Part shown: positions 1-41,928 of the stretch, piece by piece
How the letters are laid out: each line of letters begins with the position of its first letter
Position numbering within the stretch: the first letter of the stretch is position 1
Source: an uncultured bacterium
GTDB taxonomy: Bacteria > Dictyoglomota > Dictyoglomia > Dictyoglomales > Dictyoglomaceae
Direction of reading: 5' to 3'
NCBI GenBank assembly: GCA_938034905.1
Contig: CALHLF010000032.1
Span: forward strand, 1 to 41,928
DNA length: 41,928 nt
The notes under the pieces: model-generated
The model's input: only the letters and a program-made list of their open reading frames with translations
Database searches by the model: none
Told to the model about the DNA's origin: nothing
Made by a program: the position numbers and the translations under genes

Positions 1-46
1 TTGATAAATCCCCAACCCTCGTCAAGATCTCTCTAATCTCTATCAC
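1..46 (-). CDS. Possible 5' end of a leftward gene, cut by the window edge
   Basis: On the minus strand an AGGAGG motif (about 47-52) is followed by an open frame that runs off the left edge (GTG at 46, or an unusual ATT about 8 bases after the AGGAGG). Only about 15 codons are visible, so no product can be named. A leftward promoter at 227-255 makes a leftward transcript plausible. This is a weak call: the start codon is poor and the peptide is too short to recognise. Confidence 0.2.
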   Translation of the reverse strand, partial: MIEIREILTRVGDLS

Positions 47-71
47 CTCCTAACCCTACTTCCCGTGATGG

Positions 72-94
72 AATTACACCTTCATCTTGTAATT
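72..94. repeat. Inverted repeat AATTACA-N9-TGTAATT in the leftward leader
   Basis: AATTACA at 72-78 is perfectly complementary to TGTAATT at 88-94. It lies in the leader of the putative leftward transcript, inside a 19-codon open frame (minus strand, about 130-74) that has its own AGGAGG. It could be an operator for a dimeric repressor or a small RNA hairpin. The rest of the 1-358 stretch is A+T-rich non-coding sequence apart from the two divergent promoters. Confidence 0.4.
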
Positions 95-226
95 AAAGAA
101 GTATCTTATAGAAGCTTGCATAGGTATTATCATCCTCCTAAGAAAATTTTTTGAAGAATTTAAAAATCCTTATTTTTTTCTTTATTTTTAATCACCTTTT
201 TTGTAAATAATGCAACTTTATTGTAT

Positions 227-255
227 AAAATAAAAAATATATTTTATTTTGTCAA
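227..255 (-). promoter_or_regulatory. Leftward sigma-70-type promoter
   Basis: Read on the minus strand, TTGACA (255-250) is followed by a 17-base spacer and TATTTT (232-227). The -35 is a perfect consensus and the -10 is weak. It would give a leader of roughly 170 bases before the possible gene at the left edge. Confidence 0.5.
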
Positions 256-282
256 GATTGAAATAATTTTTTACATTTCCCC

Positions 283-310
283 TTGACCCCTTGACGGGTT
301 ATGGTATAAT
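283..310 (+). promoter_or_regulatory. Promoter of the small heat-shock gene
   Basis: TTGACC at 283-288, a 16-base spacer, and a perfect TATAAT at 305-310 stand about 50 bases before the hsp20 start. I see no CIRCE element (TTAGCACTC inverted repeat), so HrcA control is not indicated. A second TTGACG at 291-296 is too close to the -10 to serve as a -35. Confidence 0.75.
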
Positions 311-358
311 ATATATAGAAAATATATATAGATAAAAAATGTTAAGGAGGTGAACAAA

Positions 359-808
359 ATGTTAAGAAGATATTGGGATCCCTTTGCAGAACTTAGAAGA
401 TTAGAAAAAGAAATTGATAGACTTTTCTCTGAATTCACATCCTTAGAACGTTTTGAAGAAAGACCTATTGGTTTTGCTCCTGCAATTGACCTTTATGAAA
501 CTCCTGAGAATTTAGTGCTCAAAGCAGAGCTTCCTGGCTTTAAACCAGAAGATGTAGATATTAGTGTTACCGAAGATCAAGTAATTCTACAAGGAGAAAC
601 AAAGGAGGAAGAAGAAGTTAAAGGAGAAAATGTATACAGAAGAGAAAGAAGATATGGGAGAATATACAGAAGAATAGATCTTCCTAAGCCTGTAATACCA
701 GATAAGACAGAAGCAGTATATAAAAATGGAATATTGACTCTTACTCTCCCAAAGGCAAAACCAGAGAAGGTAGAAGGGATCAAAATAAAGATAAGAGAAG
801 AGAAGTAA
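359..808 (+). CDS. Small heat-shock protein, Hsp20/alpha-crystallin family
   Basis: An ATP-independent holdase chaperone that binds unfolding proteins as a large cytoplasmic oligomer. The 149-residue length is typical. The alpha-crystallin domain spans about residues 35-140 and contains the family signature G-I-L-T-L-T-L-P near its end. A C-terminal I-K-I tripeptide matches the I-x-I motif that docks neighbouring subunits. The frame also opens at a GTG at 350, but that overlaps the AAGGAGG ribosome site (344-350), so the ATG at 359, eight bases downstream, is chosen. The gene has its own strong promoter and is closed by a strong hairpin, so it is probably monocistronic. Family assignment is firm; clients are unknown. 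Confidence 0.95.
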   Translation: MLRRYWDPFAELRRLEKEIDRLFSEFTSLERFEERPIGFAPAIDLYETPENLVLKAELPGFKPEDVDISVTEDQVILQGETKEEEEVKGENVYRRERRYGRIYRRIDLPKPVIPDKTEAVYKNGILTLTLPKAKPEKVEGIKIKIREEK

Positions 809-813
809 TTTTA

Positions 814-843
814 GGGGGGAGGATTTCCTCCCCCCTTTTTTTA
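814..843 (+). terminator. Rho-independent terminator after hsp20
   Basis: A ten-base G/C-rich arm at 814-823 is perfectly complementary to 826-835 and is followed by an eight-base T run. The next gene starts only about 12 bases later with no visible promoter of its own, so the following gene may depend on read-through. Confidence 0.9.
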
Positions 844-855
844 TTTAGGTGAAAG

Positions 856-2100
856 ATGAGCAAAATAAAAGATCTAAATTTGTGGGAAAGGGGAGAAAAA
901 AAGATCTATTGGGCAAAGATTCACATGCCCGTTTTAAATTCTTTAGATGAAGAATATTCTGTTAAGAAACCCTTCTTAAATAAGACTATTGGAATGTGTA
1001 TTCATTTAGAGGCAAAAACTGCGTGTTTAGCTTTGGCCTTTAAGAGAGGAGGAGCAAGGGTAGTTTGTTGTGGAAGTAATCCCTTATCCACTCAAGATGA
1101 TGTTGTGGCAAGTTTAGTGAAGGAAGGAATAGAGGTTTTTGCATGGAGAGGCGAGACAGAAGATGAATATAAAGAAAATCTTAGAGAAGTTTTAAGATTT
1201 GAGCCTGATCTTTTAATAGATGATGGTTTTGACCTTACCACAACCCTTTTAAAGGAATTCCCTCACCTTAAGGAGAAGGTCTTAGGAGTAGGAGAAGAGA
1301 CTACTACAGGAGTGATGAGGGCAAGAGCTTTATGGGAAGAAAAAGGTCTTCCCTTTCCCGTTATTGCAGTAAATAATGCAAGGGTAAAATTTTTATTTGA
1401 TAATAGATATGGAACAGGAGAATCAGTATTATCCTCTTTTATGAGAAACACTAACCTTTTAGTAGCAAGTAAAACCTTTGTGGTTTCTGGTTTTGGATGG
1501 GTAGGAAGGGGATTGGCCCATAAACTTCAAGGAATGAAGGCAAAAGTAATTATTACAGAAGTAGATCCCATAAAGGTATTAGAAGCAGTTATGGAAGGCT
1601 TTGAGGTCATGCCTATGGAGGATGCAGTAAAATTAGGAGATGTTTTTATTACAGCTACAGGAAATTGTAAAGTAATAAGAGAAGAGCATTTCCTTTCTAT
1701 GAAAGATGGAGCGATTTTAGGAAATGCAGGCCATTTTAATGTGGAAATTGATATGAAGGCTTTGGAAAAAATAGCAAGGGATAAAAGAGAGGTAAGAGAA
1801 AATATAACGGAGTATCTTCTTCCCAATGGAAGAAAAATTTATGTAATTGCAGAGGGAAGACTTTTAAACCTTGCAGGAGGAGATGGGCATCCTGTTGAAA
1901 TTATGGATTTATCCTTTGCACTTCAATATTTAGTTATGCTTTGGCTTAATAGTGAAGGCAAAAATCTTTCTAAATCTGTCTTAGATGTTCCAAAGGAGAT
2001 AGAGAGAAAAGTAGCAGAAATAAAGTTAAGAAGTATGGGAGTAAAGTGGGACTTGCTAACTGAAGAACAGGAAAAATATCTAAAGAGTTGGGAGGTTTAG
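856..2100 (+). CDS. ahcY: S-adenosylhomocysteine hydrolase family (adenosylhomocysteinase)
   Basis: Hydrolyses S-adenosylhomocysteine to adenosine and homocysteine in the methyl cycle, using bound NAD. The 414-residue chain carries the family landmarks: C-G-S-N-P-L-S-T-Q-D-D near residue 72, G-E-E-T-T-T-G at 146-152, K178 and D182-N183 equivalent to catalytic Lys and Asp-Asn of the human enzyme, a Rossmann G-F-G-W-V-G at 212-217, and a late G-H-P. The C-terminus lacks the K-x-x-x-Y tail of eukaryotic enzymes and is of the archaeal/thermophile type. In Methanocaldococcus a related enzyme prefers S-inosylhomocysteine, so the true substrate could be that. Ribosome site AGGTGA precedes ATG 856. 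It lies directly after the hsp20 terminator. Confidence 0.93.
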   Translation: MSKIKDLNLWERGEKKIYWAKIHMPVLNSLDEEYSVKKPFLNKTIGMCIHLEAKTACLALAFKRGGARVVCCGSNPLSTQDDVVASLVKEGIEVFAWRGETEDEYKENLREVLRFEPDLLIDDGFDLTTTLLKEFPHLKEKVLGVGEETTTGVMRARALWEEKGLPFPVIAVNNARVKFLFDNRYGTGESVLSSFMRNTNLLVASKTFVVSGFGWVGRGLAHKLQGMKAKVIITEVDPIKVLEAVMEGFEVMPMEDAVKLGDVFITATGNCKVIREEHFLSMKDGAILGNAGHFNVEIDMKALEKIARDKREVRENITEYLLPNGRKIYVIAEGRLLNLAGGDGHPVEIMDLSFALQYLVMLWLNSEGKNLSKSVLDVPKEIERKVAEIKLRSMGVKWDLLTEEQEKYLKSWEV

Positions 2101-2123
2101 TTATATATTTAAGAGTATTTTTA

Positions 2124-2132
2124 TGATATAAT
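2124..2132 (+). promoter_or_regulatory. Extended -10 promoter of lemA-htpX
   Basis: TG-A-TATAAT (2124-2132) is an extended -10 element. No good -35 is visible, as is usual for this class. It lies about 35 bases before the lemA start, whose ribosome site AGGAGG is at 2152-2157. Confidence 0.6.
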
Positions 2133-2165
2133 TAACTTAATTAAAAATTTTAGGAGGAAAAATAA

Positions 2166-2720
2166 ATGGGATGGATAATATTAGGGTTAATAGGATTATT
2201 AGTGATTCTTTTAATATCTATATATAATCGTCTAATAGTTTTGAGAAATAGAGTAGAGAATTCTTGGGCACAAATAGATGTTCAATTAAAGAGAAGATAT
2301 GATTTAATTCCCAATTTGGTGGATACTGTAAAGGGATATGCATCTCATGAGAAGGAACTTTTTGATAAAATTGCTAAATATAGAGCTCAAATGTTAGGGT
2401 CAAAAACCCCAGGAGAAGCTGCAGAAGCTAATGAAGGCCTCACAGGAGCATTAAAAACCCTTTTTGCTATTGCAGAAAATTATCCTGAATTGAAAGCAAA
2501 TCAAAACTTTCTGATGCTTCAAGAAGAACTTGCGGGGACAGAATCAAAAATTGCTTATGCAAGGCAATTCTATAACGATTCAGTAATGATTTATAATCAA
2601 TCTTTACAAGTTTTTCCTAATAATATAATTGCTAGTATGTTTAATTTTAAACCTAAGGAGTATTTTGAAGTAAAAGAGGGAGCAGAAAGAGAACCTGTTA
2701 AAGTAAGCTTTAAAGAATGA
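2166..2720 (+). CDS. lemA: LemA family membrane-anchored protein
   Basis: A 184-residue LemA-type protein: an N-terminal membrane helix (about residues 3-22), then the characteristic N-R-V-E-N-S-W-A-Q-I-D-V stretch and R-R-Y-D-L-I-P-N-L-V, followed by a helical bundle with the A-R-Q-F-Y-N-D-S signature. The molecular function of LemA is not settled. It is often encoded next to the HtpX membrane protease, exactly as here, where the two genes overlap by four bases (ATGA). That coupling suggests the protein works with, or is a partner of, HtpX at the membrane. Ribosome site AGGAGG lies eight bases before ATG 2166. Confidence 0.93.
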   Translation: MGWIILGLIGLLVILLISIYNRLIVLRNRVENSWAQIDVQLKRRYDLIPNLVDTVKGYASHEKELFDKIAKYRAQMLGSKTPGEAAEANEGLTGALKTLFAIAENYPELKANQNFLMLQEELAGTESKIAYARQFYNDSVMIYNQSLQVFPNNIIASMFNFKPKEYFEVKEGAEREPVKVSFKE

Positions 2721-3652
2721 AGAAATCCATTAAGCCTTTGACCTTTTATGATGCCATTGATTCCAATAAGAGGAAAACTCGATTAATAATTTTTACTATT
2801 TCTTTACTTTTGTTTATTGTAGTTTTTTCTATAGGATATTGGTTTGAGCTGGGATGGGTTTCTATCCCTATCGCATTTTTAGTAGTCTTTTTTACCAACT
2901 ATTATACTTATTATAATAGTGATAAAATAATTCTCTCTATAAGTGGGATCCGAGAGCCTACAAAAGAGGAATATCCATATTTAATAAATGTTGTAGAAGG
3001 ATTAAGCATTGCAGGGGGAATTCCAGTACCAAAGATTTTTGTTATAGATGATCCTTCTCCCAATGCCTTTGCTACAGGAAGGGATCCTCAAAATAGTGCC
3101 ATTGCGGTAACAACAGGACTCTTAGAGAAATTAAACAGGTTAGAGTTAGAAGGTGTAATTGCCCATGAAATCTCTCATATTAAACATTATGATATAAGAC
3201 TTCAAACTATCTCTGCGGTAATGGTAGGATTAATAGTAATTTTAGGAGATGCCTTAAGAAGATCCTTTTATTGGGGAAGAGGAAGTAAAAGATATAAAAA
3301 GGGTGGAGATATTATTGCCTTAATTGCAGTTTTAATAGCAATTTTATCTCCTATCTTGGCAACTCTTTTAAGATTGGCTCTTTCTCGCCAAAGGGAATAT
3401 ATGGCAGATGCTGGTTCTGCAATGCTAACCCGATATCCAGAAGGGTTAGCGTCTGCCTTAGAAAAAATTGCACGGGACCCATTGCCAGTAAAAAGGGCAA
3501 ATTCAATGACTGCACCTTTATATATAGTAAACCCATTAGATAAATCATGGGGAGAGAATCTTTTATCCACCCATCCCCCAGTAGAAGAAAGAATAAGAAG
3601 ACTAAGAATGATGGGAGAAAGATGGAGACTTTTAGAGAAGGAGGAGAGATAA
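2717..3652 (+). CDS. htpX: HtpX-like membrane zinc metalloprotease (M48)
   Basis: A 311-residue M48 protease for quality control of membrane proteins. Two membrane helices lie at about residues 23-60. The zinc site H-E-I-S-H is at 150-154 and the third ligand, E227, sits in S-R-Q-R-E-Y-M-A-D. Two further hydrophobic segments lie at 162-180 and 198-220, and the family-typical S-T-H-P-P-V-E-E-R motif near residue 284 is present. The start overlaps the lemA stop (ATGA), so the two are translationally coupled. The heat-shock gene nearby fits a protein-quality neighbourhood, but shared control is not shown. Confidence 0.95.
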   Translation: MKKSIKPLTFYDAIDSNKRKTRLIIFTISLLLFIVVFSIGYWFELGWVSIPIAFLVVFFTNYYTYYNSDKIILSISGIREPTKEEYPYLINVVEGLSIAGGIPVPKIFVIDDPSPNAFATGRDPQNSAIAVTTGLLEKLNRLELEGVIAHEISHIKHYDIRLQTISAVMVGLIVILGDALRRSFYWGRGSKRYKKGGDIIALIAVLIAILSPILATLLRLALSRQREYMADAGSAMLTRYPEGLASALEKIARDPLPVKRANSMTAPLYIVNPLDKSWGENLLSTHPPVEERIRRLRMMGERWRLLEKEER

Positions 3653-4159
3653 ATGGATGTTTTTACTGCAATTCAAAAGAGAAGATCTATAAGAAAATAT
3701 CTTCCTAAGGAAGTAGAGAGGGAAAAATTGTTAAGAATTCTTGAGGCTGCAAGATTAGCTCCTTCTGCTGCAAATAGACAGCCTTGTAGATTTGTTGTGG
3801 TAACAAATAAAGAGATTATAGAAAAATTAGTAAAGGAATGTGCCCCTCATCAACCATTTATGCTTTCTGCGCCTGTCATAATTGCAGGGTATGTTTTAGA
3901 TGCCAGCAGAGTTATGAGATGTGGTATTCCTGCTCATATTGTAGACGTTAGTATTGCACTTACTCATATTCATCTTCAGGCAGTAGAAGAAGGACTTGGT
4001 ACCTGTTGGATAGGATCCTTTGATCAAGAGAAGGCAAAGGAAGTTTTGCAACTTCCAAAGGAGGCGGTAATCGTAGAATTGATGACCTTAGGATATCCAG
4101 CAGAGAATCCAGATCCAAGACCAAGATTACCTTTAGAGGAGATTGTAAAGTTTTATTAG
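3653..4159 (+). CDS. Nitroreductase-family flavoprotein
   Basis: An FMN-binding NAD(P)H oxidoreductase of the nitroreductase fold. The N-terminal R-R-S-I-R-K-Y motif (residues about 10-16), which contacts FMN phosphate, and A-P-S-A-A-N-R-Q-P near residue 37 are typical. The 168-residue length is at the short end of the family, as in minimal thermophile and archaeal members. The ATG follows the htpX stop codon without a gap and is served by a ribosome site inside htpX (GGAGGAGAG), so it is the third gene of the lemA operon. Its last codons overlap by four bases with the convergent patatin gene. The physiological substrate cannot be read from the sequence. Confidence 0.88.
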   Translation: MDVFTAIQKRRSIRKYLPKEVEREKLLRILEAARLAPSAANRQPCRFVVVTNKEIIEKLVKECAPHQPFMLSAPVIIAGYVLDASRVMRCGIPAHIVDVSIALTHIHLQAVEEGLGTCWIGSFDQEKAKEVLQLPKEAVIVELMTLGYPAENPDPRPRLPLEEIVKFY

Positions 4160-5085
4160 AACCATAAGAACCTTCTTGATTTTTTCCTTATAAGCTCCTT
4201 TATTCGTGGGAGCTCTTTTTCTATCGCTTCTTCTCCAATTTCTATTAGTTCCTTTCCCTTATCAAAATCAAAGGTTCTGTAATTTTCTACTTTTGGATTT
4301 ATCACTATATCTGCTAACTGAATATTTCTTACTGTTATTTCCCAATTCATAATATTTATTGTTTGCATCAAAACTTCTAATAAGGAAGGATTAAATAAGG
4401 GATTTAATCTCTTTTGAATTTCTCTAAAGACTCCTGTTTGAGTTAATTTATATATTACCTTTTCAGAAAGTCTCTTCGGTTCTATGGGGATAACAGAAAA
4501 AATATTATTCTCTTTTGGTATCCAATTGGGAGGACTTTGTAGGTTTACTCCTATTATTAAATCAGGTTTTTGATATTCCTTTAATTCTTCAATGGGTAAA
4601 GGAGATAAAACTCCACCATCTATTAAAAGCTTATCTTCTAAGGGATAGGGCTGAAATATTACAGGTATAGACATGCTTCCTCTTATTGCAGGAACTACTT
4701 TCCCTCTGGTAAATATTATTTTTTTGCCTGTTATCAAGTCTACAGCTACCGTTAAAAAGAAAATTTTTAATTGATGAAATTCGATATCTCCAAGTAATTT
4801 TTCTAAGAAATTTAAAATTTTATCTCCTTTAAAAATTCCTTGAGTTGATATAGAAAAATCCAGAAATTCATAAACATCTTTTTTTGATATACTTAAAGCT
4901 ATTTCTTCTAATTCCTTTGAAGAATATCCCTTTGCATAAAGTCCTCCAATAATGGCTCCTATACTACTTCCTGAAATACAATCAATATTTATATTCTCTC
5001 TCTCCAATATCTTAAGAACTCCGATATGAGAGAGTCCCTTTGCACCACCGCTTCCCAATACAAGTCCAATTTTAATCTTTTTCAT
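4156..5085 (-). CDS. Patatin-like phospholipase (RssA/YlbK type)
   Basis: A predicted lipid acyl hydrolase with a Ser-Asp dyad. The oxyanion loop G-S-G-G-A-K-G is at residues 11-17, the nucleophile elbow G-S-S-I-G at 39-43 (S41), and the catalytic D156-G-G sits in L-I-D-G-G-V-L. The 309-residue size fits bacterial single-domain patatins. No signal peptide is seen, so it is probably cytoplasmic. The 3' end overlaps the nitroreductase gene by four bases with no room for a terminator, so antisense overlap of transcripts is likely. No clear ribosome site precedes ATG 5085. Substrate unknown. Confidence 0.9.
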   Translation of the reverse strand: MKKIKIGLVLGSGGAKGLSHIGVLKILERENINIDCISGSSIGAIIGGLYAKGYSSKELEEIALSISKKDVYEFLDFSISTQGIFKGDKILNFLEKLLGDIEFHQLKIFFLTVAVDLITGKKIIFTRGKVVPAIRGSMSIPVIFQPYPLEDKLLIDGGVLSPLPIEELKEYQKPDLIIGVNLQSPPNWIPKENNIFSVIPIEPKRLSEKVIYKLTQTGVFREIQKRLNPLFNPSLLEVLMQTINIMNWEITVRNIQLADIVINPKVENYRTFDFDKGKELIEIGEEAIEKELPRIKELIRKKSRRFLWF

Positions 5086-5112
5086 AAAGATCTCTACTTT
5101 TTTTATAAGTTA

Positions 5113-5121
5113 TGTTATACT
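5113..5121. promoter_or_regulatory. Overlapping divergent -10 elements (araC rightward, patatin leftward)
   Basis: Rightward, TG-T-TATACT (5113-5121) is an extended -10 for the AraC gene. Leftward, TATAAC occupies 5119-5114 of the same bases and could serve the patatin gene with a leader of about 22 bases. Neither has a good -35. Because the two -10 elements share bases, the promoters should exclude one another. The leftward reading is the weaker. Confidence 0.45.
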
Positions 5122-5181
5122 TTTTTAGAATATATCTTTGTGGCTTTTCTATCAATAGTGTTTAAAAAGCAGTTATGGGCA

Positions 5182-6039
5182 ATGAATGAAAATAAAAAAT
5201 ACCTAAAGGAATCCCTTCCCCATGGAGAACCTGATTTTCCCTTTTTCGTTCATGAGAATATATTTATATACAAAAATGGTGTATTTAATCCTCATTGGCA
5301 TAACGAATTTGAGATTTTATATTTAGAAAGGGGAAAGGCAAAATTTTATATTGACGGGAAAAAATTTATATTGGGAGAGAATCAATTTCTTTTTGTAAAC
5401 TGTGGTTCCATACACTCAGGGGAAGAAATAGAAAAATCCATGGCTTATGCTATAGTATTTGATTTAAGGCTCCTTTTTTCTGAGGAACCAGACTTTTGTA
5501 AGCATAAATATTTTATCCCACTTTTAGATGGAAGATATTCAGTTCCAAACTTTATTAAAGATGAGATCCTTGGAAGGGATATTTATGAAATCATAAAATT
5601 ATTTAAAATAAAACCCTATGGATATGAACTTCTTATTAAAGGATTACTTTATAGAATATTTTGGGAGATTTTTGATAAATATATTGAAAAATCTAAAAAT
5701 AAGGAACTAAGTTTAAAACTTGAAAGGATAAAGGATGTTTTGGTTTATATAGATTCAAATTATCAAAAAACTATAACCTTAGATGAACTTAGTAAGAAGG
5801 GTAATATAAGCAAGTTTTATCTATGTAGAATATTTAGAGATGTTTTACATATAAGTCCTATAGAATATATTAACAAGATTCGTGTTGAAAAGGCTACAGA
5901 ATTTTTGAGAAATACTAATATGAGTATATCTGATATTGCCTTTGAATGTGGTTTTAATAATATTAGTTATTTTATAAAGATTTTTAAAAAGTTTATGAGA
6001 ACTACCCCATTAAAGTATAGAAAAGGGCTAACTTTATAA
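5182..6039 (+). CDS. AraC-family transcriptional regulator with cupin sensor domain
   Basis: A 285-residue sugar-responsive regulator. The N-terminal cupin contains the ligand-pocket motif H-W-H-N-E-F-E-I (about residues 34-41), and the C-terminal 100 residues hold two helix-turn-helix units ending in the family signature around I-A-F-E-C-G-F-N-N and P-L-K-Y-R. The frame is open upstream to 5026, but that part is antisense to the patatin gene, so ATG 5182 is chosen. No ribosome site precedes it, which leaves the start uncertain by a few codons. It stands alone in front of the ten-gene carbohydrate operon and is its likely activator. Confidence 0.9.
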   Translation: MNENKKYLKESLPHGEPDFPFFVHENIFIYKNGVFNPHWHNEFEILYLERGKAKFYIDGKKFILGENQFLFVNCGSIHSGEEIEKSMAYAIVFDLRLLFSEEPDFCKHKYFIPLLDGRYSVPNFIKDEILGRDIYEIIKLFKIKPYGYELLIKGLLYRIFWEIFDKYIEKSKNKELSLKLERIKDVLVYIDSNYQKTITLDELSKKGNISKFYLCRIFRDVLHISPIEYINKIRVEKATEFLRNTNMSISDIAFECGFNNISYFIKIFKKFMRTTPLKYRKGLTL

Positions 6040-6249
6040 TAGGGAAACTCATCTAATTAAATTTTATTATAATTTTAACCGAAGAATATTTTCTAAAATC
6101 TAAAATCAAATTAATTTTATCTTTATTTTAATTTTTAAAACATATTTTTACTTATAACAAGATAGTTTTATTTTTTGTCAATTTTATAATAGAAGGAAAT
6201 TTCACTAATAATTAGAATATATTAAAGAAATTTTAAAGGAGGGATTTAA
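6040..6249 (+). promoter_or_regulatory. Control region of the ten-gene carbohydrate operon
   Basis: This 210-base A+T-rich gap contains TATAAT at 6185-6190 without a recognisable -35, which is the pattern expected of an activator-dependent promoter. Upstream is a tandem direct repeat TCTAAAA-TCTAAAA (6092-6105), a possible AraC-type half-site pair. Near the expected transcript start is the imperfect palindrome CTAA-TAA-TTAG (6205-6215). The 10-mer TTTATAATAG occurs at 6034-6043 and again over the -10. A ribosome site AAAGGAGGG precedes ATG 6250. Binding of the upstream AraC protein here is an inference. Confidence 0.5.
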
Positions 6250-7578
6250 ATGAAAAAATATTTAATATTTACTCTTTCTTTATTGATGTTCTTTTTTCTT
6301 ACTGCTATAATTCCAGGCTTTACTCAGAGAGTGTATTCAGTAAAAATTGGAGATTATGTCCTTAATATTGATACCCAAAAGTATAGAGGAAAAACTATAT
6401 ATATGTGGCAATTCTGGCCAGAAGAAGAGCAAAGTAGTATTCCTGGTATAAGATCAGGAAAACAAGTGAGAGAAGAGTTTGAGAAGATTACAGGAGCAAA
6501 GGTCCAAATAGTTTATACAACCTGGGAAAACTATAGACCAAAACTTAGTGCGGCAATTCTTTCTGGAAGTGGTGCAGATGTAGTTTATATAGGTGCAGGA
6601 GAAAAGCCTACATGGATGATGAAAAAGATGCTCATACCTTTAAATAAATATATCAATTTTAAAGATCAAAACTTATGGAAGGCAGTAGGATTTAGGGAAA
6701 GCACTTTAAAATTTTTCACTTGGCGGGGACAAGTTTATGCGGTAACAAATATTTATAATGATAATGTTTTTCCATATGTTCTTTATTATAACAAAGAAAA
6801 ATTTGAAATGAATGGACTTCCTGATCCTTTGGAACTTTATAAGCAGGGAAAATGGACATGGGATGCCTTTTTCTCTATTGGTTCTAAATTAACTCAAGAT
6901 ACCAATGGTGATGGCAAGATAGATCAATGGGCTTATGCTACTTGGGCGGTAGTTCAGCCTTTTCTTTATACTAATGATGTGGAGATTGTAAGATATATAG
7001 CAGGAAAGCCTGTTTTTGCCATGGACAGTCCCAAGGCATACAGGGCTTTTCAAGCTATTTATGATATGGATTCAAAATATAAAATGAGACCTGCAGATTG
7101 GTGGAATGATCCTCAGGGAAGATTTCAAAAGGGAATTACATGTATGGATTATTGGGGACCTTGGGAACTTACAGGTATGAGACAGGCTCTTGGGAAGAAA
7201 TTAGGAATAGTTCCCTTTCCTAAAGGTCCAGATGCTAAAAAGAAGAGTGCTGATATGGCTGATGATGGAGCATGGGCTATAGCTTCCTCCTCAAAGGATC
7301 CTGAACTTTCTGCTCTTTGGCTTCTTTACATGTTAATGCCTACTGATAAAGAAAAAGAAGCTATAGTAAAGAATCAAATTGAGAAGGTAGGAGGAAAGGA
7401 AAATTATGATTTACTATTGGATGCTGCTACAAGAGCTCAAATAGATCCTATTTCAGGAATTCCTGGATTTTGGGATCTTTTAAATCAAATAGACTATGCT
7501 AATCCTGCAAAATCTATAAAAGCTCTAAAGCCTAAATTTCAATCAGCAATTGATGCAATCTTAGAGGGACTTAAGTAG
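6250..7578 (+). CDS. Sugar ABC transporter solute-binding protein (family 1)
   Basis: A 442-residue periplasmic binding protein of the carbohydrate (MalE-like) class that delivers an oligosaccharide to a MalF/MalG permease pair. A signal peptide covers about residues 1-25 and has no lipobox cysteine. Family features are the N-terminal beta strand with W-Q-F-W-P, a V-V-Y-I-G-A-G strand, the Y-Y-N-K-E-K-F-E hinge segment, and D-T-N-G-D-G-K-I-D near residue 217, a calcium-loop-like stretch common in this subfamily. It is the first gene of the operon and is separated from the second binding-protein gene by a strong hairpin that may raise its expression. Ligand unknown; a beta-glucan oligosaccharide is inferred from the neighbours. 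Confidence 0.9.
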   Translation: MKKYLIFTLSLLMFFFLTAIIPGFTQRVYSVKIGDYVLNIDTQKYRGKTIYMWQFWPEEEQSSIPGIRSGKQVREEFEKITGAKVQIVYTTWENYRPKLSAAILSGSGADVVYIGAGEKPTWMMKKMLIPLNKYINFKDQNLWKAVGFRESTLKFFTWRGQVYAVTNIYNDNVFPYVLYYNKEKFEMNGLPDPLELYKQGKWTWDAFFSIGSKLTQDTNGDGKIDQWAYATWAVVQPFLYTNDVEIVRYIAGKPVFAMDSPKAYRAFQAIYDMDSKYKMRPADWWNDPQGRFQKGITCMDYWGPWELTGMRQALGKKLGIVPFPKGPDAKKKSADMADDGAWAIASSSKDPELSALWLLYMLMPTDKEKEAIVKNQIEKVGGKENYDLLLDAATRAQIDPISGIPGFWDLLNQIDYANPAKSIKALKPKFQSAIDAILEGLK

Positions 7579-7592
7579 AAATTTAGATTTTA

Positions 7593-7616
7593 TGGTCCTC
7601 CCAGTTGGGAGGACCA
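7593..7616 (+). repeat. Intercistronic hairpin after the first binding-protein gene
   Basis: Ten bases at 7593-7602 pair perfectly with 7607-7616 around the loop AGTT. It is followed by A-rich sequence, not a T run, so it is not a standard terminator on the plus strand. Such hairpins after a binding-protein gene commonly protect the upstream mRNA from 3' exonuclease and set high binding protein against low permease levels. The upstream ATG (7592) of the next reading frame lies at its base, another reason to prefer the start at 7649. Confidence 0.75.
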
Positions 7617-7648
7617 AATACAAAAAAAGTTTTAATTATGTAGGAAAG

Positions 7649-10492
7649 ATGGTAAATAGAATAATAAAAATTATAGGAATTTTTCTAATAGTTCTTTTAA
7701 ATCTTTACTCCTTTAGTTTTTCCCAAACTGATTTTTTTGACTTTATAAGCAAAAAAAATAATTATGAGTCCTATCTATCAAAATTTAAAGAGATAAAAAG
7801 GCCAAAGGATGTTATATTTATTCCTGCTGTTAATTATAAAACCTTTAAGAATTGTAGAGTAGAAAAAAGATTTGATCTTACCTATGATCACCATCCCGTT
7901 TTATATATGGATGATAGAGGATATGTGGAATGGGAATTTTTTGTTAAAGAGGAAGGATTCTATAATATAGCCTTAAAATATTACCCCATTAAAGGTAAGA
8001 ACTCAAATATCGAAAGGGAACTTATTATTGATGGAAAAAGACCCTTTAATGAAGCAAGGGTTATAAGATTTGAGAGAACATGGAAGAATGCAGGCCCTCC
8101 TTTGAAGGATAATCGAGGGAATGAGTTAAGACCAACTCAGATAGAGAGTCCAAGATGGGAGGAGAAATTAATAGAAGATTCAGAAGGATTATACAATGAG
8201 CCTTTCTTATTTTATTTTAAAAAAGGAAAACATACTATTCGTTTAAATGCCATTAAAGAACCTATTGTAATTGATTATATAAAAATATTTAACAAACTAA
8301 AGGAAAGAAGCTACGAGGTTTTGAAGAGGGAATATATAGAGAAAAATTATCCATATCCCAAAGGTATTGTTATAAAAATTCAAGGGGAAAAGGCAGATTT
8401 TAAATCAGAACCTACCCTTTATCCCCTCTCTGACAATTCAAATCCTTTAAACGAACCCTATAATTTCAGAAGAAAAATTTTAAATATAATTGGAGGATAT
8501 AATTGGAGAAATGCAGGACAGTGGATTGAATGGAAGTTTATAATTCCTGAGGATGGACTTTATAAAATTGGAATAAAATTTAGACAAAATGCAAATCCAG
8601 GGGTTCCTACAGAAAGGACTCTTTATATTGATGGAGAGATACCTTTTAATGAGGCTCGAAGTATCAAATTTATATACGATACTAATTGGCAATTTATGTA
8701 TCTTGGTAATGATAAAGAGCCATACTTTTTCTATTTAAGAAAGGGGGAGCATACTCTTAGATTAAAAGTCTCCTATGGAAATATTGCAGAAATTATAAGA
8801 AATATTTGGCAATGTGCCATTGATCTTTCCCAACTTTATACCAAAATTGTGATGATTACAGGTCCAAATCCTGATCCATTAAGAGATTATCTTTTAGATC
8901 AGCATATTCCAGATCTTATACCTACTTTAGAAGAAAATGCGAAAATTCTAAGAAAGAATGCGGAAAATATAGTAAAAATAAGTGGAAAGAAAGGAAGTGA
9001 ATCTGCCCTTTTAGAAAAAGTTGCTTTACAATTGGAGGGAATGGCAAGGGAGCCTGAAACTATTGCTCAAAGATTACAAAGATATAGGGATAATCTTTCT
9101 GCTTTGTCCTCCTTAGTCCTTACCATAAGGGAGCAACCCTTAGATATTGATTATATTGTTATTTCTTCTTTTGATCAAGGTAATTTTAGAGTTCTTCCCA
9201 ACTTTATTGAAAAATTTATAGATGGGATAAAAAAATTCTTTATTTCCTTTATAGAGAATTATAACATTATTGGTTCTTTCTATGATAAAGAAAAATCCAT
9301 AAATGTATGGATTCAGATGGGAAGAGATCAGGCAGAAACCCTGAAAATTCTTATCGATACTGATTTTACTCCTAAAACAGGGATAGGAGTAAATTTGAAT
9401 ATAATCCCTAATGAAGCGGTCTTACTTTTTGCAGTAGCCTCAAAAGAGAGTCCTCCTGATATTGCTTTAAATGTTTCTCGAACCCTTGCTATAGATTATG
9501 GCATTAGAGGTGCTTTAGTGGATCTTTCTGAGCTTCCGGGATTTGATGAGGTAAAGAAAAGATTCGCAGAATCAGCATTGATTCCTTATCAATTTAGGGG
9601 AAGGATATATGGACTTCCTATGACTCAAGATTTTCCCATAATGTTTTATAGAAAAGATATATTGGAAAGGCTTAAGATAAAAATTCCTGAGACGTGGGAG
9701 GAACTTTATAAGGTTATAGCAGAGTTACAGGGACATAACTTACAATTCGGAGCAGGACCTGGAAATGCTCCAAGTTTTGATATATTTAATATGCTTCTTC
9801 TTCAAAGGGGAGGAAGATATTATGATGAAGATGGCAAAAGATGTTTGCTTAATGATAATGAAGGAGTAGATGCCTTTAAGGAATGGACGAATCTATATAT
9901 ATTATACGGAATTCCTCTTTATTACGATTTCTTTAACAGATTTAGAACAGGAGAGATGCCCCTAGGTATAGTTAACTATACTTTATATAATGCTTTTAAG
10001 GTTGCAGCTCCAGAAATTAGTGGACTTTGGGGTATTGCACCTTTACCAGGAAGAAAAAGAAATAATATTATTGATAGAACTATGTCGGGAAATAGTACTG
10101 CAGTTTTAATCTTCAAAGATACGAAAAAAATAAATGAGTCTTGGGAATTTGTAAAATGGTGGCTTTCCACAGAGATTCAAGCAAGTTTTGGAAGAGAGTT
10201 GGAAGCTTTATTGGGAGCAGGTGCGAGATATAATACTTCTAATATAGAGGCTTTTAGTTATCTTCCCTGGCCTTCTTCTGATTATAAAGTGCTTTCTGAA
10301 CAATGGAAATATCTTAAAGAAATCCCCATAGTTCCAGGAAGCTATTATATTTCAAGGCATTTAGATAATGCTTTTAGAGAAGTAGTGATGTTGGGAGAAT
10401 TACAGAGGGAAGCCCTTGAAAAATATACTAAGGAGATAAATAAAGAGATTAGTAGAAAAAGAGAGGAATTTGGACTTGATATTTTAAGGTGA
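7649..10492 (+). CDS. Giant fused solute-binding protein with two N-terminal lectin-like modules
   Basis: A 947-residue secreted protein. After a signal peptide (about 1-26, ending S-F-S-Q) come two related beta-sandwich modules, at about 52-214 and 250-380. Both contain E-R-x-L-x-I-D-G, P-F-N-E-A-R and an F-Y-x-x-K-G-x-H-T-x-R-L stretch, so they arose by duplication and look like carbohydrate-binding galactose-binding-like folds. A helical linker (about 410-540) leads to a family 1 solute-binding domain (about 550-947) with F-P-I-M-F-Y-R-K-D. A usual binding protein has about 420 residues, so this one is twice normal size. It may hold polymeric or surface-bound glycan near the transporter. 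ATG 7649 is chosen, although its ribosome site is short-spaced. The permease genes follow four bases downstream. Confidence 0.85.
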   Translation: MVNRIIKIIGIFLIVLLNLYSFSFSQTDFFDFISKKNNYESYLSKFKEIKRPKDVIFIPAVNYKTFKNCRVEKRFDLTYDHHPVLYMDDRGYVEWEFFVKEEGFYNIALKYYPIKGKNSNIERELIIDGKRPFNEARVIRFERTWKNAGPPLKDNRGNELRPTQIESPRWEEKLIEDSEGLYNEPFLFYFKKGKHTIRLNAIKEPIVIDYIKIFNKLKERSYEVLKREYIEKNYPYPKGIVIKIQGEKADFKSEPTLYPLSDNSNPLNEPYNFRRKILNIIGGYNWRNAGQWIEWKFIIPEDGLYKIGIKFRQNANPGVPTERTLYIDGEIPFNEARSIKFIYDTNWQFMYLGNDKEPYFFYLRKGEHTLRLKVSYGNIAEIIRNIWQCAIDLSQLYTKIVMITGPNPDPLRDYLLDQHIPDLIPTLEENAKILRKNAENIVKISGKKGSESALLEKVALQLEGMAREPETIAQRLQRYRDNLSALSSLVLTIREQPLDIDYIVISSFDQGNFRVLPNFIEKFIDGIKKFFISFIENYNIIGSFYDKEKSINVWIQMGRDQAETLKILIDTDFTPKTGIGVNLNIIPNEAVLLFAVASKESPPDIALNVSRTLAIDYGIRGALVDLSELPGFDEVKKRFAESALIPYQFRGRIYGLPMTQDFPIMFYRKDILERLKIKIPETWEELYKVIAELQGHNLQFGAGPGNAPSFDIFNMLLLQRGGRYYDEDGKRCLLNDNEGVDAFKEWTNLYILYGIPLYYDFFNRFRTGEMPLGIVNYTLYNAFKVAAPEISGLWGIAPLPGRKRNNIIDRTMSGNSTAVLIFKDTKKINESWEFVKWWLSTEIQASFGRELEALLGAGARYNTSNIEAFSYLPWPSSDYKVLSEQWKYLKEIPIVPGSYYISRHLDNAFREVVMLGELQREALEKYTKEINKEISRKREEFGLDILR

Positions 10493-10496
10493 GAAA

Positions 10497-11399
10497 ATGA
10501 AGGATAAAAAATTAAGGAATGTCTGGAAAGAAATTAAGAAAAATAAGGAATCTTATTTATTGATTCTTCCTTACTTTACTTTATTTCTAATCTTTATAGT
10601 GATTCCTGTATTATTTGGAGCTATATTAAGCTTTACCAATTACAATATAATTCAAACTCCTAAGTTTATAGGCTGGTCCAATTATAAAAGACTTTTTCTC
10701 GAAGATGATATTTTTTTAATAGCAATTCAAAATACCTTTAAATTTGCCTTGATCACAGGACCTATTAGTTATTTTGCTTGTCTCCTCTTTGCATGGTTGA
10801 TAAATGAATTATCTCCTAAAGTTCGAGCTATTACAACTCTTCTATATTATGCTCCTGCTCTTTCCTCTGCAATTTTCTTCATCTGGACCTATATCTTTTC
10901 TGGAGATGTTTATGGTTTTCTAAATGGAATTTTAATAAATTTAGGGATAATAAAGGAGCCAATTTATTGGCTACAGGATCCCAATATTAATCTTTATGTA
11001 TTAATGATCATTCAGCTCTGGATGAGTTTAGGGACAAGCTTTTTAGCCTTTATAGCTGGGTTTCAGACTATAGATAGGTCATTATACGAAGCAGGAGCTA
11101 TAGATGGAATTAGAAATAGATGGCAGGAACTTTGGTATATAACATTACCCTCTATGAAACCTCAGCTTATATTTGGTGCTATTATGCAAGTTACCACCTC
11201 TTTTGCAGTTGCTGATATTTCTGCGAATCTTATTGGTTTTCCCAGTCCTCTATATTCTGCTCATACTATTGTTCTCCATATGTGGGATTATGGAAGTATA
11301 AGATATGAAATGGGATATGCCTCTGCTATTGCAGTTATTTTATTCTTTATTACAGTTAGTATAAATCAATGGGTTAGAAGAATCTTAAGATCTGACTAA
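10497..11399 (+). CDS. Sugar ABC transporter permease, MalF-like (pair 1)
   Basis: A 300-residue inner-membrane permease with six predicted helices. The cytoplasmic EAA loop that docks the ATPase reads E-A-G-A-I-D-G-I-R-N-R-W-Q-E-L-W near residue 196. It starts four bases after the giant binding protein with ribosome site AAGGTGAG, and is followed 14 bases later by its MalG-like partner. Its likely substrate is whatever the upstream binding proteins capture. No ATPase gene is found in this operon, so a shared ATPase must serve it. Confidence 0.92.
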   Translation: MKDKKLRNVWKEIKKNKESYLLILPYFTLFLIFIVIPVLFGAILSFTNYNIIQTPKFIGWSNYKRLFLEDDIFLIAIQNTFKFALITGPISYFACLLFAWLINELSPKVRAITTLLYYAPALSSAIFFIWTYIFSGDVYGFLNGILINLGIIKEPIYWLQDPNINLYVLMIIQLWMSLGTSFLAFIAGFQTIDRSLYEAGAIDGIRNRWQELWYITLPSMKPQLIFGAIMQVTTSFAVADISANLIGFPSPLYSAHTIVLHMWDYGSIRYEMGYASAIAVILFFITVSINQWVRRILRSD

Positions 11400-11413
11400 A
11401 TGGAGGATTTAAT

Positions 11414-12268
11414 ATGAAAGAAAGAAAAGTTAATAGATCTTTTTGGGGAAATTTGGTAATCTCAGTAGTGTTAACAGTTGTTGCTGTATTTATGGCTCTT
11501 CCATTAGTATATTCCATAATGAATGCCTTTAAGCCCTTAGATGAACTTTTTCTTTTTCCTCCAAGATTGTTTGTTAGAAGACCTACTTTAAAAAATTTTT
11601 CTGATCTTTTTTATCTTATGGGCACCTCCTTTGTCCCCTTTTCTAGATATTTATTCAATAGTATTTTTATAAGTTTTTTTGGAACCCTGGGTCATGTTCT
11701 TATTGCATCTATGGCTGCATATCCCCTCGCAAAACATAAATTTCCAGGAAGTAAGTTTTTATTTAATTTAGTTATATTTTCTCTTATGTTTTCTGGATAT
11801 GTTACTAATATTCCAAGATTTATAATAATGGCTAAGCTTCGTCTTCTTGATTCTTATCTTTCCTTAATTCTTCCATATATAGGAGCAACATTGGGTTTAT
11901 TTCTTATGAAACAATTCATGGAACAAATTCCAGATTCTTATATAGAATCTGCAAGAATTGATGGAGCTAACGAATTTAAAATTTGGTGGTATGTAATTAT
12001 GCCCAATGTGAAACCTGCTTGGCTTACTCTAATTCTCTTTTCCTTTAGAGAGATTTGGAATGACACTTATACTCCTTCCCTTTATATTCACAATGAAGCA
12101 TTGAAGCCTTTTTCTTTAGGTTTAACTTATATTCAGCAGGGGGGTTTTGTAAGAGCTGGTGCTGGTGCAGCTGCAGCAGTATTGATGTTAATTCCATCCA
12201 TTATTATCTTTATAATTACTCAAAGTAATGTGGTGGAGACAATGAAATCTGCAGGTATAAAGGGTTAA
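11414..12268 (+). CDS. Sugar ABC transporter permease, MalG-like (pair 1)
   Basis: A 284-residue partner of the preceding permease, with six predicted helices and the EAA loop E-S-A-R-I-D-G-A-N-E-F-K-I-W-W near residue 176. The N-terminal M-x-F-K-P-L-D-E-L-F segment is typical of MalG-type proteins that follow a signal-like first helix. Ribosome site GGAGG lies nine bases before ATG 11414. Confidence 0.92.
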   Translation: MKERKVNRSFWGNLVISVVLTVVAVFMALPLVYSIMNAFKPLDELFLFPPRLFVRRPTLKNFSDLFYLMGTSFVPFSRYLFNSIFISFFGTLGHVLIASMAAYPLAKHKFPGSKFLFNLVIFSLMFSGYVTNIPRFIIMAKLRLLDSYLSLILPYIGATLGLFLMKQFMEQIPDSYIESARIDGANEFKIWWYVIMPNVKPAWLTLILFSFREIWNDTYTPSLYIHNEALKPFSLGLTYIQQGGFVRAGAGAAAAVLMLIPSIIIFIITQSNVVETMKSAGIKG

Positions 12269-12281
12269 AGGGGCATATATT

Positions 12282-14336
12282 ATGAAAAAAAGTTTAGTAT
12301 TTATTATTCTTATTTTATTAGTTATAGAAATTTCTTTTGGAAGTGTACCATATTATACATACATTTATAATGAAAGGGGAAGGCCTGTCCCTTCTCTTCC
12401 AGGATTTGAGCCTAAAAAAATAATTACTGGTGAAAGTGTAGGACTTACCAAGTTTTCTTCTCCTCAAGATCTTTTTATAGATAAAGAAGGCAATATTTAT
12501 ATTGCTGATACAGGAAATAACAGAATAGTAGTTGTTGATTCTGATTTTAAAGTTAAAGGAATTATTGAAGATTTTAATAATAATAGAAAAAAGGATAAAT
12601 TTAACTCTCCCACAGGGATATTTAAGACTGAAGATGGAAAAATCTATATTGCTGATTCAGAAAATGGAAGAATTGTTGTGTTAAAGGAAGATGGAAGTTT
12701 GTATAGAATAATTGGAAAACCTGTAGGAGATGTTATAAAACCAGATTTTGTTTACAAACCTAAAAAATTAGCAGTAGATAAATTAGGTCGTATATATGTA
12801 GTTGCTGAAAATGTAGTGGAAGGACTTATCCAGTTTAATGTTGAAGGAAAATTTGAGAGATTCTTTGGAAGTAACAGGGTAGAAGTGAATCCCATAGATC
12901 TTTTTTGGAGGAGAGTACTTACAAGGAGACAGCGTCAACAATTAGCTCTATTTATTCCCATAGAATATAGAAATATAACTACAGACAAGGATGGATTTAT
13001 ATATGGTTGTGTAAGGGCTTATTATAACCAAGTTAAGAGATTAAATGCCCTGGGAGATAATATTATAAAACAAGAAGGAAGAACAGGATCTGTTTATGGA
13101 GATCTTTATTTTGGTTTTACCGTAAGGGGGGAAATTGTAGACATTGCCCTTGATGACTCTGACAATTTATATGTGTTAGATGGAAGGGTTGGAAGAATAT
13201 TTGTCTATAATACCTTGGGAGATTTTCTCTTTGTTATAGGGGATTTAGGGAATCAAAAGGGGCAATTTTCCTATCCTTGTGCCCTTTCTGTATATAAGAA
13301 CAAAATTTATGTTCTTGATGAAAATAAAGGCACAATAACAATATTTTCTCCAACTTATTTTGGGGAATTGGTTTTAAAGGCAAATTCTTACTATGTGCAG
13401 GGATATTATGGTAAGGCTGCAGAAATATGGAAAGAAGTGGTAAAACTTGATGTCAATTATGACTTGGCTTATATTGGGCTTGGAAAAAATTATCTTCATA
13501 ATGAGGAGTATAGATCTGCAATGGAGGCATTTAAATTAGGTTTTTATCCTCAAGGATACTCAAAGGCTTTAAAGGGATATAGAATTGAATATATGAGGAA
13601 AAATTTCTCTAAATTTATGAATATTTTAACATTATTCCTGCTCTTTATGTATCTTCTAATAAAATTTATGGGAGAAAGAATAAGGGAAAAGCTCAGAACT
13701 TTTCTTTCAAGAAGGGATGTTTTGAAAACAGCCTTATTTGCATTTTATATAATATTTCATCCCTTTGATGGATTTTATGAACTAAAAAGAAACAAAAATG
13801 CCTTCAAATCCTCCTTTGTCCTTTTAGTTTTTATAATATTCTCCTTTTTAATTAAAAGAATCTTTACAAGTTTCCATTTTAATCCTGTAAGGATTGAGGA
13901 GTTAAACATACTTCTTGAGATTAATAAGATAATATTACCCCTTTTGGGATGGGTAATAATAAATTGGGCTATAACCACAATAATGGATGGAAAGGCAACT
14001 ATGAGAAATATTTGGTCCTTCACTCTATATTCCCTATTTCCCTTAGCATTATTTAATATTCCTCAAACTTTATTAAGTCATGTATTTACTTTAGAAGAAA
14101 TAGGCTTCTATGAAATTATAAGCACTTTAGCTTCTCTTTGGAGTTTGGCTCTTCTTATATCAGGAATAATGGTTGTGCAGGATTATACTTTAAATAAGGC
14201 AATAGGCACATCGCTTCTTACTTTAGCGGGAATTCTTTTTATTATGTTTATAGGAATAGTGTTTTTTGGTACCTTTCAACAGTTTTTAAGATTTTTATAC
14301 ACTTGTTATCTTGAAATAAAGTATATGATCTCATAG
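12282..14336 (+). CDS. NHL beta-propeller / TPR / Yip1-like membrane protein
   Basis: A 684-residue multidomain protein. A signal peptide or first helix covers 1-20. An NHL-type propeller follows at about 45-360, with repeated D-L-F-I-D-K-E-G-N-I-Y-I-A-D-T-G-N-N-R-I and similar blades. A TPR-like pair of helices lies at about 370-430. From about 445 to the end there are roughly six membrane segments resembling the Yip1 family. So an extracytoplasmic sensor-like or scaffold head is tied to a polytopic membrane domain. Comparable proteins are, to my knowledge, found beside sugar ABC permeases and DUF5696 genes in Paenibacillus-type Firmicutes, with no established role. It sits between the first permease pair and the DUF5696-like gene; a part in transporter assembly or sensing is a guess. 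Confidence 0.8.
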   Translation: MKKSLVFIILILLVIEISFGSVPYYTYIYNERGRPVPSLPGFEPKKIITGESVGLTKFSSPQDLFIDKEGNIYIADTGNNRIVVVDSDFKVKGIIEDFNNNRKKDKFNSPTGIFKTEDGKIYIADSENGRIVVLKEDGSLYRIIGKPVGDVIKPDFVYKPKKLAVDKLGRIYVVAENVVEGLIQFNVEGKFERFFGSNRVEVNPIDLFWRRVLTRRQRQQLALFIPIEYRNITTDKDGFIYGCVRAYYNQVKRLNALGDNIIKQEGRTGSVYGDLYFGFTVRGEIVDIALDDSDNLYVLDGRVGRIFVYNTLGDFLFVIGDLGNQKGQFSYPCALSVYKNKIYVLDENKGTITIFSPTYFGELVLKANSYYVQGYYGKAAEIWKEVVKLDVNYDLAYIGLGKNYLHNEEYRSAMEAFKLGFYPQGYSKALKGYRIEYMRKNFSKFMNILTLFLLFMYLLIKFMGERIREKLRTFLSRRDVLKTALFAFYIIFHPFDGFYELKRNKNAFKSSFVLLVFIIFSFLIKRIFTSFHFNPVRIEELNILLEINKIILPLLGWVIINWAITTIMDGKATMRNIWSFTLYSLFPLALFNIPQTLLSHVFTLEEIGFYEIISTLASLWSLALLISGIMVVQDYTLNKAIGTSLLTLAGILFIMFIGIVFFGTFQQFLRFLYTCYLEIKYMIS

Positions 14337-14349
14337 GAGGATTTTTTAA

Positions 14350-16548
14350 ATGCTAAGAAAGATTCTTGTGATAGTTTTCTTGATGATGATTATGCCTATA
14401 TATGGACAGGGAGAAATCTATAAAAAAATAGCAGAAAATCATAATTTTTCTCTTTTATTTAACGAAAAGGATGTAAGTCTAATTATAGAAGATAAAAAAT
14501 CAAAGAGATTATATCCCCAATTTCCTGAGGATTGGGAAAATGATTTTTCTATGGGGCTTACAAAATTTAGTATCCCTTCCCATTTAGTTTTGGAATTAGT
14601 AGATGAAGAAGGAAGAATAACTACTTATAACACCTATGCCTTGGGAGTAATGAGAAATAATTTTAAGATTTCTAAAATCGATAGAGGATTAAGGATTGAC
14701 TATGATTTCCCAACTCAAGAGATAAAAATATCCATAGAATTTATATTAAATTCCTTTGGGCTTTCGGTGCGTATTCCTATTAAATCCATAAAAGAACCTA
14801 AGGATTTGAAACTTAATAGGATATGGCTTCTTCCATATTTTCTTTCTGCAAGTAAAAAAGATGATGGGTATTTATTAGTACCTGATGGTTCTGGAGCCTT
14901 GATAAGATTTAAAGAAAGTTATGGAACAGAGAGAGGTTTCGAATTGCCCCTATATGGATATGATAGAGGACTTCCCCTTTATGATATGCCTCCTAAAAAT
15001 GAAGGACTAAGACTACCTGTTTTTGGGATTAAAAGGAATGATTGGGCAGTTTTAGGACTTATTAAAAGTGGAGATTATTCTGCAAGTATTGCTTCTTATA
15101 TTCCCGGAAATAGCACTGGATATTACAGAATATACCCTATATTTACCTATAGAAGTATTCATAAATTCCTCCTCTATGAGAGAGAAATTTCCACAGGCCA
15201 AGCAGGGGAAGTGGTAGATGTATTAGTAAATAAGATATCCCCATATCATCTTGATAAAGATATAGTCGTAGATTACTACTTTCTCATTGGAAAGGATGCT
15301 AACTATTCAGCAATGGCTAGATTATTTAGAGAATATATTATTAAGAATAGAATTTTGGAAAAAAGGATAAAAGACAGCTCCTTTTATCTTAATCTTTCTT
15401 TTATTGGAGGAATAAAGACAAAAACTACCTTCTTAGGAATACCTATGGTAAAATTTTCTCCCCTTACTCCCTTTGAAAAGGCTATAGAGATTTTAGAAAA
15501 CCTTAAAAAACAGGGTATCAGAAATATAAATCTCATCTATAAAGGATACCAACCTGGAGGTTATTTGGGAAAAATTACCAATGGAATTAGGTTCGAGAAA
15601 AAATTAGGGGGAGAGAAAGATTTTCGTAGACTTTTGGAATACTGTGAAAAAAATAATATAAACTTAAGTCTTTCTGCAGAGATAATAGAGGTTCATGAGG
15701 AGGGAAATGGTTTTTCCTCTGCTAAAGATGCTAATAGGTATTTAAATAACGGATTGGTCCTTTTGTATAAATGGGATCCTGTAACGAAAAAGAAGAATAG
15801 AGACTATAATCCATGGTTCAATATTCTTCCTATTAGAATCCCAACTTATCTCAGAAATATTGTAAGTGATCTTGATAAGTATAAAATAAGGAATATTTTA
15901 ATAGAAAATATAGGAGATTATATATATTCTCAGAATAAAAAGCCTAATTTGTTATCTCGAGAAGAGGTGGCTAATATCCTTCATGAAGTATTTGGAGAGG
16001 TGATAAATAAAGTAAAACTTCAGTTTACCCATGGAAATTTTTATGCTATACCCTATTCATCATTAATTTTAGAAATACCTTTAGATTGTAGTAATTATGC
16101 CATTGAAAGTGAACCAATTCCCTTTTACCCAATGGTAATTCATGGATATATTCCCTATAGTGGAAAACCTGGAAATTTAAGAGAAAATCAAAAAAAGGAA
16201 TTTCTTAGGATGGTGGAGTATGGAGCGCTTCCTTATTATCTTCTAATCTATGAGGACTCCTCTTATTTCAGGAAAAGTTTTTATAATGAAATGTTAAGTT
16301 CTAATTATAAAGACTGGATAAAAAGGATAGTAGAAGAATATAAAAAGATTGAAGATTTATATAAATCCATTGTAAATGTTCCTATGAGATTCCACGAGAA
16401 ATTATCAGAAGGTTTATACAGAACTGTTTATGAAAATGGAATAGAAGTAATAGTAAATTATAATTCAAAACCCATAAATTATAAAGGAAAGGTCATTGAA
16501 AAAGAGGATTTTATTTATCTTAAAGATAAAAAAAGGAGTGAAGAATAA
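14350..16548 (+). CDS. DUF5696-like secreted protein, putative glycoside hydrolase
   Basis: A 732-residue exported protein with a signal peptide ending I-Y-G-Q (about residue 20). The N-terminal third is beta-rich and includes L-L-V-P-D-G-S-G-A-L-I. The middle part alternates strands and helices in a pattern compatible with a TIM barrel (N-L-I-Y-K-G-Y, then L-S-L-S-A-E-I-I-E, then I-L-I-E-N-I-G-D-Y). A late beta-sandwich includes V-I-V-N-Y-N-S-K-P, similar in style to the tail domain of GH36/GH101-like hydrolases. I recognise it as DUF5696-like but cannot place catalytic residues with certainty. Its place between two permease pairs suggests that it acts on the imported glycan. Confidence 0.65.
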   Translation: MLRKILVIVFLMMIMPIYGQGEIYKKIAENHNFSLLFNEKDVSLIIEDKKSKRLYPQFPEDWENDFSMGLTKFSIPSHLVLELVDEEGRITTYNTYALGVMRNNFKISKIDRGLRIDYDFPTQEIKISIEFILNSFGLSVRIPIKSIKEPKDLKLNRIWLLPYFLSASKKDDGYLLVPDGSGALIRFKESYGTERGFELPLYGYDRGLPLYDMPPKNEGLRLPVFGIKRNDWAVLGLIKSGDYSASIASYIPGNSTGYYRIYPIFTYRSIHKFLLYEREISTGQAGEVVDVLVNKISPYHLDKDIVVDYYFLIGKDANYSAMARLFREYIIKNRILEKRIKDSSFYLNLSFIGGIKTKTTFLGIPMVKFSPLTPFEKAIEILENLKKQGIRNINLIYKGYQPGGYLGKITNGIRFEKKLGGEKDFRRLLEYCEKNNINLSLSAEIIEVHEEGNGFSSAKDANRYLNNGLVLLYKWDPVTKKKNRDYNPWFNILPIRIPTYLRNIVSDLDKYKIRNILIENIGDYIYSQNKKPNLLSREEVANILHEVFGEVINKVKLQFTHGNFYAIPYSSLILEIPLDCSNYAIESEPIPFYPMVIHGYIPYSGKPGNLRENQKKEFLRMVEYGALPYYLLIYEDSSYFRKSFYNEMLSSNYKDWIKRIVEEYKKIEDLYKSIVNVPMRFHEKLSEGLYRTVYENGIEVIVNYNSKPINYKGKVIEKEDFIYLKDKKRSEE

Positions 16549-17463
16549 ATGAGAAAAAAGAAATTAAGAAGTCTTTCTCAAAGACAAGCTTTTGTAGGAA
16601 GACTCTTTGTTTATCCTTGGCTTATTGGGTTTTTGATATTCTTTGCCTACCCCTTTATCCGATCCATTATTTTTGCCTTTAGCGAATTAGACCTTACTCC
16701 CTTTGGTCTTAAGCTAACCTTTATAGGATTTAAAAATTTTATAAAGGCCTTACAGGAAGATCCTACCTTTATTCAATACTTAACTCTTGAAGTAACTAAT
16801 ACCATTGTTAATATCCCTCTAATCTTAATGTTTTCTTTGTTTATTGCTATCCTTTTAAACCAGAGGTTTAAAGGAAGAGCCTTTATAAGGGCAATATTTT
16901 TCCTCCCAGTAGTGGTCATGTCTGGAGCTTTACTCTATGTATTAGAAAGTAATACTATGGAACAATTCTATATAGGTGCTCAAACGGGAATGGCAATGTC
17001 AAATTCACCCTTTGTTAGAGGAATAGACTTTAGGATGTTTCTTATTCAAATAACGGGAAATATTCCCTTTGTTAGACCTTTAATTGATGCCATTAATAGA
17101 ATTTATGAGATAATTTGGAAATCAGGAGTCCAAATTCTAATTTTTTTAGCAGGGCTTCAATCTATTCCATCTTCTTTATATGAGGTTGCCAGTGTAGAGG
17201 GAGCTACTCCTTGGGAATCCTTCTGGAAAGTTACCTTTCCTTTACTTTCTCCCATTATATTGGTTAATGTAGTTTATACTGTTATAGATTCCTTTACTGA
17301 TTATAGTAATGATGTATTAAGATATATTCTTGAAGTTGCCTTTAGAAGATTACAACATGGATATAGTTCTGCAATAGCTTGGCTTTATTTCCTAATTTTG
17401 GGGACAATTCTTTTATTATTAGTCATTTTTATTTCAAAAAGGGTATTTTATATAAGTGAATAG
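16549..17463 (+). CDS. Sugar ABC transporter permease, MalF-like (pair 2)
   Basis: A 304-residue permease of a second MalF/MalG pair. The EAA loop is Y-E-V-A-S-V-E-G-A-T-P-W-E-S-F-W near residue 212. Between the third and fourth helices it has a longer periplasmic insertion (about residues 130-185) than ordinary MalF-like permeases of this size, perhaps a docking site for its binding protein. It starts directly after the DUF5696-like stop codon, with GGAGTGA inside that gene as ribosome site. Confidence 0.9.
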   Translation: MRKKKLRSLSQRQAFVGRLFVYPWLIGFLIFFAYPFIRSIIFAFSELDLTPFGLKLTFIGFKNFIKALQEDPTFIQYLTLEVTNTIVNIPLILMFSLFIAILLNQRFKGRAFIRAIFFLPVVVMSGALLYVLESNTMEQFYIGAQTGMAMSNSPFVRGIDFRMFLIQITGNIPFVRPLIDAINRIYEIIWKSGVQILIFLAGLQSIPSSLYEVASVEGATPWESFWKVTFPLLSPIILVNVVYTVIDSFTDYSNDVLRYILEVAFRRLQHGYSSAIAWLYFLILGTILLLLVIFISKRVFYISE

Positions 17464-17473
17464 GAGGAAGAGA

Positions 17474-18433
17474 ATGAAATTTTTAGAATATGAAAAGGAA
17501 GAATTGATTTTTATAATAAAACATAAATTTGTAAAATTTATAGGAATAACCTTAAGAATTCTTCTCTTCTTGGGACTTATCTATATTCTTATGAGACCTG
17601 TACTCTTTATGCTGAGCACTGCATTAAAGAGTAAAGAGGATCTTATAGATCCTACAGTAGTTTGGATTCCTAAGCATATAACTCTTGATAATTTTCGCCT
17701 TGCTTTTAAATCCTTATCTTTTTTAAACTCTTTTAAAAATAGTATTCTTACCGCAGTATTACCTGCAATTTTTCATGTAATAAGTTGTTCCATGATTGGA
17801 TATGGTTTAGCAAGGTTTAAGTTTAAAGAACGAGAAATTATCTTTGTATTGATAATTTTTACCCTTATGGTTCCTCCTCAAGTGATCCTTATTCCTCTTT
17901 ATGCTTTTTATCAAAGTTTTGATATTTTTGGTTTAGTTAAACTTTTTAGGGGAGAACCCCTCAATCTATTAAACACCTATTATCCCATTATATTGCCCAC
18001 AATTCTTGGAGGAGGATTAAGAAGTGGTTTATTTATATATATATTTAGGCAATTTTTTAGAGGAATATCAAAGGAACTTGAAGAAGCAGCATATATAGAT
18101 GGCTGTTCTCCCTTCCAAACCTATTTTAGAATTTTTATTCCTAATTCTATTCCTGCAATTACTACTGTTTTCCTTTTTTCTTTGGTTTGGCACTGGAATG
18201 ATGCCTTTGGTCCATCGGTTTATATAGGTGATTTTAACAAATATACCTTGTCCATGAATCTTGCGAATCTTAAGGCAATTATTACTGGAGGAACTCAAAT
18301 TTGGGATCCTCTTCTTATTCTTCCCCCTCAGTATGCTGGAGCTATCTTAGTTATTCTTCCCATGCTGATTCTTTACCTTTTTACTCAAAGACTTTTTGTG
18401 GAGAGCGTGGAAAGAACAGGTATTGTTGGATAA
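17474..18433 (+). CDS. Sugar ABC transporter permease, MalG-like (pair 2)
   Basis: A 319-residue partner permease with the EAA loop E-E-A-A-Y-I-D-G-C-S-P-F-Q-T-Y-F. Its first 30 residues are charged and precede the first helix, an N-terminal extension relative to common MalG proteins. The frame opens at 17456, but that ATG lies before the AGGAGG (17462-17467), so ATG 17474 is preferred. That AGGAGG overlaps the stop codon of the partner gene, which indicates coupling. Confidence 0.9.
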   Translation: MKFLEYEKEELIFIIKHKFVKFIGITLRILLFLGLIYILMRPVLFMLSTALKSKEDLIDPTVVWIPKHITLDNFRLAFKSLSFLNSFKNSILTAVLPAIFHVISCSMIGYGLARFKFKEREIIFVLIIFTLMVPPQVILIPLYAFYQSFDIFGLVKLFRGEPLNLLNTYYPIILPTILGGGLRSGLFIYIFRQFFRGISKELEEAAYIDGCSPFQTYFRIFIPNSIPAITTVFLFSLVWHWNDAFGPSVYIGDFNKYTLSMNLANLKAIITGGTQIWDPLLILPPQYAGAILVILPMLILYLFTQRLFVESVERTGIVG

Positions 18434-18459
18434 AAATTTTAAAAAGGAGGTATTTTCCT

Positions 18460-19035
18460 ATGAAAAAATTAAGCGTTTTGATTCTCCTAACAATTCTTCT
18501 TGTAAGTATCCTTTGGGGTCAAGTCTCTTCAAAGACTCTATTAGTCTATGATGGAGAAAAGGAAAATACAAATCTTTCCTCTATTGGCTTCTGGGTTGCT
18601 CCCGAAGGTTGTAAGGCAGAGGAAATAAAAAATATTGCCCATTCTGGAGAAAAGAGTATTAAAGTATATTTTAAATGGAATAGCTGGTGGGCTGGTATGG
18701 GATTAAATTGGGCTAAATGGAGTAATAAAGATAGGATTTTCGATTTATCGGATTTCAATAAATTGGAATTTTGGGTTAAAGCAGAATCTGAAAATACTAT
18801 TACCTTTTTACTCACCTTAGCTCAAGCCCCAGAAGCTCCCGAAGAAAAGGAAAAATATTCCGATAAAGTAACAATTTCGGGTGGAATTCCTACTTCTTGG
18901 ACAAAAGTTTCTATTCCCCTTTCCCTATTTAAAGGGATAGATTTAAAGAAAATCTGGGGCATGTCCATTGAAGTTACAGGAGCTCCTCAAGGAGAACTAA
19001 TCTTTTATGTAGATGACATTGTCTTCCTGAAGTAG
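18460..19035 (+). CDS. Small secreted CBM11-like carbohydrate-binding protein
   Basis: A 191-residue exported protein that consists of a signal peptide (ending L-W-G-Q, about residue 20) and a single beta-sandwich. The pattern V-Y-D-G-E near the start, a central S-D-F-N-K-L-E-F-W-V-K strand and the C-terminal F-Y-V-D-D-I-V-F-L-K match the galactose-binding-like fold of CBM11 and CIA30-type domains; CBM11 members bind mixed-linkage and beta-1,4-glucans. It has no catalytic domain. The start is ATG 18460, ten bases after AAGGAGG; the longer open frame upstream is antisense-free overlap with the permease gene and lacks a signal peptide. It precedes the GH5 gene by ten bases and may present glucan to it or to the binding proteins. 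Confidence 0.75.
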   Translation: MKKLSVLILLTILLVSILWGQVSSKTLLVYDGEKENTNLSSIGFWVAPEGCKAEEIKNIAHSGEKSIKVYFKWNSWWAGMGLNWAKWSNKDRIFDLSDFNKLEFWVKAESENTITFLLTLAQAPEAPEEKEKYSDKVTISGGIPTSWTKVSIPLSLFKGIDLKKIWGMSIEVTGAPQGELIFYVDDIVFLK

Positions 19036-19045
19036 GAGGTTCTTG

Positions 19046-20665
19046 ATGAGGCTTTCAAGACTTCATCTAATTTTATTATTAATTTTGAGCTTTAGTATGA
19101 TGAATGCTCAGGATAAAAAATATAAATATGTTTTCAATTATATAGAACCCAATAAAGCAGTGGAAGAGATGAATCCGGGATGGAATCTTGGAAACTCTTT
19201 AGATTCCATCCCCGATGAAACTTCTTGGGGAAATCCAAAAACAGAGCCATATATATTTGAGGATATAAAGAAAGCTGGGTTTAAAGGAGTAAGAATTCCT
19301 GTAACCTGGATAGACCATATGACTCCCAATAATAAAGTGGAAAAAGAGTGGATGGATAGGGTAGAGGAAGTAGTGAGTTATGCTTTGGAAAAGGATCTAT
19401 ATGTAATTATAAATGTTCACCATGACTCCTGGAGATGGCTAAGTAAAGAGATGAAACAAGATAAAGAGAAAACGATAAATAAGCTTGAAACTCTTTGGAT
19501 ACAAATTGCAGAAAGATTTAAAGATTATTCTGAAAAGCTTATTTTTGAAATAATTAATGAGCCTCAATATGAAGGATTTCAAGAATGGGAAGCTGGAGCA
19601 ATTCAGAATGAAGTAAATGAAAGGATTTTAAAGATTATTAGAAATTCAGGAGGATTTAATGATAAAAGACTTGTGGTAATTCCTCCCCTTGACACAGATA
19701 TATACAAGGCAGAGAAATATCTAATACCTCCTAAGGATCCAAATATTATAATAGGAATCCACTATTATTCTCCATGGGATTTTGTAGCTAATTGGTGGGG
19801 AAGAAAGAGTTGGGGAACCCAAGGAGATATTACCCAAATGGAAAAGGACTTTAGAATAATATATGAAAAATTTAGGAATTATGCCATAATTTTGGGAGAA
19901 TATGGAGTATTTAATGGAAATAAACCTTCAGAATGGGTTTACTTTGATAATCTCATAAGGATTACAAAAAAGTACAATATTGCAACCTTTTATTGGGATA
20001 ATGGTTTTGACAACTATGATAGAAGGAAAAGGATATGGAGAGATGAGATGAAGATTAAAATAATAATGAATGCAGTAAAGGGGATTTCCAATTCCTTTCT
20101 AAATCCAGGGATACTTTTTATTAAAAAAGATGAAAATATAAAAGATGAAATAGTCCATCTAATACTTAATGGGAATCATCTGATAAATATTTCCTATAAA
20201 GGAAAACTTCTTGAGAAGAATAAAGATTATATATTAGAAGGAAATAGGGTAATAATTAAAGGAGATTTTCTTAGATCAATTTTAGGAGAAGTTGGGGAAA
20301 GTTCTTTCCTTAATTTCAATTTTGATAAAGGAGCAGATTATGATTTAGAGGTTATCCCTTATAAAAATCCAATAATATTAGATAAACCATTATTAATTCT
20401 AAAGGGTCTTTCTATCCCTATAAATTTTATTATCTCCTTTAATGGGACAAGGCTTTGTGCTATAAGATTGATAAGGGGAGATAATGGAAAGCCCATAAGG
20501 GATCCTTGGACGCCATACTTAAGGGGATGGGATGATTTTGAAGTAAAGGATAGTCAGGTTACAATAAAAAAGCATGTAGTAGAAAAGATTGATGGGGATA
20601 TTAAGATTATATTTGAATTCTTTCCAGAAAATATCTCCTTGGAAACTTATATAAAGGTAAAATAA
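19046..20665 (+). CDS. GH5 endo-beta-glucanase with X2 module
   Basis: A 539-residue secreted endoglucanase of glycoside hydrolase family 5. A signal peptide (1-21, ending M-N-A-Q) is followed by the catalytic barrel (about 35-345). Visible active-site residues are R83 in G-V-R-I-P-V-T-W, H125-H126, the acid/base E172 in N-E-P, H239-Y240, and the nucleophile E285 in G-E-Y-G. At about 350-440 is an X2-type immunoglobulin-like module with L-N-G-N-H-L and the N-K-D-Y-I-L-E-G-N signature. The last 100 residues are a further beta-rich domain I do not recognise. Start: ATG 19046, six bases after AGGAGG, not the TTG three bases earlier. Substrate could be cellulose, lichenan or mannan; the family alone does not decide. 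Confidence 0.92.
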   Translation: MRLSRLHLILLLILSFSMMNAQDKKYKYVFNYIEPNKAVEEMNPGWNLGNSLDSIPDETSWGNPKTEPYIFEDIKKAGFKGVRIPVTWIDHMTPNNKVEKEWMDRVEEVVSYALEKDLYVIINVHHDSWRWLSKEMKQDKEKTINKLETLWIQIAERFKDYSEKLIFEIINEPQYEGFQEWEAGAIQNEVNERILKIIRNSGGFNDKRLVVIPPLDTDIYKAEKYLIPPKDPNIIIGIHYYSPWDFVANWWGRKSWGTQGDITQMEKDFRIIYEKFRNYAIILGEYGVFNGNKPSEWVYFDNLIRITKKYNIATFYWDNGFDNYDRRKRIWRDEMKIKIIMNAVKGISNSFLNPGILFIKKDENIKDEIVHLILNGNHLINISYKGKLLEKNKDYILEGNRVIIKGDFLRSILGEVGESSFLNFNFDKGADYDLEVIPYKNPIILDKPLLILKGLSIPINFIISFNGTRLCAIRLIRGDNGKPIRDPWTPYLRGWDDFEVKDSQVTIKKHVVEKIDGDIKIIFEFFPENISLETYIKVK

Positions 20666-20692
20666 AAAGGCTGGGTAAATTCCCAGCCTTTT
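20665..20692. terminator. Bidirectional terminator between the two carbohydrate operons
   Basis: Eleven bases at 20665-20675 are perfectly complementary to 20682-20692 around a six-base loop. A tracts on one side and T tracts on the other allow it to work on both strands. It closes the plus-strand GH5 operon and the minus-strand Opp/Dpp-type operon, and overlaps both stop codons. Confidence 0.9.
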
Positions 20693-21509
20693 AAACTTTA
20701 ATCTTTTCCAGATCCTCCCATTTTTTATACAGTGTAGGAATACTTTCAATTAGTCTCTTTGTATAATCGTGTTTTGGATTTGAGAGAATTTCATCAGGTG
20801 TTCCTTCTTCAACTAATTCTCCCAAGTACATAATTAGGATTTTATCCGAAATATAATATGCCAATCCCATATCATGAGTAATAAAAAGGATAGAAGTGTT
20901 TTGAACTTTTCTTAATTTCTCAAAGAGTTTTATTACACCTCCACGGGTTGATGCATCAATCATGGATACAGGCTCATCTGCTACTATTAATTTAGGCATG
21001 AGTAACCAACATCTTGCTACCATTATTCTTTGTTTTTCTCCACCAGAGAGCTGATGAGGGTATTTTCCAAGAATAGATTTTGGATCCAATCCCACATTTC
21101 TTAACGCTTCTTCCATTAATTCCTTTGCTTCAGGGCTTGCAGGATCAAATCCAATTAATCTTATTGCTTGATGAAGAACTCTGTCTATAGGATAAAAGGG
21201 ATTATAGCTGGCAAAGGGATCTTGAAAAACTGCATGAACCTTTCTTCTTAATTCTCTTATAGTATCTATATTTGTAAAATATTCCTGAAGATTTTTACCT
21301 TCAAATAAAATTTCTCCTGATGTGGGTTTCAATAAACCTAATATGATTTTTGCAGTAGTAGTTTTTCCAGACCCACTTTCTCCAACTAAGGAAACTATCT
21401 CTCCTTCTTTTATACTAAAGGATACATTCTTTACCGCATGGATATATTTTTTTCTAAAAATTCCTATTTCATATATTTTATTTAAGTTTCTCACTTCTAA
21501 TAGTGCCAT
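20691..21509 (-). CDS. Opp/Dpp-type ABC transporter ATPase (OppF/DppF-like)
   Basis: A 272-residue ATPase subunit. Walker A is G-E-S-G-S-G-K-T-T-T, the signature is L-S-G-G-E-K-Q-R, and Walker B is L-I-V-A-D-E-P. The C-terminal oligopeptide-transporter extension is short and lacks the iron-sulfur cysteines seen in its partner. The frame is open to 21542, but ATG 21509, preceded by GAGGTGAG and four bases after the stop of the upstream gene, is the likely start. It is the last gene of the five-gene operon, and its stop codon lies in the terminator stem. Confidence 0.93.
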   Translation of the reverse strand: MALLEVRNLNKIYEIGIFRKKYIHAVKNVSFSIKEGEIVSLVGESGSGKTTTAKIILGLLKPTSGEILFEGKNLQEYFTNIDTIRELRRKVHAVFQDPFASYNPFYPIDRVLHQAIRLIGFDPASPEAKELMEEALRNVGLDPKSILGKYPHQLSGGEKQRIMVARCWLLMPKLIVADEPVSMIDASTRGGVIKLFEKLRKVQNTSILFITHDMGLAYYISDKILIMYLGELVEEGTPDEILSNPKHDYTKRLIESIPTLYKKWEDLEKIKV

Positions 21510-21513
21510 TTTC

Positions 21514-22500
21514 TCACCTCTTCTCGTATAAGAAGCAGGCAACCCTTCTCTGGTTTATATTTTTGAGTAAGGGTTCCTCTTTATCACATATTTCCATTCT
21601 CTCGGGACATCTGGGATGAAATCTACAACCTGGTGGAGGGTTTATTAAATCTGGAGGTGTTCCTGGTATGTAGGTTATACCCCTCCTTTTTACTTCAGGC
21701 TCTGGGGTTACCACAGAGAAAAGTAACCCCTTTGTATAGGGATGTAAAGGTTCACTTACCATCTCATCTGTTGTTCCTTCCTCTATAATTTTTCCTGCAT
21801 ACATAACTACCATTTTATCTGCAATTTGTCTTACAGTGGCTATATCATGGGTTATAAAAACGATACTTTTTACTATTTTTTTATCCTTTAATTCTTTGAT
21901 AGTTTTTAAAACCATTTTTTGGGTTGCCACATCCAATGCAGATGTGGGCTCATCCGCAATAAGGAGTCTTGGATTAAGAAGAGTTGCTACAGCAATTACA
22001 GCCCTCTGCTTCATTCCTCCAGAAAGCTCAAAGGGATATCTATTAATAAACTCCCCTGATATTCCGATTTCTTCAAATCTATTTATAGCTTTCTCAATTA
22101 TTTCCTTTTCATCTATCTCTTCAAAATGGGATTTCATTACATCCAATATGTAGCTTCTAATTCTCTTTGTGGGCATCAGTGCGTTCATTGCTGATTGGGG
22201 AATAATAGATGTTTCCCTTCCCCAGATTTTTTTCTGAAGTTCTTCTCTATTTATATTAGTTAATTCCAGTTCATTTCCATTAGTATAAAGCTTTACACTC
22301 CCTCCCATAAAAGTTAAAGGTCTTTTTATACTCATAAGCATTACATTGGATAATGTACTTTTTCCTGATCCACTCTCTCCTACTATACCTATTATTTCAT
22401 CTTTTATTTCCAATGATACTCCATCTACTGCTCTTACAAAGTTTTTTTCTATAATATAATAAGCCTTAGTATCTCTTAGCTCTAAAATTGTTTCTCCCAT
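21514..22500 (-). CDS. Opp/Dpp-type ABC transporter ATPase (OppD/DppD-like)
   Basis: A 328-residue ATPase subunit: Walker A G-E-S-G-S-G-K-S-T-L, signature L-S-G-G-M-K-Q-R, Walker B L-L-I-A-D-E-P-T-S-A-L-D. The C-terminal extension contains the P-G-C-R-F-H-P-R-C-P motif plus two further cysteines, the predicted iron-sulfur ligands of this subfamily. A GTG at 22509 is in frame but is part of the ribosome site GAGGTGA, so ATG 22500 is chosen. It pairs with the next gene to form a heterodimeric ATPase. Confidence 0.93.
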   Translation of the reverse strand: MGETILELRDTKAYYIIEKNFVRAVDGVSLEIKDEIIGIVGESGSGKSTLSNVMLMSIKRPLTFMGGSVKLYTNGNELELTNINREELQKKIWGRETSIIPQSAMNALMPTKRIRSYILDVMKSHFEEIDEKEIIEKAINRFEEIGISGEFINRYPFELSGGMKQRAVIAVATLLNPRLLIADEPTSALDVATQKMVLKTIKELKDKKIVKSIVFITHDIATVRQIADKMVVMYAGKIIEEGTTDEMVSEPLHPYTKGLLFSVVTPEPEVKRRGITYIPGTPPDLINPPPGCRFHPRCPERMEICDKEEPLLKNINQRRVACFLYEKR

Positions 22501-22505
22501 TTTTT

Positions 22506-23348
22506 TCACCTCTCTCTTAACCTTGGATTAAATATTTCATCCATTGTGGTGGTAACAATAAGGAGGGAGGAAGTTAAAGCTACAATTATTAATCCTGGAG
22601 GAATAAACCACCACCATAGACCTCTCCTTACCGCTTCCATTAGGACTGCCCATTGAAGTATTATTCCCAAGGAGACCCCCTTTGTGGGACCTAAGCCAAT
22701 TAAGCTTAATCCTGCCTCTCCCAATATTCCTCCATTTATAAAGAGGATAAATGCCATAAGGGCATAGGTAGCAATTCCAGGAATTAAATCTTCAAAAGCT
22801 AATTGTAGATCAGTATATCCAGCAAGTCTTGATAAATATACATATTCTCTGTTGATAAGAGAGAGGAGTTGAGCTCTTATAGCACGGGCAAACCAAGGCC
22901 ATCCAAGGACTCCTAAAAGAATAGCAACAACCTCTGCACTTCTTACTTTTAGATATGTTGCCACTAAAATTGCCAGAAGAATATTAGGAATAGTTAATAC
23001 TATATTTGTAAAGGACATAAGAATATCATCCACAACTCCGCCTTTTACAGCAGAAATAGAGCCAATAAGTAGTCCAATTACCATTGAGATTACTGCAGTA
23101 AGGAAGCCAATATAAAGGGAAGTTCTAATGCCGTTTAAAAGTTTTGCTAATAAATCTCCACCATAGGTATCTGTTCCTAAGGGGAATTCCTTAGATGGGG
23201 GAGATTCCATCTTGCCAGCAAAGGAAGTAGGATCTTTTGGGTAAAGAATAGGGCCCAAAATTCCCATTAATACAATAAGAATAAAAACAGAAAAAGCAAC
23301 AATGAACTTTTTGTTTCTGAATAAGGGTTTAAAAATAGTTCCAAACAT
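22506..23348 (-). CDS. Opp/Dpp-type ABC transporter permease (DppC-like)
   Basis: A 280-residue inner-membrane permease with about six helices. It has the N-terminal P-L-G-T-D-T-Y-G-G-D-L motif that identifies OppC/DppC proteins, and the cytoplasmic loop G-Y-T-D-L-Q-L-A-F-E that contacts the ATPases. Ribosome site AAGGAGAG is inside the end of the upstream permease gene, whose stop lies two bases before this start. Confidence 0.93.
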   Translation of the reverse strand: MFGTIFKPLFRNKKFIVAFSVFILIVLMGILGPILYPKDPTSFAGKMESPPSKEFPLGTDTYGGDLLAKLLNGIRTSLYIGFLTAVISMVIGLLIGSISAVKGGVVDDILMSFTNIVLTIPNILLAILVATYLKVRSAEVVAILLGVLGWPWFARAIRAQLLSLINREYVYLSRLAGYTDLQLAFEDLIPGIATYALMAFILFINGGILGEAGLSLIGLGPTKGVSLGIILQWAVLMEAVRRGLWWWFIPPGLIIVALTSSLLIVTTTMDEIFNPRLRER

Positions 23349-23350
23349 TT

Positions 23351-24379
23351 TTAGCTCTCTCCTTGTCCTAATCTAATTCTTGGGTCTATTATAGCATATA
23401 TAAAATCTACAAAAAAGTTTGCAAGGTAAATTGAAGCTATAAGAATGACAAATATACCTTGAATTAAGGGATAATCCAAGGTGCTTAATGCCCTAAATAA
23501 TAAGTATCCTGTTCCAGGATAGTTAAATATAATCTCGGTTATTAAAGCACCTCCCAGAGCGCCTCCAAGACTTAAAGCAAGACCAGTTACCTGAGGAAGT
23601 AGTGAATTTCTAAATACATATCCAAAGATTGTTTTACTTTTTACTCCTAAATGTTCACTGAAACTAACGTAATCAGAATCCAGTTCGTTTACCACTAACA
23701 TTCTTGTTCCAATGGCCCATCCGCCAAGGGCAGAAATAATAATAGATAAAGAGGGAAGAATATAATGAGAAAGAACATCGAGAAGAAAACTAAAACTTAG
23801 GTTAGGAATTGTTCCCTGGGTATATCCACCCTGTCCAGGAAAAATCTTAAGTTTAACAGAAAGAAAGAAGATAAGGAGCATTCCCAACCAATAATAGGGG
23901 ATTTGACCTATAATTAGAGATGTATTTAGAGCAATCCTGTCCACCAAAGATCCTCTCCTGTATCCTGCAAAGGCTCCTAAGGTATTTCCAATGATCCAAG
24001 CAATAAGAATAGAGGGAATAAGTAGAATTAAAGTCCAAGGAATAACAGGAATAATTAATTCAAGAGTTTTCTTAGGATAAGATGAAATTGAGGTTCCTAA
24101 ATCTCCCCTTAAAGCTTTGGTTATAAATTCCACATACTGCACAAACCAGGGTTTTCCTAAGCCAAATTCTTCCATTAATGTTCTTTCTACACTTCTTAAT
24201 AGTTCAGGATTTGCTTGTCCCGTCTGAAATATCCTACTCAAAATTGAAGCCAAGGGGTTTCCAGGAATTGCTCTTGGTAAAATAAAAACTATAGTTAACG
24301 CAATAAAGTATGTAAGAAGTAGGAAGAAAAATCGTCTTCCCAGGTATTTTATAAAAGGATTTAGTGTATGGTCCCTCAT
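23351..24379 (-). CDS. Opp/Dpp-type ABC transporter permease (DppB-like)
   Basis: A 342-residue permease of the OppB/DppB type. It has the N-terminal R-A-I-P-G-N-P-L-A segment after the first helix, the F-G-L-G-K-P motif typical of the family, and a C-terminal D-P-R-I-R-L-G. Ribosome site AGGAGG precedes ATG 24379 at normal distance. It follows the binding-protein gene by 28 bases. Confidence 0.93.
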   Translation of the reverse strand: MRDHTLNPFIKYLGRRFFFLLLTYFIALTIVFILPRAIPGNPLASILSRIFQTGQANPELLRSVERTLMEEFGLGKPWFVQYVEFITKALRGDLGTSISSYPKKTLELIIPVIPWTLILLIPSILIAWIIGNTLGAFAGYRRGSLVDRIALNTSLIIGQIPYYWLGMLLIFFLSVKLKIFPGQGGYTQGTIPNLSFSFLLDVLSHYILPSLSIIISALGGWAIGTRMLVVNELDSDYVSFSEHLGVKSKTIFGYVFRNSLLPQVTGLALSLGGALGGALITEIIFNYPGTGYLLFRALSTLDYPLIQGIFVILIASIYLANFFVDFIYAIIDPRIRLGQGES

Positions 24380-24407
24380 TTTATATCCTCCTAATTTTTA
24401 ATATTTT

Positions 24408-26261
24408 TTACTTAGTTGTTGCCTTCATTAGGTCGTTCCAAATAAGGGAAGTGGGAATTAATACTCCACCCTTATCTACTGTTGTAAGCCATGCGGGAAC
24501 TTTTGGTGTTTCACCCTTCTTTGCTATTCCAAAGAGAACGGGTAGAGAATTGGCAGACCAGTTAGCAGCAGGATACCACCATGCATTCTCTTCTCTTGGC
24601 CATCCTACCCACTTCACCTCACTATATGCATACCAGTGTGCTCCGTAGAATAATGGAATTCCTGGGAGATCTCTTTGTACAATCCTTTGGAGTTTGGAGA
24701 TTAATGCCTTTCTTCTTGCAACATCTAATGTTGCAGGAATTTCATCTAATAATTTTATGGCTTCTGGATTGTCATATCTTGTCCAGTTTCCAGACCAGGA
24801 GCTCTGTCCAAAGGGTAATGTTAATCTGATATCTGTTACAAATCTATAGGTATTCCATGGATGGTCATATCCTGGACCTGCATCCCAAGAGATAATGAAG
24901 TCAAATCTTCCAGTGGTCATTCTTTCTGCCCATACTGTAAAGTCTGGGAATTCTGTCTTTATATCTATTCCAATCTTTCTTAGATTCTCTGCTATCATTT
25001 CGCACATCATCATCCAGTCAGTCCATCCATAGGGTACCTCTATGGTGTAAGGTCCTAATCTCTTTCCATCAGGAGTTCTTCTAATTCCATCTGGACCTTT
25101 CTTATATCCTGCTTTATCTAATATATTATTTGCCTTCTTTAAATCTGTTGGAACTTTTCCATCCTTGGTTCCCCATAGGTATTTTGAGTATCCATAATCT
25201 ATCCATTGCTTGTAAATTTCAAATACATCTATTACGTAGGATGGATGGGCTTGTGGGCTGTACCCAAAATATGCCTTCTCTAACATATCCACATAGGGTA
25301 CTGCATAAGCAATTGCCTTTCTTAATGTAGGATCTGCTAACTCCTTCTTGAAATAGCTTATGTATAAGAAGACTACGCCATCAGGCATGTAATATGGTTT
25401 AGATTTGAACCATGTTCTTACTGGTAATCCCTTCTTTTCCCAGAGTTCGTATACTGCAGGGATAAAGGTACTTGCCCAATCTGCGTCTCCCTTTTCAAAG
25501 GCGAGGTTTGCACTGGGATTATCCTTGTATACGATATGGGTAATGTATTTAGGTTTTGGAAGTCCAAATATATCCTTGCCCCACCAATCATCTATTCTTC
25601 CATATATTACAGTGTTAGGATCTGCAAAGAATAATTTATAAGGTCCTGATACTACTTGTTTTGCAGGATCATCATTGGCAAACTCTCTTACTGCACCTGT
25701 ACCCTTCTTTTCCAATTCTTCATATACATGCTTAGGTACTACTCTTGTTCCAAGGGCATATCCTAAGAAGGAGAAGTAGTTTGGATTTGGAGTTTTCACT
25801 TTGAATTCTACAGTCTTAGCATCTACTGCTCTAACGCTGGCAACATAAGCATCCCATCCTGCACCAGGTCCTGTTCCTATCTTCTTTGTTAATTCAAAAG
25901 TATATGCTACATCATGAGCGGTAATTGGTTTTCCGTCGCTCCATTTTGCTTGAGGTCTAATTTTAACTTGGATGGTTGTCTTATTTATTACTTTATATCC
26001 TTCTCCGATTGCAGGAAGCCATACGTCCTTTGCATTACTGTAATAGAAAAGGGGCATAAAGAGGAAGGGATCTGTTCCCCAGGTAACGTTAGCTGCATAT
26101 GGATTCCAAGTAGTTGGTGGTCCCCAGATTCCTCCTATACAATATACTGTTTCATCACGGGGAATTGCTACCTGTGCTGTGGAGTTTACAGGAAGGAGAA
26201 GGGAAAGGAGAACAAAGGAACTTATGAGGATCACTAAAAATTTACTCTTTAAACCTTTCAT
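24408..26261 (-). CDS. Family 5 solute-binding protein, probable oligosaccharide binder
   Basis: A 617-residue exported binding protein of the peptide/oligosaccharide class (SBP family 5), first gene of the operon. The signal peptide ends S-T-A-Q at about residue 29. Family features are A-K-W-S-D-G-K-P-I-T-A-H-D near residue 100 and the late L-I-S-K-L-Q-R-I-V stretch. The early segment W-G-P-P-T-T-W-N and T-D-P-F-L-F resemble Thermotoga cellobiose/laminaribiose-binding proteins as I remember them, so an oligosaccharide ligand is more likely than a peptide. Being tail to tail with the GH5 operon supports this. The frame opens further upstream, but AGGAGGTGA directly precedes ATG 26261. The ligand is an inference; family assignment is firm. 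Confidence 0.88.
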   Translation of the reverse strand: MKGLKSKFLVILISSFVLLSLLLPVNSTAQVAIPRDETVYCIGGIWGPPTTWNPYAANVTWGTDPFLFMPLFYYSNAKDVWLPAIGEGYKVINKTTIQVKIRPQAKWSDGKPITAHDVAYTFELTKKIGTGPGAGWDAYVASVRAVDAKTVEFKVKTPNPNYFSFLGYALGTRVVPKHVYEELEKKGTGAVREFANDDPAKQVVSGPYKLFFADPNTVIYGRIDDWWGKDIFGLPKPKYITHIVYKDNPSANLAFEKGDADWASTFIPAVYELWEKKGLPVRTWFKSKPYYMPDGVVFLYISYFKKELADPTLRKAIAYAVPYVDMLEKAYFGYSPQAHPSYVIDVFEIYKQWIDYGYSKYLWGTKDGKVPTDLKKANNILDKAGYKKGPDGIRRTPDGKRLGPYTIEVPYGWTDWMMMCEMIAENLRKIGIDIKTEFPDFTVWAERMTTGRFDFIISWDAGPGYDHPWNTYRFVTDIRLTLPFGQSSWSGNWTRYDNPEAIKLLDEIPATLDVARRKALISKLQRIVQRDLPGIPLFYGAHWYAYSEVKWVGWPREENAWWYPAANWSANSLPVLFGIAKKGETPKVPAWLTTVDKGGVLIPTSLIWNDLMKATTK

Positions 26262-26300
26262 TCCTTCACCTCCTAAATTTTTTAAGGGTTTGGGACCATA

Positions 26301-26316
26301 CACTAAATCCTTAGTG
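26301..26316. repeat. Palindrome at the transcript start of the Opp/Dpp operon, candidate operator
   Basis: CACTAA-ATCC-TTAGTG is a perfect inverted repeat with a four-base centre. It lies seven bases downstream of the -10 element of the promoter at 26323-26351, where a bound repressor would block transcription. A related imperfect CTAA-TAA-TTAG occurs in the control region of the GH5 operon (6205-6215). Confidence 0.5.
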
Positions 26317-26322
26317 CCTAAA

Positions 26323-26351
26323 ATAATATCATATTGAAATTAATTTGTAAA
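26323..26351 (-). promoter_or_regulatory. Promoter of the Opp/Dpp-type operon
   Basis: On the minus strand TTTACA (26351-26346), a 17-base spacer and TATTAT (26328-26323), the last preceded by TG as an extended -10. This is among the strongest promoter matches in the window. Confidence 0.8.
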
Positions 26352-26353
26352 GA

Positions 26354-26372
26354 GAAAATTTATGAAATTTTC
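26354..26372. repeat. Inverted repeat between bactofilin gene and Opp/Dpp promoter
   Basis: GAAAATTT (26354-26361) is perfectly complementary to AAATTTTC (26365-26372) with a three-base centre, directly upstream of the -35. It could be a weak terminator for the bactofilin transcript, an UP element or an activator site. Confidence 0.4.
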
Positions 26373-26401
26373 GGAAAAAAGATTTTACCTGAATTTTTAT
26401 G

Positions 26402-26782
26402 TTATAAATTTTTTACCTCTATAATTTCTTCGGTTTTTTCCTCTAAAATTTCAACCTTTCCTAAAAAAACTCCTCCCTCTTCTACTATAAATTTTCCACC
26501 ATGTTTCAGGTCTCCCTCTAATCTTCCTGAAGATAATATCTCTACACTCTCATGAGAGATTACATTTCCTTTAATCCTTCCCACAATGGTCAATTTCTGG
26601 CATTTTATATTTCCCTCTACATAACCTGTTTTTCCCACTATAACTCCTTGTTTCGTTTCAATATCACCAAATACCTTTCCATCTATTCTTAAAGAAGCCT
26701 CTGAAAAAATCTTTCCTTGAATCTCAACCCTTGAACCTATAATGGTATCTATAACTTCAGGTTTACTTTTTTTCCCAAACAT
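26402..26782 (-). CDS. Bactofilin-family polymer-forming cytoskeletal protein
   Basis: A 126-residue bactofilin, which self-assembles without nucleotide into filaments at the membrane and helps set cell shape. The central region (about 15-110) is a right-handed beta-helix in which short strands recur about every 17 residues with glycine turns (for example V-F-G-D-I, Y-V-E-G-N-I, I-K-G-N-V, L-E-G-D-L). Ribosome site AGGAGGT precedes ATG 26782. It follows a M23 peptidase gene by nine bases; bactofilin and M23 endopeptidase pairs are known to cooperate in shape control in other bacteria, for example CcmA with Csd1 in Helicobacter. Confidence 0.9.
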   Translation of the reverse strand: MFGKKSKPEVIDTIIGSRVEIQGKIFSEASLRIDGKVFGDIETKQGVIVGKTGYVEGNIKCQKLTIVGRIKGNVISHESVEILSSGRLEGDLKHGGKFIVEEGGVFLGKVEILEEKTEEIIEVKNL

Positions 26783-26791
26783 AGTTACCTC

Positions 26792-27709
26792 CTATTTTAA
26801 AGAACCAATTTTTATAAGATCTAAATTAAGATAGGGTAGAGGATTTACCGCAATCCCATTCCTCCTCACTTCATAATGAAGGTGAGGGCCTATACTTGTT
26901 CCTGTACTTCCTACTAATCCTATAAGTTGTCCCTTTTTAACATATGTACCAGATTGTACCTTTATTGATGAAAGATGAGCATATAAAGTAGAGATACCTC
27001 TTCCATGGCTTATTTCAATAGTTTTTCCATATCCACTCTTCCATCCTGTAAAAACTACAAAACCATCTGCAGTAGCATAAACAGGCGTACCCCAAAAGGA
27101 AACTATATCGATACCTTCATGAAAATGCTTCCTTCTAAATATAGGGTGAATTCTCCATCCATATCCTGAGGTTATAATTCCAAAGGTAGGCCAACGAGAT
27201 GGGGTTACTGCAAGTATAGATTTTCTTCTATTTATTTCCTTTTCTATATAGGCTAATGCTTCTTCTTTTTCCTTTAATATTGCCTTCATTTCCAAAATTT
27301 TTCTTTGGGTATTAAAGGTTTCTAAATCACTATAGGTTTTTAAATTAAGAGGAATACCACTGACTTTGGATGGGGATACTTGTATACTTCCCTTTATTCC
27401 TAAGATTTGTTTTAATTTTTTTTCTACCTCTTCTAGCTCCTTTATTTTTTTCTTTAGATTTTCTAATTCTTTAAGTTGTGCCTTTTGTTGTTCTGTTACT
27501 TCCTCTAATATTTCCAGATGCTTTACCCTTGTAAGTTTACTTGATGATATTTTATATAAAATAACTGATCCTGTAATAATTCCCACTATGAGGAATACTA
27601 TAATTAATATAAGGACTTTATTGATCTTATGAGTTCTTGGATTTGAAGAATCATGGGGGATAATCATCAATGTAAAAGATCTTTTCCTTCTTCTCTTATT
27701 TTTTGCCAT
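26792..27709 (-). CDS. M23 (LytM-type) peptidoglycan endopeptidase, membrane anchored
   Basis: A 305-residue cell-wall hydrolase. A basic N-terminus and one membrane helix (about residues 28-50) are followed by a coiled coil (about 55-95) and a C-terminal M23 domain. The zinc and catalytic motifs are visible: H-x-x-x-D in H-E-G-I-D after K-H-F, Y-A-H-L near residue 247, and H-L-H-Y-E-V near residue 277. It cuts peptide cross-links in peptidoglycan outside the inner membrane. It is the first gene of a two-gene operon with the bactofilin, driven by the promoter at 27768-27796. Confidence 0.93.
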   Translation of the reverse strand: MAKNKRRRKRSFTLMIIPHDSSNPRTHKINKVLILIIVFLIVGIITGSVILYKISSSKLTRVKHLEILEEVTEQQKAQLKELENLKKKIKELEEVEKKLKQILGIKGSIQVSPSKVSGIPLNLKTYSDLETFNTQRKILEMKAILKEKEEALAYIEKEINRRKSILAVTPSRWPTFGIITSGYGWRIHPIFRRKHFHEGIDIVSFWGTPVYATADGFVVFTGWKSGYGKTIEISHGRGISTLYAHLSSIKVQSGTYVKKGQLIGLVGSTGTSIGPHLHYEVRRNGIAVNPLPYLNLDLIKIGSLK

Positions 27710-27767
27710 TATTATCCACCTCTAATAAAAAGAATAAAAGAATAAAAAAAATAAATTAACTACCCAA

Positions 27768-27796
27768 ATTATAACAAAACTTTAATAAAAAATCAA
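27768..27796 (-). promoter_or_regulatory. Promoter of the M23 peptidase-bactofilin operon
   Basis: On the minus strand TTGATT (27796-27791), a 17-base spacer and TATAAT (27773-27768), with an upstream TG that makes it an extended -10. The leader to the M23 start is about 50 bases. Confidence 0.8.
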
Positions 27797-27852
27797 GAAT
27801 TGAGTATTTTCCTAATTTATAGCTTATTTTTACAAAAGATAGTTTAATATCC

Positions 27853-27881
27853 TTGACATTGTTCAATATTTTGTTTAATAT
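27853..27881 (+). promoter_or_regulatory. Promoter of the small DUF6504-like gene
   Basis: A perfect TTGACA (27853-27858), a 17-base spacer and TAATAT (27876-27881). It faces the M23 promoter across about 55 bases. A second possible -10, TATAAA, lies just downstream. The ribosome site AAGGGAGG precedes ATG 27916. Confidence 0.75.
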
Positions 27882-27888
27882 TATTTGA
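27863..27888. repeat. Inverted repeat covering the -10 of the DUF6504-like gene
   Basis: AATATT at 27865-27870 and at 27877-27882, with TCAA (27863-27866) and TTGA (27885-27888) at the outer ends, form an imperfect palindrome over the -10. This is where a repressor such as LexA could act, but the LexA box of this lineage is not known to me. Confidence 0.35.
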
Positions 27889-27915
27889 GTATAAATTAAT
27901 GTAAGGGAGGTTTAT

Positions 27916-28185
27916 ATGAAGAACTTATTTCATTTTCCTATAAAAGTAAATTTAGAAAGTACAGGAATTCCTTCTTATTTTATTTTAAATGGTAGATATT
28001 ACAGAATCCAAAAAATCGAGAGAAAATGGGAGACAGTTTATAGAGCTTTAGGAGAGAAGGGATATAAGTTCTATTTGAGGGTAAAAGCAGAGGACGGAAA
28101 TTATTATGAGATAGCTTATGATTCCCTACTAGATACTTGGTTTTTGGAAAGGATAGATTTTAAATCTTCCGTATTAATCCTATAA
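27916..28185 (+). CDS. Small DUF6504-like protein beside lexA
   Basis: An 89-residue protein. The layout P-I-K-V-N, then I-P-S-Y-F-I-L-N-G-R-Y-Y-R-I, then K-W-E, then F-Y-L-R-V, then W-F-L-E-R-I resembles DUF6504 proteins, which in actinobacteria accompany Y-family polymerase/ImuB genes. The function is not established. It has its own strong promoter. Its last 26 bases overlap, tail to tail, the end of lexA. The pairing with lexA hints at a role in DNA damage response; this is inference. No membrane segment or signal peptide is seen. Confidence 0.65.
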   Translation: MKNLFHFPIKVNLESTGIPSYFILNGRYYRIQKIERKWETVYRALGEKGYKFYLRVKAEDGNYYEIAYDSLLDTWFLERIDFKSSVLIL

Positions 28186-28750
28186 CCTTTCCGAGGATTA
28201 CAAAGGGTTCAAATATAGGGGGATAATTGGGATTGGCAGGCTCTAAATAGAGCCTGCCCTCTTTTTCCTTTAAATATTTAATAGTAGTCTCATCTCCTAC
28301 TAATGCCACTACAATATCTCCAATTTCTGCTATTGATTGTTTTCTTACTATAACAATATCTCCCTCTAATATATGAGCATTTTCCATACTATTTCCTTTA
28401 ACTTTTAATGAAAAGACTTCCTCATTTCCCCTTAAAAGTATCTTGGGAACAGATATATAATCTTCGATAAACTCAGGACTTTCTACAGGATATCCTGCTT
28501 TTATATTTCCCACTAAGGGCACATATCTTGGGAATTCCTCGGTAAACCCCTTCCACTTAAATCTTCCAGAAGGATCTTGCTCTATAAATCCCTTTTTAAT
28601 TAATGCCTTAAGGTGAAAATATCCAGATCCTGAGGATTTCAAGCCCAAATACCTTGATACTTCCCTTACTGTGGGAAAATTTCCTGTTTTTTTCCACGTT
28701 TCTCTTAAGTATTCCAATACTTCCCTTTGCCTTTTACTTAATTTTTTCAT
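28160..28750 (-). CDS. lexA: LexA repressor (SOS response)
   Basis: A 196-residue SOS repressor. An N-terminal winged helix (1-65) includes P-T-V-R-E-V-S-R-Y-L-G-L. The self-cleavage site A85-G86, nucleophile S121 in G-N-S-M and general base K158 in T-T-I-K-Y are all present, so RecA-stimulated autocleavage should work. The start follows the tldE stop after a single base. A possible AGGAG lies 15 bases upstream, too far to be ideal, so translation may depend on coupling. No promoter is visible directly before it. LexA at the end of a metabolic/protease operon is unusual. Confidence 0.95.
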   Translation of the reverse strand: MKKLSKRQREVLEYLRETWKKTGNFPTVREVSRYLGLKSSGSGYFHLKALIKKGFIEQDPSGRFKWKGFTEEFPRYVPLVGNIKAGYPVESPEFIEDYISVPKILLRGNEEVFSLKVKGNSMENAHILEGDIVIVRKQSIAEIGDIVVALVGDETTIKYLKEKEGRLYLEPANPNYPPIFEPFVILGKVIGLIRKI

Positions 28751-28751
28751 A

Positions 28752-30083
28752 TTAGAATTCTGTCACTCCTGTAAAATTAAATTCTTTTATCTTTAGTCCT
28801 GGGACAGAACAAAATCCTCCAAAGAAGGGAAGAATTACTTTTTCAGAGGATATTTCTTCCACATTTCCTAATGCTTCTACAAAACTTTGAGTAAATCTCA
28901 AATTCTTAATAGGCTTCTTTATTTTACCCTTTTCTATTAAGAAAGTTCCATCTCGGGTCATGCCTGTTGCCAATACCTTTATAGGATCTAAAAAAGCATT
29001 TACATAATGAAATCTTGTGACTAATATCCCTCTCTCCACAGAGGAAATAAGATCCTCTAATTTTTTATTTCCAGGGACGAAAAATAGATTTGAAGGAAGA
29101 GGACCAAAGGAAGAATCTGTTGGTGGTAAAGCATGCCCTGTAGATTCCTTTTTATCCTTTATAGCGGTTGCAGTATCATAAACAGGAGAAAGGGGTACTC
29201 CTTCCTTCACTAAATCTACATGTCTTTTAGGAACCCCTTCAAAATCAAAGGGAATAATTATCCCTTTTTCATCTAAGCCATCATCATAAATATTAACTAA
29301 TGGACTAAAAATTCTTTGTCCTTGATATAAGGATAGAAAGGATCTTTTTTCCTGCATTGCCTTTGCTGAGAAACCAAAATAAGATATTTGTTCCATTAAT
29401 TCTACCACTGCTAATGGTTCAAGAACTACCTCATATTTGCCAGGCTCTAAATCTTCTGGATTTTTACCATCTAAACATTTTTTAAGGGCAACTTCGGAAA
29501 GAATTTCAAAATCTATAGAATCTAAATCTTTACCTGCACATTCCTGATATCCTGAAGAACTCTCTGATATATACATTGTCTTTCCATGGGCATAACATAG
29601 AGTCCCATATGCAAAAAGACCATTAGAATTCATTACAGAAAGCTCATTTATACTTTCACTTATAGATCCATAAGTATCTACTCCTTTTTCCTCTCCCTTT
29701 TTAATAATCTTTTTTACAATTTCTGCCCTTTTATCAGGTGAAGGATTAAATAACTCGATTTTCATTTCTTTATAAACTTGGGGTTTTGGAAGGATCAATT
29801 CTTCTATATCAGGTTGATTTTGAATAAGTAATTTTAGGATCTTAATAAGATTATCAATACTTTCACTATCAAGATTACTTAGGCTTGCTACTGCTTTTTT
29901 CCTTCCTTCTCCAATTCGAAGAAAAAGGATTAGATTTTCTTCTGCTACATTTTGGTGAATCATATTATTGGCAAAACGAGTTAACTCCTCAGAAGATATA
30001 GATAAAACCAATTCTTTTTTCTCAAAGGGAATTTTTTTCATTATTTTTTCCAAGAAATCATACACCCTTTCCTTTCCCCACAT
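28752..30083 (-). CDS. pmbA: TldE/PmbA-like subunit of the TldD/TldE protease
   Basis: A 443-residue partner of TldD. The fold matches the PmbA/TldE family, including the R-x-x-x-V-N-A-F-L-D-P-I-K-V-L-A-T-G-M region near residue 358 and F-E-G-V-P-K-R. As known for this subunit, it lacks the HExxxH zinc motif; the active site is in TldD and TldE completes the substrate channel. The start codon shares one base with the tldD stop (TAATG), so the two are made in equal ratio. The protease trims unstructured peptides and matures some RiPPs in other bacteria. Confidence 0.93.
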   Translation of the reverse strand: MWGKERVYDFLEKIMKKIPFEKKELVLSISSEELTRFANNMIHQNVAEENLILFLRIGEGRKKAVASLSNLDSESIDNLIKILKLLIQNQPDIEELILPKPQVYKEMKIELFNPSPDKRAEIVKKIIKKGEEKGVDTYGSISESINELSVMNSNGLFAYGTLCYAHGKTMYISESSSGYQECAGKDLDSIDFEILSEVALKKCLDGKNPEDLEPGKYEVVLEPLAVVELMEQISYFGFSAKAMQEKRSFLSLYQGQRIFSPLVNIYDDGLDEKGIIIPFDFEGVPKRHVDLVKEGVPLSPVYDTATAIKDKKESTGHALPPTDSSFGPLPSNLFFVPGNKKLEDLISSVERGILVTRFHYVNAFLDPIKVLATGMTRDGTFLIEKGKIKKPIKNLRFTQSFVEALGNVEEISSEKVILPFFGGFCSVPGLKIKEFNFTGVTEF

Positions 30084-31516
30084 TATTTACCACCTACCTT
30101 TACCCTTCTGAATCGAGCAGGAGAAACTCCATGGCCTACTCGAGCAGTCTGTATAGGTTCTCCCTTTCCGCAATTGGGAACTCCCCAAACTCTCCAAGAT
30201 TTTTCATTGGCAATGGCATCACAATTCCTCCAAAATTCATAGGTTATTCCTGTATAATAGGGATTTTTATACATCTTACCAATTTTACCATTCTTTATTT
30301 CATAGGCAATTTCACATCCAAAATGAAAATTTAATCTTTTATCGTCAATGGACCAGTTTTTTACTGTGCTCATATAAATACCATCATCTGTGGACTCTAT
30401 AATTTCCTCAAAGGATTTATCGCCAGGGAGTAGATTTATATTTGTCATCCTAATTATGGGAATCCTATTCCAACCATCTGCCCTCATAGTCCCATTGGAA
30501 TTTTCTCCAATAATTCCTGCAGTTTCCCTTGAGGTTAAATATCCTACAAAAAGCCCATTTTTAACTAAGAAACTTTTTTGAGCAGGAACTCCTTCATCAT
30601 CATAGGCAAAGGATCCTAATCCATATGAATGGGTAGCATCTGCAACTATGTTAACAATTTCTGAACCATATTGAAACTTACCTCTTTTATCTAAAGTCAA
30701 AAAACTTGTTCCTGCAAAACTTGCCTCAGTTCCTAAAACCCTATCTAATTCTGTAGGATGTCCACAGGATTCATGTACTTGTAGTGCCAACTGGGTTCCA
30801 TCTAATATTAAGGTTGTAACCATCTCTGGCAATGGTTCTGCTTTTAAAAGTGCTACTGCTTCCTTTGCAATTACTTCTGCATTCTCTAAAAGATTTAATT
30901 CTTCAATAAATTCCCATCCTGCCTTTCTATAATCTCCTCCAAAGGAATTAGGATAGGATCTTCTTTGTATATCATCCCCTTCAATGGCAAAGGCGGAAAT
31001 TCCAGCTCCACTTTCTAATATACTTTGTTCTATCTCGGAGCCTTCACTACTAAGAAAGATCTTGTCTTCTTTAAAAAACTCCATTTCTGATAATGCAATA
31101 GATATTCCAGAAACTTCCCTCATAATTCTATTACTTTCAAATAAAAGATTTAGCTTTTTCTCAAAGGGTATAAGAAAGGGATCAATTTTATAACTACTTT
31201 TCCATTGGGTTTTTACTGGATTTATTGGGGATAGAGATACTTTATTTTTATTCACAGAAGAAGTTGCTTTAGCGATGGCAAAGGCTTTATCTACTGTAGA
31301 TTTAAAATTTTCAAGATTAAAAGATGATGCAAATCCCCATGCTCCTTTATACAAAATTCTTACCCCAAATCCATAGGTTTCGTTTATGTTTGCAGTTTCT
31401 AATACACCATTTTTTACTGATAGTTCCTCTCTTTGCCTTCTTACAATTCTTACATCAACATAATCTACCCCTAATCTACTGGCATAGTTTAATATCTCTC
31501 TTCCAATCTCACGCAA
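30083..31516 (-). CDS. tldD: TldD zinc metalloprotease subunit
   Basis: A 477-residue catalytic subunit of the TldD/TldE heterodimeric protease. The zinc motif H-E-S-C-G-H is at residues 248-253, and the C-terminal G-V-P-N-C-G-K-G supplies the cysteine ligand known from E. coli TldD. The reading frame begins with a TTG at 31516, placed eight bases after GGGAGG, and no better start is present, so this looks like a true TTG start. It follows the PHP gene by 17 bases in the same operon. Confidence 0.94.
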   Translation of the reverse strand: MREIGREILNYASRLGVDYVDVRIVRRQREELSVKNGVLETANINETYGFGVRILYKGAWGFASSFNLENFKSTVDKAFAIAKATSSVNKNKVSLSPINPVKTQWKSSYKIDPFLIPFEKKLNLLFESNRIMREVSGISIALSEMEFFKEDKIFLSSEGSEIEQSILESGAGISAFAIEGDDIQRRSYPNSFGGDYRKAGWEFIEELNLLENAEVIAKEAVALLKAEPLPEMVTTLILDGTQLALQVHESCGHPTELDRVLGTEASFAGTSFLTLDKRGKFQYGSEIVNIVADATHSYGLGSFAYDDEGVPAQKSFLVKNGLFVGYLTSRETAGIIGENSNGTMRADGWNRIPIIRMTNINLLPGDKSFEEIIESTDDGIYMSTVKNWSIDDKRLNFHFGCEIAYEIKNGKIGKMYKNPYYTGITYEFWRNCDAIANEKSWRVWGVPNCGKGEPIQTARVGHGVSPARFRRVKVGGK

Positions 31517-31533
31517 AATTTTTACCTCCCTTC

Positions 31534-32340
31534 TTATAGATTCATATAGTAAGGTACCCTTCTTGAAAATATAGAAATCCTTTCAAATCCTAAATTTTTT
31601 ACAACTTTATAAAATTCTCTTACCTTATTTCCTACATCTTCAGGATTATGGGCATCAGACCCAAAGGTCAAAGGTATATTAAAGGGAGCTAATATCTCTA
31701 AGAAAGTAGGGGAGGGATATATTTCATTAACAGGTCTTCTTAATCCCGAAGTATTTATCTCTATACTTATATTCCTATCTTTTATTATCTTTGCCAAATT
31801 TTTGTAAATCTCAATTATATTTTTAGGAAGTTTATGTCCCCATAATTTAACAAGGTCAATATGTCCAATAATATCAAAAAGTTCACTTTTTATTGCTAAC
31901 TCTAATCTTTCAAAATAATCTAAAAAGATTGATTCTGATTCCTTCTCCCATTTTGGGTCATTGGGATCAATATCAAAACCAAATCCATGATTTAGCCAGT
32001 GAATGGAGCCAATAACATAATCAAATATATTATATTTTAATAACAGTCTTTTAATTTCATCCTCTTTATCAGGAAGATAATCCATTTCAACCCCAATTTT
32101 TATAGGATATTTTTTCCTAAGGTTTGAAAGAAAAGTTATATATTCTTCTAAATTTGAATCACACCAAGAAGATGCACGGGGTAAATCCTTATAAATAGGC
32201 TTGAATTCTTCAAATCTATGCCCATGTTCCGATATTCCTATTTCTTCTATTCCATTTTCCTTTGCCTTCTCCCAAAATTTTTTGAACCATTCTTCAGAAA
32301 AAGGTCCCCTTTCCAAATGAATGTGATAATCTATAATCAT
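31534..32340 (-). CDS. PHP-family phosphoesterase (histidinol-phosphatase-like)
   Basis: A 268-residue metal-dependent hydrolase of the polymerase-and-histidinol-phosphatase superfamily. The metal-binding motifs are visible in order: D-Y-H-I-H at the N-terminus, I-S-E-H-G-H near residue 38, the E-M-D-Y segment, G-S-I-H-W, and the C-terminal G-S-D-A-H. HisK-type histidinol-phosphate phosphatase is possible, but no other histidine genes are near. The frame also opens at an ATG (32376) overlapping the upstream stop; the ATG at 32340 is preferred because AAGGAG stands nine bases before it and the first metal motif belongs at the extreme N-terminus. Confidence 0.85.
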   Translation of the reverse strand: MIIDYHIHLERGPFSEEWFKKFWEKAKENGIEEIGISEHGHRFEEFKPIYKDLPRASSWCDSNLEEYITFLSNLRKKYPIKIGVEMDYLPDKEDEIKRLLLKYNIFDYVIGSIHWLNHGFGFDIDPNDPKWEKESESIFLDYFERLELAIKSELFDIIGHIDLVKLWGHKLPKNIIEIYKNLAKIIKDRNISIEINTSGLRRPVNEIYPSPTFLEILAPFNIPLTFGSDAHNPEDVGNKVREFYKVVKNLGFERISIFSRRVPYYMNL

Positions 32341-32372
32341 TCTATAATTCTCCTTTCCTAAACTAAAGGAAA

Positions 32373-35300
32373 TCATTCTACTATTTCAATGGTAATTGGA
32401 CTAAAAATTCCATAGGGATGTAAAATATATTCCTTTGTATATTCCTCCCCTTCTGTTCTAAAGGATAAAGAATCTGTCCAAAAATCCTTTCCTTTTTTTC
32501 TATGGAGAGGTCCCAACATATTTCTTGGGCTTCCTACAACTTCTATCTCAATTAAGTTTTTCCCATCCTTTAAATAATTTGTAATTTCTACTCTATTTCT
32601 ACATCTCCATGGAATATGTTCTGCTAATTTCCCATTAATCCATAAAGCAATATGAATAGCAGAATATTCTCCCATAGTTAAGAATACCTTGTTTTCCTTT
32701 TCTAAATTTAAATTAATTTCTTCTTTATAAAAAATACATCCCGCATAAAAGGGATAACCTTGGAGACACCAATCTCCAAATCTTAAAAATTTGGGCTCCT
32801 TTATAATTTCTCTACTTATAGGATCCACCCCAAAATCTCCAATAATAAAGCAGTCTTCAACCTCCATAGAGTTTTTATAATTACATTGAAGAATTATTTC
32901 ATTTTCTCCCTCCTTCAGATGAGAGATGGGAATCTTATCAAAGGATCTATCTAAAAACCAACCTATTGGTTCTCCTAACTTTTCTCCATTCAGAAATATA
33001 GTAAAATTCTTTGCTCCCTCTATAACTAAAAAGGGATTTTTAGGGATATCCTTTACTTTAAAATTTAATCTAAATTCTACAAAGGTTCCATCCTTTGGAT
33101 GGGGGTTGTTAATCCATATCCATCTTTGGGGAATTCTATTGGTATGGATAGGTATCATTCCTAATTTCTCTCTTATTTCCCTTTGTGCCATCCATATGGG
33201 CATTTCTTCAGACCATTGATCATTTTTAAATCTATATTTACATGTATCTAATACTAATATATTGGGATTATTTCTTCTAAATTCAAATACAGGTCCCAAA
33301 TAAATTTTGTTTTTTACTCTTAATTTTTTTTCAGGTTTTAATATAGAGGATTCTTCAGGATAAATTACATAAAGTTTTGAATCTGAGGGGCCAAATTTTG
33401 CTCTTAAATGTTGATTTCCATTAACCTCCATAGAGGATATAGTCTTTATTTCTCCTGTTAATGGATTCCATTCTTCTACCTTTCCTTTGCAACTAAAGAT
33501 AATGTCTACTTCATATCCTTGATTTCTATCATTATTTACTATAAAAAATATTCTTTTTCCTTCGTAGACTCTTTCCATATATAAAAAAGTTTCTGCCTCT
33601 TGCGTGGGAATATTTTGTATTGAGATTCTTCTTGGCAAAATATCGTCTAATACCTTCCCTAAAGCTCTTTTACCAGGTAGAATAATTAAATTTTGGTGGT
33701 TTAGAAATTCTTTTAAAAGCTTTTGAGGTTTACCCTCACAATATTCTGGTAATGGTTCTAAGGAGATAACTTTTCCATCATTATTTAAAAACTCTAAGAG
33801 AAGATTTAAGGTTTTTTCTCTTATAGTAATCATAGGTGGAAGAATTACTAATTTATATCCTGATTCTCCCACAACAAATTCTTTCCTCTCTTTATCCACT
33901 TTTCCATATTTTTCAATTACAGATTCATCTCCAAGATCAAAATCCCAATGAAGTCCCAATAGAGTCCTACATAAGTTTTGAAAATCTCTTCCCTTTTCCT
34001 CAATCTCTTCATCATTTCTTCCATCAAATTCACACCAAGCGCTTTCTATAGGGTGAATTATCAAAATATCTCTTACCACTTTTCCCAAGGAAAGAATGTA
34101 AGAAAGTCTTGCAAAATAATCTTCTACAATTTTGTTGTAATCCCACCATATATTATGATAATTAAAAGATGGAGGATAGTCTCTTTTTCTGCATCCTCTT
34201 AAAGTATAAAGAGTTAAATGCTGACATCTAAGATTTACTCCTAAAGCATACTGCCAGTCTCCTACCCATTTTTGCCCCTCAAAATTAAATTCCCATCCTG
34301 TACATCCATAAAGTTCTGATATTACTCTTTTTTTCCCTAATTGATTTGCAATACTACTTACTTGTTTTACTGTTAATATTTCGTCGGTCTTTTCCATAAG
34401 AATATCTATTCCTGGAACATGTTGGTATTCATAGTGAGGCATTATGGAGCCAGAAGTTAGAATACTTTTTGAAAACTCGTTTTCATAAAGATAATGGCCT
34501 GTAAAATATAAATTATGTTTTTCACACCATTCTCCAAGTTGTTTTGAATAAGATTCCAAGAAAAGTTCTGATACTGTTCTCCAATAATCATATCGAGCCT
34601 TTAAAGAGGCTTCACCTTTGAAGGGGATATAAACTGCTATATCAAAAAAGTTATAGCCTCTTTTTTCTCTAAAGTATTCAGGAAATATATCGGTCCAAGG
34701 GAAGGATAATTCTTCCCCTCTTGTCCATAATGATGAGAAAATATTAGGTTCGTCAGTAAAAATTCCAGGAATTGTTTTTCCAAATTCTTCTCCCACTTCT
34801 TTATAATATGCTTCATAAGTAGTCTCTATAAAGGTTTTAACACTTTGAGGATTTAAATTATCACTATAGGTATCGTAATTGAACCAATCGGAGGGTTTAA
34901 CAATTTCCCTTTTTAGAATAATAAGGGATTCAGGAGGATTTACTTCTATCTCAGTAATTTTTTCTAATCTTTCTTCCTTTATTATTCTTTTTCCATCGAG
35001 TATAACTTTATATAAGGCCAATTCATTTCCCTTAGGGGTAAATTTGCCCTGTGAGATAATTTCGTATACTAGTTTTTTTTCTCTTCCTTCATCTCCTATC
35101 TTTTTTGGTACTAGCCCTCCTGCAAAACCTGAAGGCCATCTATCTTCATCATATAACCATGCTCTTATTCCTATTTCCTTTGCTTTTTTAACAGTTTCCT
35201 TAATGCAATTCATCCATTCTTTGCCAAGATATTCTGTTTCTAATCCTACCCTTGAATGCATAAAAAATCCGCCAATTCCATGCTCTTTCATGTCTTCAAC

Positions 35301-35405
35301 CTGTCTTTTTAATTCTTCTATACAAAGATTATCATTCCAAGACCAGAAGGGGGCAGATCTAAATTCAATATCGGGGTTTATAAATTTTTCCTTTATTTCT
35401 TTCAA
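32373..35405 (-). CDS. Large GH106-like glycoside hydrolase (alpha-L-rhamnosidase related)
   Basis: A 1010-residue protein without signal peptide, hence probably cytoplasmic. The N-terminal F-R-S-A-P-F-W-S-W-N, G-G-F-F-M-H-S-R and L-Y-D-E-D-R-W-P-S-G motifs mark the large family annotated as GH106/alpha-L-rhamnosidase-like. Acidic candidates lie in F-T-D-E-P-N and I-S-E-L-Y-G. The last 250 residues are beta-sandwich, GH2-like galactose-binding domains. Catalytic residues and substrate cannot be fixed by eye. A longer frame to 35471 exists but is A-rich and Lys/Asn-rich; AAAGGAGG before the TTG at 35405 supports a TTG start. It heads the operon that ends in lexA. Confidence 0.8.
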   Translation of the reverse strand: MKEIKEKFINPDIEFRSAPFWSWNDNLCIEELKRQVEDMKEHGIGGFFMHSRVGLETEYLGKEWMNCIKETVKKAKEIGIRAWLYDEDRWPSGFAGGLVPKKIGDEGREKKLVYEIISQGKFTPKGNELALYKVILDGKRIIKEERLEKITEIEVNPPESLIILKREIVKPSDWFNYDTYSDNLNPQSVKTFIETTYEAYYKEVGEEFGKTIPGIFTDEPNIFSSLWTRGEELSFPWTDIFPEYFREKRGYNFFDIAVYIPFKGEASLKARYDYWRTVSELFLESYSKQLGEWCEKHNLYFTGHYLYENEFSKSILTSGSIMPHYEYQHVPGIDILMEKTDEILTVKQVSSIANQLGKKRVISELYGCTGWEFNFEGQKWVGDWQYALGVNLRCQHLTLYTLRGCRKRDYPPSFNYHNIWWDYNKIVEDYFARLSYILSLGKVVRDILIIHPIESAWCEFDGRNDEEIEEKGRDFQNLCRTLLGLHWDFDLGDESVIEKYGKVDKERKEFVVGESGYKLVILPPMITIREKTLNLLLEFLNNDGKVISLEPLPEYCEGKPQKLLKEFLNHQNLIILPGKRALGKVLDDILPRRISIQNIPTQEAETFLYMERVYEGKRIFFIVNNDRNQGYEVDIIFSCKGKVEEWNPLTGEIKTISSMEVNGNQHLRAKFGPSDSKLYVIYPEESSILKPEKKLRVKNKIYLGPVFEFRRNNPNILVLDTCKYRFKNDQWSEEMPIWMAQREIREKLGMIPIHTNRIPQRWIWINNPHPKDGTFVEFRLNFKVKDIPKNPFLVIEGAKNFTIFLNGEKLGEPIGWFLDRSFDKIPISHLKEGENEIILQCNYKNSMEVEDCFIIGDFGVDPISREIIKEPKFLRFGDWCLQGYPFYAGCIFYKEEINLNLEKENKVFLTMGEYSAIHIALWINGKLAEHIPWRCRNRVEITNYLKDGKNLIEIEVVGSPRNMLGPLHRKKGKDFWTDSLSFRTEGEEYTKEYILHPYGIFSPITIEIVE

Positions 35406-35547
35406 AATTAAAAATCCTCCTTTCTTAAAGCTACTTTTATTAATTTTATTATTTTTCCTTTTTCCAAGCAAATTTTTAAATAGCTCTTTTCTTAATTAAA
35501 AATTTATGCTAAATTAAAATAGAAGTTATTAAAAGAAGAGGGGTAAG

Positions 35548-36474
35548 ATGGAAGATATTACAAGACTCCTTGATAAGAAAACGCTAGAGTTTGGAGATTT
35601 ACCTTCTTATCTTCTAAATTTTGATCGTTTCCTTTTAAAGATAAGGAAGGAAAAATCCACAGGTGTTCTTTATTATTGGGATGACAAATTTAGAGGGATT
35701 GTATTAATTCATCAAGGAAAAGCCTTTTTTGCAAAAATTTTAAATATTTTCGACTATGATGAGCTGACATCTGTAAACTTTTTAATTCAACAAATTTATT
35801 CGGGAGTTGGTAAGGTTAGTTTTTATAATATTGATAAAACTCTTATTATTGCCCTCGCTGGTCTTTACATGGGAAAACCTCTATATATTCAATTGGATGT
35901 TGACACTATAATTCCCAGCAGATTTTTTGCCCTTCTTCAAAAAAGAGGATTCAGTGGCGTAGTTTTTTATGAAAGTTCATCTGAAGTTAAATATTGGCTA
36001 TTTCAAAAGGGAAATCCTTTAAATGTTCTTCCTGGTGTTTTACCTCCAAAAGGTAATATAAATGTGTTTATTATAGAATCTATACCCTTAATAGATTATT
36101 TTGAGGAATGGGAAAAAGAAGAAAGAAAAAAGATTATAAGTTTTTCTCAAAGAATTCTTTCAAATATTGCTAAGACGTTAATTGAGAGATGGGGGCAAAA
36201 TACTACGGAGTTAATACTTCTTCCCTTAGAAAAAACGCAAGGCCCATTAAAAATCATTTTTGATAGAAAGAATTGGAATTGTAAAATTGAATCTCAAGAG
36301 GAGATTACCTATTTAGCCCAAGAAGTAGAAAGATTATATGCTAGATTATTAAGGGAAATTAGAGAAAGGGGAGAAGAAAGTTTTGCAGAGAAATTAGAAG
36401 TTTCTGCCTTTAATATGCTCCAAGAAGAAAAAATCATCTGGCCTAATACTGGAGAAAAAATATTTAGAAGATAG
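35548..36474 (+). CDS. Uncharacterised protein with two PATAN/DUF4388-like segments
   Basis: A 308-residue protein I do not firmly recognise. Two segments look related: about residues 25-65 (S-T-G-V-L-Y-Y-W-D then I-V-L-I-H-Q-G-K-A-F-F-A) and about 125-170 (F-S-G-V-V-F-Y-E-S then Y-W-L-F-Q-K-G-N-P-L). The strand-turn-strand with Q-G-K-A or K-G-N-P resembles the DUF4388/PATAN module of signalling proteins. The C-terminal third is helical with many charged residues. No membrane helix or signal peptide is seen. It is a single gene, divergent from the GH106-like operon and closed by a terminator. A signalling or gliding-type role is only a guess. Confidence 0.75.
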   Translation: MEDITRLLDKKTLEFGDLPSYLLNFDRFLLKIRKEKSTGVLYYWDDKFRGIVLIHQGKAFFAKILNIFDYDELTSVNFLIQQIYSGVGKVSFYNIDKTLIIALAGLYMGKPLYIQLDVDTIIPSRFFALLQKRGFSGVVFYESSSEVKYWLFQKGNPLNVLPGVLPPKGNINVFIIESIPLIDYFEEWEKEERKKIISFSQRILSNIAKTLIERWGQNTTELILLPLEKTQGPLKIIFDRKNWNCKIESQEEITYLAQEVERLYARLLREIRERGEESFAEKLEVSAFNMLQEEKIIWPNTGEKIFRR

Positions 36475-36497
36475 GGGACCTTTTGGTCCCCCTTTTA
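36474..36497 (+). terminator. Terminator of the uncharacterised gene
   Basis: GGGGACC (36474-36480) pairs with GGTCCCC (36485-36491) around a TTTT loop, followed by a T-rich tract. The stem begins in the stop codon. It lies five bases from the end of the convergent transketolase gene but has no T run on that strand. Confidence 0.8.
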
Positions 36498-36501
36498 TTT
36501 T

Positions 36502-38430
36502 TTATATATTTTCCTTCACTACTTTAACCAAGGAATCCACATCTAAACCTTGAAGCTTAAAGAGATCATCAGGTTTTCCTGATGCCCCATATTCTTTAAC
36601 CCCTAATTTTATAAACTTTACTCTAAATCCCTTCTCTGCCAATGCATCCCCAATAATATTTCCTATTCCAGTGTAAATATTATGATCTTCATAGGTTATG
36701 ATTAATCCTGTATTTACTGCCTCTTTCAAGGCATCCCAATCTATTTCCTTTGGTGTTGAAAAATTGAAAATCTTTACCCTTATTCCCATTTCCTTCAATT
36801 TTTCCCAAGCCTGGATTGCTCTAAATACCATACTTCCCATAGTAATTATTGCTCCTTTTTCTCCATCCCTTATTTTATCCATTTTTCCATATATAAATTT
36901 ATAATCTCCTCCAAAGAAGGGATTTCCTTTCTCATCGGTTATTATGGGAAGGACTGATCTTCCCATGGCGACTAAGAAATTTCCCTTTTCCCTTGCTACA
37001 TACCTTGTCACTCTATCAGTCTGATTGGCATCTGCTGGAACAATAATTTTAAATCCAAAGAGATTTCTGAAAACTCCAATATAATCTATACACTGATGAG
37101 TCTTTCCGTCTTCTCCTACATCTAAACCACAGTGGGTTACTATCACCTTTAGATTTGTAAAATTAATATCATTTAGTCTATGCTGATTAAAGGTTTCATC
37201 TACCCCAAACACTCCAAAATCTGCAAAGAATGTTAGAACTCCTTGGGTTGATAAAGCTCCTGCGATGGTTGCTGTGTTATGCTCCTGGATTCCTCCTTCA
37301 AAGAAGTTTTCTGGGGCAATCTTTGCAAACTCGTGGGTTCTTACTGACTCTACTAAATCACAATCAAAGACAGCAATAGGAGTTTTTCCTTCTTTTCCAA
37401 TATTTAATTCTGCGAGATTTTTTAATGCCTTTCCAAAGGCAGACCTATTATCTATTTTCATATCAGGAGTATATGTGAAGGATTCTCCTACATCTATATT
37501 TACTGGCTCTATCTCTACTATATGTCTTCCTTCAGGTTTAAATTCCTCCCTCATCTTTTTATACTTCTCTAAATTATCTTCTATCCCAAGCTCCTCCAAT
37601 GCCTTCTTATATTCTTCCATCTTCAATGCCCTTCCATGAAATTCGAATTTATTTTCCATAAAGGAGACACCCTTCCCCATAACGGTATGGGCTAAAATTG
37701 CGGTGGGTTTTCCATCAGAAATAGCCCTTCTTATTCCTTGATATATATCTTGAAAATCATGTCCATCTACCTCTATTACTTCCCACCCATCGGAAAGATA
37801 ATTCTCTTTTATGTTTTGAGGCATAATGGAGGAAAGAGGTCCTGATAATTGAAGTTTGTTATAATCAATGAGAACAGTTAAATTAGAAAGATTATATTTT
37901 ACAGCAAATCTTCTTGCTTCTGATATTTGTCCCTTTTGTTGTTCTCCATCCCCCATGACCACAAAAACATGAAAATCTCTTTTAAGAAGCCTTGAGGAGA
38001 GAGCCATCCCACATCCCGCGGAAAGTCCTTGTCCTAAATTTCCTGTGCTCCATTCCACTCCAGGAACATATCTTTCCACATGTCCCTCAAAGATACTTCC
38101 TGCCAATCGAAAATATGCTATGGCCTTATCAATATCAAAAAATCCTAAATTTCCTAAGGCAGAATAAACTCCAGGGGATGTATGGCCATGACTTATTATT
38201 ATTCTATCTCTATTGGGATCCTTTGGATTTTTAGGATCCACGTTGGCAAAAAAGAAGAGAGTAAGATACATTTCGATGGAAGACATAGATCCACCTGGAT
38301 GTCCTGATCCTGCTAATGTGGTCATCTTAAGAATATCTCCACGACATTTATGAGCTAAATTCTTTAAATATTCTAATGTCTTCTCATCTATTTTTTCCTT
38401 TACAAATCCCTTTGAAAGTTTTACATCCAT
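36502..38430 (-). CDS. tkt: Transketolase
   Basis: A 642-residue thiamine-diphosphate enzyme that moves two-carbon units between sugar phosphates in the non-oxidative pentose phosphate pathway. The full-length chain carries G-S-G-H-P-G-G at residues 41-47, the ThDP/Mg motif G-D-G-E at 160-163, and the central domain with G-G-I-Q-E-H-N, in which the glutamate activates the cofactor. E-Q-Q-K-G after G-D-G-E is a variant of the usual E-L-x-E-G. The frame also opens at TTG 38445, but that overlaps the ribosome site GGAGGTG, so ATG 38430 is chosen. It lies downstream of the sugar ABC genes with its own -10 element. Confidence 0.93.
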   Translation of the reverse strand: MDVKLSKGFVKEKIDEKTLEYLKNLAHKCRGDILKMTTLAGSGHPGGSMSSIEMYLTLFFFANVDPKNPKDPNRDRIIISHGHTSPGVYSALGNLGFFDIDKAIAYFRLAGSIFEGHVERYVPGVEWSTGNLGQGLSAGCGMALSSRLLKRDFHVFVVMGDGEQQKGQISEARRFAVKYNLSNLTVLIDYNKLQLSGPLSSIMPQNIKENYLSDGWEVIEVDGHDFQDIYQGIRRAISDGKPTAILAHTVMGKGVSFMENKFEFHGRALKMEEYKKALEELGIEDNLEKYKKMREEFKPEGRHIVEIEPVNIDVGESFTYTPDMKIDNRSAFGKALKNLAELNIGKEGKTPIAVFDCDLVESVRTHEFAKIAPENFFEGGIQEHNTATIAGALSTQGVLTFFADFGVFGVDETFNQHRLNDINFTNLKVIVTHCGLDVGEDGKTHQCIDYIGVFRNLFGFKIIVPADANQTDRVTRYVAREKGNFLVAMGRSVLPIITDEKGNPFFGGDYKFIYGKMDKIRDGEKGAIITMGSMVFRAIQAWEKLKEMGIRVKIFNFSTPKEIDWDALKEAVNTGLIITYEDHNIYTGIGNIIGDALAEKGFRVKFIKLGVKEYGASGKPDDLFKLQGLDVDSLVKVVKENI

Positions 38431-38464
38431 TATTAGCACCTCCAAAAGTTCTTTGATAATCTTT

Positions 38465-38503
38465 ATTATACTAAATAATGAGTATGAAAAGAATTAAAAT
38501 TCT
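38465..38503 (-). promoter_or_regulatory. Transketolase promoter with adjacent inverted repeat
   Basis: On the minus strand TATAAT lies at 38470-38465, with only a poor -35. Just upstream, AGAATT-AA-AATTCT (38490-38503) is a perfect inverted repeat that overlaps the expected -35, a candidate operator or activator site. The rest of the 170-base gap (38431-38600) holds no supported gene. Confidence 0.5.
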
Positions 38504-38600
38504 ATTCTTTGCTCAAATAGGTATAGAGATACTTACCATAGTAAAAGAAGTTTGTGGTGTTAAATATGTTTTCATCACGTGCCTTTTTTTCTCCCTCTAT

Positions 38601-39422
38601 TTATCCCGTTATCGCCCCCTTTGTTAATCCCTTAATAAGATATCTTTGAATAAACATAAAGAATATGATTACTGGTAAGCCTGTTATTATACCTCCTGCA
38701 GTTAATAAATCCCATCTTATAATATATTCTCCCATGAAGGTATGAAGACCTACAGGAATAGTTCTTGCCTTTATATCAGAAGTAAAAGTAAGAGCATATA
38801 GGAATTCATTCCAAGAATAAATAAATATATAAATAGTTGCAGCAATTATTCCAGGAGAAGCCAAGGGAATAATTATATGCCTTAATACTCCCAATTTTGT
38901 GCAACCATCAATTTGAGCTGCCTCATCTAATTCTCTCGGAATAGATTTTAAAAAACCTGTAATCATCCAAGTTGTAAAGGGAACAGCAAATGTGCTATGA
39001 GCTAATATTAAAGAAAAAGGTGTATTTAAGATCTTTAAATTTCTCATAAGTAAAAATAAAGGTATAGCAAGAAGGATAGCAGGAAACATTTGGGTAACTA
39101 AGAAAACAAAGGAGAGAGGTGTTTTACCCTTAAAATTAAATCTTGAAAAACTATATGAAGCAAGAATTGCTACAAAGAGAGCAATAGTAACTGTAAATAT
39201 AGCTACAATAATACTATTTTTCATATAAGTTAAAAAAGGAGTAGTCTCAATAAGTAATTTGTAGCCTTCAAAAGTAGGTTTAGAGGGTAGATATTTCAAG
39301 GGGAAAGTGTATAGTTCATCATAAGATTTGATAGATGTAATAAAAATCCAAATATAAGGAGCTAATATAAAGGTTAACCATAGAAATACAAAAAAGTATT
39401 TGAAAAATTCACTTTTCTTCAA
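38601..39422 (-). CDS. Sugar ABC transporter permease, MalG-like (third transporter)
   Basis: A 273-residue permease with six predicted helices and the EAA loop D-E-A-A-Q-I-D-G-C-T-K-L-G-V-L. Start is a TTG that overlaps the stop codon of the partner permease (TTGA), preceded by GGGGAGAG; no ATG fits as well. Together with the two upstream genes it forms a third MalEFG-like transporter without its own ATPase. Confidence 0.92.
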   Translation of the reverse strand: MKKSEFFKYFFVFLWLTFILAPYIWIFITSIKSYDELYTFPLKYLPSKPTFEGYKLLIETTPFLTYMKNSIIVAIFTVTIALFVAILASYSFSRFNFKGKTPLSFVFLVTQMFPAILLAIPLFLLMRNLKILNTPFSLILAHSTFAVPFTTWMITGFLKSIPRELDEAAQIDGCTKLGVLRHIIIPLASPGIIAATIYIFIYSWNEFLYALTFTSDIKARTIPVGLHTFMGEYIIRWDLLTAGGIITGLPVIIFFMFIQRYLIKGLTKGAITG

Positions 39423-40327
39423 TATATACTCTCCCCTTTCCTCAAAAGTCTAAGATAAAGAGAAATAATAATTACAAGAAATACTCCTTGCAATATAGCT
39501 ATAGTAGAACCGTATCCAAAATTTAATTGTTTATATGCAGTATGATAGGACATTAAAGGAATAATTAAACTACTAAATCCTGGTCCTCCATCTGTCATAA
39601 TAAGGACTAAATCCATGTGATTTGCTGTCCATATAATACGAAGCATAGTGGTAATAATAACTGTAGGAAGTATAAGGGGCCAAGTAATGTTAAGAAAAAT
39701 CATAAAAGAGTTTGCCCCATCTATTCTTGCAGCTTCATAAAGTTCATCAGGGATTGCCTCCATAGCAGCTAAAAGCATAATTGCAAAAAAAGGAATACCT
39801 CTCCAAATATCTGCAATCATCACTGCAGGAAGAGATGTATCCTTTTGGGCTAACCAAGGAATATATCTTGAGATTAAACCTAATTTTAAAAGAATATCAT
39901 TAATTATCCCATAATTACCATCTAACATCCAAATCCACATTATAGCAATTAATACACTGGGAGTAACCCAGGGTATAAGAGATAATCCTCTTACAAATGC
40001 TCTCCCTTTAAAATTTTGTTTTAAAATAATAGCACCTAGTAGTCCTCCTAAAAATTGGAAAAATACAACTCCTACAATCCAGATTATAGAATTTTTTAAA
40101 GCAATAATAAAAATGGGATCATTTAAAACCCTTATGTAATTTTCAAGCCCAACAAATTTAAAAATAGAAGGTTTTAAAGGATTAAAACTATGAAAACTTA
40201 AGTAAATAGCTCTAATTATAGGATAAGCAACAATACCTATAATTAAAGTAAATGCAGGTAAGAGAAGGAGAAAAGGGAGAACCCTTTTCTCCCATTTATT
40301 AAAATAACTATTTCTTTCTGAGAGCAT
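39419..40327 (-). CDS. Sugar ABC transporter permease, MalF-like (third transporter)
   Basis: A 302-residue permease with the EAA loop Y-E-A-A-R-I-D-G-A-N-S-F-M-I-F. The start overlaps the binding-protein gene by 20 bases; GGAGG nine bases before ATG 40327 supports this start in spite of the overlap. The C-terminus ends just after the last helix. Confidence 0.92.
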   Translation of the reverse strand: MLSERNSYFNKWEKRVLPFLLLLPAFTLIIGIVAYPIIRAIYLSFHSFNPLKPSIFKFVGLENYIRVLNDPIFIIALKNSIIWIVGVVFFQFLGGLLGAIILKQNFKGRAFVRGLSLIPWVTPSVLIAIMWIWMLDGNYGIINDILLKLGLISRYIPWLAQKDTSLPAVMIADIWRGIPFFAIMLLAAMEAIPDELYEAARIDGANSFMIFLNITWPLILPTVIITTMLRIIWTANHMDLVLIMTDGGPGFSSLIIPLMSYHTAYKQLNFGYGSTIAILQGVFLVIIISLYLRLLRKGESIY

Positions 40328-41549
40328 TAGCGATTTCCTCCATCATCTCCTTAGAAGTAATTTCTCCTAATAATGCCCTCTGCATTAAACTTTGCCATAA
40401 TTGGGCACTGATATAACCTACTCCTGGAAGAGGTGGCCAAGAAATAGCGTATTTTGCTTGATCTAATGAAACTTTAAAGAATATATTATTTCTATAATAG
40501 GGTAAAGATGCAACAGATTTTAAAACAGGTAGTTGCCCCTGTCTAGATCTACTCCACTTATCCATTTGCTCCTTTTCTGTTAACCAGCTAATAAATTTAA
40601 ATGCTGCTTCTTTATTCTTAGATCCTGAGAGAATAACATTTCCACTCATAGTTACCATAGTCGCAGGTTTCTTTGGATCAGAAGGAGGCATAGGAACTAC
40701 TCCTACATTTTCCTCTCCTAACTTTTGAGTAACTAAGACAGAAGATCCCACATGATGAGCCATCATAGCAGTAATTCCTGCTTGGAAAGCTCCTAAAACC
40801 TGAGCGTAGGCATCGGTAGGAGCAGAAGGGGGAGCTACTTTATGAACCCTATATAGGTCTATATACCATTGATTTGCTAATATTGCTTCTGGAGAATCCG
40901 CAATAACTTTTCCATTTCTATCTACTAGCCTTGCTCCCTGAGCAACTAAAAATGCTAGCCATTGGTCTTGTCCTCCAGAACCTCCTCTTAATCCAAATCC
41001 ATATCTATTTTTAGAGGGATCTGTTAGTTTTTTAGCAGCCTCTAAAAATTTTGAAAGATCAGTGGGAGGTGGCAAATTTTTTTCTTTAAACCAATCCCTA
41101 CGGTAATACAAATAGAAGGTTATGAATTGGTGAGGCATCATATATACAGGGCTTTTAGCACTTATCTTTCCAGTATTCCAGAGATTGCTGACTACATCTT
41201 TATATCCATTCCAATTTTTAAGATAACTATCTAATGGTTCTAAAGCATTTGCATCAACAAAAGCTCCAAGCCACCAGTCTTTAAATCTTGCACAATCAGG
41301 AGCGACACCTGCTCCTACTGCATTTACTAATTTATCATAATATTGGCTTAAAGGAATTAGCTCGTATTCTACTTGAATATCAGGATTTAAAGAGTTAAAT
41401 TGCTTTACAAGATCAGGAAACATAGGATCAGTAGGATCGTCTAACCAAAGCCAGTATTTGACTATCGTTTTCTTTTGTCCTTGTATAGAAAATGCAAAAA
41501 GAATTAATATTAAAACTAAAAATATTATGAATTGAGACTTTTTAAACAT
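40308..41549 (-). CDS. Sugar ABC transporter solute-binding protein (third transporter)
   Basis: A 413-residue family 1 periplasmic binding protein. The signal peptide (about 1-24) ends I-Q-G-Q and has no lipobox cysteine. Family features include the V-K-Y-W-L-W-L-D first strand, Y-Y-R-R-D-W-F hinge segment and the F-K-F-I-S-W-L-T-E-K-E-Q motif near residue 320. Ribosome site AAGGAGG precedes ATG 41549. It lies between a GntR/FadR-type regulator and its permeases. FCD-type regulators often respond to sugar acids, so a uronate-containing or related oligosaccharide is possible, but this is not shown. Confidence 0.92.
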   Translation of the reverse strand: MFKKSQFIIFLVLILILFAFSIQGQKKTIVKYWLWLDDPTDPMFPDLVKQFNSLNPDIQVEYELIPLSQYYDKLVNAVGAGVAPDCARFKDWWLGAFVDANALEPLDSYLKNWNGYKDVVSNLWNTGKISAKSPVYMMPHQFITFYLYYRRDWFKEKNLPPPTDLSKFLEAAKKLTDPSKNRYGFGLRGGSGGQDQWLAFLVAQGARLVDRNGKVIADSPEAILANQWYIDLYRVHKVAPPSAPTDAYAQVLGAFQAGITAMMAHHVGSSVLVTQKLGEENVGVVPMPPSDPKKPATMVTMSGNVILSGSKNKEAAFKFISWLTEKEQMDKWSRSRQGQLPVLKSVASLPYYRNNIFFKVSLDQAKYAISWPPLPGVGYISAQLWQSLMQRALLGEITSKEMMEEIANALRKK

Positions 41550-41575
41550 TTATATGACCTCCTTTACTTATTTTT

Positions 41576-41591
41576 AAAACTAGTAAGTTTT
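41576..41591. repeat. Inverted repeat between regulator and binding-protein gene
   Basis: AAAACT (41576-41581), four bases, AGTTTT (41586-41591). It lies in the 63-base gap before the binding-protein gene and could be an operator for the upstream GntR-type regulator or an RNA processing hairpin. On the minus strand it is followed by A, not T, so it is not a terminator. Confidence 0.4.
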
Positions 41592-41612
41592 TAATTTTCC
41601 CACCTCCTCTCT

Positions 41613-41928
41613 CTAATTAAAACTTTCTTTATATTTTGACAATCTCTCATATACATCTACAAAATGCTCTTCTAATACGCTCTTTGCTTTATCATAATCT
41701 TTATTTTTTATACTCTCTAATAAACTTCTATGATAATTAATTACCTTTAAAGGAGAAGAAGAATATAAAAGGGGTTCATCTAAATGTTCAAAAAGTTTCC
41801 AGAAAATATCTAAGATTTTAATTACTATTTGATTTTTAACCTTTCTAAAAAGGGTTCTATGAAACATCATATCCTCTTTTATAAAAGATTTATTATCCTT
41901 TGCTTTTTTTTTCATATTTTCTATTATT
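41613..41928 (-). CDS. GntR/FadR-family regulator, C-terminal part (cut by window edge)
   Basis: About 105 residues of the ligand-binding FCD domain. Key features are D-M-M-F-H near the beginning (a metal/ligand position of FCD domains) and the last helices with N-Y-H-R-S-L-L-E-S-I and L-E-E-H-F. The frame stays open to the window end, so the ATG at 41915 is not a real start and the N-terminal winged helix lies outside. It is the first gene of the third transporter operon and probably its repressor. FadR-type GntR proteins usually sense carboxylated small molecules such as sugar acids. Confidence 0.8.
   Translation of the reverse strand, partial: IIENMKKKAKDNKSFIKEDMMFHRTLFRKVKNQIVIKILDIFWKLFEHLDEPLLYSSSPLKVINYHRSLLESIKNKDYDKAKSVLEEHFVDVYERLSKYKESFN

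Follow-up and report, generated by a model that had tools for sequence, protein, structure and literature searches.

The window (the whole analysed stretch of 41,928 nucleotides) corresponds to contig 32 of a genome of 1.84 Mb, the host of which is a member of the Dictyoglomaceae. Positions 5182–20665 hold a single plus-strand operon that comprises eleven genes with its AraC-type regulator, rather than the ten counted in the initial annotation; a combined Pfam and ORF check recovered all the genes named there, on that strand and tightly spaced, and their coordinates stood except for two starts. The operon opens with an AraC-family regulator with a cupin-type sensor domain (5182–6039; HTH_18, 1e-22; AraC_binding, 3e-11), for which the ATG at 5182 was taken as start from the sequence. 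This is followed by a solute-binding protein with a signal peptide (SBP, 6250–7578; SBP_bac_8, 3e-20), a giant binding protein (GSBP, 7649–10492; Pfam SBP domain, 3e-25) and a first permease pair, MalF1 (10497–11399; BPD_transp_1, 2e-10) and MalG1 (11414–12268; BPD_transp_1, 2e-15). Next come an NHL beta-propeller/TPR-like/Yip1 membrane protein (12282–14336; NHL, 8e-21; Yip1, 2e-13) and an exported DUF5696 protein (14350–16548; Pfam, 3e-182), and then a second pair, MalF2 (16549–17463; BPD_transp_1, 2e-10) and MalG2 (17474–18433; BPD_transp_1, 7e-20). At the 3' end lie two genes that we regard as cargo, i.e., an exported protein weakly similar to CBM11 and CBM30 (18460–19035) and a secreted GH5 endoglucanase with an Ig-like module (CBM_X2) and a C-terminal module (19046–20665; Cellulase, 1e-52; CBM_X2, 2e-19), which starts at ATG 19046. 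The earlier labels "CBM11-like" and "TPR" are to be read with care, the matches (CBM30, 0.002; CBM11, 0.003; TPR, 1e-4) all lying below their cut-offs; the CBM11/CBM30-like protein nevertheless has orthologues in four relatives and is conserved in the Dictyoglomaceae. From GSBP to the operon end, intergenic gaps measure 1–35 bp. No Rfam elements were found, and scans for promoters and terminators gave nothing above chance.

Between SBP and GSBP lies a hairpin with a 10-bp stem on the plus strand (7593–7616; z −3.6). The GSBP reading frame is open from 7592, the start assumed initially, but since this stable hairpin occupies 7593–7616 the true start is probably 7649. Stems of at least 8 bp, with differing sequences, were present in most of the 52 SBP–GSBP gaps of relatives, a count made without a shuffled control. 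The hairpin probably protects the SBP message or reduces expression of the genes that follow, which would fit strong SBP and weaker permease expression.

In GSBP, the Pfam SBP domain is confined to residues 581–864 of 966. The AF2 model (pLDDT 91, pTM 0.85) consisted of an N-terminal transmembrane or signal helix, two beta-sandwiches (residues 56–214 and 241–375), a helical bundle and the C-terminal SBP domain, and in Foldseek it matched oligosaccharide-binding proteins; the sandwich motifs resemble CBM6/35, as judged by eye only. An N-terminal hydrophobic segment was present in 109 of 115 GSBPs, whereas a lipobox was seen in few GSBPs as opposed to most SBPs.

In order to follow this gene set across genomes, a DUF5696 profile built from an alignment from eight genomes was scanned against 84,980 bacterial and archaeal genomes, in which relatives were encoded at 256 places. 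The best 80 of these were kept with 10 kb flanks, and their genes were labelled by profiles; most displayed the order GSBP, MalF1, MalG1, NHL, Yip1, DUF5696, MalF2, MalG2, as did most of forty additional loci picked from other copies and length classes. Among the 110 distinct loci with enough flank, GSBP was found near DUF5696 in 106, NHL in 104 and Yip1 in 102, and a permease gene lay downstream in 106 and upstream in 101; at least some of the absent components are ORF-calling errors. The two unknown genes are therefore clearly not found mostly apart from sugar permeases, the outcome that had been named as refuting the initial proposal of a conserved functional unit, and that proposal is borne out by the fixed order around nearly all of these loci. 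The set spans Paenibacillus, Clostridia and relatives of Dictyoglomus in an order that is nearly always the same, and NHL and Yip1 are encoded by two adjacent genes in many relatives. No other fusion between modules or components was found besides NHL-Yip1; three apparent ones (L020, L062, L094) were discarded as likely ORF-calling errors in GC-rich DNA.

Co-occurrence was then monitored in 201 genomes of the Paenibacillales, the order of Paenibacillus baekrokdamisoli. Strong DUF5696 matches were present in 122 genomes, NHL-Yip1 in 122 and the GSBP N-terminal region in 124, where the two extra, weak matches were single sandwich domains in short proteins; it is the same 122 genomes that carry all three. 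The Paenibacillus-type neighbourhoods mentioned in the initial annotation are real. The corresponding Fisher value of 6e-58 overstates independence, because these genomes share ancestry. In the class of genome G061, 57 of 196 genomes scored above the cut-off. We conclude that the cassette is a conserved unit of functionally linked genes; such conservation of gene order indicates functional linkage, and one physical complex does not follow from it.

Up to ten complete-looking copies of the cassette occur per genome, and more in one fragmented metagenome-assembled genome (MAG). In G079 and G087 (loci L071, L025, L120, L139 and L140), about 20 DUF5696 matches, some of them fragments, were counted in a 3.0 Mb MAG and 8 in the other; at L140 (G087:C3:119331–121326), short adjacent genes each encode a single GSBP-like beta-sandwich, apparently repeated. 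Nearer to the window genome, the cassette was absent from G001 (near-complete, same genus) and from G005 (an incomplete relative), in contrast to G002, G003, G004 and G006. An empty-site comparison with the sister species G001 yielded no clean insertion site, the upstream flank being non-syntenic even in G002.

With regard to its internal organization, the cassette appears to fall into two modules that are inherited together, A (GSBP, MalF1, MalG1) and B (NHL-propeller/Yip1 protein, DUF5696, MalF2, MalG2), to which an ordinary SBP is added. In the permease tree, MalF1, MalG1, MalF2 and MalG2 formed one clade each (support 1.0, 0.999, 0.962 and 0.839, respectively) from which outside permeases were excluded; members labelled "other" within these clades were largely cassette genes missed by the positional rule. 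MalF1 was the most conserved component (median identity 48%) and SBP the least (17%), a pattern to be expected if specificity is set by SBP. EAA loops were present in MalG1, MalF2 and MalG2, and in a form one residue longer than the usual spacing in MalF1 (window 11085–11160), where the motif EAGxIDGxxxRWQELWYITLP is conserved across cassettes.

The locus could alternatively hold two ordinary CUT1 importers in one operon, GSBP working with MalF1/MalG1 and SBP with MalF2/MalG2, and NHL-Yip1 and DUF5696 being a docking or anchoring aid of the second only, with no joint complex. The presence of two SBPs and two permease pairs is in line with this, as is the finding that module B occurs without module A at three loci (L025, L120 and L139), so that both permease pairs are not always needed, and precedes it at two others (L064 and L082). 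Distances between components also correlated best among permeases inside modules (MalF1–MalG1, 0.96; MalF2–MalG2, 0.94). Cross-module correlations, however, still fell within the overall range of 0.83–0.96, which partly reflects shared species history, module A was never found without module B in the 201 Paenibacillales genomes, and the near-invariant joint order reaches distant lineages, including locus L161 of G308. Two independent importers are on balance unlikely. We favour, at a probability of roughly 0.6, a CUT1-type ABC importer in which two permease modules are assembled on a propeller-Yip1 scaffold and matched to a glycan by SBP and the attached enzymes.

No ATPase gene was found within 5182–20665; genes on the opposite strand at 20691–22509 encode oligopeptide-type ATPases that belong to another system. 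The initial description "without ATPase" holds for the locus but not for the system, as a MalK-type ATPase is encoded inside the cluster in 24 of the 110 relatives. In about 20 Paenibacillus and Cohnella loci it directly precedes GSBP, and the two genes often overlap by 4 bp. These in-cluster ATPases are about 50% identical to an orphan of the window genome, one of three MalK-type genes present there, which is located on contig C60 without adjoining permeases (L103, 8084–9196). Sharing of MsmX/MalK-type ATPases between importers is known in Bacillus (PMC5730181, PMC7658222), and both of its hallmarks, permeases without a cognate ATPase and an orphan MalK-type gene, are found here. The orphan is the candidate ATPase for this copy, which fits the earlier suggestion that an ATPase is borrowed from elsewhere. 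Among the features of CUT1 (type I) ABC importers, MalF/MalG-type permeases with EAA loops and a solute-binding protein are present at the locus, and a MalK-type ATPase with an OB domain is found as the orphan candidate and in the in-cluster relatives. Other ABC components of the MacB, HlyD and LolD types adjoin the cassette in several lineages: an ATPase, HlyD, FtsX/MacB and a further ATPase follow MalG2 at L088 (14035–19530), and two LolD-type ATPases precede GSBP in Ruminiclostridium MAGs (L042, L061 and L067). At L101, HlyD- and MacB-type proteins (12653–15066) lie within the set itself, together with NHL, DUF5696, a membrane protein and a permease pair, and without GSBP.

The DUF5696 protein was modelled with AF2 (pTM 0.76) as a beta super-sandwich, a (beta/alpha)8 barrel and a C-terminal sandwich. 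Its closest solved folds in Foldseek were GH129 glycosidases (5opq, 1e-32; 5wzn, 2e-25; TM-score to target 0.70–0.74), followed by GH101, GH36 and GH31, and a 41-sequence DUF5696 profile matched NagBb (4e-18) and ZgGH129 (2e-16). The overall fold and profile resemble those of GH129/GH101 glycosidases, whereas the cassette protein lacks their Asp nucleophile and Glu acid/base and is embedded in a transporter operon. In the HMMER alignment, NagBb D435 and E478, which we take from the published structure to be nucleophile and acid/base, correspond to E519 and T560 of the window protein. The nucleophile column was acidic in 23 of 118 DUF5696 sequences and the acid/base column in 44, with both acidic in only 5, including one stand-alone homologue; even a permissive count, accepting an acidic residue at most one position away from each of the two sites, gave 16 of 117. 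The catalytic motif pair was retained in 9/9 stand-alone homologues, namely eight short Clostridia proteins (L150–L157) and L102, all without NHL-Yip1 or GSBP, compared to 0/121 transporter-linked members.

Based on this contrast, DUF5696 is probably a pseudo-enzyme that acts as a transporter subunit, enzyme activity having most likely been lost in the transporter-linked branch. The idea that DUF5696 trims the polymer finds no support, given the absent GH129 catalytic residues, and trimming would fall to GH5. DUF5696 could still be active as an exo-acting glycosidase, using shifted catalytic residues to trim chain ends at the mouth of the transporter; its complete GH129-like three-domain fold and conserved D179, R537, H598 and E623 agree with such a role, and since E519 keeps the nucleophile column acidic in Dictyoglomaceae, weak or altered activity may persist in this family. 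With neither catalytic column conserved and the motif pair confined to the stand-alone proteins, we nonetheless hold an active enzyme to be improbable. The stand-alone homologues themselves (561–635 aa) display a YxD/SE motif pair like that of GH101/GH129 and are probably active glycosidases, an unassigned group filed under PF18952.

Regarding the cargo, GH5 gave a near full-length match to the Bacillus cellulose hydrolase 4yzp (5e-129). Judged by its map position, this gene is probably Dtur_1586, which is annotated as a secreted cellulase and lies outside the 16 enzymes assayed previously, in a study in which the ABC sugar transporters described were three-component only (PMC5167688). Because GH5 supports it, the likely substrate of this copy is a beta-1,4-linked glucan, which may be of the mixed-linkage type or a xyloglucan. 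The nearest solved structure to SBP, 6rjy (7e-31), binds arabino-oligosaccharides, which conflicts with GH5, and substrate prediction from SBP homology was not used. Cargo in other copies included GH2, 5, 10, 20, 26, 29, 30, 31, 32, 35, 38, 42, 43, 51, 78 and 95, so the core is generic; the original designation "glucan system" suits this copy and does not extend to the machine as a whole.

In the mechanism that we propose for the preferred importer, GH5 would cut beta-1,4-linked glucan outside the membrane, and its products would be held by SBP and by the CBM-like sandwiches of GSBP. The GH129-like DUF5696 would bind glycan or dock partners, and the propeller/Yip1 protein, as candidate scaffold, would bring the two permease pairs and the outer proteins together in a single assembly. 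The four permeases, with their EAA-type loops, would import the products when served by a MalK/MsmX-type ATPase, supplied here by the orphan gene and in many relatives by a cluster gene. NHL-Yip1 and DUF5696 might instead sense glycan binding and report it to regulators, in view of AraC and other regulators encoded nearby in the window and in relatives. This we regard as very improbable, given that regulator type and presence vary around a fixed core, that both genes are located between the permease pairs and that NHL-Yip1 is mostly predicted to be exported or membrane-embedded, without a signalling domain.

A bolder version of the importer, which we put forward tentatively and consider possible at best, would join nine proteins into one double-barrelled ABC machine, where a platform of dead glycosidase and propeller/Yip1 protein captures a glycan chain and feeds two coupled permease pairs. 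As a Gram-positive counterpart to SusCD, it would be used in many copies per genome, with a different matching glycan for each copy. Bacteroidetes SusC/SusD loci likewise combine a conserved uptake core and many copies per genome with swappable enzymes and regulators; the likeness is one of function between unrelated systems, the cassette being a probable ABC importer of the cytoplasmic membrane, and no TonB-dependent SusC or SusD domain was found among the eleven genes. CUT1 (MalEFGK2-type) importers with shared MsmX/MalK likewise comprise an SBP, permeases of the MalF/MalG type with EAA loops, and a MalK-type ATPase that is shared or in the cluster. They differ from the present unit, in which there are two distinct permease pairs, CBM-like domains are added to the GSBP, and NHL-Yip1 and DUF5696 are present as two further conserved subunits. 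Polysaccharide import by an ABC system with large binding proteins has a precedent in the Sphingomonas alginate importer AlgSM1M2 with AlgQ1/Q2, which has one permease pair and, unlike the cassette, neither a propeller/Yip1 protein nor a pseudo-glycosidase. In the open-licence PMC literature we found neither a description of the cluster nor a paper on DUF5696. If our reading is true, a major glycan-uptake machine of Paenibacillus and many Clostridia has so far gone unnamed, PF18952 is explained as a case of a glycosidase turned transporter subunit, and a transporter role can be proposed for bacterial NHL-Yip1 proteins. The cassette would also serve as a marker for Gram-positive glycan utilisation loci, with substrates predictable from the attached enzymes.

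Elsewhere in the window, a second CUT1 set (MalG, MalF and SBP; 38601–41549), also without an ATPase, adjoins a transketolase gene, and a 1032 aa protein of the GH106-like rhamnosidase type is encoded at 32373–35471.
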